A program made the translations under genes and the position numbers. This document shows positions 1-64,000 of a stretch of 64,000 bases of DNA, piece by piece; position 1 is the stretch's first letter; each line of letters opens with the position of its first letter. The notes beneath the pieces are model-generated. The model searched no databases. It was not told the origin of the DNA and was given only the letters and a program-made list of their open reading frames with translations. Location: the NCBI GenBank assembly GCA_019096065.1, contig JAGUCH010000009.1, positions 4,598,001-4,662,000 on the forward strand, in the 5' to 3' direction. The stretch is from Paracyclopina nana (Eukaryota; Arthropoda; Copepoda; Cyclopoida; Cyclopettidae).

Positions 1-1122
1 ATTCGGTCTTCACGTGAATTATGTTCGATCTTGCCTTGAAAGGAAATGATGTCATATGTCAATGCAAATGTCTTTTTTACAGACAATCAACTGCCGCCTT
101 CATGCTCGTAAGCTGTGCCTAGATGAAGCTGTAATAATGTGAATATTTTTTACTCCTTTTTGTAGGTGTTTGAAGACCTTTAAATTAACAAAAAAATTGG
201 CGCCAAATTGACAGTCACTCCTCCCAAATGAACAAGAGCAGAAAAATGACTGGTTTTTTGGTGCCTACCAAAAAAAGAAAAAAACATCCCTTCATATTCA
301 TGCAGAAAATTTGACAATCTATTTTTATACTAGTTTAAAAAATTGAGCAGTTTGCCTTGTCCCAACGGTGGGGGAAATTGCTCGCCAAAAAAATTTACAA
401 AACTCCCAAAAAACCACCCTAAAAAACCTTAATTTTTGTATATATAAGATGCATTAATGTACCTGTACATAACAAACTCATACACTGCCTCTCTGATCCA
501 TATTAAGTACAAATAGCAAAAAAAACCTACTTGAAGATCAACAAAAGCAACAAAGGGGAACAAAAAGAGCCTTTGAAGATTGGTAGGGAACACTGCTTCT
601 TCTCTGTCTAAAGTGAGTGAAAGCCATACAGCTTTATTATCATCCTTAAAACATTGTGCATTTCACAGAGCTGAAGAAACCTGATCAGTTTCCCCCCAAA
701 AGAGGATAACAATGGAAACTCTGGAAGAATATCAAGTGTGTCCATGTGAGGAGGTCAAATCCCATCTTCTTTTGCTGGCTCACAAATTATCCGGACTCAA
801 AGCTAGTGCCAAGCCCAAAGCATATTCTACTGCTTAGTTTTTTCAGGGACTTGCTCAAAAAGGCAGAAGAATAGCTAAAATCAGCTGCTTTTTTCAGAAA
901 ATTGTGCATTCCTGCAAATCTCTCTCTCTGCTCCGCTATATGCTTATGGAAGACATTATTGTAAAAAGAAGAGAATATGTCAGAAATATCCACATGAATA
1001 AAGCAACTGACTTGGCAAAAAACGAACAACTTAAAATGAAAAAACTTGAAGATCCAAACAGCGAAAAATATTCGCATTCCGGATTTGCAAAAAAAAAATT
1101 AAGCAGGCTTTATTTGGAGTTC
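1..1122. other. flank without recognisable gene
   Basis: AT-rich sequence with many A and T runs. The reading frames here are short and I see no protein-like composition or splice-bounded exon. It includes the 3' flank of the minus-strand receptor gene that ends at 1123. Nothing specific is recognised. Confidence 0.5.
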
Positions 1123-2102
1123 CTAGTTTGTGAATTTCCTTATAGCAAACTTCAAAATGTTCGGGTTGTTCGCAAGAAAAATTACGGGCACGAATATGGA
1201 GACTGTCGACAAACTAATGAAAAACTCCATGAAGAATCGGATGAACAAGTGCATGTCATCAAAGCCTCGGCTCAAATGAATGAATCCAAAAGTGAGTGCA
1301 TAGGCGGCTACCATGACCACAGCTCCAGCTGTCGCGTTGATGGCTTTGTTTTTGGACACATTGTTGAATCCTGGATTTTGCGCCGAAGCCACACCAGAGT
1401 TGAATCGACTTGTCCTCTTGAAAACTTGAATGACGACCTCTGCCGCTATGGCAATGACCGTGGCGATGGGCGCAAAAGTTGCGAAAATCCTTTAAGGTAA
1501 CATATTTAGGTCAAAATGAAATTTTCAATTTTTTTCAGAATTACATATTACCTCAACGAAGGAGATTCCGGATCTTGAGCCTTCACTGGATGAGACAGAA
1601 AGTGGTAGAAAATGTCCTCTTTGATTCTGGAGCTATTCTGAATGGCAGAGAGGAAAAGGCACAGCATCACATTCATTTTGGCCAGGAAGTTTGCAAAGAA
1701 TAATTCGTTAATCGGAGGCGTTTGCCTCCACCAAAAAATGGTGAGCATTTTGAACAGATAAAACTCCAAGATGTGAAAGCCAAAGGATAGCGCAATCGCA
1801 GTTTTGCCAATGTCGAAGAAAATCACTACTACAGTGTGATCCAGATGTTGGCCATAGACAAGTCTCAGCAAAATGGTATTGCCCGGAAAAGCGTTGAATA
1901 GCATGGCTGAGATGCACAACATGGCGGCGATTTTGTTCAAAATGGTTCTCTTTTGTGGATCTTGGCCGTAGCGCTCGTACGCGATGATCAGTGGGTACAG
2001 GGTGTATGCAAAAAGCTGGCAAATCACCAAAATGCCTATCAATGCTAGCTTCAGCCAAGTGCTGGAAAAATCCTCCAATTTGTCCGTTATTGTGCTGTTC
2101 AT
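1123..2102 (-). CDS. seven-transmembrane receptor-like protein, two exons
   Basis: A complete two-exon gene for about 305 residues. Exon 1 is 2102-1552, from an ATG (MNSTITDKLEDF), and ends in a GT donor in phase 2. Exon 2 is 1489-1123 after a TTAAAG acceptor; 551 + 367 bases is divisible by three. I count seven hydrophobic segments, roughly residues 17-42, 53-75, 88-118, 135-155, 185-210, 231-255 and 270-293. The short N-terminus carries an NST glycosylation site. This is the plan of a small G-protein-coupled receptor, acting at the plasma membrane. I see no DRY or NPxxY motif, so the class cannot be named; an invertebrate chemoreceptor or lineage-specific receptor is possible. The fold is inferred from hydropathy alone. 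A second protein of similar plan lies at 38.1-38.9 kb on the same strand. Confidence 0.7.
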
Positions 2103-3790
2103 TGCGAAGCTAATGCTTGAATGTAGCCTTGTGCAGGCAAATAGAGTGCTCGAAAATATGCCAAATTCTCAATTTGCTCCAATTTGAAGTGGTGGCTACA
2201 AAAAAGTTGCTGGCTAATTATGCTGAAAGCAGTGCAATGAGAAAGGCTTGCGGATGCTGAGATTGGGGCCAAATGCAACTATGTTGCTCGTACTAAATAT
2301 GCCTAACAAAATTTGGATCGTTTCATAAAACTGAATGAATTCAGCTTTCTCTTTGGTCATTGCAAAATGTAATTATAAGTCCTCATTATTGAGACCGAAA
2401 ATAGGTTTACTCAGTATCTGCGTTACTTGCTTTACGCTTTAGCTTTTGAGATGTTTTTTTTTGCAAAAAAGAAACTGCTGCAACGCACGAGCTTTTCTGA
2501 GATGTTATTGCAAAAAAACTACAAAACGTACAATGAGCAGAAAAGCAGAAGTATTATAACTGCCAAGACTGCGATAAAATTGCAAAATATCCTAGTAAAA
2601 CTTATATGATTTGCAGAGTTGGTAAGATTAATATAAGGAGCACACGAGTTTTTGCTCTGTATAGTAAGGTGTAAATCAAGATGATCAAGTTTCCTTTTTT
2701 TGACAGAGACAAGTGTGTGGACAGAAACCGCAAAGAAGTGACACAATGCTAGCGTAAAATATTTGCGTCAGCAACAAATGTACCTTTTTCGTACCAACTA
2801 CTTGTATTAGGTTGTGGTGCATCTGGCGAATCTAACCGTTAAAAGATCGAAACATTTTCCTTTTTTCAAGCAACGATTTTTAATGGATCGCCATCATATT
2901 GCTAGCAAGCAGAACTTTCCCAAAATGATAATGCAAAATCTGTTCACTTGCACTGTGAGGAACGGAGTCGGAAAAAGCCCACATAATAAAAAAGTAGAGA
3001 ATAGTTGAGATTTCGAAAGCAAAGTAAAATTTCCCCGCAATTTTTCATAAAGAGTAGTGAAAGTGGAATAACGGAGGTTTTTTGAGCAGTTTACCTCACC
3101 GTGCAGAAAGGTTCCCTACATAAGCATATGTTAAAGCCATTAGACAACAAGACACCATAATGGTGACATATGCACAAAAGAAAAGTGAAAACGTGTTGCT
3201 ATTTCTAATTGAAGCTTTGTTCCTTTTATCCTGTTTCTTTCCCATAATTTCTCAAAAAACGTTTTATCAAGCCATTATTAGCATCCATCAGCAATGCACA
3301 TTTTCTCACGTATGAGGGTGGAAAAAGGCAATAATGGCGTTCATTAGGAAACATTTTGCGGAATTGCCACCATATCATGAGAGATTCGTGATAGCGATGT
3401 GCTGACGTCACTAAACCAGTTAACCGCAGCTTCATTTGTCTGAAACTGAAAGTTGAATGCGCAGATGGACAAAAATGGCGCAACTTATGAGGGAAAAAAG
3501 TCTTATTAATTTTCAATTTTCATACAGCCAATAATGCAAAAGTCTATCAATTATACCTGTAGCTGTTTGCAAAGCCAGTCAGTCCTTGCTACAAAGCTGG
3601 TAAGCATTGCATATGATGCTGCTACGAAGAAAAGTCCGCCATTTTTGGCCTCAAATGAGGGCAATTGGCACCAAGACACTTCAAGATGTGCCCTCTCCAC
3701 CTGGATTGCCATTGCTTGGCCACGCCCTCAAATTCATTGGTAAAGTGACTTGCTCATTTTCTTATTCATTTTAACATTTATGAGCTTTTA
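2103..3790. other. intergenic, no gene seen
   Basis: The region upstream of the minus-strand receptor. No exon-like reading frame, RNA gene or clear repeat was recognised, and the short frames present have no protein-like composition. The receptor promoter should lie just above 2102, but I see no convincing TATA box. Confidence 0.45.
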
Positions 3791-5010
3791 TGCTGTGTTC
3801 ACCTACTAAGGAAATTTTTTCCTTCCGTTAAACTGCGTTTTACTTAAGCCTCCTAGTTCAGAACTGATCATTTTTACTCACGTTTCATAGCTTCAATTAG
3901 ACCACTTTTCCGACCTCTTTTAGGTCATATGAGCTAGAAGTGTTTTGATTAATCAGAAGTACGAAAACGTAAGCATTTCGTTTAAGGCTGTCGTAAGATT
4001 TTAAGGAAACGAGGCATAGATGAACACCCTATTAGATGACAAATTCTGAGGATGTGCTGACTGTGTACAAAAGTGATGGAAAGCAGCATTTCTTAATGCA
4101 TGGCAGAGAAACAAGCGGCAAAAGCATCGGTCTCGCAATGGTGATCTCACCACAGCCAAAGCTCAAGACGGCCTTTTAGGAGTCCTACATTCTGATCCCA
4201 TTTATAGCATTTCAAGGATCCTTTGAAATTTAAGCTTCTAGCTTCTAGCTCACATGACCAAAAGAGGTCGGAAAAGTGGTCTAATTGAAGCTATGAAAAG
4301 GGGAAACCGTACTTTGATCTACGTTTTAAGGTCTACTGGGTGTTTATGTTTTACGATCTACAATCATATTTTCAAGATCTAAGGCTGAGTAGCTGGAGAC
4401 AATTTTGTACCTGTGTGTTTTAAAGTCTATTGGCGTCTGTTTTAAGATCTACTATGATATGTTTTAATGCCCTGTTTCTCTACTAGACTATTTCAGTCAT
4501 AACTTTTAAAAGTAGACCTACATAAAAGGGCTAACCTTCAACCCTTACTTTGGCTTAGTCTGTCCTTACAGATTACTGAATTGGGTCTCAGCAACCATAA
4601 CCCAATTTTCTCACATTTTGTTTGTAAGACACTCTATTAGCAAAAGTTATTATTGAAAAAAAAATTAATGTTAAGAAATATCTGAAACTTTGCCAAGAGG
4701 CCTTTTTAATGCATATTTTCTTGCTTGCTCATAATCAGCTGAAACTAGATTAAAACCAAGCTATAAAAAGTAATACACTGGTATGTAGATCAAAGTACTC
4801 AGCAAAATATGTTACCAAAAAATCCAACATAGACCTTAAAACGACGCCAGTAGATCATAAAACAGATGCCAGTAGACCAAAACATGTAGATTTTAAAACG
4901 GACCCCTTTTTAGATCAAAGTACTGGTACCCATGAAAAGTCAGTAAAAATGGTCAGTTCTGAAATAGGAGGCTTAAGTAAAACGCAATTTAATTGAAGGT
5001 GAACACAGCA
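3791..5010. mobile_element. 1.2-kb composite inverted-repeat element
   Basis: The two ends are imperfect inverted repeats of about 80 bases. The left begins TGCTGTGTTCACCT and runs to about 3878; the right ends AGGTGAACACAGCA at 5010. The flanks read TTTA and TAAA. A second inverted pair is nested inside, with arms 3884-3940 and 4242-4300 that match almost base for base. The part from 4300 to 4960 holds degenerate repeats of a GATCTACGTTTTAAG type. No transposase frame is present, so this looks like a non-autonomous element, perhaps one MITE inserted into another. Confidence 0.75.
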
Positions 5011-6096
5011 TAAATGTGAAAGTGGGCTTTGTCAATCGACCAGACAAAAAGATATGAGGCTCACAGAAAATGAGCATTTTTTAGCAGAATTAAGTTTATA
5101 AATGAATTTGTACAATTGAAAGAACTAGGTGTATATCATACGTAGTATATGAGTGAAAAAGTACTTTTTATATCTTTTGAATAATAAGGAAGCGCCATTT
5201 CTGTATGCGTGCGTAGAGATCGCAGCGCGCGGATGTCCATGCTCGAATTTTGGCATGAAACGTTCCAAGACTTTCTTCACTTCAGTCCTCACTTGATAGT
5301 GAACCAATGAACGAGCATTGATCAATGAAGGTAAGAAAAAAACGTACTTTGTCCCACACTCCACCAACCAAATTGCTCTGGTTCATATCCATTTCCCCAT
5401 TCTCATCACCTTGACTTTTTGAGGCAACAAGCAAAAAAAGGGAATCAGTACAGGAAATATTCAATCAAGTGTGAGCAATTGAACCCTGGGTTATTTCCCG
5501 ATGAAGATAGTAATTGCAAGAGATAAATTGTGGCAATCAGTTTAATTGCACCACACTTTTACACTCTGTGGAGAAAGTAGCAAAATCTTGACAGTTCTCC
5601 TTCGGTGAGCGTAATTGTGGAAATTATTTTGACCTGCTACATGCTAAATAATTTTATGCTACGTTTCAGTCACGTGATTTGCTAAGAGGCCATGCAGTTA
5701 TAGCCTATTTCATTTATGGTGACTAAAACTGTCCAATTTCACTCTTTAAGAGCCCCATAAAAGCCTATTTCACAACTGAAAAAAAAGAATTATGACACGC
5801 AAAGCCGATTTTGGTTGAACACAATAATAATTTCTTATTTAGCTTTACAAAAAACAAAAAGTGGCCCATTTTAACTGCCAACACAAATCCATAAGCAATA
5901 TTTTCGTTTGCAAGCATTTGCTTACGGCAAAATTGCAGTAATGCCCTGTTCATCTACCGCAACAAAATATGTCGTAACTTCAGCATTGTTAAGAAAAATT
6001 GTCGTTATTCTAGGGCGATCTCATGTCGCATTTTAGTTTAACCCAAACTGATGCTGATTAGACCAAACTGACTTTGGTCCGGTCTTGTAGCTTTTA
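5011..6096. other. intergenic, remnant MITE end
   Basis: No gene recognised. Near 5942-5960 there is a sequence reading ATGCCCTGTTCATCTACC, matching the ends of the MITEs found nearby, so at least one degraded copy is probably present. Confidence 0.4.
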
Positions 6097-6315
6097 GGCC
6101 CTGTTCACCTGCATCATTATCAACAAAATAACGCGCGTCATTATGATGATTGCAAATATCTCGTATTTGTAAAATCATTTTTCAGATTTTGACTTCTGAA
6201 TCGGTCTATTGGTACCAAAAGCCATCCTACACCACAAATAAAATTCTCAGTTTCTCAGTACTTTTCTCCAATATTTTGCCAAAATAACGGCCATAATAAG
6301 CAGGTGAACAGGCCC
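6097..6315. mobile_element. MITE, GGCCCTGTTCACCTGC ends, copy 1
   Basis: A 219-bp element whose left end GGCCCTGTTCACCTGC is the inverse of its right end GCAGGTGAACAGGCCC. It is flanked by TTA-like trinucleotides (TTTAGGCC on the left, CCCTTAG on the right), the kind of target duplication made by PIF/Harbinger transposons. The interior matches the element at 7231-7452 in the opposite orientation (GCCATCCTAC, GGTACCA and TTCTCAGT segments). It is non-autonomous, with no coding capacity. Confidence 0.85.
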
Positions 6316-6411
6316 TTAGTTTAACCAAAACCAGCTTGGTTTAACTAAAATCAGTTTAGGTTAGATCATCAGTTGAGAGTTTTAAAAACTACCAGAATTA
6401 CAATGGTTTTA

Positions 6412-6618
6412 GACTCGGTTCACCTACAAAATAATCGCGTAATTTTGAGCAAAATTACGCTGATATTTGGCAATTTTAGAGGGGACGATTCACTTTTTTT
6501 ACATTGTGCCATCTAATTAAGGCTAATTAAAAATATTCTGCCCAAAACCCTGAACTTATCTCTGTTGAGTAATAAATTATGACATAATTTCGGCCGTAAT
6601 TTGTAGGTGAACCGGGCC
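6412..6618. mobile_element. MITE, related GGTTCACCTAC ends
   Basis: About 207 bp bounded by ACTCGGTTCACCTAC and its inverse GTAGGTGAACCGGGCC. It shares the GTTCACCT core with the two neighbouring elements, as well as the ATTTTGAGCAAAATTACGC style of interior, but has diverged. It is probably a sister subfamily. Confidence 0.75.
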
Positions 6619-6779
6619 TTAGTTTATCCTAATGCAAGTCGACCTTTAATTGGCTTAATCAATCCTAAAAGCAGATAGTGTAATATGCTTTTCATGAACC
6701 GTTCCAACTCTACTCAGCTATTTTATGTACGGAATTTCGCGATCCTTTACGGAGTTTGTAAATGAATATAGAGCACAAT

Positions 6780-7190
6780 GTCCAGTTCATGTACTCTCAA
6801 AACTTCCATTGAAAATGCACGAAGGAAAGCAGAAAAATGACTTTATGACAAGCGTGAACTGAAACCAAAAAAATAATCAGTTTATAAATAATCAAGTTTA
6901 ACTTTTACAATATATGTGGCTCATTTTAGACATTTGCAGAAAAATCAATGGTTAGATTTCATCTTTAACCAAAGAAACGTGAAGAAAGCTAGTTTTTCAT
7001 CAAAAAATGTAGAAAAGCCTGAACAAAATAGAGAAAATTGCCCTAGAAAACGGTGCTCGGTCCCAATCTGAACTGGTAGAGGGGCAGATTCACTTTTCGT
7101 TAAGACAATTTTTTCCATACTTTTATTAACCTTTTCGTAAAGCAAAGAGAGAAAGAGGCCATGATAAAAAAGCGTAGATGAACAGGGCAT
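6780..7190. mobile_element. MITE, CCTGTTCATGTA family, copy 1
   Basis: About 410 bp. The left end reads GTCCAGTTCATGTAC and the right end GTAGATGAACAGGGCAT, an imperfect inverted repeat. The interior carries a segment near GCTCGGTCCCAATCTGAAC that recurs at 25.4-25.9, 34.6-34.9 and 40.1-40.5 kb. No coding potential. It abuts the next MITE at 7231. Confidence 0.75.
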
Positions 7191-7230
7191 AAAATAGGTC
7201 CTAGCCGGCAAATTGAAAGCACTAATTTAA

Positions 7231-7452
7231 GGGCCTGTTCACCTGCTTATTATAGCCGTTATTTTGGCAAAATATTGAAGAGAAATACTGAGAAACTGAG
7301 AATTTTATTATTGCTGTAGGATGGCTTTTGGTACCAGTATTTCGATTCCGAAGTCAAAATCTGAAAAAGGATTTTACAAATGCCGAATATTTGCAAATAT
7401 CAGCATAATATCGCGCGTTATTTTGCTGATAATATTGCAGGTGAACAGGGCC
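7231..7452. mobile_element. MITE, GGGCCTGTTCACCTGC ends, copy 2
   Basis: A 222-bp element with 16-bp terminal inverted repeats GGGCCTGTTCACCTGC and GCAGGTGAACAGGGCC, flanked by TTAA and TAAA. It is homologous in inverse orientation to 6097-6315. It lies about 100 bases upstream of the first candidate otopetrin start exon, so it may sit in that promoter. Confidence 0.85.
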
Positions 7453-7554
7453 TAAATCAATTTACCTTTTTCTAGGTATTCTATGTATGCACCAAAATAA
7501 TGTAGTTAACATGTGAGAAAAGTTTTTTCATGCTTTTGTATGATTTCAGAAATC

Positions 7555-7636
7555 ATGATGAGCATTGAGCATCATCATCACAGTCATCACAGACGCCATC
7601 GGCATCGTCATCATCGCCAACAATCATCTGGAGAAA
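7555..7636 (+). CDS. otopetrin alternative first exon A, histidine-rich
   Basis: The frame opens ATGATGAGC and codes for MMSIEHHHHSHHRRHRHRHH followed by RQQSSGE, ending GAA A before a GTAAGA donor in phase 1. That phase joins in frame to the otopetrin common exon at 11825. About half of its residues are His or Arg. A TTTCAG precedes the ATG, so it could also be an internal exon with an upstream untranslated leader. It is inferred to be an alternative N-terminus for the channel (778 residues in that form). Confidence 0.5.
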
Positions 7637-8430
7637 GTAAGAACTTCTTGATCTACTTTTCTTAAAAAGCGCGCGCATAATAATTCAAGCCGGTGCTAAC
7701 TTGTATGAAAGGACAACTACTATATAGCTGCTTGTGAAAATCCTCCTCTGTGCATTACAATTTGGTGGTCAGTATGCCACAAGCACATGTTGTACTATAA
7801 CAGCCCCACCGGAAAATCCACTATTACGCAGCATTGATTGCATACTACTTTTTTGGGGCGAGATATTCACTCAGCTTTTAATTAGAGCAATATAAAGGCA
7901 AACAAAAAGACTATTTAAAATTTCTGGTCGGGATTTTAGTAGATTTGGACAATATGCGCAAATCCCAAGAAAGTTAAGCATGTATACACAATTTTTGCCA
8001 TATGTCGAAGTGCCATAAAGCAACTTTCGCTCTCGTCGTCGAATCTGTTGTTTGACATCCAATTATGGTGATTTTGCGTCAAAATCGAGCACTATAATTA
8101 ACTTTGAAGCCTCATGCATGTCTCAAATTATTCTTACACGTTCGCACATATGAATGGAAAAATTGCAGCTTCAATAAGTTATCTGATGAAGCTTGAGGGC
8201 ATAATTTAAAAATCCATATTATCATAGGCTGAAATGTGAGATTTTTTTTAAAGTGCCAACAGCCCTCTTTTAACTTGATAATTGGACGCCGGGTTAGAAA
8301 ATGAATCCTAAACATATGGTTAAGGTAAAGCTCACTTACCTCAGGTTGCTTAGCTTGATGCGGGCGCGCGTGTTGTTGTTGTGCTGACGCTCGAAACCGA
8401 GCTAGGAAAATCAGTCCAAGGTGCGCAAGG
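7637..8430. other. intron or promoter of otopetrin first exons
   Basis: Sequence between alternative first exons A and B. It contains the donor of exon A. No repeat or other coding exon was recognised, though the interval is AT-rich up to about 8340 and then becomes GC-richer (GCGGGCGCGCG) just before exon B, in keeping with a start region. Confidence 0.4.
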
Positions 8431-8674
8431 ATGCAATCAGGATCGAAAAACGGTGAAACTTCGAATCAGAAGCTCGTTTTGCACATGTGGGAAGATAACC
8501 AAGAGACGCATTATGAGCATCGGAAAAGGCATCGGCACAAAAAGCACAGCCATCATAACAATCCGGAATCGGATCGGATTGAGGTCTACTCCAAAAAGAG
8601 GGCGGGCCCGCCCACCAAACCGAAGCCAGATAATTTAGGCGCTCGGCCGAAAATTCGCAGAGACTCGACTCAAA
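8431..8674 (+). CDS. otopetrin alternative first exon B
   Basis: Codes for about 81 residues starting MQSGSKNGETSNQK, with a His/Lys/Arg cluster (HRKRHRHKKHSHH) and a basic, proline-bearing end (KPKPDN, RPKIRRDSTQ). It ends ACT CAA A before GTAAG, phase 1, which joins in frame to the common exon at 11825 and gives an 832-residue protein. AG acceptors upstream do not match the phase of exon A, which supports reading it as a first exon rather than exon 2. It would lie in the cytoplasm in the known otopetrin topology. Confidence 0.6.
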
Positions 8675-11513
8675 GTAAGAAAAATTTCCAGTTTTTCCGT
8701 GGAGAAAATTAAAGCTTACATTCCCACGAACCATCATTAGTTTGAAAACTCATTAAAACGCTCAAAAAAGAAGCAGGAAATGTTAGATTGAAAGTGAAAA
8801 CACGTCGACTCGGCCGGCGTCATCTGCCGAAATCGGCTGTCAATTTGACAAGAGAGCCTTTTGTCGAGATGTGAAATTATCTGGAACGCGGATATGTTGC
8901 CTGTTACACACTCTGCGCCATTCACACTTTAAGTCCTGAAAATGACCATGGTGGAACGAGCGTAGGCCTCATCAATAGCTCGTACCGAATTTGCAGCTTG
9001 AGCGCGCCGCCATATGGCCTTAATTAAACGGAGCTTGCTACTTTAATTAAAAACTGCCTTTTAATAACTAAATTGGGCATAAATCTAAAGTTGCATTTAC
9101 TCTTCACGATTTTCTATTCGTGGTTCATTTTAACTTCTGGCCCCAAAATAATAACGTAGCTAAAGGGCAAATTTTGTCTGCGGTTTTCAAAACAAGAAAT
9201 CACGGTGGGCGGACATCACTCAAATCGGTCAATTTCCTGGTAGCAGGCCAGTGTGCAGCTGGAGAAAATATTGAAATGAAGTTACTACTGCATCAATCTT
9301 CGAAAAGGGAAACTTAGCCACTGCAACAACAGAGAAAACGATTAGCATAAAAATCGTGCTAATTTGCTATTCCGCACCGTAGCTACTGACCATTAAAAAC
9401 ACTGGTTCACACTGTGGAAAGCAGCCATAAAAAAACTCACTATATGATAAAAAAATTGAATTTTGTCTTCATAGTGGACCTACCTTGTTCCCAGTGGCTC
9501 TAGCTTCTTTAGAACTCTGTAATTTTCACGTTTTTGATTTACGACTGAGCTTTTTTGGTGAGGTTAGAAAATTAACATTTTAGCTACTTGGCATAGTAAA
9601 ACTAATTTAGAATTACACGAATAGTTAAGATATTAACTTGATTTTCAATTTTTAGAAAAAAAATACCAAGCACAAATTAATTGAACTGTTGCTATTTTTT
9701 CCTTTATCAGTTAATGAATTGTGATTTCATGAAAAATACTTGCTTTAATTGAAATTGGAGAGGCTTGATTTTAGGGTCTATTAAAGATGATGAATTAAGA
9801 TAATGTGTTTCTGGGCAGAGAAAGTTTGACCATTTGAAATTTGACAAGCATTCTTTGCCCGTTTGATTTATGAACAATTCATTCCTGTTGAGTTCATACG
9901 GAAAACCTCCCACTGAGCTCAGAAAGTAAATCGACATTATAATAGCATCCAAAAGGTACTTTTGCTTTAACTATCATACTTAAATTCTAAAACTCTGCTG
10001 CCATCGATTATTTTCTTTGGCTTAAAATAGAGCATGATTCAGGAAAGCTCTACTTCGTACTTTTGCTCTAAGAGCTATGTTATAAGTTATTAAAATGATT
10101 TTTGCAGTTTGCTCTTTATGGTTTAGACAAAAATACTATTATTGATTTTGTAAACGTATTAAGAATAGGTTGAGTGAAAGTATCTTATATTGTTCCGGAA
10201 CGGGAATTGCGCGAAAACTTTGGTTTTTCTCGGAACCTTTTGAAATTGAAATCACGCAACCTTGGATTAAATCTGCTTTGTTTGTCAGAAAAATGGCTTT
10301 GGTTTTGGAGGGAAAAGTCGGATGTAGCGTTGAGCTTCTGCCAACAATCAAAGCAATTCCCATGAAAATTGATGAATTGCTTTGTACAACGCAACTAAGT
10401 CTCAATCTCAAGAAATACGTTTTTGCTCTCATTAAAATTTTCTAAAAATGTGCAATTATTCAGCTTTTCTGAATGTAGTTCACAGACATCTAATTTTCCA
10501 ACTATGTGCACAATGGGAAATGGTAATTTGAAAAATTTCCAGAATTTTGAATTTTAATAATCAGTGTCAAAGAGCTACTTTTGAAAATATTTGCCATGAA
10601 AATAATCAGGTCTTTTTAATTTTCATTTGACGCCCCTCAGTTGTAATGTAGGACATGATCTTTGGTAGATTCCTGAACAACGAAAACGGTAGATTTGCCT
10701 CAAGTGATGAAGTTAGATAGTAAAAGTTTCACTCCACAACAGCCTGGACACCTGAAAATGTCCCATCAATGCTGGCCCTGTATGAATAGTCAGCGAAAAG
10801 GGGAAAAGTTTGCAAATTGGATTAATAGGCCCAAATGTGCAAATGGGGAATTTCTGTGGGGCATCTTTCATCCTTTTGAGATGAGGGTCAACATTAATGG
10901 GACTTAACCAGCTGAGATGATCTGGCGCACCAAGTAGCGTTCGCGTTTCCCACTTTTCTTTGATCATCTCATATGTGAAGTGCAACTAATTTCATCAAGT
11001 GTGTATACTAAGGGACCGTGTGCAATTTAAAATGGAGCCAATTTGAACCCACATTATAGCAAAAGTGAATACCCGACCGGAAAAAGTGTCCTTATACGTG
11101 AACCAAAAAGTAATTCGGAGCAGTCTTCCAACTCAGCGCAATTATGGAGAAAATGCCCTATAAATTTACACAGCTAATTGTTTCCTTTTCGAAAATTCCA
11201 TTACCTTTTCAAATTCCATTTTCTCACTTTCCTTGCTAAAAAGGAGATATTTGTAGTTTTTTAAAGTCCATTTAAGAAGCTTTTCAAAATTGATTGAGTA
11301 GCAAGTGTAAACAGCTGTTTATCATAGTTAGTCTCATTCGAGGCATAATTCATGTTAGAAACACAGTTAAATTGACCAAAGTATCCCATGAAATTTATCA
11401 AGCAGAAAATCTTGGCCAAGCCATTTTTCCGGTCGGGTAACTCGGAAATAACTAGTTGAGAACTATAAAAGGAAGACAAGGCTAAAATGGAGCTTAAAAG
11501 GCCTGAAAGTCGC
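8675..11513. other. large otopetrin 5' intron
   Basis: No convincing exon. Around 10170-10440 both strands and several frames stay open, but composition and lack of splice context do not suggest coding. No transposon ends were recognised. A TATA-like box near 11464 marks its right end. Confidence 0.4.
11463..11472 (+). promoter_or_regulatory. TATA box for otopetrin first exon C
   Basis: CTATAAAAGG lies 50 bases before the ATG at 11514. An ATG at 11487 is only about 20 bases downstream of the box, too close for the usual 25-30 base spacing to a start site, so translation from 11514 (MAFGANLVKP) is favoured. Confidence 0.55.
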
Positions 11514-11718
11514 ATGGCTTTTGGGGCTAATTTGGTGAAACCATCCGAGCTGTTTGGCTCAGTCAAAAGAACGATTAAAAGGGGCCAAAATCGGTGCCAG
11601 TGCAAACATCACCAGCAAAAATTGCTGGCCAAACAAGAAGAGCAGCGGAAACAATTACAAGAGCAACTCAGGCTCAGAGGAGATCGAAGAAAAGTCGTAG
11701 AACTTCCTCTGAAAAAAA
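11514..11718 (+). CDS. otopetrin alternative first exon C
   Basis: Codes for about 68 residues beginning MAFGANLVKPSELFGSVKRT, followed by a Gln/Lys/Glu/Arg-rich stretch (KQEEQRKQLQEQ) of coiled-coil type, and ends AAA AAA A before GTAAAC, phase 1. It joins in frame to the common exon only 106 bases downstream. The frame is also open from an ATG at 11487. Together with a TATA box this is a good case for a separate promoter, giving an 819-residue form. Confidence 0.55.
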
Positions 11719-11824
11719 GTAAACAGAAGCTTTGTTTACATTTCTGCACGTGCGAGTTGCGCGCCGTGACCGCCACACACACGCCGGGGAAATCAGCTGA
11801 TTTACATTTTGTTTACATTTTCAG

Positions 11825-14800
11825 CTGGAAGTGAACTCGTGGACCAAGACAGCCTAGACGGTCAACTTCCCTCAAGCAGCAGAGGCCATGTGCAAGACAA
11901 CCCTTCAGGCATCACGCCCTCGCCTACCGGCGGGGCCCCGCCTCCAGCCCCGCCCCCAATGGGCGGAGCTTTCGCCAAAGGCCCCAAGGCCAACAACAAG
12001 AAACACAGAAAACTGAATCGTGACACTGAAGATTCGTTTTCTGAAGATGACGACAGTCCGCCACAGGCCCCTCCCCCTCCGGGCCCAAAAAGCCTCGCAG
12101 GAACCACTGAGGCCACGCCCACCACTCCTTCAAGTCAACCCCCGCCCAAGTCTCCTCCCACCTCGTCAACCAAAACTGCGAGTGCCATCAATTTTAACCC
12201 GTTCAGGGGAGTTTTGTGGGAACGCAGAGAGCCTTTGTAAGTCCAATTGTTTTTTAACTTGTTCCAGGGCTACCAGATTGGTTCTCCCTAATTCACCTCC
12301 TCTTATTTCCAAACAAAACTGAAAATCGAGCTCAATTATCAATACACAATTGGCATATTTTCCAGCTCATTGTGTACTAGTGTTAGATTTCATATTTGGT
12401 CTGCAACACCATTTTTCATCTACCTTTTTTGAAATTAATGTGAGAACTTTGGTTTGTGCTTCACAAATCCAATTTATTTGCTCAGTGTGGTGGGAAATGC
12501 TGGCCTTTTTTATCACTTGTTGTCATGAAATGGTTTTTTCCCTTTCCAGCTCTCACTTGTGGGTGGCTTTGAGCTCCATGTATGGAAAATTGCTCGTTTT
12601 GCTCATGCTGGCCTTTTGCTTGACTGAAGTCATGGACAATCGAGTGAAGCCTCTGGCCTTCCAAGTAAGGCCAAAATTAAACGTCCTAATCAGTTCAAAA
12701 TGAGTCATTGTTTTCGTTTTTTAGGGAATCTTTATGATGTATCTCTATGTGGGCTCCATTGTGGCCATCATGTGTATTTACATCACGGTTTTGCTTGACA
12801 ATTGTCCCTCTTTGTCTGGTGCCAAGTCCAAAGAACCCCTGACCAATGTTGATCCAGAGTCCGGATCTGTGGCCAGCTTTGGCACTCTCAGGAGAGCGCA
12901 CATTGACAGAACCAAAGTGTCCAGAACTAGTTTCTACTTGAGAGTTGGAGCCCTAGGTAAATATGAGAATTTTGCCTTGGATTAATCGAGCCCTTCTTCG
13001 TCTGTGTCACAGTCATTCTGCTACACTTGATTGGTTTTCTAACAAGGCAAAAAGATTTCTCCTTTGTCTGTTTTTGTTCCTTTTTTGTGCAAAATCATTG
13101 CTCAAAATCTAGCTAGTCATCATTATGCCTTTTCTTCACTTGATGTAGAAAAGGTAGGCTTTAATAATGCAAAATGAAATTTTTACGCCTGTAATAAGCT
13201 CGAAATGCGTCAGCTCACAAGTAAAAGTGAAAATGTCACGTTTTCCCTGCTGCTGCTGCTGTGAAGGTAGCTAGAACTGAGCAAGCTGATGAAAAACGAC
13301 GACAGATGGCTGCAACTTCTCTTCTCTTGGCTCGCCATAAAACCAACACACACATCCACGCGCATGTAAAAATAGTCCACAAAATTGACTTTTAAAGGTC
13401 CTTATACAAAGGGTCTCCTTTCTGTGAGATCTTACTTTTTAAATGCCACCAAATTGTACAAAAGAATTGTAAATGCTGCAGTGTTTGAGAAATTCTGGAT
13501 GGCAACCCCATAAAAAGGGAGTTACCCTATTGTCCTTCATTTTTTTTGTTAGCGCGTTATCTCAAATGAGATTCCAGCCTTTGATGTTGCTTCCTTTTTG
13601 GGTTGCGTTGTAGCAAAAAAAGTGTTGCCAGGTCAAATCTTCTTTTCTCTTTTATTTACAATTCCACTCAGGATTTGGGGAGCTTTTCCCCCCAACAAGA
13701 TTTTCCTCTTTGTGTAAGGGCCCAATTCATCTCTCTTTTCACACTGGAAGAATTTTTTGAATTATTATGGTAAAAGAAGAGTTGTTGGCTCTTTTCTGTG
13801 AAGGAACCAAAAAAAAATCCAAAAAACTGATGTTAATCATACTACTTGCAGTGTTTGGTCTTGGAACCTTGATATTTACTGGATTGGAGATAGCCATGCA
13901 TGCCACAATGGAGAAAAATTGTGTGGAGAACATCTTGATCGCACATCCCATCCTCCAAGCTCTGTTCACATTCTTGCAAATGCATTTCCTATTCGTGAAC
14001 TCTCAAGTAAGCCTACATATTCTATAACCGTTTCAAAATTACACCCTCCCCTTGCGGGATTGTATTATGCCAAGAACTAACTGCAAATTTTTTTTCTCAT
14101 TGCATTGGCTCAAATGAGTGAAAAAGCCTGCTATTTCGTACACCAAATTCATTTTCAACCAATGGAATTTCAAAAAAATTGCTATGGGGCATACTTAGGG
14201 CATAATTTACTGTACATTTAATTGAATATCTCGGAGTCTGGCAGCTGCAAAAGTGAAAGTTTAATCAATTTCGAATGTAAAGTCCTGTGCAAAAATCCCG
14301 TATTTTACTGTCCCATTTTATTCCACTGACCATGAAATTCTTTAGTATTTTCCAATTTCATCTCAAGTTCACTCCAAGTTGACTACAAAGTAGTATAGTG
14401 CACCTCATTTACATGTGAATTCCTCTTTTCAGGTAATAGTTGAAAAGTTTGGATTGGTGGCTCGATTTGGGTTCATGCATCTGGTAGCCACCAATTTATG
14501 CCTTTGGATCAGGACAATCATTTGGGAGTCTGCTAATGAGTGGATCCACCATATTTACAGCAAAAAAGTGGCAGCCATTTATGGGGAATCGGGCCTCAAT
14601 TTGGCCGAGGTTGCCAGTAAACCATTGGGAGAACGTGGGCCTATTGCACTTGGCCTGAGATCAGCTGAAGCAGGGTACAATTCAAATTCAAATACCATTG
14701 ATGTACCTTACAGTTAGATTGGATTCTTTCAGGTTGAGTGATACTTATGCCAACAATTACTTTGCTGATAGAAGCTTCACCAATCTTGACAGATATGAAT

Positions 14801-16654
14801 ATGCTGATAGCCTGTCCAATCCAGAAAGCTCCAGTTTTGGTATGAAAAACATTGAAAATACATTGAGTTTGGTATTAGCTGAAAATTCAATTTCCTCAGG
14901 GTCATTGGGATGCAATATGTCAATGCCAGTCTCTCAGGACCACATCAACTATGTTGTGTCCCTTTATAGCTGCTTCAATGACAACACTTTGGGAAAATTG
15001 TGGACCTCCTCCATGCCATACCTTTTCCCCTTCATAGTGGAATACAGGTACTAAATTCAAGATGCTTGTGCAAGTTGCACAAAATTGAATTAGCCTTCTA
15101 GATCTGTGTCCTCAGTTACTTTTGAATAACTTTGAACATTAAGTGTATAGCTCCTGGTCTGCCATGAAAAATGAGCAAGGTTTGGAGCAAGACTTTTTTA
15201 TACATGTTGAGGGGAAAGTAGTTCTACTGTTGTTTCTCACCTCAACTTTTTCCTCTCTGTTTCTTCATGTTCACTGCAAAATCATTATTTCTTCTGCTCT
15301 CACATCTTTTCTATTCACACTGTTTGGATACACTGGTATGTGTATATTTTCTATTAGCTTTTTCATTCCTATTTATTGCCCTTATTTTCTCAACCCAAAT
15401 TTGCTCTGAAACTGGCTGCTCATTTTTCTTGATTTTTCAGGATTAAGATCGAGCTTCATTTCAGCCTGATTGCTGCTGCAGTCACCTACATCATGTGGAA
15501 GAATGTGGGCAATGAGAAAATTCATAAATTGGAAGGGAAGCCCATGAAGAGCTCTGAACATTTGGAGCTTAAAAGGAAAAGGGGCTACATGAGAGTTGAT
15601 TGTCAAAGTGCAAGCAAAGGACTATTTTTGGGCTTGCTTTGCTTGGTGGGAGGAATCATTATACTCATCATCTTCTTTGTCATGAAGGTATGATTTGACA
15701 ATTATCATCTGCTGCATTTTTAGCTCAAATGGAGATTTTATGCAGGATACACCAGAATTTTCTGATGAAATGTTTTGGATCTTCAGTGGTGCTGAGATGC
15801 TGATTTTCACCTTTGCCATTGGTGGATGCATTGGTGGATTTATACAGGTGCAGAAATTGTCACACAGCTTCCAAAAGCCCTATGAGCTAGACAAATTGCT
15901 GTCTAGTGTGACCATTTTTGGTGTGTACATCTATGCCATTTTCTCGCTGATTGCTTCAGGAGTGCACCTTCCTTCCATGGACACAAAGACCATCATTGTA
16001 TTTGTGCAAAATGTCTTGCTACTTTTACAAGTCTCCTTCCAAGGTACATTTATTTTCACTTGTGATTATATTCAAAGTGGGTGTTGCATGGTGTTGGGAG
16101 CAAAACCCACTGCATCATTATGAATAAATCATTCGCAGTGGCATGAAAGCAAAAGTAGGTTAAAAATTCTCTTTCTGCAAATCTGCTTCAATGATAATTT
16201 TACGATTCTCATAAAGGTGCTATCCTTCTCACAATTGTGTAATTTATCCATTAAGTCACCTCAAAAGAAGCCTCACACCTTATTTTTGTTTCTAACAGCT
16301 AGGTGTTAGTTTTCACAATTTTTGTTGAAGCCTTGCACTGCACTGCTAATTTCAGGAATGATCATGGCAGAAACTGGACGCAGGATTTGCTCAACAAGGA
16401 GCCAACAAGCTGCAAAACCAGGCAGACAGCTCATAACTTTCCTCCTTTTTGCCAACATTACACTGTGGATCCTCGACACTTTTATGACCCATAACTGGGT
16501 GACGCAAGAAATTCAACTCACCTTCTATGGGCTGCTGGCCTGGGGTGTCATTTCCAGGATCAGCTTGCCCTTGATGATCTTCTACCGATTCCATTCTTGT
16601 GTGGTTCTGGTTGAAATCTGGAAGAACACATATCGTACCAAGGAGTCTCTATGA
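11825..16654 (+). CDS. otopetrin proton channel, common exons
   Basis: Ten exons: 11825-12236, 12550-12664, 12725-12956, 13852-14006, 14433-14674, 14733-14839, 14900-15047, 15441-15687, 15746-16043 and 16356-16654. All have GT-AG borders and matching phases. Exon 1 codes for a cytosolic Pro/Gly-rich, acidic region; the remainder holds the transmembrane helices. Family hallmarks are LRVGALVFGLGTLIFTGLEI, ARFGFMHLVATNLCLWIRT and the closing RFHSCVVLVEIWKNTYR. Otopetrins form dimeric proton-selective channels in the plasma membrane, used for acid sensing and sour taste; that function is known for the family and inferred here. The intron at 14840-14899 is only 60 bp. The stop follows shortly after the last helix, but see the tail exons at 16905. 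Confidence 0.9.
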
Positions 16655-16904
16655 GGGTGGCAAGGACCTACAGTCGGTCAAGTAAGACTACAGGTTTGAA
16701 TTTTACATAGCCTTCCCGACCTATATAAGCTCAGCTAACAAAATCCTGTGATACCTTTTTCATAACCTTTCAAGGTCAGTGGTCTTACAAAACATCCTTT
16801 CTCTCTTAGATTGGTTTCTCTGTTTTCCGTGGCAAGAGCATTTTCTGGCGACGTCGCACCAATTGTTTCTCCAACTTTTACTCCTTACTGTATTTACTTC
16901 TCAG
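16655..16904 (+). other. gap between otopetrin stop and tail exons
   Basis: The otopetrin stop overlaps an ATG (CTATGAGG). In the +1 frame the sequence stays open (LYEGGKDLQSV) to a GTAAG donor at 16682, in phase 2, matching the next exon. A TATA-like CTATATAAG lies near 16722, but there is no ATG between it and the exon at 16905. Confidence 0.45.
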
Positions 16905-18375
16905 AAAAAAGCGAGAAATCCAGCAGAGGCGTCGCAACAATTTACAGCCACCTGACACAAGTGTAAGCCATACATCGAATAATCGAGGCCATCTCCATGC
17001 CTCAGACTTCATTTATGCCAGCCCATATGAACTTTTGGATAAGATAGACAATAGTGAAATTTATGTCCCAGAGTCGATGTCAGTACATCTGACTCCACCA
17101 CCTCTACCAAAGAGAAATAACAACTATTCACCCTCGCCTCGAGTAGGACTTGTATCCCCTGCAAGCCAGGCTTCATCTCCAACCCCTCCAGTATCAAGGG
17201 CCTTTCCAAATACTCCATCGCCAGTATCAGGAGGTTTTCGCAGAAATGAAATGCAGGTAAGTGATAAATCTACATGGTGCACTATATATTTCACAGTGAT
17301 GTGGCAAGCTTCCAGCATTTTATGAGTAGCAGCAGTTCTCATTCTTTTGCGAAAAAAAACACTTTTTTGTCAATGCTGCTCTTACAATTAGGAGAAAAGC
17401 GCCACAATGTATTGACAAGGTGGTAGATTTAGCACCTTACATTAATTTCAGGTTGCTATAGAGGTCCACAATTCTGAATCCCGAGGACCCTCCAGTTTGC
17501 AGCAATTGCAGAATCTGCTTGATATTGCACCAGATCAGTTCTCGAGCTTCCACCAAAAAGAAGACAATGGTTTTCTAAGCCGAAAAGTGGGCTACGAAAT
17601 TGAAAGGCGCCTTGTGAAAGCAGTTCAAGTGCGAACATTAAAGAAAAAGCGAGAAAAGAAAGGCCATTTCCACTACTATCCATTCTATGAAAAAGACAAC
17701 CGCAGTGGACTATGGGGTTGGTTGAAGCGCCATCTGGTGTTGGACGACGCAACCAGTGACACAAGCCTTTACAGGCAAAGAAGGCAGCGAAGGCGTCAGA
17801 GAAGGCACCACAGGTTCTGCATGAAATGCGTCACTAGTAGTTTCCAGTCCTTGTTCAGGGTGATCAAGCACCCTGTCACTCATCATTTCAAGTCTGAGCA
17901 GGACTTGTGTGGTGATTGTGTCAAAGTGAGCGGTGAAGAGGTCAGAGTGGCCTCCAGGTCCAACACTGAGGCCACTCGCACTCCAACCCCCAAAATGCTG
18001 TTAGACATGAACACTGGCGCCATCCATTGGCCAGTGTATCAATTTGGAGGCCAATCAGGCACTGGAATGCTACTTAATACAAAAGCGTTGATGTCTAAAA
18101 AGCAAAAGACCACAGATGTCACTGGTGAGCCAGGCAGGGAGAATTTCTCCCTGGGAGGTCAGTTTGAAGTGCCTGAAGTTGATAGCAATAATGTAATTTC
18201 CTCCAAACGTTTTATGGCTGCCACGGATGAAGATGAGCGCAAACTAATTGGCTGGCTGCAGGTCCGTGATCCCAATAATAAGAAAAGCTTTTTGCAAGTG
18301 GTCAATCCAGCTCCCAAGGGACCATTTCGAAAAGCCCCATGGCATGGTGGAAACATTCATGTTATGAAATTTTAA
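16905..18375 (+). CDS. two exons of unknown family, possible otopetrin tail
   Basis: Exon 16905-17256 starts in phase 2 after TTCTCAG and codes for KKREIQQRRRNNLQ, then a Ser/Pro-rich region with a TPPPLPKR SH3-ligand-like motif. Exon 17452-18375 adds 307 residues with basic clusters (LKKKREKKG, RRQRRRQRRHH), one Cys pair (FCMKC) and a conserved-looking end (GWLQVRDPN, PWHGGNIHVMKF). No transmembrane segment. Neither exon has a good start: the first in-frame ATG is within exon 1 (MSVHLTPPP). It is either the tail of an otopetrin isoform, displaced by one base, or a separate gene with an unseen first exon. I do not recognise the family. Confidence 0.65.
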
Positions 18376-19888
18376 CTTTGAATTCATTATAGTGCAATCG
18401 TTTGTGTAAATATAGCCTCTATTTATTCAGTGTGCATAGTTAAAAAAGTCTAATTAGTCATGTTGATAAGGGCAAGAGATTTGGATAGTTTTTAGAAAGC
18501 ATTACAAATGACTCTGAAATCAAAAACAAATATCTCAGCTGTTAATCTTGTGCTTTTAATGTTAAATTTTGGGGACTTGGATGCAAAGAAATTCCACAAA
18601 ATTTGAGATTGCTCAAATTCCTGTGTCATCAATATGGGCAAAATGCTGCTGTAAGTTGCCAAAAAAGCTCTCATTTACCCTTCCTTATAACTGCACGACC
18701 TGAACGCATTTCAGTTCAATCAGAGATGACACTAATAACTCATTAATGTCAGGGTTGGCCAAGTTTTATGGGACACTTTAAACTATCAAATTTCCCAGCT
18801 GTCCCAACAGTTTTGCAATTAGTCGAATTTATTCTTTTGCTGTTTTTGGGACATTATTACAGTACTTTTAATAAAAAATTCATTGGCGGTGATGTGTCTC
18901 GTCAATGCTGACCTCGAAAGGTGTGACTGCACATTCAAGGTGTCAAATGTGTCTTGTTGAACATGACCCATGTCCAATTTGTTATCAAGTAAGCTTGTCT
19001 AGTGACCAATAATTATTTAAGGTTTAACTGAAGCTTGCAGACAAGCTAAGCTACAGATTTTTTAAAGGGAAGACCGAGCTGAGTTTTTTTAGGCTTAGCT
19101 TGATGTAGGTCATTGCTGATGTCCCAAATCAAGTTGATCGTGTGTGTCCCATAAATATTGACCAGGTGACAAATTTTGAGGTGACTTTCTCCTCTTCTGC
19201 TGTTGTTGTAATTTGGCTTCTACTAAGAAAGCTTTCGAGAAAGAAAAAAATCTGTAGTGAAAGTTGTAGTTGCATTTGCTTCAGCAGCAACAGAAGCTGA
19301 GATTTTTCCATTTTTCGTGGTGAAATTCACGTGCTTTGGCTTGTGTCACAAAAACAACAACAACAGAGGACTTTTCTTGAATCTCTTAATTATGGTAAGA
19401 GAGAAGCACAAAAATATTCTCTGTTTTAATTTGAATGAAAAAATTCCGTTGTTGCCAATTGTCAACAATAAATGGCGCAGATCAATCATCAGCTGAAACT
19501 AGTTTGGCCCCTTTTGATTAATTTCTAATTCTTAGTATACCGTGTTTAAATCAGTCTTTTCAAATCCAGAGCTGTCATTCAATCTTTTCCAAGTATTTCT
19601 ATGATGGCAAAAAAGTTGGACATAATTTTTCCATGTCTTTTTTGTCATCTTCTTATCATGATGTTGATCATGATGCAGCATGAACTGAATGGCCGTGACC
19701 CGTGGCCGCGTTGAGGCCGCGTGAAATTGTCCTAAACGAACCCAATCTTTTCTTCCCAAATAAAAAACCCACAGTTTATGTGAAAATGCTTCTTCAAAAA
19801 ATACATGCAAGCAATTCTGATCAAGGCAAGAATAATAGTTTTCTACCACCTCAACAAAACCAAAACTTTTGCTGAGGGGGGTAGGGAT
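18376..19888. other. 3' flank, no firm gene
   Basis: AT-rich sequence downstream of the tail exons. The largest open stretch near 19257-19496 contains CAACAACAACAAC runs and lacks coding character. A short cysteine-rich frame near 18905 is discussed among the rejected items. Confidence 0.4.
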
Positions 19889-20255
19889 TTTCTCTACCAG
19901 TTACCGAAAATCCCAGGTTAGTTGAAATTCCAAGACAAGCTCGACCTGCTATTTCGATCCTTCATTAAGTGACCCAAGTTGCTCGCGCTCAAGGCTAAAA
20001 ATTGTGGCTGATCAAGACTGCAAAAGGCAGCCTCTTCAGCAAATCCCCAATCTCAAGCATAAAAGCTCTAGGAAATTAATTAACCTGGTGATTTGTTTCC
20101 CTGGAAAAAATTCCCCTGGTCAATTGTTTCCCAATATTGTTGTTTACATTTCGTTTTTCCCTATTTCATGCTAACCCTGGTAGAAAAATAAACTGAGAAC
20201 TATTTGGAAATTGAAACCTAACTAGGGATTTTCGGTTACCGGTAGAGAAAAGACG
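19889..20255. mobile_element. inverted-repeat element with GTTACCGAAAATC ends
   Basis: About 365 bp. The left arm (TTTTCTCTACCAGTTACCG, then AAAATCCCAGGTTAG) is the inverse of the right arm ending GATTTTCGGTTACCGGTAG. A truncated relative lies at 39680-39793 with the same right end and the same AACTGAGAACTATTTGGAAA segment. Non-coding. Confidence 0.7.
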
Positions 20256-21672
20256 TGGAATAAGGGGAAACCATACTTGGTCCTACTGTGACACTCCGTA
20301 CCTGATCCTACTAGCAGCAGAGAAATAATTAATGCCTGATGGCAGTTACTTCATTTTGCATGAATAAATATTATTAAGATGTGCTTTCCAGAAAATACAA
20401 TAGATACATATTTTATTTTAAGTATGATTTGAGTAAGATATTATTTGAAAAAACAACTCTGTGCAAGATTTCGTTTCTATCACAATTTTCACCCAAAAGA
20501 AAATTGGCTTTTTACATAGCCCAAAATCAATCTTATTTTTATTAGATAAGTAATTGGCCAGTAGGAGCAAGTACGGTCCATCATGGCGGTACGTAGTACC
20601 AAGTACGATCTGGCTTGTCGGACCAGGAACGGTCTGTTGGTAGTAGGACTAGGCATAGGCACCCGTAAAAAGACTTTTGCTTGCAATTGAAATTTTTTTG
20701 TTTTGGCATGGTCCTATTCTTATAGGTGCACAAATTGAAGAACATAGGCTGTTGTGAGTGATCAATGAGGATAATTTTCATTGTCTTACTATACGTGAGA
20801 TCGGGACAACTTTTAACATTAGTCTTCTATTGTCGGCTATAGAAACATTGATCTTGATTCCGAGTACTGCACGCCAATAATAAAAAGGTAGAGAGAGACC
20901 TACGCTTCCCAATGTGAGAGCAATTCTGTCATGGAAGGTGCAGGATTAAATATTTCATAAAATGCCCTCCCTGTTCTGTATTGGCAAAAATCAAGCATGC
21001 TAGCTCCTTCAAACTGGCTAATCCAATTCATTATGAAAAGTCCATATTTTGACCAAGAGATGTCATCTCAAACAAAAATTGAAATGTCAAGTATCTGCTA
21101 GAAGTAACACCTGATCTCATAACTATACCAGAATATGAGCTAGTCTGTGAATTTTCACACTTTGGCTGGCAAAGATAGCACTTTTGTGACAATTATTTCC
21201 TTTAACTGCCCACCATGAATGTGTCAAAAGTGTCACATCACAACCCAAATTGCCATTTCCAATCTGAATGACACGATGATCTTTTATGCGTATACTTTCT
21301 CTGCAATGCTTTCATCTTCTTCTCTGGAAGCTCTGAAGTAGCTAGGCTAATGATTGTGGCCAAGGCAAGGTGCTCTCCTCAGTCTCCAAGTTGTGGTGAG
21401 AGTGCAAAGAGCTAGAAACTTTGCTGTATCAAGTGCAACAGGGTATTCATAAGTTTTCATAACAAATGGTGCACCAAATTGGCCTCAATGATTCCAAAGG
21501 AGAAGAGTCTTTTACGTTGCATCAATATTCTTACTCATTTTAAGTTTGCAGTTTTGTCGCTAGAGGGCTGACTAGCATAAACAAAGTTTACTTTCAGGAA
21601 TGTGCTGCCGCCTTTTGGCAAATTGCAGAAATCCTCAGCTAGTTTGTAAAACAAATTTTGTGCTTTCTCAAG
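20256..21672. other. intergenic or intronic, nothing recognised
   Basis: No exon, RNA gene or repeat that I can support. Low-complexity AT-rich stretches with scattered short frames. Confidence 0.35.
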
Positions 21673-21734
21673 AGGCATATTATTTTCCTGGTTCTTTTAT
21701 TTGGGTTATTCATTTCATGCCATAACTCTCAAAG
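21673..21734 (+). CDS. candidate signal-peptide exon
   Basis: A short frame coding RHIIFLVLLFGLFISCHNSQ between a CTCAAG acceptor and a GTATAG donor, ending in phase 2. It looks like the hydrophobic core and cleavage region of a signal peptide. The phase fits the acidic exon at 24826 (the join would read HNSQSYNQSPP). There is no in-frame ATG before an upstream stop, so an earlier exon would be needed. Weak evidence. Confidence 0.25.
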
Positions 21735-23460
21735 GTATAGAATGAAGAAAGTTTCCAAGTATGCCAAGTATGTTTTCCCTTGTACTTCAACTCTTTGCAA
21801 TTATTTTCAGCATCAATTTGTATCCAAATTCTTGAATTCCCAAACCCTTTACCAGCTTCTTGATTCAATTGCAGTTTATTTAGTTCTTGTTTGCCTCCTT
21901 AACTGCCTGCATAAATCAGCTACTTGGTGCACCAATTTATGAGCTCAATTAGGCATAAAGGAAGGTTTAATGTCGAGCAGCATGCTGACATTAGCTAGTA
22001 GTACAGTGTGTCAAACAGTGCCAAATTGTTGAGCTCAAGCTCATAAAGTAGAATGGGCAAGAAGAAAAAGTGGTAAAACATGGGTGATGTGCCATACCAT
22101 AATGGCTTTTTACCTAATAAAGGCCGCCACGTGCCAAAAAGTGCCCTGGTTAAAGACCAGAATAGAAGAAAGCGACCAACTAAATTGTCATGGTTCAGGC
22201 AAGGAAATTATCAATATTTTTCATATGTTCTGTGACTGAGAAATACGGTCTAAAATTGAGCGATTTCTGTGAAATATGCGATAAAGATGCAAAAAATGGT
22301 ACCATTTTGCCAGATTGAGCCATGACAAAAGGGTAAAAATAGCACCTTTTTTTTCATAGCAATTCACACATTTGTGTGGAAATTCGGCTGACTTTTCACA
22401 TTTGTGCTATTTTCTTAAATGCCATTATGTTCATAAAAAAATGAATGCGTCAAATGCTTACTCCCTTCAAAAAGCCTACTTTCAAGTAAAGCACACTTTA
22501 AAAGAAAGTACAGCCAAGATTTTGAAAGAACCCCACTAAACAAAATGAAAATCGGTCCAGATAAAATTGGGATTTACTACCGAAGAAAATTCACTATTCT
22601 ATTAGGGAAAAGTCCGAGATTACCGTGACGCTTTGATTAAATAAATCGATTGGAGGATACCGACTTTTTCAATTTTGTTGTATGACTTTTTTATTGTTTT
22701 AATTGCTATCTATGGGCTGTTATATGCATGCACTACAATATATTTTTTTTAAATTTCGCTTATTGGAAAAGTTATTAATGACCTAAGTTATTTGCAAAGT
22801 AGATTAATAGTAGATTTTTTCTGGGTTTCCGCCTTTAAGTACAGTATTTTTTATTTTTTTTTATTTCTCCTTGTCAAATAGAAAGTCAATTTTCTCCCAA
22901 TTATCTGTCAATTTTTGTAATAAAACTGTAATTTCATCTACTCCAAGCAACCATTTTATCCCTTCTAATTGTACTTTCTCCTAATCTATTGGGATTATAA
23001 TTTACAATTTTTATGTATATTTTAATTCACAACAAATTAACAAGATACAATGCAATCAAATCCTGAAAAACAACTATGTTACATAAAGTTTTGAATTTTT
23101 ATGTGAGCCTGAAATTTGAAGGCTCTCTCCACTCTTATGACCCATTTCATATGTAAGTCTTTAGATATAGAATGTTCTGATTCGGAAAAAAATAGAGTGG
23201 ACTAAATTGATTGTGGTACATGTAAAAAAATATTGAAATATTCTAAAAATCTCAGTTTTTGTATAAAAACTGAGGTTCATGATACTTACTAACTCACCTT
23301 TCATGTTGTTCTAAACAACATCTATTAATGAGGATTTTTGAAATCTCAAAACCACTAAAAGTTGTTGATCAGAATAATTTCACAGATTATTGAATTGCAA
23401 GCAGAGCCATCTCTGAACAGTTTACAAAGTTAGATTTAAAAATTCTTAAGAACAAACTCA

Positions 23461-23650
23461 ATTAAGTCAAAAATAAATATCAAAAATTGAGACTTAATTG
23501 AGAGAAAATTGACACAATTTATATCTACAGTTAAGTCAAAAATAAATATCAAAAATTGAGACTTAATTGAGAGAAAATTGACACAATTTATATCTACAGT
23601 TAAGTCAAAAATAAATATCAAAAATTGAGACTTAATTGAGAGAAAATTGA
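23461..23650. repeat. 69-bp tandem repeat, about 2.7 copies
   Basis: The phrase TAAGTCAAAAATAAATATC starts at 23463, 23532 and 23601, a period of exactly 69 bases, and the copies are almost identical. The array lies inside the AT-rich element and is non-coding. Confidence 0.9.
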
Positions 23651-23779
23651 GACATTTTCTTATTTTTTAAATTATTTTAATATGATACAAGATAAAATTC
23701 ATTTACTATTCCACAGTTAAGACAACAAATGCTCAATGTACTTTAATCATATTTGCAAATTCTATATTTCACATTGTGA

Positions 23780-24275
23780 TAACAATTTTTGTTTACTTCA
23801 AACTCGAGCCAATTGACTGTTTGACATTAGTGCTACTTGTATTTTGTGGCAATTGAGATGGGACAGATTTGCTATTGGCAAAAGTGGCAAAGTCCAGATA
23901 AAATAGCTGCCTACAAAATCGGGAGAACGGGGAATTAGTGGGGAAAAAGTATACCATTTTTGTTTAGGTCAAACTTGGGCCAATTGACTATGGGACATTA
24001 GAGCTTAGTGTATTTCGTTGTGATTGAGAGGGGACAGATTTGCTATTGGCGAAAGTGGCAGAGTCCAGATAAAATAGCTACCTACGAAATCGGGAGAATG
24101 GGGAATTAGTGAGGAAAAAGTATACCATTTTTGTTTAGGTCAAACTTGGGCCAATTGACTATGGGACATTAGAGCTTAGTGTATTTCGTTGTGATTCAGA
24201 GGGGACAGATTTGCTATTGGCGAAAGTGGCAGAGTCCAGATAAAATAGCTACCTACGAAATCGGGAGAGTGGTGA
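23780..24275. repeat. 171-bp tandem repeat, three copies
   Basis: GTTTA(GG/CT)TCAAACT starts at 23791, 23962 and 24133, a 171-base period. Copies 2 and 3 are closer to each other than to copy 1. Each unit contains CCAATTGACT and GTCCAGATAAAATAGCT. These may be subterminal transposase-binding repeats, but that is inference. Confidence 0.9.
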
Positions 24276-24825
24276 TATAAACTGGAATATTTTTTTAGTC
24301 AGACTAATTGGTAAATCCTAAAAAAATTCACAATTAAGCAAGTAAACTAATTGGCATTAATATACATTCCTTTTAAACAATTTTTAGTAAAAATCTAACA
24401 TATCGATAGGGACAAAAAATTATCCCAATTTTGTGTCAATTTAATCTAAAAAATTGTAATTAAACTTACAAAAAATAGTAATATTGATTTTTAGGTTTTT
24501 TAAAAAAAATTAACAATGAATGACAGAATTATTACCTAAAAAATTCATATCAATTCAAAAATTAAAGATTAAAAAAATTTTTTTTAAGACTTTGAGTACG
24601 TCAATTTGTCGCCAATTTGAATATTTTAAAATTAAATATCTTGAAGACTAATTATGATTAAGCAAAAAAAATAACATGTGAGTACTCTATGGTTAAAGAC
24701 GAATTGATGTATGTCAAAATAAATCGATTTGGACACAATTGAATTTCCAACTGGAGTTAGCAGGGAAAAACTACTACTCTTTTGTTTAGTGGGGAAGGTA
24801 TTAACTTGGAGCTTGAATTTTTTAG

Positions 24826-25001
24826 CTACAATCAGTCACCACCAGAAAATTATGATGAGGAGCTGTCTTTGCATCCATTGAAACTAGAGGTCCAAGAGAG
24901 TCCAGAAGAGATTCTGAGTCCTCAAACTGAAACTTTGTGGCTTTCGCCTAATGAGGAAAAGGAACTCAGGCTTGACGAAGAAGGTGTAGAATATTACAGA
25001 G
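24826..25001 (+). CDS. orphan acidic exon
   Basis: A splice-bounded frame: the acceptor TTTTTTAG precedes CTACAATCAG, and the donor follows AGA G with GTAAG. It codes for about 58 residues, YNQSPPENYDEELSLHPLKL then EVQESPEE, LWLSPNEEKELRLDEEG and VEYYRG. The composition is acidic and proline-bearing, unlike random AT-rich frames nearby, so it is probably a real internal exon (phase 2 in, phase 1 out). I cannot assign it to a gene; the next exons were not found. Confidence 0.5.
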
Positions 25002-25204
25002 GTAAGTTCAAATATGAAACTCACAAACTGACATCTTACATAACATTTGTTTTGCAAATGGATCTTATAAACCATTAGGGAAATGCAAAAGCTACAGTTT
25101 CACTATGTGCAGTAGTACCATGGCAACAAAGTAATTGTCTGCATTGAAAATGGTATTTTTTGGCAAATTGCAATTTGCCTTTGCAGTAGTCGTTATGTGC
25201 TTTT

Positions 25205-26165
25205 TTCTAGCTATATAGCTTGTTCTCATAAAACTCAGTAAGGCAGGCGGTAAGCAAAGCAAGGCACTTTGGAAGCTCATAACTCAGTAAGTATTGAGCC
25301 GATTGGAACCAAATTTGGAGGGATTCATAAGAGCGTATTGAAAAATCTTCATGTCAATTTTCATCCGGATCGGAGGTCTCTAATGCCCTGTTCATGTATA
25401 AAGAATGCCTTAAGGTATGGAAAAAATTGTCATAAGTAAAAGTGAATCTGTTGCTAACTGCCACTCAACGAGTTCAGCTTGGATAATGAGGGGTACAAAG
25501 TTACTTTAGATTCCTCAAAGATGACTGGGCCATAAAGCATTTGTGCCTTGTTCATGTATTAAGAATGCCTTAAGGTATGGAAAAAATTGTCTTCAGGAGA
25601 AGTGACTGCCACTCTACGAGTTCAGCTAGGGGCCGAGCAGCGTTTTTAATGGCAATTTTTGCTATTTTGTCTCATGGTTTTCAGCTTTTTTTAAAAACCA
25701 ACCAGCTTTCTTAACGTTTTTTTGATAAGAGATGAAATTTAACTAGTGATTTTGCTCAAAATGGCTAAAATGCGGAGGGCTTAGTTGCCCAAATTAGATT
25801 TGTTTACTTTCCAGTTGGCTTAAAGTCGATCTGATTTTTTTAGTATCAGCTGGCGCTTGTCATAAGACAATTTTTCTCCTTTCCTTGAGGTATTTTTCGT
25901 GCATTTTCCTAAGGAGTTTGGGGCGTACATGAACAGGACATAAGGAGGTGGCTGATTTTTCTCCTTTGCTTAACTGATTTGCCTCACTTTCAGTAAGGCG
26001 GCCATAGCGTCTTCCAATCCGGATGAAAATTGGCATGAAGATTCTTCAATACGTCCTTACGAATTCCTCCGAATTTGGTTCCAGTCGGACGAGTAGATGC
26101 TGAGATATAAGCGCGCAAAGTGCCTTGCTTACCTTATAGAAATGTTTATGAGAACAAGCTATAGT
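25205..26165. mobile_element. nested inverted repeats with CCTGTTCATGTA MITE, copy 2
   Basis: The outer arms, 25205-25380 and 25988-26165, are about 170 bases each, roughly 80% inverse matches (TATAGCTTGTTCTCATAAA, GCAAGGCACTTTG, TTTTCATCCGGAT). Inside, 25386-25943 has ends TAATGCCCTGTTCATGTA and TACATGAACAGGACATAA and belongs to the family at 6.8 and 40.1 kb. The core also contains a partial internal duplication (AAGAATGCCTTAAGGTATGG occurs twice). Segment 25474-25540 recurs inverted at 27994-28045. Confidence 0.75.
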
Positions 26166-26865
26166 AAGCTAAAAGCTCAGTGTGGATAAATCTGCTGAAA
26201 AATTCCATTGCTGCTGCAGAGTTGCTTAAAAGAACCCTGAATTTGTGACAGACGTCTTGACAAGTTACGCGAGCTAGAGCTTTCTAGCATTTAAAAAGCA
26301 AATATTTGGCATCAAAAAATAATCTTAAATGCTTTTTTAGATCCTAACAGTTTTAAGTGAACAACTTTTTCAGTTTCTTTAGGCAAGTATGCATAAGCTC
26401 ACTTTAGTTTGACACACAACTTTTGTTTTTCATATGCGCCCAATATAAAGTGAGTTTCTTCTTTGGTGTTGACATTTCAAAAGTTTACCTATTAGAAAGC
26501 TACAATAACAACAAGCTGAAAGAATGTCAAGTCCACCAAACATCAAAATTGCTTTTGCCTTCTCCAATAAAAGATTGACTTAGCTATTCGAGATGACTTA
26601 AAGTACTTTTTAAATTAATTTTGATCACCCTCCATGAGATTTCTTTAAAGTGGCAGATTTCCAAAACAACAAGAAAAGGGCATTCTACTTGTGCTGTACA
26701 TGACGTCATATAGACTTAACCGGAATAACAATTGGTGTGTAATTAGTTCGTTGCAGGGCATGACTCGCATGAAAAAGGCCTGTGTTTTTAGCAAGTGACG
26801 CAAGCTTTTCCAGAACAATTTGTAAATGTCATAGACTCATCACACACTGGAATTACTGCTCTAAT

Positions 26866-27080
26866 GTGGTGTTCATCTACGTCATCTCTACCCATCATAA
26901 GAAAACGTATGATTTCAAGGCTCCCTCATTTTCGCACTTAGGAACATTAATTGACATTACAATTGATTAAGTCAAAGTTTAAGAATCAGCACCAACTCTT
27001 AGTTTTTAGGTCAAGCTCTCAGCACTGAAGCTAAATGTAAGGTGTTAAGGATTGTCCTTTTCTTATTAGATGAACACCAC
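26866..27080. mobile_element. MITE with GTGGTGTTCATCTA ends
   Basis: 215 bp bounded by GTGGTGTTCATCTA and its exact inverse TAGATGAACACCAC. No coding potential. A 113-bp relative with nearly the same ends lies in the last intron of the potassium-channel gene at 63.8 kb. Confidence 0.75.
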
Positions 27081-28049
27081 GTAAGAATTGACCAAAATTC
27101 GCTTCCACTGTAGCAGTACATTTTCTGTTTAATGGTCACACACACTTTTAGGTAATTGTCGTAAAACTCAATTGTACTCGAAGTGCTCTCAAACTCACTC
27201 AAAATAACTTAAAACAGAGCTGAATTATTTAAGATCGTGGCTTTAATTTTTTACATGAGTAGCAATTTTACAATTTTTAAGGTTACATTTTCAGATGATA
27301 AATGTCAAAAAGTATAAGAGAGTTTATCAGCTCATGGGCGATTTTGAGTCAATTTCACGGTAATTTGAGGACGCTTTTAAAGAAGAACAAAAGCATCATG
27401 GTCACACTATGGGTGAAAATCGAAAATCACTGTTCACTGCTGCCTTTTTGAGCACTTTTGCCCTCCACGTGCTGCAACAGCTCTTGGAAATCAGCGAAAA
27501 AATCTCCAGTTGTTCAATAAAAGTCAAAGAAGTGACAGCAAAACTGGTTTTTTTTCAAATCATGAAGTGGCCAATCGACAGGTTAATCCCGAATTTGCAG
27601 CTGTTCTTGCGTAATAGCCCAACATTGAAAAAAGGATCGGTTTGCCCCATATTTTGCACAGGACAAGGGAATTTACATTTTTATTGCTTTTGCTGCAGGG
27701 CAACAAATGACTTTACCGGTGTGGGTGAAAAAAAGAGTCTCTTATCGCGAGCCATATTCAAATTGCAACCAAGAGCTCGTTCGCATAGTACATTTAGCTT
27801 TCTGCTATAACTTAAATAGCAACCCCATTTTGAAGACCTTTTGGCTAACACAATATCTACCAAGGATTTCAATTTAATTTTTATGCTGTAATACGATTTC
27901 CTAGTGTTATAATTCAGTTAACCGATCCGACTCAGCTCGTTTATCTCACAGCTGTTTCTAAGCATTTTGGAGGATATTAACTGCTTTATGGCCCAGTTAT
28001 CTTTGAGGAATCTAAAGTAACTTTGTACCCCTCATAATCCATACTGAAT

Positions 28050-28112
28050 TAAGAAAAAAGGGAAGGGACTACCTAGATTCGAACCTCAGTTGGTTCCAAT
28101 ACGAAACTATCA
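28050..28112 (-). repeat. tRNA-like or SINE remnant 1
   Basis: On the minus strand the sequence reads ACTGAGGTTCGAATCTAGG, a good Pol III B box in a T-arm-like setting, preceded by AGTTTCGTATTGGAACC. The acceptor ends do not pair into a full tRNA, so it is a degraded tRNA or tRNA-derived SINE. Confidence 0.35.
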
Positions 28113-28199
28113 CTCTAACAATTGAGATTTGGTAACTATGTGTAAATCAGTTGCTATAATAGGACTATTTTAACATTATTCAAGCCAGATGATGAAAAA

Positions 28200-28280
28200 A
28201 AAGTTGAGGCCAAACCGGGATTTGAACCTCAGATGGCTGAATCAGGAAACTAGGGCTCGAGCCATTGGAAAACCTCTGAG
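28200..28280 (-). repeat. tRNA-like or SINE remnant 2
   Basis: The minus strand reads TCTGAGGTTCAAATCCCGG, again a B box and T arm, preceded by AGTTTCCTGATTCAGCC, resembling remnant 1 some 140 bases away in the same orientation. No complete cloverleaf. Confidence 0.35.
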
Positions 28281-28437
28281 GAAATGCATTTAAAAGTCTA
28301 TTTTATTGCTCCCAAACCGCAAGATGGTAGCACATGAGAGCCAGTGATATTCACATAGCAACTAAAAACCGAGCGCCATTTTATAGGGCACGAGGCGGCC
28401 CGGTAACTTCATCAAAACACTCAATAATCGTATTTTA

Positions 28438-28584
28438 GGCTTAGTCTCTTCTGGAGATTTCATAGTGACCCAGCCACGGTCATTATCGTTTCTTATGTAC
28501 ACTGAGTAGGTTGCGATGGAGCTACATAAGAATCGATAATGACCGTGGCAATGCCACTATGAAATCTCCAGAAGAGACTAAGCC
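28438..28584. mobile_element. 147-bp hairpin MITE
   Basis: Two arms of about 60 bases are inverse copies: it starts GGCTTAGTCTCTTCTGG and ends CCAGAAGAGACTAAGCC, with a long match including ATTTCATAGTG and CCACGGTCATTATCG, around a spacer of about 20 bases. A transcript would fold into one long hairpin. It begins with the same GGCTTAGTCT as the hairpin at 50.7 kb. Confidence 0.85.
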
Positions 28585-29067
28585 ACAGAATATAAAATTG
28601 TATATTTTGAGATGGGGCACATAAAATTGGGTCATTAAATAGCTGAGCGAGGATTTTAAAATAGATAAACACGAGTGCCACTTTATATGCACGAACTAAG
28701 TGAGTGCGTATAAGAAACGAGTGTTTTTCGACTTTACGTGCCCCAGCTCGAAATAAATAACTATAAAACACTCAAAAATCGTATTACATAATATAAAAAT
28801 GTGCATACCGAGCTATGGAACCTAAAATGGGGCTATTAAAAAGCAGACCTCTGATCTTAAAATGGAAAAACACTCGTAAAATTACAGTCCTCGCCGGATC
28901 GAGCTGATAAAGTTGTACTCATGTTTTCCCATTTTAAAATCCTCTCTCAACTCTTAAAGGGCCCTACTATTTGATGCCCACATCGATATTTATAAAATTT
29001 TATCATCCGGCAACAATTTCTAAATAACAAACATTCTTTCAAAATCAAAATGAAAAAATAAATATTT
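28585..29067. other. degenerate repeats before the tRNA
   Basis: Two loosely similar segments, near 28595-28690 and 28790-28875, share ATATAAAA, ATGGGGC, ATTAAA and AAACACTCG phrases with a spacing near 190 bases. No gene seen. Confidence 0.4.
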
Positions 29068-29139
29068 TGGAGGTGCCGGGATTTGAACCCGGGGCCTTTC
29101 GCATGCGAAGCGAACACTCTACCACTGAGTTACACCCCC
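29068..29139 (-). tRNA. tRNA-Ala(CGC)
   Basis: On the minus strand it begins GGGGGTGTAACTCAGTGG and ends with CACCTCC plus a discriminator A at 29068. The acceptor stem pairs GGGGGTG with CACCTCC (one G-T pair). The D stem is ACTC/GAGT. The anticodon stem TTCGC/GCGAA encloses the loop TTCGCAT, so the anticodon is CGC, reading alanine codon GCG. The T stem CCGGG/CCCGG holds loop TTCAAAT. No intron. Just downstream on the same strand is TTTTTT near 29050-29055, a Pol III terminator. Confidence 0.92.
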
Positions 29140-29487
29140 TTTCACACTAATTGATTACACATATAGCTATATTTATCTAACTTTTACTGGTAAACTTTAG
29201 CTTCTTGTCTTTGTTGACTGACATTTCAAATACTTGGCTCACTTTCCAATAAAAAAGAATGCTCAAGAATTTCTCAAATCACAGTAGCAAAGACTAGGAT
29301 GTGAAGCATACAAATGCAATTTCTAGCCTTTTTTCTCCTCCCTATTTTTGTTGCGAAATTGCGGTACTTTATTCCCATTAGAAACATTTGTGCATGATAA
29401 AAATCCAAGTGGCCAAGATAGGAAAGAAAGCATCTCAAGAAAAGTAGTGAACATCGAATGCTTTCACTACTCAAAATTAAAGACAAT

Positions 29488-29656
29488 GGCCCGGTCCTTA
29501 GCAGGTTTTCTCATCATTAGCTGGTGACTGGTATTTAAATACCCTATGTAGTAAAAAAGTATTTAAGTAGCTGCTATTTAAGTACCTTTATAATACATAG
29601 GGTATTTAAATACCCGTCACCAGCTAATGATGAGAAAACCTGCTAAGGACCGGGCC
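29488..29656. mobile_element. 169-bp hairpin MITE with TATTTAAATA core
   Basis: It begins GGCCCGGTCCTTAGCAGG and ends with the exact inverse CCTGCTAAGGACCGGGCC. The arms match for about 60 bases, through TTTTCTCATCATTAGCTGG and GGTATTTAAATACCC. The loop also holds TATTTAAGTA-type steps. Its plan is the same as the hairpin at 50.7 kb. Confidence 0.88.
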
Positions 29657-30771
29657 CACAACTTGAAGCTCACATCATCTAATCACTAGGAGTCATTCAG
29701 TGATTTATACGGCCATTTTTCGGTCAATTTGGGCCGTTTTAAAGGGAGCCAATTTAGAAAAAAGGACAGCCTTTTTGGAAAATCCACATCTTTGTCGAAG
29801 TGTTTTTTGCTGGATGCAACATTTTTGCTTTGGCATATAACTTTCAGCACGCTTTTGAAAAGGGTGAAAGACACACTTTTTTCCACTTGTCATACTCTGA
29901 GCATGAAGGCTTACTACGTCACTTAAATTGCAATTTTTAGGCCACCTTTTCGGATTCTTTGAAACCTTTATTAGAGGTCTTATTGCATTTCTCGTCAAGC
30001 CTCAATTACGAGGAAAGTAATGAGCTTTAAAAACTCACTCACATCTACTTCTACTTTGCCTATTTTCCGAATAGCTTGTTTCGAATTCAATGTTTTTCAC
30101 TCGTTTTCAGCGGTTGCTTGCTTTCAGAGTTCAGTTGTTTCGCTCACTCGTTATAATTGCTTTTTTATAATCTTTTTTTTTTATATTTCGTTGGTAACGT
30201 TCAAATATTTCATTTTGTTTGGTTATTATAGCGTTCATTCGTTGGATTTAACTTTTGACGAGTTAATACTAAGCTAGCCCAACTCGTTCTTTGCGCTCAT
30301 CTTAATCGTTCATTTATGTTTATATTACCGCTAGTGGTTTTTCTTTAACTGCTTTCTTATTTCTAAAAGAGGCTGAAATCCTCATGAGCTTACTCGTTGC
30401 CAATCGAGCACCAAATGATAAATGACATTTAAATGACAAGGGCCAATATTTTGTAGATAGTTTTTCTCATGGTGTTTAACAATACAGCAATAATAAGTAG
30501 AGTGCTCTCAAGAACAGGCCTGCCTACGCACACTGGGCCAAAATTAAATTATCACCAGAAAGGGAAAATAAATACGGATTGAAAAAATAGCCAAGAATCC
30601 ATAAAGAGGCTCTGTTGAGCGCAAATGCAGCTTTAGCAGCAGGTTAGCCCAGTGTGCAAGTGAGTAGATTATTAGGGAAGATGTCACTCGTTTTTGGCTG
30701 CAGTTCATGAGCACGTCCTCAGCTGAAGTATTATTATTGAGGCCGGTGCGAACAATTAAAAATGTGCTACA
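29657..30771. other. intergenic upstream of the 525-residue protein gene
   Basis: AT-rich sequence with no exon I can support. The last 200 bases should include the promoter of the next gene; no TATA box stands out. Confidence 0.35.
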
Positions 30772-33700
30772 ATGGATAAATTCACGAAAAATAGGGCTGG
30801 TGGTCGATCCTCCGCTGCCAAAAGTAAGAACAGCTGCAAATCTGAGTCAACCAGTCGCAATGGACCGACTTGGCTTTTCTAAGGCTCCTTATTAAAATTC
30901 GTCATGTTCAAACTCCAACGTATGAGTGGAGGCGGATCCAACGCCTACAAGACAGGTTTGTCCTCAAAATCAATAATTTTGCCCGTTCAGTCTTGAAACC
31001 GAGCATGAAAGTTTTTTTTATTTTATTAGCATTGCTGCTCAAGTTGCTTTCTCAAGTTCGATTCATTTTGCTGCAACATTGCAAAATCAAACTGTATTCC
31101 CATGTATGACCAAAATGAGTTGTGATAAACTTGGATCGAGCAAAGTTGATTACAAAAACAAACTGTATTATCAATTGAATAGGAAATTAACTGCATTTTG
31201 ATTAGGGATTGCTTTGCACAACTTCTGATTTTTCCCCAACATATTACAGGATATTACACAACAGGCAAAAATCAACAGTATTTAGGTAAACAAACCAAGC
31301 ATGACTCAGCATGATTATTTCACAAAAAAGCATGGCAGTTAACTCTTTTTTGAAGAAATGCTCAAATTTTAGGGACAGCAGGCAAGAAAAGTCATTACTT
31401 CAGGTCAATTTCCACTCTCTCTCAAAATTATCCTTCACTCTATTATATAGTATTTTTGCGCTGCTCGCGTTAAATGGCTGCATTTTTTATCTTATTCAAA
31501 GGATGACTTTTCAAGTTTCAAAACAAAATAAAAGCCTTCAATTTTCATGGGAAAAAATGCATGATTGGTGTGTTGACATCACCAATATGTAAAAACGGAC
31601 TTTCTAATTTAACAGCTTTCACTAAATATTCTGGCGTATTTGCCAACAACTTTCAGTTGTTTAGTTAATGTTTTTACCAAAAGGTGACGCTGCTATCGCA
31701 ATTGCAAAAAGCGCCACCTATGCGTGAAGAGCTGAACTAATCAATGCTGACTTTTACCAATAGATGGCGCTGCTACTGCAGTGCATTTTCCCCATTTTAA
31801 AACACGGCAAGGTCAAGAATGTTTGTGGACTGTTGGCCATTATTTGTGCTGCTGTTTTTGAGAATGCATTTGAGAAGATAAGTGAAAGGCATTATTGAGT
31901 GTAACTTGAGTCTAATTAATTCTTGCTAAGCTTCAGAATTTCATAAAATACATCTTTAAATGATTTTTTCACATTTGGTTAAGGATGTTACATGATTTTG
32001 ACAAAATTCCAACCCTAAAGCAGCTTTGCAATAAAAAAAGACCATTCCACATTTTATTTGTGCACATGAAATTACACAGAAAACAAGCAGACAAAAGCCA
32101 CGTGCTCATTTTGCACACGTGTTGACGTCACTCACACTACTACAAAATTCGAATTTTGACTCGAGGCCAAAATCTGTTAAAAAACTTGATTAGGCTCTTG
32201 TTATTCAGTGAACTTATTGCAATAATCGTTATTCAGGGGCAATTTGAAATCTTCTTGGCAAAAGTGCAAACTTGCTTGCTACTTTTCTTTTTTTTATAGG
32301 CCTATTGGGGGATTTCATTCCAGTTCTTGAAACCTTGCCTACCTGATGCATATTTGAGATTTAGCCCATATTCAGGCAGAAAAAAAGTGCGGCTAGGCCA
32401 GAGAAAAGAGGTTGCAATTAATGTTGTGTAAAAGGAATGACCTCTCATTTATTTGAAAATGAGCCAAGCAGAAAAAAGAAGATTTTCATTTTCAGCATTT
32501 GTCTTACAAGATAAGAATTGCAAGCTTCAGAATTTTTAGGCTAACTTTGCTTGACTAATTGACCCCTTGAGGATGAGCCTTTCTTCTCCTTGTTTTTTCT
32601 CGGAACAGGGCTTATTTTCATGGTTTAGTTACACGCGCACAGTAGGTTAGGTGTAAGAAAGGTGGACATTTTTCAGATCTAAGCAGAAAAGATAGCATAG
32701 TATACTATGCACACTGGGCGAGCATGCGTCAAAAGCTGCAATACATGGGGAGCTGTCCTCACTTTCGATTTTTTTCCATCGATGAGATATTTAGCAATAT
32801 CTAAATCTCTTTCCTCGATTATTGAACAGCCAATTGACCTTTGCCAATAACTCCATTTAAAGGCCATAATGTGCTACGACCAATTGGCTTTTATGCAAGA
32901 TTTGTTGAAAAAGAAAACACCACGCGAGAATAAAGGGCAATAAAAAGCATCCTGTTGTTTTTGTCTCGGTTTCAGCCCACTGTGCATTGCGGGATAGAGA
33001 GCTAGTAAAAGTAGTAGAAGAAGCTTACTTCAGTGTGTAGTAGTACTTGTTTTCAGGCCCAACAGCAGAGAAAATATGTGAATTTCACCTTGCTACTTCT
33101 GCTCAGTTTGGCCCAACTTTCAGCTCACTTGTCTGCAATATGTAATAATGAGAAGAGAAGACAAAGGCTCATTGTTACTTCCATAATTGTTTGGATTTGC
33201 CCAAAAAAGCGGTGACTACTCTCGCAAAGGATAAGTGAACAAAATAATAATTTTTCTCGGTGACTCAACTTTTGTGCGAAAAAAGCTGCTTTTGTTATTT
33301 TCAAAATTTTTCGTAATAACGGCTCGAAATGAGAAAGCTCGCGCGAAAAAAGGGCTCTCAGCCGAATTACTTTTCTTTAGTGTGTAACTTTAATCTGCTC
33401 TCGCGCCTGACGCTTGTTGCTTCAGTGGTAAAGTGAAAGCTCTCGTAGCGAGACCTTCATAAGTTGAAAATTAAGTAAGGAAAGCCACTATATTGCTTGC
33501 AGTTGTATCAGCAGCGTTGCTTTCTAGCAAATTTTGGGCAAAACCAATTAGACAAGAAAAAATGTGTGATGAGAAATAAAAGATGTCTCTTATGTTTGCC
33601 AAGCAGTTTTCAGGTAAAGCAATTCTCCAGCTTACAATGTCTCTCATTTTTCATGTCTCTTTTCACTTGTTTTTCTCCATTTATATGACACTGCTTTTTT

Positions 33701-36700
33701 GCACATGTGCAGGTCCTTCTGGTAAGCAGAATCAAATATGATGCTTTTTATTATGTGCCACTCTTCCTTTTCTGCTGTACTTTACTTTGTAATGTTTTTG
33801 TGGTTTGTCAAAACAGCTATACTTTTTGCGACTTGTCCTTCTTCTCTGACCAAGCTAAATTCCGGATTCCGGAAACTACACAATTCCGTGTAAATACTAG
33901 GTTTCTAAGATCCGACACGCACAAACTGCAACATGATCATCAACAAATAAAAAATCCGGAAATCCGGACGCTCAAATTCGAATTTTTTCTAGAGAGTGGA
34001 GGTGGCGGAGGCCGGAGCAAGGGGCGCAGTAAGGGTCTTATGGGCAAAGGCAAAAGCCATCATGGCGGCCGAGGGCAAAGCGAATCCGGAGGCGAGCACG
34101 GGAGTGGAATCATCAACATGGATCCGGACGTCCGGACGCACATGCTCTTCCCGCGCCGAGCGCTAGAGGACGACGATACTTTGATGGGCGGTTACGGCGC
34201 TCGCGGATCCGGATCCCCCTCGTTTATGAAAAGTGTTTTCGGCGCAGGCTGGGGCAGGCGCGCGGCATCCGGGTCACAGCAACAGCAGCCCGTGGACCCG
34301 AGATTCCAAATCACTCCAGAACTCCTGGATCCATTTCTAAGAGGAGCCAAACAGGTAACAACAATTCATATTGCTACTTTTGAAAAATGTGAGTGAAATG
34401 AACAAGTGGGAATCAAATGAACGATTGATTGCAAAAAAACGAGCGAGAATGCAGAGAACGATTGAGTGCTAAATGAACTTGAGAATTGTCTTCAGCCAGC
34501 GTAAGATCAGTCCTTAGCGTACGAATCGGGTAGGCGCGCTGGTCAAGTTAAGCGGATCCTGGATAGGGCTGACTAAATCAATTTTAATTTGCCTTTGTTC
34601 AAGGGCTAACCTTTCAACTTTCCTTTGGTTTAGTTCGTTAGCTAGGACAAGTAGGTCACGAAAAAGTATTGTTTGAGGCTTTGAGTGGGAATTCAGATCG
34701 ACTTTAAGCCAAGTTGCCAACTTGAAAGTAAACAAATCTAATTTTGGCAATTTATGCGCCGCATTTTACACATTTTCAGCAACATCAATCGTTAGATTTA
34801 ACCTTTTACCAAAGAAACGTGACGAAAGCTTGCTTTTAACGAAAAAAAGGCTGAAAAGCTTGGAACAAACTATCCAAATGTGCCATTGAAAACACTGCTC
34901 GGTCCCAAGCTGAACTCGTAGATTGGCAGTCAGCGAAGAGTAAAAATATGCCTTGGCTTCAACAGTGCTGTACTATCGTAATTATTTAAGCAGTTCTCAT
35001 CCTGAATGGCCATTCCAGGTAAGCTTCATTGGTGACCAAGACTGGCAACCTGAACAGAGAAGGCCAAATAGTTACAACGCAGAATACAGCAGCAGGCCCC
35101 AACCGCCACTCGTTGCTGCAAACTCGTCCGCTGCTCCTCCAGCGGCGAGCTTTAAAAGACAATCCAGCTGTGATCCCTCCATAACCATGAATGGCAACGG
35201 GCCCCCCAAAGATAACCGGTTAAGGCCACCACCGTCCGGGGTGTCGAGGTCTTCTTCTATGGAGCCAAGGCCGCCAGGGGGCGCTCCACCTCGAACCCGG
35301 ATGTCAAGGACGCCCGTTAGCCCAGAAGAGATGGCGCGAAAGTCACGTGATGAAGAGGCCTTACAAGCTCACCAGACCTACCAACGCGACTGCTTCATCA
35401 TTCCACAAGAGAGTGTTGAGCGATTTCTGCCAGATGGAATATCGGTGAGCCATATCTCAATTGAAATGCACCCAAAAACTAACTGTTCCTTTTTGGGGTA
35501 ACGCATTCATTGAAAAAGTGTTGCCAGAATGCTTCTATGTAGTTAAAAAGCATGATGTCATTGTAACCGCCTCAAGATACAAAAAGCTACTATATTTAAA
35601 GTATTAAATTAGCTTTTGATGACGTCATTGCCGAATTAGAGTGACGACATCAACCAAAAACAAGTGAATATTTTAAGTGTTTACAAAAAACATTCATCAT
35701 TTCTCAAAAACCTGAATGTAGCAAAGTAAATACCATCTCTGGGTAAAACTAGGAAATTCCTATAAACCTGTCAATTTGCCAGTTCACTTTTTCAGGGAAA
35801 AACTACCTTCTCAATCTGCCTAGCAAAAATTCTTTCCCATTTTTTTGGGGCTTTGTTGTCTGCTTTTTCAGTTTTACAGTAGAGGACAAGGACAAAGTTT
35901 CTTCACCTGAGAAATGCTTTCTAATGCACTAACAGCAGCTGCTGCCATGGACATTTCACAGTTTCTTCAAGATAACCTTAGAAATTGCCTACTTTGTACA
36001 AGCTTTGTAGTTACCTCAGGTCAAAATGCAGCAAGTCTTGAAATATGCCACTTGTCTCATGCTGACATCACAATTGTAAAAAAAAAACTTGTTAAGCATC
36101 ATTTTCCATGGATGACCTTAGTTTTTTTCTAGTAGCCTTTGAAAAAAAAGCTGATGCTGCAAATTACTACAGAGGAATGAGGAGTATTTGTGTACTTTCA
36201 CTTCCAGTTGCCAAGAAATCCGAGCCAATTGATCAACGTTTTGGAAGTTGATGATCCCAAGCTCGCCATTGTGTTCCATATGATTGCCCCTCTGGAATCT
36301 TTGAATCCTCATTTGGAATCTCCTTTGGCAGATCCAATGGTGCTACTGCGTAACCTGGCCAAAGAGGACCTGGAGCGAGCCAAAGAGCTGCAAATCAACG
36401 AGGGCTTCATTCTCAAGAATCTCGAGGCTAATTGTAAGGCTTGCCTCATTTTTGCAAAGACCTTCAGACGCTACTCTCCTCCTTCTTTCAGCTGAATACC
36501 CTTTCATTAACTATTATGTGATACACAAAACTCGATGTGAGGCTACAACCTTATTCTGCGAGGCTCGTAAGCAAGCTTTCGACTCGTTTGCGCCCGAAAA
36601 AAATGGCTACAGTTGTGATCACACATTTGACAATTACGACGAGGTTGCCACCATTGCAAGGCCACCCATTGAACCAATCTCCAGGAAGCCCATCACAGAT

Positions 36701-37166
36701 ACAACTGGATACATTGTCTGCATGTATCGGGTCTTCAAGGGGGATGATGGCCAGAAATTCGAGAGAAACTGGTTGTACTGGACAGGTATAATGAAATGAG
36801 ACTGCAATTACTTAAAGAAATAACCTTTTAAATAACTCAAGAGGGCCATTCATCAAACCTTTGGAGCTTAACAGAGCTAAAAATGCCAAAACCTTATTGC
36901 TGCAAGTCTCGTGAGCACACTCTAAATGTTGAGGTATTTACATTTCAGGGGCCCGAATGCTGTACAAGAATCTACCCCGAGCTTGTGGACTGCGCCGAAT
37001 CACACTGCACAAAACGATCAATTTGAAGCAAGAAGTGGTCTACTTTTTGCTAGTGGAGTGTTCCAACTTCATGGAGCACATTGGTGAAGCTGCCAACCTT
37101 TTGCCCATTTTGAGGGCCAGAATTTGTGGCTACACGGGCATTTTTCGGTGCATGGACAGCTTTTGA
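30772..37166 (+). CDS. conserved-looking 525-residue protein, six exons
   Basis: Exons 30772-30823, 33993-34354, 35019-35444, 36208-36433, 36492-36785 and 36949-37166; all phases match and the sum is 1578 bases. The start exon gives MDKFTKNRAGGRSSAAK. Residues 18-140 are Gly/Ser/Arg-rich and acidic; residues 140-280 are Pro/Ser-rich with basic patches (low complexity, probably disordered). Residues 280-525 look globular: ADPMVLLRNLAKEDLERAKE, SEYPFINYYVIHKTRCEATT, DTTGYIVCMYRVFKGDDG, RNWLYWTGARMLYKNLPRAC, YFLLVECSNFMEHIGEA and RARICGYTGIF. No signal peptide or transmembrane helix is seen, so a cytosolic or nuclear place is likely. I do not recognise the family and propose no function. The first intron is over 3 kb. 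Confidence 0.78.
30824..33992. other. large first intron
   Basis: Intron 1 of the 525-residue protein gene. No internal exon with matching phase was found. Candidate frames at 31311-31592 and 33033-33215 lack coding character. No transposon ends recognised. Confidence 0.4.
34560..34945. mobile_element. truncated MITE, CCTGTTCATGTA family, copy 3
   Basis: Inside intron 2 of the 525-residue protein gene. The segment from AAGTAAACAAATCTAATTT through CTGCTCGGTCCCAAGCTGAA to CTCGTAGATTGGCAGTCAGC matches the interior of the copies at 6.8 and 40.1 kb, but the outer ends are missing. An old insertion. Confidence 0.65.
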
Positions 37167-38091
37167 CACCGGCAGCCCCCTTTGCCTGCAACAAAAGATG
37201 ATCAAATTAACCAATTTTCTCCTGCATCAGCCGAGGTTGAGGGGGCTGATGGTGACAAGGCTCAGGGAACAAGACCAGAGCCTGGATTTTTTGCTTCACT
37301 CTTCTTCGGAACTTGACTCGATTCATCCATAAAGTATTCCATAGCAGTTAAAAAAGTGCCTCTCTCTTTTCCAACCCTGATGACGTCACCACAGAGGACG
37401 TACGATGACGTCATCGCATCGCAAGTTTTGTATAGCTGCTTCGAAAACCTCGACTCAATTCATTCTGAAATGTGTAAACTATGCTACATGCACTTTTGAT
37501 ATGATTTAAATTGCATGGGGATGCAATGAAAGAAAACTGGACATGCGTAACTCCAATGGTTAGCATGTGATTTTTGGCAGCTGTGATCATTTTGGCAGCG
37601 CATGATATGAAAAAAATTGGTGCCCTCCCTACAATTCCTCAAAAACGTGCTTTATGATAGCCCATAATGATGTGCATTCTTGATGTGCCACTATTTGAAA
37701 GTTTGCTCAAATCCAACTAAAAAGACACCTAATAAATATTCAAGCGAAACTTTAGCATGAAAGCACTTTCAATACTAGTTTTTGTAGAAGTAAAAACTCA
37801 CTGACTAGCCTATAAAGGCCTCAAATTGAAATAACATTTCTTAAGAAAAATCCATTTATATAAAACAAAAACTTTCTATGCAGGAATATTTTCCAAATTG
37901 ATCAATTTGGAGAATATTACTGCGGTACTGACACTAACCATCTGAAACGATTTTCATATGAAAAAATCCTCTGTATTTCAAACTTAAAAGTACACAATTT
38001 ATATAACTGATTTTTTACATAATAATTAATTAAGCTTTGAAAGTAGGCTTTACCATGACTTATAGAGTGTTTGGTCGCGTGGAGATAAGTT
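37167..38091. other. 3' flank between convergent genes
   Basis: Between the stop of the 525-residue protein and the stop of the minus-strand receptor-like gene. There is a repeated GATGACGTCA motif near 37378-37416 (two palindromic CRE-like sites), whose position after a gene end is odd. No coding exon. Confidence 0.4.
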
Positions 38092-38858
38092 TCAAATTTC
38101 ATTGTTGTAAATAATGAATCCTGGCAAGAAATTGAACATGGCGATGACAGTGGCGATGGCTCTGATGAGTCTTCCAACCATGTTGCCTTGGTTGAGCAGC
38201 AGTGGACCAGACAACCGGAGCAGGATGACAAGAATGACGGCAATGACAACTGCTATGATCATCATCACTGCTTTGAATGAATATCCTAACCGGGCAAAAT
38301 CTTCCGGATTCTGATGGTTGAATTTTTCAATTTTCGTCTGGACCCAAATCATTACGAGTAGGTTGACCAATCCCACGATTTTCAAAGATTCGGATGAAAA
38401 TTTGCCAGCATTTTTTTCCCCCTCTTTGTTTCCAGCCAGGAGCAGGAAAATGTCGAGTTTGGCAAAATCCTGGCGGAAAAGCTCAAAAAGGACGCCGGAG
38501 AAAGCCGCCAGAAACTGGACCAGTCTGACGACTTTCAGGAAGGTCTTTTCATGGAGGTCAATGGCAGGGTGGAAAATGCACACGTACCTAGTCAATACCA
38601 ATTTCAGGTTGGACATGAACATGGCATGCGCAGAAAAGATGAGCATGCACATGATTGACCAAGCTGCGTATTCGTGGTAGTGCGGAGCTCCTATTCTCAA
38701 CGTGGTCACGCTTGAAGCAAGCAAAGTGAGCAAGCTCCAAAAGATGAGATCCTTGACGAGCGGATCAACCAACGTTTGCATCCCCAAGGCCTTCTTGTTC
38801 ACGTACTTCCATATGCAGGAGCAGAGAAGCAGCCCAATGCAAACTGCTAGAGAGTAGG
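38092..38858 (-). CDS. second seven-helix receptor-like protein, last exon
   Basis: One long exon from a good acceptor (TCTCTCTGCTGTATTCAG) at 38859-38860 to a TGA at 38092, about 255 residues. It begins in phase 1 (CC TAC TCT), so a short first exon upstream was not found. Hydrophobic segments: YSLAVCIGLLLCSCIW, DLIFWSLLTLLASSVTTL, AAWSIMCMLIFSAHAMFM, VVRLVQFLAAFSGVLFELF, IVGLVNLLVMIWVQ, AVMMIIAVVIAVILVILL and RAIATVIAMFNFLPGFIIY. Seven helices fit a small receptor, like the gene at 1.1-2.1 kb, though I see no clear sequence match between the two and no family motif. Probably a divergent GPCR-like membrane protein. Confidence 0.6.
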
Positions 38859-39299
38859 CTGAATACAGCAGAGAGATTCAATATAGCTGTATTCCATGCT
38901 TGCTAAGCTCGGCGAGACTGAGTGAGGTCGTCGAGGCTCTTCTGTAGGTGCCGGATTAACTAGCGCACAAATTTCTCTCTCATTGGTGGCCGCCACAGTA
39001 AGATCGAATTTGGGAATATTTTTTGGTTCGAATAGGCTATTAGAATAGGCATCAATTGCCTACATGGAATTCCACTTTTAAGGTGCAGACAAGTCATTTT
39101 TTGCGTAGGCTGAAGACTCATTTTGTGATTGACAGTGAATTTTCTTCAATTAGAGGTCAAGGGCTTAAATGATAATTAGAACTTAACTATAATAGTTCCC
39201 TACTGCCTCAGCAAAAGTTAGCCCCCAAGAAAAATCACTGAGATGTCGGGAATTTGAGAACCGAGCAAGTATTATTCATCCGAGCGTAGCGAGGAAATG
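38859..39299. other. upstream of receptor 2, first exon not found
   Basis: It must contain or precede the missing first exon of the minus-strand receptor-like gene. I could not identify an ATG-bearing frame ending in the required phase. Confidence 0.35.
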
Positions 39300-39670
39300 A
39301 AAATTATGTGAGACTACAAATTGAGACATCTCAAGGCTACAAATTGAGGCTGTCAAAGAAGACGAATAGTCGGCTGCAAATTGAGGCCGCTTGAAGCTAC
39401 GAATTGATTGAGGCAGTTACAAAATGAGGTCGCTCAAGACCACAATTTGATGCCGCTCAAGACTACGAATTGAGGCAGCTAGTGACTACTAATTGAGGCC
39501 GCTTATGACTGCAAATTGAGGCCTCTCAAGACTACGAATTGAGGCAGCTACACATTTTAAGGCCACTCAAGACTACAAATTGAGGCCAATCAAGACAACA
39601 ATTTGAGGCTGCTCGAGATCATGAATTGAGTCAGATGCAAATTGAGTCCACTCATGACTACCAATTGAAG
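39300..39670. repeat. degenerate minisatellite, about 24-bp unit
   Basis: About fifteen imperfect tandem copies of a unit near ACTACAAATTGAGGCCGCTC, with AAG following. Variants include ACTACGAATTGAGGCAGCT and GACTGCAAATTGAGGCC. Spacing varies between about 20 and 30 bases. Non-coding. Confidence 0.85.
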
Positions 39671-39679
39671 CATCTACCG

Positions 39680-39793
39680 CAAATCCCCAACTTAACAGCT
39701 CTGGGAAGTTAATTTACCTGGTTCAGAGAAATAAACTGAGAACTATTTGGAAATTGAAACCAAACCAGAGATTTTCGGTTACCGGTAGAGAAA
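39680..39793. mobile_element. truncated copy of the 19.9-kb inverted-repeat element
   Basis: GCAAATCCCCAAC through AACTGAGAACTATTTGGAAA to GATTTTCGGTTACCGGTAG matches the right half of 19889-20255. The left end is absent, and the minisatellite abuts it. Confidence 0.65.
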
Positions 39794-40078
39794 AAGATTA
39801 GGCATTCGGACAGAAATATTAGAGGTTCGGTAACGAATATCACACGTTCGGGCATTTTTATGCATTAAACCGCATTTACCGCCATTTCCCGACCTTGTTA
39901 GCGTAAGCCGCGCTTAATTCCTTGCTCACTAATGCATTAATTGGTCATTTCCGTTTAGAAAAAGTAAGTTCGCCTGTTTCAGTCACCCTCTGGATGTGCC
40001 CAGGCAGAGCGAACTCTAGGAGCTCGAGAGGATGACCGGCAACGTATGTGAAACCTCCTCCAGACAGGTGAGGAGACC

Positions 40079-40480
40079 CTAATGTCCTGTTCATGTACGC
40101 CCCAAACTCCTTAGGAAAATGCACGAAAAGCACCTCAAGGAAAAGAGAAAAATTGTCTTATGACAAGCGCCAGCTGATACTAAAAAAATCAGATTGACTT
40201 AAAGCCAACTGGAAAGTAAACAAATCTAATTTGGGCATCTAAGCCCTCCGCATTTTAGCCATTTTGAGCAAAATCACTAGATAAATTTCGGCTCTTATCG
40301 AAGAAATGTTAAGAAAGCTAGTTTGTTTTGAAAAAAAGCTGAAAACCATGAGACAAAATAGCAAAAATTGCCATTAAAAACGCTGCTCGGCCCCAAGCTG
40401 AACTCGTAGAGTAGCAGTCAGCAACAGATTCACTTTTCCTTATGACAATTTTTTCCATACATATGGCATTCTTAATGAAC
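40079..40480. mobile_element. MITE, CCTGTTCATGTA family, copy 4
   Basis: Begins TAATGTCCTGTTCATGTACG, with the same CTGCTCGGCCCCAAGCTGAA and CTCGTAGAGTAGCAGTCAGC interior as copies 1-3. The right end (GACAATTTTTTCCATAC, GGCATTCTTAAT) is incomplete, so the last part of the inverted repeat has been lost. Non-coding. Confidence 0.75.
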
Positions 40481-40877
40481 TGAAAGTAAGCAAGGCTAGC
40501 TTGGGAGATCAAGCAAGACCTGGCTGACAAATTGCTCCCAATGATCTAGGTAGAGTCAAAGAAAAGACATATCATTCTTCCAGGTACTTCCAAGTACTAT
40601 GCTTTTTGTATTAGACGATACGTTTTAAAGCACCAAGTGCGATTCGTTCTGGTAGCTCCAGTCACGATCCGTAGTAGTACCAGGTACTGGCACCCAATTC
40701 GAAAGTCGCATTGGCTTAACAAAAGATGGCTTCCTTTATATTTTGAGCTTGTTTGGGCCGTAGGTACAAAAGTTGTAACGATGTGCTTTTAAAAATGTGA
40801 TTTGTTGGTGAGCATCGCATGAAGAATATTGATACTTTATTGCTGATGTTTCTACTTTAGCTGACACAATTTAGCAT
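40481..40877. other. 3' flank of the synaptotagmin gene
   Basis: Downstream of the minus-strand synaptotagmin stop. No gene or RNA recognised; the 3' UTR of synaptotagmin should occupy part of it. Confidence 0.4.
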
Positions 40878-42794
40878 CTATTCAAGCTTGAAAGTTGAAG
40901 TGAACACTGTCCTCGGTGATGTCATGATTGTGAACCACTGAGCTCGTTCCTTTTCACCTGTCACATTTTTTCCTAGGCTAACAGAGCCCAGGCATTTTTC
41001 AGATATATGCTACGTTACACATATTGCTCAAAAATGAACACTATTTAAAATACAGTTTTCAAATCATTTACCTCATTGTCTCTGCTACAGGATTGGGAGG
41101 AAACCATCAGCACAAATGTCATTTGCTCCACTTGGCTTGGTGGCAATTCAAAATTGATGGTTTCGTCATACACAGGATTAGTTGAGGAAGGCTCAGTAGA
41201 AATTCGAGTTTTCTTCTTTCTCAACACCTTTCCGGATTGACTCAGCTGCATGACTCTCACAAAAGGATCTGGAATGGAAGAGTTTTGATTTTCATGCTTG
41301 AGTTTTGGTGATCAAAACTCACTGAAGGAGTCCAATGTCAAGTCTGCAGATTCAAAATTAAGATTGACTGCTTTATTGATATTGAAAGATATTCTTTGAG
41401 CTGTTGGCAGATAGCTGAGACCAATTTCAATGCTGCCAATGTCCTGTGAATTTCTAGATGAACGTTATGAAATAACTGTACTAATAATAGGGCTCACCTG
41501 TTTCTTTGATGCTTTGGTGCTAACTTCCATTTTCAGCTCATCCGGACTCACAAGCAAAGCTTTCAAATGCTTCATTTCTACAATGGCATTTCCTATAGTA
41601 CTTGTCTTGATATGCTTGTCATGATCCAGGATTGCGAATCGAACTTTCATCCCCTTGATTATAGCACATTTTGATGACCTAAAATTATTAATTTTCAGGG
41701 AAATTTTACCTTCAAGTCATCAGGTGATTCCATTGGTAGCAATGTTGTGAAATTGAATTTTGGGTCCAAGGAATTACGAACCACTTTGGTTTTACTCTCT
41801 GACAAAACGGTTCGTAATTTTCTTGTTGTCAGTGATGTTTTTTCGCTGTAAACTGTGATCATAGCATAACAATCCCTCACAAAAGAATAAGATCTTCGAG
41901 GAACTCCATTGACTTCCTGAAATAAATTGTATTGGCATAGAACATTGATGTGGGCCCAGTTCATCTAGCTCAATAAACGATTCAAACCTACTTTTCCTAT
42001 TTTTTGCCATTACCTTTGACTTTTAAGCAATCTTATTTTATTTTTGAGTATAATTATTTGCAAAAGGAAAAAGCAACCTTTTTATAGATAAGCATCACAT
42101 GACTTACAATTAAAGTGACATCTAAGGTGAACTTTTTGCCAGGATCAGACTCCTCCTCAAAGGCTTTTTCTTGAGTGAGCCTTTCCAATTTGAAGGCAAG
42201 CTTGATTGACATTGGTTTCTCTTTCTGAGGAGGTTGATCCACCAAAGAAAAGGAGGAAGTGGAGGAAAAAATGTTTGTCATAGCACCACTTATGGATGAC
42301 ATGCTACCAGGAGAATGTCTTCCTGAAGATCCATAGAAACTTCCATTATTGTTTTTGGCACCTATGAAAATGTGTGATCCTCTTCAATTAATCAGGAATA
42401 CAAGAGAATAACTCACCAATTGACAATTTCTTTTGCCTCACAGTCAGCAAACTCTCAGCACTTTTGGATCTTGACCGATTAATTCGACTTTTTTCAGAGG
42501 CCTCGCAATCTGACGAGAAACGAGTGGTGCCAAAGCGAGGATCACCTATTTGCTTCTGATGTCTCCTTTGATTTTTGTCCCTCTCAATTTCCTCTGAGAA
42601 GAAACCTGTAAATTGTGACTTTATGCTAAAATGTATGATTTACCTGCATGTAAAGCTTTGTAAATGATACAATTTGGAAATATGTAGCAAGTCACAAGCA
42701 AAATGGTGACGCTCACTACAGCTCCACCCAAGAAGATGATTCCAATCTTCTCCCAAGGGGTCAAAAAATGGCCACCCATTTCCAATAACATCAT
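40878..42794 (-). CDS. synaptotagmin with degenerate calcium sites
   Basis: Eight exons, 468 residues: 42794-42644, 42605-42417, 42361-42108, 41916-41710, 41653-41498, 41443-41323, 41268-41072 and 41009-40878; phases agree and the sum is divisible by three. The N-terminus is short and lumenal, followed by one helix (IGIIFLGGAVVSVTILLVTC), a linker with a basic Ser-rich stretch, then C2A (from about residue 150) and C2B (from GDIGSIEIGLSYLPTAQRI). The C2B end GKNVTGEKERAQWF with closing TFKLE is typical. Synaptotagmins bridge vesicle and plasma membranes and SNAREs in exocytosis. C2B reads NPFVRV where calcium-binding members have SDPYV, and the loop-3 Asp set is lost (SCSRDNEHIS); C2A keeps only DHD. 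A calcium-independent type is inferred. Splicing into 41009 uses a pyrimidine-poor acceptor. Confidence 0.9.
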
Positions 42795-44258
42795 TGATAT
42801 CAGAGAAAAATGTCATCAAATAATGGCAAAAGTTGCATGAAAACTGATGCTCCTACTATTGGAAAAAGCCCTCAACTGCAGCTCTGATGAACCCCACCAG
42901 ACAAATATTTTCTTTTTTCAGAAATCTCCCAGTGTAATGAGCGGCAAAAGGAAAGCAGGAAATACAAATTTTGTGCAAGATAGCAATGCTCTCTGGAAGT
43001 GATCAATGCTAGAATTGGAGCTTGTGGGGATGAAAGTGACAGATGTTTTCTCACCTCCAAAAGATTCATTCCAGGCTATGTGGAAAGGCCTGCTTGGCTA
43101 GATAACAGTTGTTTTTTGAAGACATAATTCCGTGCAGAATGCCTTTTTAGAGGATTCATTACTTTATTAATGAATTTGCCTCCACTTTTTAATAATCAGA
43201 AACTCAATAGAAACCTATATTTCACCATAGAATGTGATTTGGTTTATTAAATCAGGAAAACCTCAATTTTGTCCAACTTTAGTACTTTGTAGGCATACAT
43301 CTGTGCATGAACTGAATTCAAAGTTGCATCTGATTTTTGAATACATTGAATAAAATCAATTGATGTCTGAGAATGACCATTTCGCAAAAAAAACCCAGGA
43401 AAATGTGATATGTCGCCACATTTGTGGAATGAGGTTTTGTGGGGTGTTAGGGGTGAAAAGTTCCGCTGAATAATAGGAATTGTGTCAACATTTTGTTTTA
43501 TTTCTCCATTTTCACTTGAAGTTGTAGTAGTAATAGAAGTTGTGATAGTTGTAGTAGTATTTCACATGCTTTCACGTAGAAGTGTATAAGTAATTTTCTT
43601 TGTAGGATCTACGGTTTGCTATCGGCAGCAAAAGAAATAATATTATTTTTTAAAGTATATTTGTCATGTGGGGGTATAATTTTTCGATTGGTATATTATA
43701 GTAGAGAGCACAGAGAGGGGGGAAATGCAACAAAATCGTGGAAGGCAGTAGTCAGTTTTTGTATGCAAAAAGAAAACATTTTGTGGCAGTTTTAGTAAGA
43801 GACTCTGAGATTTGAAAGGAGGGTGAACAAGTGAGGGAAAAAGGCTGCTGGTAACTAAACAAAATTCATATATTAATCCCCATCATTTGTTTTCTTATCA
43901 TAGACTAGCAATTTTTTTGTTTTTTGTCTTTCAGCTTGCTCATCAAATGCTAATGCCATTTCATTGCAAAAATACCACATCATAGGCTTTTTGTTCCTCG
44001 TTTAAAAATATTCTTTTTTTCTTCTTCAAATAATGAGCAATTTCTCCAGAAAAACACTTTCGAACACAATCTTTACTTTTTATATGTACAATTTTTAGGA
44101 GAGATAGGGAGAGAGAAGATGGATGAATTTATCAGCGCAGTAATTTTGGCAAAAAATTGTCTATAGCTTTCTCCATGTGCAGATGGGCAGCATATATGTA
44201 TATATTAAGAAACGGTGAAACACTTTTCCTTCGATTTTTTCTCTGGGTGTGAGTGTGT
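42795..44258. other. between synaptotagmin 5' end and E74 3' end
   Basis: The synaptotagmin promoter and the E74 3' UTR should lie here. A run of GTAGTAGTA-type triplets occurs near 43523-43560. No further gene seen. Confidence 0.4.
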
Positions 44259-47200
44259 TTAAGCGCCTGAACAGTCGACTTCAACTATTTCACCAATCTT
44301 GGGAACGTCCACAAATTGGTAAACCAATCGTTGGCCGTCAACTTTGGCCAAAATGCCCCTCTGATAATAGTACCTGCAAAATACAAGATATGAGGTCCAA
44401 AATACGAATTGCCATGTATATGATTTAGCATACCTTAATGCACGGCCCATGGTTTCATAGTTCATGTCTGGCTTGTTTTTGTGCAATCCCCAAAGTCTGG
44501 AGACAGCCTTGGAATCGACCAGCTTGAAGATGCCTTTCTCTCGGTTTGTCCACTTTATGTAGCGAGGACAGGAATCTTTGTCTTGGAGCAACTTCAGCAA
44601 AAACTCCCAAAGGTAAGTGGTGGTGCCCTCTCGCGACTTCCTCTTCATGGGAATGCCATCTGGGCCAATCTTCGGCTTGCGAGCCTTCTTTTTCAGCTGC
44701 TTCAACGAGGCCTAGAAAGAGAGGGAAACATGACCTTCGAGGACAATCTTGTTAACAATATCATCGCTTTTTCCTTCAAAAGTTGAGCGCCAGTTTCGTG
44801 AACTGAACACAAAGTTGAAGGATGACAATCGAGTCTCATTATGAAGCATGCACATTTGCTCCGGATTCTCTGCCATAAAATTGTTCCTTGCAACAAGAGC
44901 AGAAATGTCGTACTGCAATGATGCTTACCTGATGAAATGATCCGAATGACGGATAGGACTGGCCTCCATACATGTCAGCCTCAGCCGAGCCAGGGGAGGT
45001 TAGGCGGGACCCTGAGGCCTGAGGGGGCGGCGGCGGGGGTGGCAATGACAAGTGTGCTGCGGCTGCGGCTGCGGCTGCGGAATTTGCTGCGGCCAATAGC
45101 GGTGAAGAGGAAAACAAAGTGTGGAGGCTGGCTGCCGGTGAGGACGAGCTTCCGGTCACGTGATCTGGAGGGCTTGGTGTGGTGAAACTTCCGCTTGAAG
45201 GCCCTGTGTGTCCCCACAGTGTTTGGAGGTGATCTGCAACTGCAAATATAATTTCATTCTTTTGTGCTTGCTCTAAAAGACGAGATGGCCTTGAAGCCTC
45301 AACATACTACGTACAAAATAGCTGTACTTTTTTAATGGAGCATTTGTCGTTGTCTCTACGCGCTAGTTGCTTGTACAGCTCCACTTCTTTTGTTCCTCCA
45401 GTGTAGTAAACGTGCCCAAATTAAAATTCCCAGTTTTGCTCAATGAGACAGATTTCTTGAATAGCATAATTGTGCTATATGCTTGGATGCTTGCGTACAA
45501 CATGGAACAGGATGTGAAAGACGACACTTCCCGCATGATTATAACGCGCGGATGATGACTATAGTAGTACTCCACTTTTAGCAGCAATTTCTTGGGGTTC
45601 AAGGCCAACAAAGTCAATGACCAAAATGATGGGGGAGCATGAAGAAAACGGTTAAAAGCTACCGGTCAGTACTTGTCACCAGGGACAAATGCGATGTTCA
45701 TCTACAATCGCCAAACGAACATTTCAGCTCAGTTTCACGACATTTCTGCTTTTGTCATCCGATACAATTTTATGGCAAAGTATCTCGAACAAATGTGCAT
45801 GCTTGAAAATGAGACTCGACTGTCCTCCTTCAACTTTGTGTTCAGTTCACGAAACTGGTGCTAAACGAAAAAATAGTCGCAAGAGCAGATGAACGCGGCT
45901 TCAATCCAACTTCCCATCCCTGGATGTGATCAAAGAATGCAAGGAACGGCTGCTGGCAAAGCAAGTGACCCATGTTGGTCAGTTAAACCAAGAAGAAGTT
46001 GAGGTGGAATACAAAGGAAGACAAAGAAGCTCCATTCAAATCTGTTGCTGCCTTCCTAGCTGTGACGTCACCTAACTTGATGTTGCTTTGCTGCAAGCTA
46101 TAAACGTGTATCACTACTTGATGGCCTTGAACTCAAACCAGTGCATAGGCATGGACCGATATTCTGCGATTATCGCATATAGTCCAATTTCTCTACCGAT
46201 TCTTCGGAGCTTCAGTTAACTTGATGCAAACAAAAATTTGCTCATGAAGCAATATCGGTCGACTGCTATTTAAGCCACTACTGCCTACACACAAAACCAA
46301 TTGCGCGTTCGTTTTTTACAGTGCTGCATGGCATGAGCAACAGGTAGAAGAATCATGATGGCATGAACACTCCCTAATTCCCGCGAAGACGAATAATAAT
46401 CTTCCTTGCTGTACACAATTCTCCCATCTTTGTTGCGAGTTGAAAGAAGTCGTCATACCTGAAGTCCTGGGGAAGTGGGACTGGTGCTGCTGCTGTCTCT
46501 GACCATCGTAGAAGTGGGAAAATAGCCCAAGTCGGCTGCTACTTCCCTGGGACGGATGATTGAGGTGACTAGGGCTAGACAATTCATGATGGCGACCTAG
46601 CGATGAAAAATGGTTAGAAATATGCTCCAACGTAGGTAACTTGTTTACGACTCACCCATGGCATGTCGGTGGCGATTTAGCCTGTTTTCGTCATCCGAAT
46701 TGTGCGAAGAGGATGACGGGTCAACATCTGAGACCCCGGAGTCCGCAGGGCTGGGGGGTAATGAACCTACGACAAATACAGCACTATTAGCATACGTTCA
46801 TCTGCTCCGGCGAAAAAGCATCGTTCGGGTTCAGTTTAGCGAGCTGAAGCACAAGTTGGAGGATGACAATCGGGTCTCATCTCCAAGCAGGTACATTTGT
46901 AAAAGATACCCTGCCAAAAAGTTGTATCGCGCGACAAAAGCTCGAATGTCGTCAAATTACCGTTGGGGTGATGACGGCTGCTTGGATGTGGCTGAGTGGT
47001 GAATGCTTGCGTTCGAATGGAGCTGATGGCAGCAGGGTGCGGGGCGTGGCCTCCCCCTGACGAAATGGGCACTGGCAATTGGTATCCCATGTCATAACTG
47101 GGGTCCACATTCCAACGGGCAACTTGCTTTCCATTTTCATGGCGGATGGCTGGATCAACAATATCAACTGAAATGCAACACATAGAGGAATTATATGGTG

Positions 47201-50200
47201 AAAGTCGCATGGCCACGTGATATTTGTCTCACGTAAACCCCCCCAAAAAAATTTGAAAGATTATTGGCAGGCTGGAGGGACATAACTTCCAAGGATCGAG
47301 GGCATCTCGAATCCAATATTTGATGCTGTATCACCAAATGATAAGCTGTTTCATCGTTCCAAATGCACATGCTAAAGCCTTGACCTTATTGTGGCACACA
47401 AAAGGCTTCTTTTTGCAGAGTAGTGATGATATCCTTATAGTATAATTAGAGTATCTAAATGCCCCCCTGTCATTCCACTGCATGAGTCTCGATTCTGCAG
47501 GTCCTGGCATTCACAGAGGAAGGCTAATACATAAATGCACAGCGTATGTGGACTGTGTGCATGTAGGAAAAGAAGGCCAACTCCTAATAAAGGCTGTCGA
47601 AGGGGAAAGTCCTTGGTGTTGGTGGTGAACCTGGCAAATTGGGTCACTAGGTCGAAAATGCTACGTACACACACACACTAAGCAGCAGCAAACCATCATC
47701 GCAGAAAATGCATTGCAAAAGCCACATCACATGACCTCCGAAGATAAATGCTCAGGATTAGAAAGCATGCAAGCTGGTTATTACAGAATTGGGTCAAGCC
47801 TGCAGAAACTCAGTATCGTCTCAGTCGATGGCAGGCTGTTGACTTTTGTCGCAAGATACAATTTTTTGATCGAGGTTATGTGCTCAAATGTACGAGCTTG
47901 GCATTGAGACTCGATTGTCGTGAGCTAACTTTGCTTTCAGTTCGCCAAACTGAAATTGAAGAAGATACAGATTTTTTGGTCAAAGTAGTTGTACGTAGCG
48001 TTTGTCTATCGAAATGTAATAATGCCCTTTGCAAAATATTGACTTAAGGGCAGCAGTATATGTGACATGAATGCACCGTAGAAAGGAGAAGGCTGTGCGA
48101 AAAGCCATGCGGCCTATTTCACCACAACAAATTGGCCTTATATCAGGAAGAGTTGTCCTAGATTCTGGACATTGAACTAGGCAAAGTGGAACAACAGAAA
48201 CCATGGCCTTATTTTTCTAGGCCTTCTGCCACTGCACTGCTAGGCTTTTCCAGCCACTTCACCATTCCAGTGAAAAGGAAAGGCCTGGAAGCTAAAAAGG
48301 TGCGGCCTCGAAACCATGCACAGTGTGGCGAAGTGACAGGAAAAAACTACCGTTCCTTTCAGCCTTGCAACCTAGGTAGTGGTGAACTGCTACGTAATAC
48401 TTTTTTTCCTAGTTTTTCCTGGGCCCAGAGTGACACATCAAAAGAAAGCCTCGCAGACCAAACATGGAAAATGCAACCGAGTCGTCGCACTTTCGTCTTC
48501 GTCGCCAATGCACGGCCTTGAGCCAAATAAAGGCCTCTCAACTTGGACTGGAAAAAATGCTTTCACTCTCTATACTATTATGCCATGCAGACTTCCTCAA
48601 AAGGGCCCCTCTATAGTAGCATAGAAATAGGATATGACCTCATTTTTTCGAGCCTTGCACACTTGCTCTACGCTTCAAGCCAAGTAGGGCACACATTACA
48701 TTTTCATGATTTTCGAGGGAAAAAGAACTGGAAAAAGGAGGAAAAGGCATGTGTCGTCAGTCAAGGTCTTTTTCGGCCTTGTGCAAAACTTGCAAAAGCA
48801 GCAGCAGCATTCAAGAATCGCCGTCTCGTCTGATGGCCTTGAAGGAAAAGGCCTGTCTTGGCTCCTTTTTGTGGCCTTGCAGCAGCCTAGAACCAGGCAC
48901 CAGGCCAGCTTTGCTAACTTTCCAGCCAAAATGTAAGAAGGCCCACTACTAACTCGTAGGCCTGGAAAAGGAGCCAAATTCAAAGGAGAATGTACTACAA
49001 AAAAATGTATTCCAATGATACTTAAGTTTTTGACGTAAGATACTACAATTTGTATCGGAGTATTCCATTCATATCGACAGTCTTGCTAATGAGACTCGGT
49101 TGTCTTCAGCCAACTTTGCTTTCAGTCGCCAAGACTGAAATATCAAAGCTCGCAGGAAATAGTTGCTCTCTCGATATCGATAGCATGTGATAATTGGAAA
49201 GCTATCAGGGCAAAGTATGCGAAAATTGCATTCCTTCAGAGCCAAGTATTATAGCTGGCTGAAAAAAGTGCATCATCATTCTCGCTGCTGCTGCTATTTG
49301 AGGAAAAGGGAACAACATTGCATGCACCCGGGTTGCTTTCTCCTTGCGACGAAATGAGAACATCTGGGAACACCCACGTAGCATTTGGTGCTTTTGGCTT
49401 GCTTTCTACTCCTTCAAGGTCGCGATGTTGCCGGAAGTGAATTCATGCACCAGCACAGCTAAGCTGACTCGAATGTCTGGAAAGAAAGCTTTCTTCTTCT
49501 CTCCTTTTTTGCACTTGCAATGCGAAGAAGGCCTTGCCAGCTGCATGTGCTTTCTAGACATATTTCTCTTTTTATCAGAGGAATTGCAATCAGATGTCCT
49601 AGTCATGCATAACTTTTTGCTAGCCCCTTTCCTTAATCTGTCATATTGCTATTCAAATGCAGAGTATTCTATATTTTGTGGTGGTGGGGACTTTTTTTGT
49701 TTCTCCCACTTTTTTGTGCTCTCCTGCTATGCTCTACATGTTGATTTGCGAAGATCTAAATTGGATTTTGTATCCAAATCCCACGAGAGTTCATAGTCGA
49801 CGTGAGTCATAAAATGAAGAAGAAAAGAAGGAGGAAGAAATCCTTCCGCTGATTCATCGCTGCTTACAAGATATTGCACAATATCATGGTCTTCAATATC
49901 ACAGAGGGTGTAAAAATATGCAACAAAATAATGGGGAAATCCTGTGCAGCAATAAGCCGTACTGATGCACTTTTTTCATTTGTCATTTTTGTGCTTTCGT
50001 GGCAGTTGTCCCCCATGTGCAGATACTATAACGTATCGTCTCCCCAGACTTTCCACAATGTAAAGAGGGTTGGGGTGCTCCTCTTATGTACGATTACTCA
50101 CACCATACGTGTTTGGATGCTTTCTCTAACGATCCAAGATCGACTGTTGAATTGATGGCAACACTGGCTAGGTCATTTCATCCCATATGAGCTTTCTCTC

Positions 50201-53147
50201 TACCTCCAGATGTTGTTGCGATGAAGAAAAACCAAAATTACTCCGCAGACGACATTTTGTGACTCCTTCAACGCTCATATTCAGTTTTGAGCACTGAAAC
50301 CAAAGTTGTCAGAGGGCGAGCGAGACTCATTAGCAAGGCCTATCATTTGATAATGTGGGTGCGCCAAAAAATTGTAACACACAGCATCAACTTTAAAAAC
50401 GCCGACAACTACAATGTATTTGATGTAAGAGCCAGCTTTATAAGTTTGCACTATATGCTATATAGCTATAGCAGCAAGCATGCATGTAAAAGGTGGGCCA
50501 AGGTTATGCATCTCTCAGCGTGTATGCGTATACTGTGATGATCCCATAGAGAGCTAAGCATTGCGGATGCATCTAGCGTGAGAGAATTATGTCCGTCCGC
50601 CATTCTAGCCAATGCATAACTATTTTCAGTGCTTGTAATAATATCGCATAACATTCATTTGAAAGAGTTGGCGACATTGGCTTAGTCTTTCGCAAGTTTT
50701 GCATAGTCACGCTATTTAAATAGCTCATAACATAAAACGTATTTAAATAGCAGCTATTTAAATACATCCAGAGGCTATTTAAATACATTTTATGCTATGA
50801 GCTATTTAAATAGCGTGACTATGCAAAACTTGCGAAAGATTAAGCCATTATTCCCCTTTTTGTCGTTTAGTACAGTTTTTTGGCACCGTCACATGCTCAA
50901 ATGTGCAAGCCTGAAAATGAGACTCAATCGCCCATTTTCAACTTTGAAATCAGTGCTCAAAGCTGAAATTGAACAGCAAAGGAGAGCATCGCTTATCGTT
51001 GATTTTTTGGGCTAAACTGCTTGAATTCATGGCAAAAAAGGACATGCTGGATGTCATGGATCCAGGTAAAAGTATTGCCAACAGGTTTCAGGTTTTTACT
51101 ACAAGGAAGTGAATTTCCCATTTGACATAGCTGGCGCGCGCGCGCTAACGTACATGCTTGCCTGTAGAGCCTGCGAGTTGGCGTGAAGAAATTTGAAATT
51201 TCAAGTTCATGCCGTGACTGGGATCGCACATCTGTTAACTGCAATATCCTCGTTGGAATCGACTCTATAACGGGACGCGACGACGATGACGATTTCCTCG
51301 ACTCCCTTGCTAACTTCCACATATTGCGTATGTATTGTAATGCTACTTGATGAGAGAGGATTTAGCCACAAGGGACCACCAGCAGCAGCAGCAGCAAGAT
51401 TGCTCGAAATTGCAAAGGAAAGGAAAAAGGGCGTGGTACTGGCTACAAGAGTCTTTCTGTACGTTCACCCATAATATCCTGATTATTACTTGGGTGAGTG
51501 CAGAAATTGGCATGGAATCGCATCATTGTCCGAGAAAGAAGGCCAAGCCATACTTCCTTTCATTTGCAAGTAGCAGCCTTTCGGCATTAGCAGTGCAGGC
51601 AAGGAATGCACAATAATATCGGTGGCCTTCGCCAAACTAGGCCACATGAATATGAGGGATCAGCAAAAATGGCCTTATTACTTTTTTCTCCTATATGCAA
51701 TACTGTTATAATTATAAGGAGATTTTTAGGTAAAGATGTGCTTGTTTGACAAAGAAACTTTCTCAAAGTACGGACATATGAGATTGGTTTTTTTTCAATT
51801 TGCTAACTAAAAGATTTTCCTTGTTTTCGTTTTCCAGCTTGGAGCGATTCATATAATGAATTAAAGGAAACGGACTAGCTAGGCAAAGAGATATGTAGGT
51901 CACCCAGTTGGTTGCAATGGCTTTCTTTTGATCCAATACTTGCAAGTAAGGCACCATACCCAGGGGAAGCATATTGAGGTCAACATGTGCATAACAAGTG
52001 CATCGCGAGAGAGGAGAAAAAGCTCCTCCGCGGGAAAAAGCTGCATTTCAAGACACTTGCCAACAAGGTCAGCGCATTTCACTTCTTTCGGAAATGATTT
52101 TTTCCCTTGCTATTAGCTAGGATAGCTTAAATAGTAGCTGCAGTTTCGGTGTAGCGGTCTACCTAAACGCCCAGACAATGTGACCCCATTCCGCGCTTCG
52201 ATGAAGATTTGAGTCGGAAAAACATATTTACGCGCGACGAGAAAAATCATGGGAAAACGACCTGAAATGCTGGGTGTCCTTTCAAGAGCAAAAACAGATT
52301 CTCAGCGGGTCGCCATCACCATTGAGCTTAAAAACGTGGATTTTTACGAATTCATCATCTGATCCGTGTCAATTTGCGTTAGTTTTGAGCACTGGCCAAA
52401 AACTCCGCAAGGATGCATTGCGTAGCCTTCAAAAAAGTACGCAAACGATGGAATCGCGCCATTTATAGTTTGCATAATATGTGCCACCCACGCGAAAACG
52501 ACCTATGGGAAACTGGCTCAATTTCTCAAGAGTGGCGCGCGCATTTGACCGGCGCGCGCTCACTTTGTTTATCAACAGTTTGGCATTATTGCAGTTGATC
52601 CCGGGTTCAAAATGGTCAAGAAACATCATCGCGTTCGCAATAACAACAACAGCATTTGAGACGCAAGGTGAGTGAAAGTGAACTGAACTTGACCCCCATC
52701 ATTTTGCCAACAACCATAACAAAACTATTTTGGGACACGTGAGAAAATCGCGCAAAACAGGAAACTAGGCTACTGCCCGATTCTTCTTGCAAAAAACTCA
52801 CCGTTCTCCTTGTGCAAATATTTGGTGAGGAATCGCTTGCGCGCGGGGCCTCCGATGAGGCCGGCCGCGGCCGGGGGGAATCCCCCGGGGAATCCCCTGA
52901 GCAGCGAGGCCGCGGAGAGGACGGACCTCGCCCTGCGCTCGAACTCGGCGGACTCTTCGGAGCCCCCGGAGCTCGACCTCGGGCGGTGGTGGGCGAGGCC
53001 GAGGCCGAGGTCGCACGGCCTCGGGCTGAGCTGGTCCTCGGTATCGTCGCTGCTGTGGTAGCTCGGACTCACTTTGGGACGCGAGAGGTCCAAGGGCTGC
53101 ATTTGGCAGTCCTCGTCGGTCGTCTCAACTGAGCTGGCGGCGGCCAT
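44259..53147 (-). CDS. E74: E74/ELF-type ETS transcription factor, short 5' form
   Basis: Seven exons, 499 residues: 53147-52802, 47167-46961, 46766-46656, 46596-46459, 45233-44929, 44711-44434 and 44373-44259; all phases match. Residues 1-115 include [10 protein letters not shown], a PLDLS motif of the kind that binds the CtBP corepressor, then low-complexity acidic and Gly/Pro-rich sequence. The middle has [19 protein letters not shown] and an alanine and proline run (from GCTGCG repeats near 45060). The C-terminal ETS domain ([56 protein letters not shown]) matches the ELF/E74 subfamily closely. ETS factors bind GGAA sites in the nucleus; insect E74 is an ecdysone early gene. The symbol is by similarity. 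Intron 1 is 5.6 kb and carries many repeat copies. Confidence 0.93.
44788..44912 (+). repeat. hairpin repeat family, copy 1
   Basis: CAGTTTCGTGAACTG hairpin, then GACAATCGAGTCTCATT and ATAAAATTGTTCC. It lies in an E74 intron about 17 bases inside the donor of the exon ending at 44929. See findings for the family description. Confidence 0.8.
45722..45864 (-). repeat. hairpin repeat family, copy 2
   Basis: Inverse orientation; the closest relative of copy 1 (same CAGTTTCGTGAACTG hairpin, and GCATGCACATTTG in the middle). It ends near the sequence GTGCTAAACG. Confidence 0.8.
46829..46957 (+). repeat. hairpin repeat family, copy 3
   Basis: CAGTTTAGCGAGCTG hairpin, GACAATCGGGTCTCAT core and AAGTTGTATCGCGCGACAA end. 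It runs right up to the E74 exon ending at 46961, so the donor of that exon abuts the repeat. Confidence 0.75.
47843..47965 (-). repeat. hairpin repeat family, copy 4
   Basis: Inverse orientation with CAGTTTGGCGAACTG hairpin, GACAATCGAGTCTCA core and AAAATTGTATCTTGCGACA end. It is one of the most complete copies. Confidence 0.8.
49036..49150 (-). repeat. hairpin repeat family, copy 5
   Basis: Inverse orientation. The hairpin reads CAGTCTTGGCGACTG, a compensated stem (GTC/GAC instead of GTT/AAC). The core is GACAACCGAGTCTCATT. Confidence 0.7.
50277..50392 (+). repeat. hairpin repeat family, copy 6
   Basis: CAGTTTTGAGCACTG hairpin, diverged core GAGCGAGACTCATTAGC and AAAAATTGTAACACAC end. Confidence 0.6.
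50679..50846. mobile_element. 168-bp hairpin MITE with ATTTAAATA steps
   Basis: Starts GGCTTAGTCTTTCGCAAG and ends CTTGCGAAAGATTAAGCC, arms of about 65 bases with one mismatch visible (GTC versus ATT). The loop has repeated TATTTAAATA, as in the element at 29.5 kb. It adjoins a hairpin-repeat copy at 50868. Confidence 0.88.
50868..50972 (-). repeat. hairpin repeat family, copy 7
   Basis: Inverse orientation, weaker hairpin (CAGCTTTGAGCACTG), core GATTGAGTCTCATTTTC, middle TGCACATTTGAGCATGTG. Confidence 0.65.
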
Positions 53148-53380
53148 TTTTGCAACTGCTGACTGAATAATCTATCCACTTTGCAAAAAAGCTAGCGCGG
53201 AATTCCGCAAGAAAGGGCTTCCGCGGTAGTCGACTTTCAATGTCCTACTGCTTGAGCTTGCACTTCTCCTCATCATCGAGCGGCTCGCGTTCGCTTTAGC
53301 GGCCGCACACAACCGTGCGCGCAACGCGCAACTTGCGCGCGCCACCTCAAGCGCGGCCGCAAATTCATGCCACAATAACC
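52802..53380. promoter_or_regulatory. CpG-rich start region of E74 short form
   Basis: A sharp rise in GC and CpG over the first coding exon and the 200 bases upstream, including two GCGGCCGC-type sites near 53300 and 53352, against an AT-rich background. This fits an unmethylated promoter. The exact start is not visible; no TATA box seen. Confidence 0.5.
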
Positions 53381-54078
53381 TTACGTTGATCGTGACGCGA
53401 AATAGGTGACTCTTTCCGTTTTGCCTTTTGCTCAAATCAGCGACTGCAATGGCCTTTTTAGGCAAAGCTTCAAGCTTAACATCGGCCTAAAATCCATATC
53501 CAGCGAAACTACGGTGAAATGCCTTTTTTCGCCTACAAATGAGACGCAATTGGTTTCGCGTTGTGACATCAAAAGGTTCAGGAAAAAGGACTCGTATCCT
53601 CAAGATTTTCCTTACTTTTAGCTGACCGCGAAACATTGCTAATGAGGACGCCTCAAACTGCTTTTTGACACTTCCGACGGAAATATGTCAAAAGTCGACA
53701 TTTTCAAGTGGCTTTTCACAGAAGAAGTCACCAAAGTTTCTTTTTTTTCTCGCTAGAAGCCTTTCAAGCCCTTTTTGCTAATGAGCCGAGCAATGTTGAC
53801 AACTGAAGGAGACTGGATAACGCGATAACTTCAATTTTTGCAAGCAGTTCTCAGTCGAATTTCGTCTCCCTTAAACGGGCAAAAATGGGCATTTGCTTCG
53901 GTGGTTGTTGCGACATCTGAGCTTTCTTTTTGCGTTGCGTCATGCGATGACTCCCTTATAGATTTTTAAGGAGGCCAGCCACGATTTTGGCCTTTTAAGG
54001 CCATTACGCAAGAATTTATGGAATTATCGGCGAGATGGCCCAATGATGCAATGGATAAAAGATAAAATGAGGACTTAC
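53381..54078. other. upstream of E74 short-form promoter
   Basis: No coding exon seen. Several AGGCC words and short T runs. It is an intron for the longer E74 form. Confidence 0.35.
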
Positions 54079-54141
54079 GAGAGTCGATAACGTTTTTGAT
54101 GCATTCATCGTCCAACCTCGGCAAGTCGCCAGCCTCGTAAC
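54079..54141 (-). CDS. E74: E74 alternative upstream exon
   Basis: A 63-base exon between a CTTTTAAG acceptor and a GTAAGT donor coding GYEAGDLPRLDDECIKNVID plus one more Ser. It enters and leaves in phase 1, so it joins in frame to both the exon at 58705-58923 (upstream) and the common E74 exon at 47167, bypassing the short-form first exon. It would give the N-terminus of a longer isoform. Confidence 0.65.
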
Positions 54142-54651
54142 CTTAAAAGCAAAAATAGGACATCTGTATAAATGTGGCTGCACACCGGCAAAAAATGGCT
54201 TTTTTGCTTCATTTGCATGATGCATTCAAATGTGAAGGGACTCAATGGGATATGAAAAAAGTCAACTTGGGATGTGCGTTCAGTGGTTGAGTTCGCGCCC
54301 TTTTTTTCAGGGAAGCAGCAACAATATAAATAATGAACGGCCGTTTCTAATTCGGCTGGATCCCGTGGGAAGAGCGGAAATTAGCGTTCTCCATGATGAT
54401 CCAGGCAGCAACGATCTGTTGCTTCCATTTCAGCCTAGGTTTACTATTTGACTAGCAGCCCTCAAAGCATAGAGATGCGCAAACGCTTCCTATACTGAAC
54501 GAGCTGTTTTGAAAAACCTGTCAAAATTGCTAGGATTGAATTATCTTTTGGTGCATCGATAAATTGTGAAGAATCAAATGGTATGTTTATTAGCCAGGCT
54601 GCGTTCAGTAGCTCATTATGGCCGAATAGTAAAAAACAGTCGCATTGTACA

Positions 54652-54695
54652 TTTTTACTTACGCCGGTCTAACGTTAGACCGGCGTAAGTAAAAA
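54652..54695. repeat. 44-bp perfect palindrome
   Basis: Two 22-base arms, exact inverse copies with no spacer, centred on TCTAACGTTAGA; the arms contain ACTTACGCCGG. A further short inverted pair, TCGCA and TGCGA, lies outside at 54639 and about 54698. It lies in an E74 intron. Confidence 0.9.
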
Positions 54696-55465
54696 ATTGC
54701 GATATTAGTCAACATAAACTGGCTTGAATTTCGAACAATACGAAGCAAGTGAACGGGGCCAAAAAATGCGGCAGATTTCCCAAAATTATTCAGTCTTGAT
54801 CAATCAACTTAAAAATTCGCTATCCGGAAAAGGGATATTTTAGCCATGGTGGTGCGCATCTCTATTAAGTGGAGATCTCTAGTTACACGAGCACCACCTG
54901 ACTGTGACTGCTTGACTTTGAACAGGGCGGTGGAAAAGCCGTTGCAAGGAAGTGTGTCATGGCTGGCATGACAGTCTACATAATGGCAAGATATTTCCCA
55001 TCCAAAAGGAAGGATATGGCCACTAATGAGGGATCCTCTGTGGCAGAGGAGTTTTACCCCGCAAACAAACGGTTATGCTAGCTGCCGTAACAGGAGCAAA
55101 ATCTGATAAAACGCAGTTTGGCGGCTGTTATACAAGAAGGAAGACTCATCGTCCCAAAATTCGTCCTTGAACTGAAACGTTGAACTCAAAAGTCAACTGC
55201 TTTGGCCAGAGCAGCAACAGCTTTTGGAAACAACCTGCTCTGCCGTGCTATAAACCGACATTTTTCTTCTTCGACTCTCCCATACTACCATCATTTTAAG
55301 CCAGCTTCTGCATGCACAAGGGTGTTCGGTTCCAATGTATAAAAGTTGGCTTTGGAATGTCGGTGTATGTGGCATTTCCTTCTATCCATGATGCACCGTT
55401 CATCTACTTCGCCGCACTTAAAACGAGATCATTTTAGTTTTTGGCGTTGGATGCAATTAATTGGC

Positions 55466-55560
55466 AAAGAAGCTTTTTCAAACCAATCGAGTTCGAAATG
55501 AAACTCGATTGTGATATTTACACTTTGCTTTCAGTTTACGAAACTGAAACGGGACTAAAG
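55466..55560 (-). repeat. hairpin repeat family, copy 8
   Basis: Inverse orientation, CAGTTTCGTAAACTG hairpin, AAGCAAAG, core CACAATCGAGTTTCATTTC; the far end is lost. Confidence 0.7.
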
Positions 55561-56103
55561 CGGACTCAGTTTCCGTACGTCAAGATTTTTCGGTATAAAT
55601 ATAAAGCGATGCATTACGGGCAAAAAAGATGGGCCTTTTTGGCAGAGAAGCTGCTATAGGTGTATATTATTAAAAGTGAACTTTTGACGCGCGCAATCAC
55701 CATTTTCCCACCATGGAGTTGAGCGTTTGCCCAATTCCAGGAAGATGAGAATTTAGCTGGAGGCAAAGAAAAACACAACCTCATGGTATATAATATACGA
55801 GGTTTTCCGCTATCAAGCTGCATAAAGAAGTTGTATATTGCAAAAAGTTGCGAAAGCGTGCCGGATCGTGGAGGCGACAAATTGGAGTCGAGGAGCAGAT
55901 TTGGCAATGAAAATTCAGTCCTGTGTGAAAACCAGTGACGAAACGCGGATGACGTGAGATTGTGAAGTTCAATGCTAATGTCACGTTCACCGTTTCCTAC
56001 AATATAACCTGGGAATGCGAACGACGTCATTTGGTACACAAATTATAACTGCGTTCAAGTAGAAGAAATTATATCAACGAAAGGCAACTGTGTCACGCGT
56101 TGC

Positions 56104-56226
56104 TCCACTTCAGTTTTGCAAACTGAAAGCAAACTGCGAACATGACAATCGAGTCTCATTTTCAAGTACGTTCATTTGAGCGCGATGCTTCGCCAAAAAA
56201 TTGTATCCTACGCCAAAAAAATAAAA
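56104..56226 (+). repeat. hairpin repeat family, copy 9
   Basis: CAGTTTTGCAAACTG, a perfect 6-bp stem, then AAGCAAACTGCG, the core GACAATCGAGTCTCATTTTC, GTTCATTTGAGCG and AAAAAATTGTATCCTACGCC. The most consensus-like copy. Confidence 0.85.
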
Positions 56227-57911
56227 TTAGGCATTTTTCAGTTTTGGCCGAAATTGACGTTATCCCATTTTGTAATTACTTAACAATTGATGAGCAGCTG
56301 AACACAGCCTCATTCGAGTCATATGGGGGCTATTACATAATAAGCCGATGTGACTCCACAAAAGAAGAATATACTAGTTGTAGCACAGCAAAAAAATCTC
56401 CTCTCACACCCTCATAAGTTACGAGGTTAGCGGTGAGACCTGCAAAGTCGAACGTTTCAGGGGGAGAATGCAAACTAGTTCATGGTCACTCTCCTGTATT
56501 TTGGCAACAACTACATGATGGGGGAAAGGGTAGCAGAAATAAAGCAGCAGTTTCACTTTTTAGCTCTGCTGCTGCAAAATCAGGAAGAAAACGAGCAAGG
56601 CCCAGTGTGTAGTGTATCTATATGTATAAGGGCTTTGTGATGCATTCAAACTCGAATTTCACAAGAGTTTGGCAACCTACGTGCAATCCTGGCTGCAGCA
56701 GGTTACATTCGAGGAAATCACCATATAGAAAACCAGCCTGGTTTCCGATTCATTTTCTCAGTATTGAAAAGGGATCAGTGGCATGACGTGGGTTTGCCTT
56801 CACTATTGGCCATTTTTTGGGTCTGTTGGAAATGTGCGTCATTTTTCTCAATGCAATGCATCTGGGAGTGTCAAAAGGTTAGGCAATAACCTTGACGCGA
56901 TCCAGCTAGACGACATGACTTCTCTCAATGGAGCCAAATTTCCTTCCGGGGGCCTCCTCTTCCACACTACATAGATTGCCTAACACCAAGCCTCAGCTGG
57001 CTCCAAATCAGGCAGGAATTATTCAATCTTTTTTCAACAGTCCCCCCCCTAAATTTGCAAATTATCTCATCTTCAATTTCCATTACTTGTATTTTCTAAA
57101 AATGGCATTTTCTCTCGAATTCGTCACAATATCGAGGCTAGATGTAAGACCACTATTATTGTGCAATTTGGGTAATTTTGGAAATTGAAGCACTCAATTC
57201 GGCTAGATATAGATGAGCAGCACATAAGACATTTTTTCCGACTGGTATTGCAGACGTTTTCAAGGGCATGCTGCTACCAGTGCTGTGGTGGTATTTTTAC
57301 ATTTGCAAATTGAAGCCGCAATGTCGTTGTGTGTATGGCTATTTTTGCTGCAGTATGTTTACATCCTCTCTCCAAGTTCCTCCTCAGATCATCATCAGTT
57401 TTTTCGCCGAAACAATACAAATAATGTTGTTTGCTCAAAGAGTAGTAGTAGTAGTGAAAAGTGCTCGTTTGTTTTGGGCCAGGAATTCCGGTCGTCAAAT
57501 TACGGCAAAAAGATTAATCATCCGCAATGCTATGACCACATCGCATTGATTCTGGTTTTCCAGGTCAAGTTGCAACACAGTTTTTAGCAATGGAAGTATT
57601 TCCTAATTTTCACATTTGTAATTTGTCAAAAGTTGACTTCCTCCCAAGTAGAGGAGGAAAAAGGACCATCGGAAGCCATTTTCGTTATTTTGGGTGTGTC
57701 CTTCCTTTAAGGATATATAGTGTAGCATCATTTTTTTAACGGCCATCATCTTCCGCTTAGCATGCAGCACAGCTCAAAATTGTAATTTCTCCAGCTAATT
57801 CTTTTCAAGGCTTAGGAAAGTAGCATTTGTTATTTGACTATATTTTGCACTTGGTCACTACAGGCACGGTGAGGCCAAGCACGGCCAAAGTAAATATCGA
57901 TGCTGGGAAAC

Positions 57912-58030
57912 GTTTCCATTTCAGCTCAGTTTTGTCGACTGAAAGCCAATTGGGTTTCATTTCAGACTTCGTTGAATTGGAAATGTTACACTGCCATAAA
58001 ATTGTATCTTACGACAAAAACTAAAAATAA
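57912..58030 (+). repeat. hairpin repeat family, copy 10
   Basis: CAGTTTTGTCGACTG hairpin and intact ATAAAATTGTATCTTACGAC end, with a shortened, diverged middle. Confidence 0.7.
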
Positions 58031-58052
58031 CAGCAAAATATTGTGAGGTAAT

Positions 58053-58263
58053 AGGCCGTTCTCATATTGCCGGAAAAAGCTAAGCTAAGGTAAAATTAGC
58101 TAAGCTAAGGTAAATATTATGCAACGAAAACCGGTTATTTCGCTCAACATTCACAAAAAGCAGCTACTTTGCTTGAAATGTTGAGCGTTTGCTTAGCTAT
58201 TTTTACCTTAGCTTAGCTATTTTCACCTTAGCTTAGCTTTTTCCGGCAATATGAGAACGGCCT
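58053..58263. mobile_element. 211-bp inverted-repeat MITE with TAAGCTAAGG repeats
   Basis: Ends AGGCCGTTCTCATATTGCC and its inverse GGCAATATGAGAACGGCCT, flanked by TA(AT). The arms carry two copies each of AGCTAAGCTAAGGTAA on the left and their inverses on the right, then TGTTGAGCG further in. Non-coding. Confidence 0.88.
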
Positions 58264-58344
58264 AATGAAAGTTTGAAGAAGTAGTAGGTGAGCGTAAAAA
58301 TACGCATTTATATCCAGATCTTATAATATTAACTATGTCGTCTG

Positions 58345-58385
58345 AAGCCTTCATTCAGCTTTATGAACTGAAAGCTAAGCAGGAA
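58345..58385 (+). repeat. hairpin repeat family, partial copy 11
   Basis: Only the hairpin end remains: TTCAGCTTTATGAACTGAAA followed by GCTAAG. Confidence 0.45.
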
Positions 58386-58704
58386 AAAACTAAGTGTTTT
58401 AATCAAAGAACGCAATTGTGTACGATAATGAAGTTCAATGAAGTAGATGAACGATGCATTAATCCTCTGGAAGGAAATGCCATGATCATGACATTCCAAT
58501 TTTGGGGAGTTTAGCGAACTGCTGCTCCCCAGTGTGCGTTAAGCACAAAACAGGGTAGGGATGCTGAAAGAATGTGCAAAGTGGAGGGAGGAGGCAGAAT
58601 CAGGACAAGGACTTTCACTTATGCTATTACTTCTGGGGTGAGGGGGGGAAAATCAGGACACTTTTGCTTTCAAGAGCAAGTATCCGCGTTTTTTTTCCAC
58701 TCAC

Positions 58705-58923
58705 CTTCAAGCTTGATATTTTCGCTCTTGATTGGCGGTGGCGGTGACTTTTTGGCTGAGGGCAACTTTTTCGGGACATCCAAATGCGAAGGGATGTTGT
58801 TGTTGTTATGATTGAGAAGCTGGTTTTGTTTTGCAAATTCTTGCTTCACGACCACTGGAGGCAACACAGTCTTGTTGGTGATCACTTTCTTTGATGTGGA
58901 CGGAATGGAAGAAGAGGACTTTC
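58705..58923 (-). CDS. E74: E74 alternative upstream exon, long form
   Basis: A 219-base exon between TTTTTTGCAG and a GTGAGT donor, phase 1 in and out. It codes for KSSSSIPSTSKKVITNKTVL, then a VVVKQEF motif, an Asn run (NHNNNNIPS) and a Lys/Pro-rich end with IKSENIKLE. VKQE and IKSE fit the SUMO-attachment pattern (hydrophobic-K-x-E). It joins in phase to the exon at 54141. The start exon lies upstream and was not found, possibly beyond the window. Assignment to E74 rests on strand, order and phase. Confidence 0.6.
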
Positions 58924-59793
58924 CTGCAAAAAATAATCAAATGTTTTTAATTAAAAACGAAAAGCAGAGAGGGGCAACTCGCAAAAATAAAAGCATCATC
59001 AATCATACGATAAATATTTTAACTGTGAAACAACTGCATTTTCCCGCCTTAAAAAACACACTTTCGCTTTTGCTTTTCGAGTGTGTGTGTGTGTGAGTGA
59101 CACTATTTTGCAAAATAATTGCAAAAAATGTCATAATTTACTTCAGTACAGCAATGCTAGGAAAATAATGCAAAAACTAGCATGAAAATTGCAACTTTAC
59201 TCAATTGTTACAATTCCTTAATGCTATCAAAGGAAACAAAGCATAAAGGCTTATATAAACCTTAATTTTACACAAAGGTTATGTTGCATACTGCATGGCT
59301 AAGATAGGGAAAACGCGCGCTTGTTTCCGAGCTAAGAGAGAGGTTGCGTGAGTTGCTATCGTTTTTTCCGCTACTTTATCACAGCACTCAAAAGTACGGA
59401 ATTCCTACTTTTTGCCGCTAATAGCCCCATTATGATAGTAATTTCGCCGGGCCATAAAACCACGTTTTATATTTCGACTTGAAATGAAAAATTCCTCAGT
59501 ATTAATTATTTTTGGCGAGGAAATGAAATTTTGCAAAAAAACCTTAAGAGTTTTCCGGATTCCTGTAAATCATGAAGTATTATGAATATTTCATGACAAT
59601 ACTTTCAGATTAGCGTAAATATTCAACCGAAAGTCATTCATTTAAAGGGTATAAGGTTATTGGTGGACTGTGAACTACCTTGAGGTTACTTAAGTTACTC
59701 AGCAGTTTTTGCTCCTCGGAAAACGGAACGTAATTTTCCCTGACAATGATGATTGCGGTGCTGTCAATTGGCTGAGTGAAAATTGGGGGAAAA
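58924..59793. other. between E74 long-form exon and sulfotransferase
   Basis: No exon supported. A (TG)n run near 59083-59096 and AT-rich sequence. It is also within the upstream intron of E74 if that gene continues. Confidence 0.35.
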
Positions 59794-59967
59794 ATGGGAC
59801 GAAAAAGTGAGCTGAGCTCACGGTGTCATCCCTACATTTATCTTGTGCCCAAGAAAAAAAGCCGAGAAGGAATAGTAGCTTTAATGAGCATTGCAAGCCT
59901 CGCTTTGACATTTATCTACATAGTCAACGTTGAAGAAGATTCAGGCAAAATAACAACATCACTCTGA
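59794..59967 (+). CDS. candidate signal-anchor exon for the sulfotransferase
   Basis: An ATG frame coding MGRKSELSSRCHPYIYLVPK, a basic KKSREG, then IVALMSIASLALTFIYIVN, the pattern of a type II Golgi signal anchor. It lies just upstream of the sulfotransferase core, which lacks such an anchor. The join is not secure: the nearest GT donors (AAC|GTTGAA) are weak, though phase 0 joining to an acceptor at 60209 would be in frame. Confidence 0.4.
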   Translation: MGRKSELSSRCHPYIYLVPKKKSREGIVALMSIASLALTFIYIVNVEEDSGKITTSL

Positions 59968-60057
59968 TCAATGAACAAAAAATGATAAAATCGATTAAAA
60001 AAACTTGAGCTTCCGGATTTAAATTTAGTAAATCTTTAGCAAATCTTTCATTTAATT

Positions 60058-60142
60058 CACCATTGAAAACTGAAAACGAAATGGAATGATGCAGACTCGT
60101 TGATTTTGGCCTTAAAAATCTACATCACGACAAAAATGTCGT
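60058..60142 (+). repeat. hairpin repeat family, partial copy 12
   Basis: TTGAAAACTGAAAACGAAA, GCAGACTCGTTGATTT and TACATCACGACAAAAATG resemble the family but the first hairpin arm is lost. Confidence 0.4.
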
Positions 60143-60197
60143 CCAAACTTCAAAGCAGCATACGTTTTAGCTACAAAAAGCCAGAACAAAATTATGA

Positions 60198-61287
60198 ATG
60201 AATAGACAGCCAGCCAGAGTTGCTGATTGCGTTTCTAGCCGGTATACAGTAATTTTTCAAGACAAGTTCATTAATCGGAGTGGCTTTCCAGTAGCAACAA
60301 CAACAACTGGCAAACTTTTGCAAGACTTTTATGACAAGGAAGACTTTGCCAGTGAATTGAAGTATTGTTCGTCTGAGCAGAGCAAGCGAAGACAAATTGC
60401 TCAGCAAGGATGCGAAACTCTGAGCAGAAGCAATTACAGCTTTCTGCTGCAGAAAATTCCCGACATCCGTAGTGTTTGGGTGAACCGGCCTCGTCAAATG
60501 TCAATGTGCACTCCACACAAGGTGGGCAGTCAAACGTGGAGGTATTTCTTCCAACAAATGGACCAAAGAGATCAAGGCATCCTTGAAGGAGAAGTCAACT
60601 GGCACGAAGACTACCAATTATCTGGCTGGCCAGAAGATGCCCAATACCACAAAGGAGTGCAAGTGAGGCATCCTCTGGAGAGGCTCTTGTCCTCCTACAG
60701 GTTCATTTTTGAAAGGGACGTCATGAAGTCCTCCATTGCTCCACTTAACGAATACATCTTCAAGACGTATCCAGATACAGCCAATACATACAACTCGTCT
60801 GAATTCGACCCCTTCCAATTCGTGCCGACTTTCAGGCAGTTTTTGCAGTTTGTCGTGCACAGTGGGGAGGATTTTGGCCAAGGTGACTATCCTGTGGTGA
60901 GCCATTGGCTGCCCTACTACTTGTCCTGCAACCCTTGTCATCCAGGTGAGTTGTGGCAGGAACGGATCTGATTCCAATACTGTGTATCGAGTTTTTTAAT
61001 CCCCAGATTTCTTCCCTGACTCAATCATTCATATGGAGACGATTGAGCGAGACACCATTTGCTACTTGGATGCCAGCCGTAAAATCCACCTTGAAGACTT
61101 GGCCAACTTGAGGCATATCAACATTTCTCCCATGGGACATTCCTCGTCAAAGCTGATCCAAGCCGAGTATTTTGGCAAACTTGATCATCGTGACGAGTCT
61201 CTTTTGAAGCAAGTCCAAGACAAATATTGGCCAGACTTTCTACTCTATGGCTATCAATTGGATGCCTACTTGCAAATGATCAACTGA
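60198..61287 (+). CDS. carbohydrate sulfotransferase, HNK-1/CHST family
   Basis: Two exons, 60198-60945 and 61007-61287, phase 1 join, 342 residues as written from the first ATG. The HNK-1ST/CHST8-14 (Sulfotransfer_2) family transfers sulfate from PAPS to Golgi sugar chains. The 5'-phosphosulfate-binding loop is seen as TPHKVGSQTWRYFF, and the 3'-phosphate site as VRHPLERLLSSYR. Family-typical segments continue: PFQFVPTFRQFLQFV, HWLPYYLSCNPCHPDFF and METIERD. The C-terminus ends KYWPDFLLYGYQLDAYL as in relatives. There is no membrane anchor in this frame, so a first exon is expected (see 59794); translation from 60198 may be an artefact, since a stop codon lies directly before that ATG. It lies opposite to and possibly within the E74 gene. 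Confidence 0.85.
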
Positions 61288-61721
61288 ATTAAATTACCAC
61301 TCATCATTATTGAGCATCGGAATCAAGCCTTGCTCCGCATTAAAATAAGTTGTAGCAGTATCTTTGGCCTTTGTGTGGAAAAACTAGGTTATTTGATCAA
61401 TCCTCTACTACACATCGAGGCTGTTTTCGTGCGCTCTCTCTCTCTCTTTTCATAGTATAGAAGTTATAGCTTGCTCAGCTAGCAAAGCCGGCGAAGAACG
61501 CACGTCTTCTTCTGTCTTTAGAGAGCTCCAGTATTATTAAATGTCAGTCGTTATTTGGAGGTCTTCATTGATGAACTACTTGTGTCCATTCTCAAGCAGA
61601 CGTCGTCGTCGTCGTGGTGGTGCCGAAAGATCCTCTTCATCGGTGTCATGGTAGGTGGTCAAATATTGATTAATGTTCATCGTTTTATCTCATTCCAGAG
61701 AATGTACCCATTTTAGTTTTT

Positions 61722-61840
61722 GACGTTATGTAGAACATTTTTTTGTCGAAGCAAAATATTCAAATTAACGGACTTGGCAATGAGACTCGATTGTCATCTT
61801 TCAATCTTGTTTTCAGTTTGCAAGACTGAAACTGAGCATT
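61722..61840 (-). repeat. hairpin repeat family, copy 13
   Basis: Inverse orientation, CAGTCTTGCAAACTG hairpin, AACAAGATTGAAAGAT, core GACAATCGAGTCTCATTGCC, and CATAACGTCAAAAACTAAAA end. Confidence 0.8.
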
Positions 61841-62287
61841 AATTGCAAACGTTGGGTTACGTCAAGATTTTTTTTTCTCGACTTTGTAGCAAGGCTGTAC
61901 CAAGTATGATTAACCAGGGAATACAGCCATTTCATGCGGTACAAATAATTGTTTCTTTCCACCTCTCATGTGCTATTTTAGTATTCATACCATGTGGTAA
62001 TTATGCACATGCAGATCTTAGATTACGAAGCCTTTCATTCACTGAGCATTTATGTTTATTATTCTCTTGGTGTTTATTTCAGGAAAGAGATCATCTTGTA
62101 TTCGTTTGGCCAATACAACTCCTAGGGGAAAGAAGTGGGCCAATTGAAAAGTAATTGCATGTCTTCCACCAAACAACTGGTCTACGAAAATGAAGCCAAT
62201 AAAAACTAGACGTTATATGGAGGCAGCACATCATCGCTATAAACATGCCAACTAAGGTGAAAAAATATTGGACGCAACCCAACGTTT

Positions 62288-62416
62288 GCCATCTTTGCTG
62301 AAATTCAGCACAGCAAACTGAAAACAAAGTTGCAAGATGAAAATCAATGCTCATTAACGGGCTCGTTGATTTGAACAAGTAACTTTCACATAAAATTGTG
62401 GAATACGACAAAAACC
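62288..62416 (+). repeat. hairpin repeat family, copy 14
   Basis: CAGCACAGCAAACTG at the hairpin position, AAAACAAAGTTGCAAGATGA, a diverged core and ATAAAATTGTGGAATACGAC end. Confidence 0.65.
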
Positions 62417-62624
62417 CAAAAATCTTCAAAGCATAAAGGTCAATGCTATTTGACGTAAATGAACACTTTGCTCTAGCTAATTGACACCTAATACAGTAAA
62501 GTAACTTATGCCCTGTACACGTTTGCACTAGCTGCGATTTGAGCAGCTTTCAACTCGAATTAGCTTAAAAAGGCAAACAAAATTAGGCCAGCCTTGTTGC
62601 CTCATTACAAATGGCATTCTGTTG

Positions 62625-63140
62625 ATGCAGTTGAATATATACACTCGTGACTTGAAAACCGAATTTCCAGAGATGATTGGAAGCCATTCCAGCCTCGGAG
62701 GTCGCGATGAGAGTCGCATCTACTTCATTAGCAGCGAAAATACGTTGAGTTCCAGCCTCGAGCTGCAGCCAACAGCCTCGCAAAGCTTGGAGATGATGAC
62801 CTCGTCCTCGTCAAAGAGTCCAGCTCGTAAAGTGCCAACGATTTCAAGCCAGGAGGCCGAGTACGACCTCCGAGGCTGCCAACTGCCAGGTGCTATCAAC
62901 GAAGGCTGCTGTTACGTTAACGAAGGTGGGCCAGTGATCATCAAACAGGAGTACACAGGAGCAGCCTCCATAGCTCCTGAGGTCGGAGTGGCCTCCAGTG
63001 ACAGTGAGTCGAGAACTAGTGTCTTCAGTGACAGACTGCCATGCGGCCTCACCAGATTCCACTTTTCGTTGTGCTTTGGCATGGTTGGATTTGTCGTTTT
63101 CTGGCTTGGACTCCTGCTCAGAATATACCTCCCACACTGA
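62625..63140 (+). CDS. tail-anchored protein of unknown family
   Basis: A frame of 171 residues from MQLNIYTRDLKTEFPEMIGS, Ser-rich and acidic (TSSSSKSPARK, SSDSESRTS), with a PVIIKQEY segment of SUMO-site type, ending in one helix (CFGMVGFVVFWLGLLLRIYL) and PH then stop. A C-terminal helix with almost nothing behind it is the mark of a tail-anchored membrane protein (ER or mitochondrial outer membrane). A TTGATGCAG sits at the start, so it may instead be the last exon of a larger gene with acceptor after 62630. I do not recognise the family. Confidence 0.6.
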   Translation: MQLNIYTRDLKTEFPEMIGSHSSLGGRDESRIYFISSENTLSSSLELQPTASQSLEMMTSSSSKSPARKVPTISSQEAEYDLRGCQLPGAINEGCCYVNEGGPVIIKQEYTGAASIAPEVGVASSDSESRTSVFSDRLPCGLTRFHFSLCFGMVGFVVFWLGLLLRIYLPH

Positions 63141-63204
63141 ATACCTTTTTTTGGTAACAAATAAAACGATGAAAATGTATACGCAAGCTTGGCCTTTGGA
63201 CTTG

Positions 63205-63303
63205 AACTTCAGTTCTGAGAACTGAAAGCTAGCTTCAGGTGACAACTGAGCATCATTGGCAAGTTCATGCATGATTTGAACATACGAATTGTATTCTTTT
63301 AGA
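63205..63303 (+). repeat. hairpin repeat family, copy 15
   Basis: CAGTTCTGAGAACTG, a perfect stem with a compensated pair (TTC/GAA), then AAGCTAGCTTCAGGTGACAA and CGAATTGTATTCTTTTAG. It lies just after the tail-anchored protein. Confidence 0.7.
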
Positions 63304-63569
63304 AGCAGATCTTCGTCAATACAAACACACTATGATATAATTTTTTGAACATCACACCAAGCACACATGACTAAGAAGATGGACTACTTTAAGCTGGGAA
63401 CTTTTTGTGCCTTACAAGTAGCATAGTGAATATATGTATTACTAACAAGAAACTTGAGTAGAACTTTAGCAGATCTGCGTGGAGGAAATCGTCAGACAGC
63501 AAATAGAAATGTGAAGGCCAGTTAGCTGCTTTTTGTGCACTTATCTGGCTTCAGAATCACTACATAGAG

Positions 63570-64000
63570 CTATTTTTCAATTTCCAAGTTCTCTTCCTCC
63601 TTTTTAGCTTTGTCAAAATAGCCTTGGATTCGAGGCTGAGGAGTGATGACATCAATTAGGACGGCCTCGGATTTTCCAAAGCCCGCAGAAGCAGCCACCA
63701 TGGCAGCCTTTTGCCCAATGCCCTCTTGAATGAGTGAGAAGCACATGGAAATCAAAGCCATGCCTACATAGATTCATTTCCGGATTACTCCTATTCAAAC
63801 GCTAATAGTAATTAATGTAGTGTTCATCTAAAATCTGAAAAAAACAAAGTCCGAGGACAACAAAAAATAGACTCCTCCGACCACAGAAATCAAGGTGGGA
63901 AAATGAAATGTCGCGTAGATGAACACCACATGAAAGAGGAGCATACCAACAGTGCAGTAGAGGACTGTGATGCCAATCTTAACTTGCCCCTTGAACGTGG
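63570..64000 (-). CDS. two-pore potassium channel, C-terminal end (partial)
   Basis: Exon 63763-63570 and the 3' part of exon 64000-63947, phase 1 join. The protein reads TFKGQVKIGITVLYCTVGMA, LISMCFSLIQEGI, then a cytosolic tail ending EEENLEIEK. A hydrophobic helix followed by MCFSLIQE is what follows the second pore in K2P (TWIK/TWK-type) leak channels. The pores and selectivity filters lie beyond the window, so the call rests on the last helix. The tail is short for the family. Confidence 0.6.
63817..63929. mobile_element. 113-bp MITE in potassium-channel intron
   Basis: Ends GTAGTGTTCATCTA and TAGATGAACACCAC, the same as the 215-bp MITE at 26.9 kb with one base changed. It fills most of the 183-bp intron. 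Confidence 0.8.

Follow-up and report, generated by a model that had tools for sequence, protein, structure and literature searches.

An old MITE-like repeat family in chromosomal islands of Paracyclopina nana and the possible retention of its palindromic inner module

Introduction

A short repeat recurs on both strands around an E74-like gene of the copepod Paracyclopina nana, within a stretch of 64,000 nucleotides (the window) in which the ETS domain of that gene occupies 44259–44711 on the minus strand. The cluster raises the question of what kind of element this is, and whether its conserved inner part is still of use to the host or is the residue of a transposon that has died. We found no description of the family in the literature searched. 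A sequence-only reading of the window had proposed either a short non-autonomous transposon or a structured regulatory or RNA element; its observations are confirmed in part and its interpretation is likewise supported in part, as set out below.

Results

Profile R1, built from twelve window copies, reports 12 strong and 3 partial copies between 44.8 and 63.3 kb on both strands (Table 1), in agreement with the roughly fifteen copies in both orientations, and with the order of consensus blocks, described earlier. The scores of the strong copies at 44787–62420 (E 7.6e-30 to 4.8e-21) are inflated, as the profile was made from these same copies, and all twelve were also recovered by a model-free repeat search of positions 44000–64000. 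The only further window match at E < 0.01 is a marginal one at 17341–17409 (E 0.001), and the clustering within the window is beyond chance (3e-7 if the copies are treated as independent).

Table 1. Copies of the repeat in the window, with profile R1 scores.
Feature	Position	Strand	R1 score	Remark
Element copy a44p	44787..44905	+	93.1 bits, E 6e-28	Adjoins ETS-domain exon of E74-like gene
Element copy b45m	45743..45862	-	97.2 bits	Harbinger-like ends at ~45.69 and ~45.89 kb
Element copy c46p	46826..46946	+	91.0 bits	
Element copy d47m	47841..47959	-	89.6 bits	
Element copy e49m	49022..49141	-	82.4 bits	Carries GTC/GAC stem named in the sequence-only reading
Element copy f50p	50276..50396	+	84.7 bits	
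Element copy g50m	50852..50972	-	86.4 bits	
Element copy h55m	55432..55551	-	86.2 bits	
Element copy i56p	56105..56225	+	99.2 bits	Highest score in window
Element copy j57p	57923..58026	+	71.0 bits	Internal deletion (alignment)
Element copy k61m	61711..61834	-	90.5 bits	
Element copy l62p	62301..62420	+	82.7 bits	
Partial copy m63p	63205..63284	+	31.8 bits, E 8e-9	TTC/GAA stem named in the sequence-only reading
Decayed partial copy	60054..60135	+	14 bits, E 0.003	
Palindrome-only remnant	58353..58394	+	12.6 bits, E 0.008	

Profile and alignments show the family to be real and its anatomy rigid. Homology spans about 167 bp rather than the 115 bp first estimated, and the inner module consists of a palindrome, TTCAGT-N7-ACTGAA, conserved as DNA sequence, after which AATCGAGTCTCATT, ATTTG and CAAAAAA come at a fixed distance. 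Conservation by column ranges from a C in 92 of 92 copies (column 6) to near random (column 14). Among 40 randomly drawn palindrome matches (39 distinct palindromes) the element is present at 39; TCTCATT, with at most one mismatch, lies at the expected offset in 16 of the 40, all 16 of them indel-free, compared with a mean of 0.9 and a maximum of 3 over 15 control offsets, and it lies on the opposite side of the palindrome in 5 more. Many randomly drawn copies are strongly decayed. The top-scoring other genome match was 78% identical for each of two queried copies (over 104 bases for i56p), and short stretches of the two (38–130 bases) match other copies at 80–97%.

Two further interpretations of the module were rejected. 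Bidirectional elements were suggested by two-strand matches at 29 of 271 palindromes, but the idea was dropped because the upstream side of the element often satisfies the palindrome pattern. A coding origin was suggested by a core that, by eye, yields a peptide in frame, but the conserved columns show no three-base period (also by eye) and the palindrome is a nucleotide-level feature. The seven loop bases differ strongly between some duplicates (such as those at locus L088); over 12 pairs, however, the excess over the flanks (24/84 versus 199/960, p 0.10) is one from which we claim no hypervariability.

The family is not confined to the E74 neighbourhood, as had been thought. The core has 111 matches with at most one mismatch in the 92-Mb assembly (none for the reversed control) and the palindrome pattern has 434 strand matches (7, 2 and 45 for reversed controls); we estimate the family at roughly 800 copies. 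The suggestion of a preferred landing zone survives at the scale of the genome, in the form of islands on outer chromosome arms of which the E74 island is a minor one. On C3, 93 of 94 sites fall within 643 kb, and on C1–C6, 149 of 151 sites are no more than 2.2 Mb away from the end of a contig, whereas a transposon-end motif has 24 of its 61 sites in these zones, although this cutoff was picked after the islands had been seen and the C3 cluster alone supplies 93 of the 151 sites. With a 1.0-Mb cutoff there is no terminal enrichment (27 of 151 sites in 17% of the sequence, and 10 of 61 for the end motif), and thus the islands lie mostly 1–2.2 Mb from contig ends and not at the ends themselves. 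A 14-mer taken independently from the 3' block falls in the same islands, with 16 of its 22 matches at C3:9.69–10.04 Mb (reversed control, 1). Identity between copies rises with proximity: it is 0.60 for copies on different chromosomes and reaches 0.75 for those less than 700 bp apart. Tandem arrays are present as well; the family has therefore grown partly by local duplication, which accounts for some of the clustering at least.

Being short, high in copy number, interspersed and present on both strands, the repeat has these traits of a MITE. Elements of the PIF/Harbinger superfamily have matching ends and a 3-bp TWA target duplication. Harbinger-like 5' ends lie near 10 of 73 copies (background 3.0%) and 3' ends near 16 of 73 (background 6.4%), with both at 5 of 73, against 6 of 73 in a wrong-strand control. 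No identical target duplication was seen by eye at the five copies with both ends, for which age could be the explanation. A short non-autonomous transposon, as first suggested, is plausible, since related ends flank some copies and the family is interspersed. The end motif TAATGCCCTGTTCATCTAC does occur with 3-bp TWA duplications in four facing pairs on C1 (by eye), duplications not seen for the core family, and the motif is scattered over the chromosomes whereas the core family keeps to islands. The assembly has 25 matches to DDE_Tnp_4, and at the 8 of these loci inspected, together with some 1.5 kb of flank to either side, there are no facing ends with at most one mismatch in both. Facing end words with 1–2 mismatches are found at two of the loci, L039 and L043, where 0.88 such words per locus are expected by chance; no clear autonomous partner is seen among these 8 of 25 matches.

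These observations fit an ordinary ancient MITE family, now dead and decaying without host use, nearly as well as they fit a module kept by the host, and we regard the former as almost as likely. Under it, the blocks were conserved while the element was mobile because the transposase needed them, and the islands reflect local hopping and tandem duplication; the Harbinger-like ends, the decay of identity with distance, the tandem arrays and the heavily decayed copies all speak for it. Against it, the end motif is scattered, unlike the core family with its islands, and ends can be made out at a minority of copies while the inner blocks persist, a comparison tilted by the copies having been sought by their inner part.

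Differences between local duplicates bear on the choice. In one pair per locus from 6 loci, the palindrome arms differ at 4 of 60 positions and the flanks at 106 of 480 (Fisher p 0.004; p 0.02 when the expected value comes from simulations that apply the search filter), and with 7 disjoint pairs at 4 of 70 and 135 of 560 respectively (p 0.0002; p 0.005 against simulation). None of these loci was fetched by the palindrome pattern, but five of the six were retrieved with a window copy, palindrome included, as the similarity query, the sixth (L007) by the core, and copies with more than two arm changes were left out. The slower change of the arms after local duplication argues against a dead family. 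A cleaner test, with loci picked by palindrome only and columns outside it, gives 15/135 for core columns against 30/155 in 6 disjoint pairs, which is not significant (p 0.07), and 51/310 against 87/369 over all 14 pairs; this result, and the array at L031, where conserved columns show no constraint (60/304 differences versus 62/283 in variable columns, summed over pairs), favour the dead family. Some parts of the repeat appear to evolve more slowly than the sequence around them, a hint of a possible use.

Were each copy the putative promoter of an individually transcribed short RNA, the family would resemble the piRNA loci of nematodes, and its islands of many short units, some of them intronic, do recall both organisations reported from nematodes (PMC6436959). 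The nematode motif derives, in the same account, from snRNA promoters (PMC6436959), but in the upstream regions of 6 of 9 U2 genes, U2 being the only snRNA class compared, the element profile scores 5.7–12.6 against shuffled means of 7.9–9.3, with no region exceeding its mean by more than 1.4 standard deviations, and we reject a likeness to snRNA promoters at these loci. No product region is visible beside the element. The nematode piRNA motif is also much shorter than the conserved unit here, and we consider such promoters improbable.

A structured RNA with a selected hairpin, as the sequence-only reading had inferred from apparent stem covariation, is the least probable of the explanations, very unlikely in our estimation: the palindrome could fold (RNAalifold predicts 5 pairs at -2.85 kcal/mol for the 12 window copies), but two-sided change occurs in 0 of these 5 pairs, at the inner stem positions 103, 124 and 52 of 242 sites have Watson-Crick pairs where independence predicts 106.8, 122.2 and 68.2, outer pairs are at expectation in 75–76 copies, and the window's sole Rfam hit is a tRNA. 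With no covariation at inner or outer pairs, the palindrome is taken to act as DNA rather than RNA. The same reading held that even genome-wide spread with target duplications and no covariation beyond chance would mark an ordinary MITE clustered here by accident; covariation is indeed no greater than chance, but the spread is not even and no such duplications were seen.

Discussion

We tentatively favour the interpretation of the family as an old, interspersed repeat of MITE-like kind whose inner module has been co-opted and is kept, copy by copy, as a putative DNA landing site. An ancient family would have multiplied locally within the outer-arm islands, carrying a module that may be bound, at the DNA level, by a dimeric protein together with partners. 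After insertion at least the palindrome arms would be maintained by selection in individual copies, a proposition that, while not proven, draws support from their slow change between local duplicates. The mechanism would be that of a transposon-borne cis-element co-opted in introns and between genes, perhaps of the same sort as promoters derived from MITEs or chromatin-entry sites. The column pattern could equally have been shaped by constraint at the time when the element still moved. It is doubtful, though less so than the RNA-based explanations, that hundreds of transposon-derived palindromic modules are each selected as marks of discrete outer-arm islands, serving as putative lineage-specific entry or boundary sites for chromatin or meiotic functions.

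Should each copy prove to be maintained, the repeat would be an arthropod transposon family recruited as a set of regulatory or chromatin sites that occupy only parts of the chromosomes. If not, it is still a clear case of a repeat family remaining for a long time in a few chromosome segments, while another transposon-end motif in the genome is scattered.

Among known systems, PIF/Harbinger-type MITEs share related ends with a minority of copies, but differ in that no identical duplication is present at the five two-ended copies, the distribution is unlike that of the end motif, and none of the 8 transposase loci inspected has clear facing ends. Nematode piRNA loci likewise consist of numerous short units, which lie in introns or in domains of megabase scale, but with a snRNA-promoter-derived motif (PMC6436959), a likeness absent from the six U2 genes here. 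ISX of Drosophila miranda is described as a transposon that spread binding sites of a chromatin complex over a chromosome, with the sites under selection (PMC4384637); transposon-spread sites under selection are putative for the P. nana repeat, and ISX spread recently and functions in compensating the dosage of a newly formed X, whereas the repeat is old and lies on several chromosomes. In the CERP2/CELE2 MITEs of Caenorhabditis, from which about one third of germline-specific promoters derive, a motif pair binds HIM-17, a transposase-related THAP protein (PMC9757741). These belong to another phylum and carry other motifs, and the copies here, putative as promoters or as binding sites, are in outer-arm islands, but both are MITE or MITE-like families in which the inner motif is paired and its spacing constrained (PMC9757741).

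Copies in the window

A profile made from sequence alone, R1, was built from 12 copies of the repeat in the window, which was then scanned with filters off. The 12 copies lie on both strands within a limited region, together with three weaker remnants (see table); their scores are inflated because the profile was made from these same copies. A model-free repeat search of window 44–64 kb recovers the same 12, and under uniform placement, with copies assumed independent, the probability that 12 of 12 fall within the 18.5-kb stretch first proposed is 3e-7. The repeat is thus real and clustered, as the sequence-only reading had it; its statement that none occurs in the first 44 kb holds for all of the strong copies, which lie at or beyond 44,787, and has one marginal exception, the sole match elsewhere in the window with E <0.01.

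An ETS domain marks the window gene as E74-like; the name E74, shared with that reading, is our presumption. Two pairs of opposite-strand copies flank E74 exons (exons placed by eye); the first pair, 85% complementary over 130 bases, could allow intron pairing within the transcript. Two foldback-like inverted repeats in the window seemingly have no relation to the repeat family, and a perfect palindrome is also present.

Coordinates of the repeat and of neighbouring or related features
Feature	Location	Description
Repeat copies (12)	window 44,787–62,420, both strands	R1, E 7.6e-30 to 4.8e-21
Weaker remnants (3)	window, starting at 58,353, 60,054, 63,205	R1
Further match	window 17,341–17,409	R1, E 0.001
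Opposite-strand copies	window 44787–44905/45743–45862	85% complementary over 130 bases
Opposite-strand copies	window 46826–46946/47841–47959	
Inverted repeat	window 50678–50847	nearly perfect, 74-base arms, 96%
Inverted repeat	window 58052–58264	nearly perfect, 66-base arms, 95%
Perfect palindrome	window 54652–54695	22-base arms, spacer 0
Other Harbinger-like end words	window 3797–7174, 25925–27066, 40089–41959	core family all but absent
Core in open frame	L002:1501–1517 (C2:12.38 Mb)	exact 17-base core
Nested small element	L006:1341–1480 (C3)	Harbinger-like ends, TTA both sides (by eye)
Tandem copies	L088 (C7:1192.05–1192.9 kb)	three copies
Minisatellite	L097:121–760 (C7:6784.1–6784.8 kb)	26-base, ~20 units (by eye)

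Genome-wide number and islands

Confinement to E74 does not hold. The window is C9:4,598,001–4,662,000 of an assembly of 92 Mb in 10 contigs, whose 80 matches to the cuticle family Chitin_bind_4 point to an arthropod. In this assembly the 17-base core has 111 matches with at most one mismatch (reversed control 0), and TCAGT-N7-ACTGA-N4-AAA, with three choices of loop base, has 146, 156 and 132 (reversed controls 7, 2 and 45). Positions were listed for 300 of these 434 matches, representing 271 distinct palindromes. When 40 hits (39 distinct palindromes) were drawn at random from the 258 listed hits outside loci already fetched, 39 of the 40 contained an R1 match. Since the pattern fits only 38 of 80 known copies, the total is roughly of the order of 800 copies.

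These repeats form islands genome-wide, and the E74 cluster is therefore one small island. Hit lists are complete for contigs C1–C6. On C3, 93 of 94 palindromes lie inside 9.504–10.147 Mb, and on C7, where as on later contigs the counts cover the matches listed, 1 of 112 falls in 1.95–5.3 Mb. Across C1–C6, 149/151 palindromes (56/58 without the C3 cluster) are at most 2.2 Mb from a contig end, a zone comprising 37% of the sequence and defined by a cutoff picked after the data were seen; at 1.0 Mb there is no enrichment (27/151 against a 17% share). For a control, the exact Harbinger-like end motif TAATGCCCTGTTCATCTAC, the figures are 24/61 within 2.2 Mb and 10/61 within 1.0 Mb, and median nearest-neighbour distances are 1.8 kb against 252 kb. 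The same islands emerge with another search word, 14 bases of the 3' block, which has 16 of 22 matches in C3:9.69–10.04 Mb (reversed control 1). Further islands include introns of two genes whose products, judged by eye, are presumably the gamma subunit of AMP-kinase (at L017) and adenylate cyclase (at L031).

The top-scoring other match is 78% identical both for the window copy at 56.1 kb (29 candidates scored) and for a C3 copy (40 of 71 candidates scored), with shorter stretches reaching 80–97% over 38–130 bases. Among 79 copies, mean identity declines from 0.75 at <700 bp to 0.63 at 20–200 kb and 0.60 between chromosomes, a pattern of local multiplication over a long time.

Anatomy and origin

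Similarity of the C3 copy to the genome mostly starts near AAAATCTTGACG, about 40 bases 5' of the palindrome, and stops near TGTCGTCAA, spanning ~167 bp in which conserved blocks alternate with free spacers. Among 104 profile matches (101 with distinct coordinates), column 6 is C in 92/92, column 18 is C in 98%, and column 14, at the centre of the loop, has the near-random composition A28 C22 G31 T17. TCTCATT, with one mismatch allowed, occupies the position predicted for it in 16 of the 40 random hits (control mean 0.9, maximum 3), all 16 with 0 indels, and lies on the opposite side of the palindrome in 5 of 40. In 19 of the random hits, picked on the palindrome and CAAAAAA only, the majority base reaches 74–95% in columns 49–55 and 26–37% in spacer columns 57, 59–61 and 63.

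The tandem copies at L088 have similar flanks and different 7-base palindrome loops, which suggests that the loop changes faster than the flanks; over 12 pairs this effect is not significant. At L097 a copy's core has been amplified into a minisatellite of TTGCTTAATGAGACATTCGAGTCTCA and variants. The core at L002 lies within a 602-codon open frame, transposase-like by eye; beyond the core itself the match to the repeat there is weak (E 0.009) and possibly due to chance.

A MITE origin is likely, if unproven. Words resembling TGTTCATCTAC, which forms the inner portion of a transposon end, were sought around 73 copies and occur upstream of 10 (background 3.0%), reversed downstream of 16 (background 6.4%; wrong-strand control 6/73), and on both sides of five, 201–283 bp apart, none of the five having an identical target duplication. 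At L006 the nested element lies within a copy of the repeat, between palindrome and core, and some end words therefore belong to later neighbours. Of 25 DDE_Tnp_4 matches from a transposase search, eight loci were read and have no clear facing ends; L039 and L043 have facing end words with 1–2 mismatches, at a frequency that chance allows. Elsewhere in the genome the end motif occurs in facing pairs with duplications of TTA or TAA (four pairs on C1, by eye), a likeness to PIF/Harbinger.

Possible constraint and the nature of the palindrome

The favoured reading is an ancient repeat of MITE type whose inner DNA module has probably, though not certainly, been kept by selection; an ordinary MITE in decay is nearly as likely. 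Were the copies merely old, conserved columns would decay like spacers. One array, L031, shows no difference (60/304 conserved vs 62/283 variable, summed over pairs). Palindrome arms were compared with flanks between local duplicates, taking a single pair per locus from six loci fetched without the palindrome pattern, five of them by similarity to a palindrome-containing window copy. Differences are 4/60 in arms vs 106/480 in flanks (Fisher p 0.004; p 0.02 against simulation with the search filter), and in seven disjoint pairs 4/70 vs 135/560 (p 0.0002, Fisher; 0.005, simulation). Conserved versus variable columns give 21/265 vs 44/232 in eight disjoint pairs ascertained by the model (p 0.0003), and 127/1006 vs 265/904 in all pairs. 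The cleanest test, with loci chosen on the palindrome alone and columns outside it, gives 15/135 vs 30/155 in six disjoint pairs (p 0.07) and 51/310 vs 87/369 in all 14. Together, these three sequence comparisons favour, without proving, constraint on the repeat, surely not on every copy.

A covarying stem, suggested earlier by two copies with matched changes, is not supported. At the three inner position pairs of the palindrome, 103, 124 and 52 of 242 sites have Watson-Crick partners, where independence expects 106.8, 122.2 and 68.2, with no covariation (permutation p 0.76, 0.39 and 0.99); outer pairs, in 75–76 copies, are near invariant and Watson-Crick at expectation; and of five pairs called by RNAalifold on window copies, 0 have two-sided change. 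With no covariation between them, the two halves of the palindrome are therefore conserved as DNA half-sites. The sequence-only reading thus holds in part: the repeat exists and clusters, but its islands are spread over the genome and its stem does not covary. A nematode-style piRNA promoter (PMC6436959), raised by the islands, is unlikely, as matches to the repeat profile upstream of six of nine U2 genes are not clearly above shuffles.

Two palindromic half-sites at fixed distance, with further blocks at fixed spacing, may represent the footprint of a dimeric protein and its partners. Comparable examples already described are the CERP2/CELE2 MITEs, which, according to PMC9757741, are bound by transposase-related HIM-17 and became germline promoters, and the ISX element, which, according to PMC4384637, spread dosage-compensation sites.
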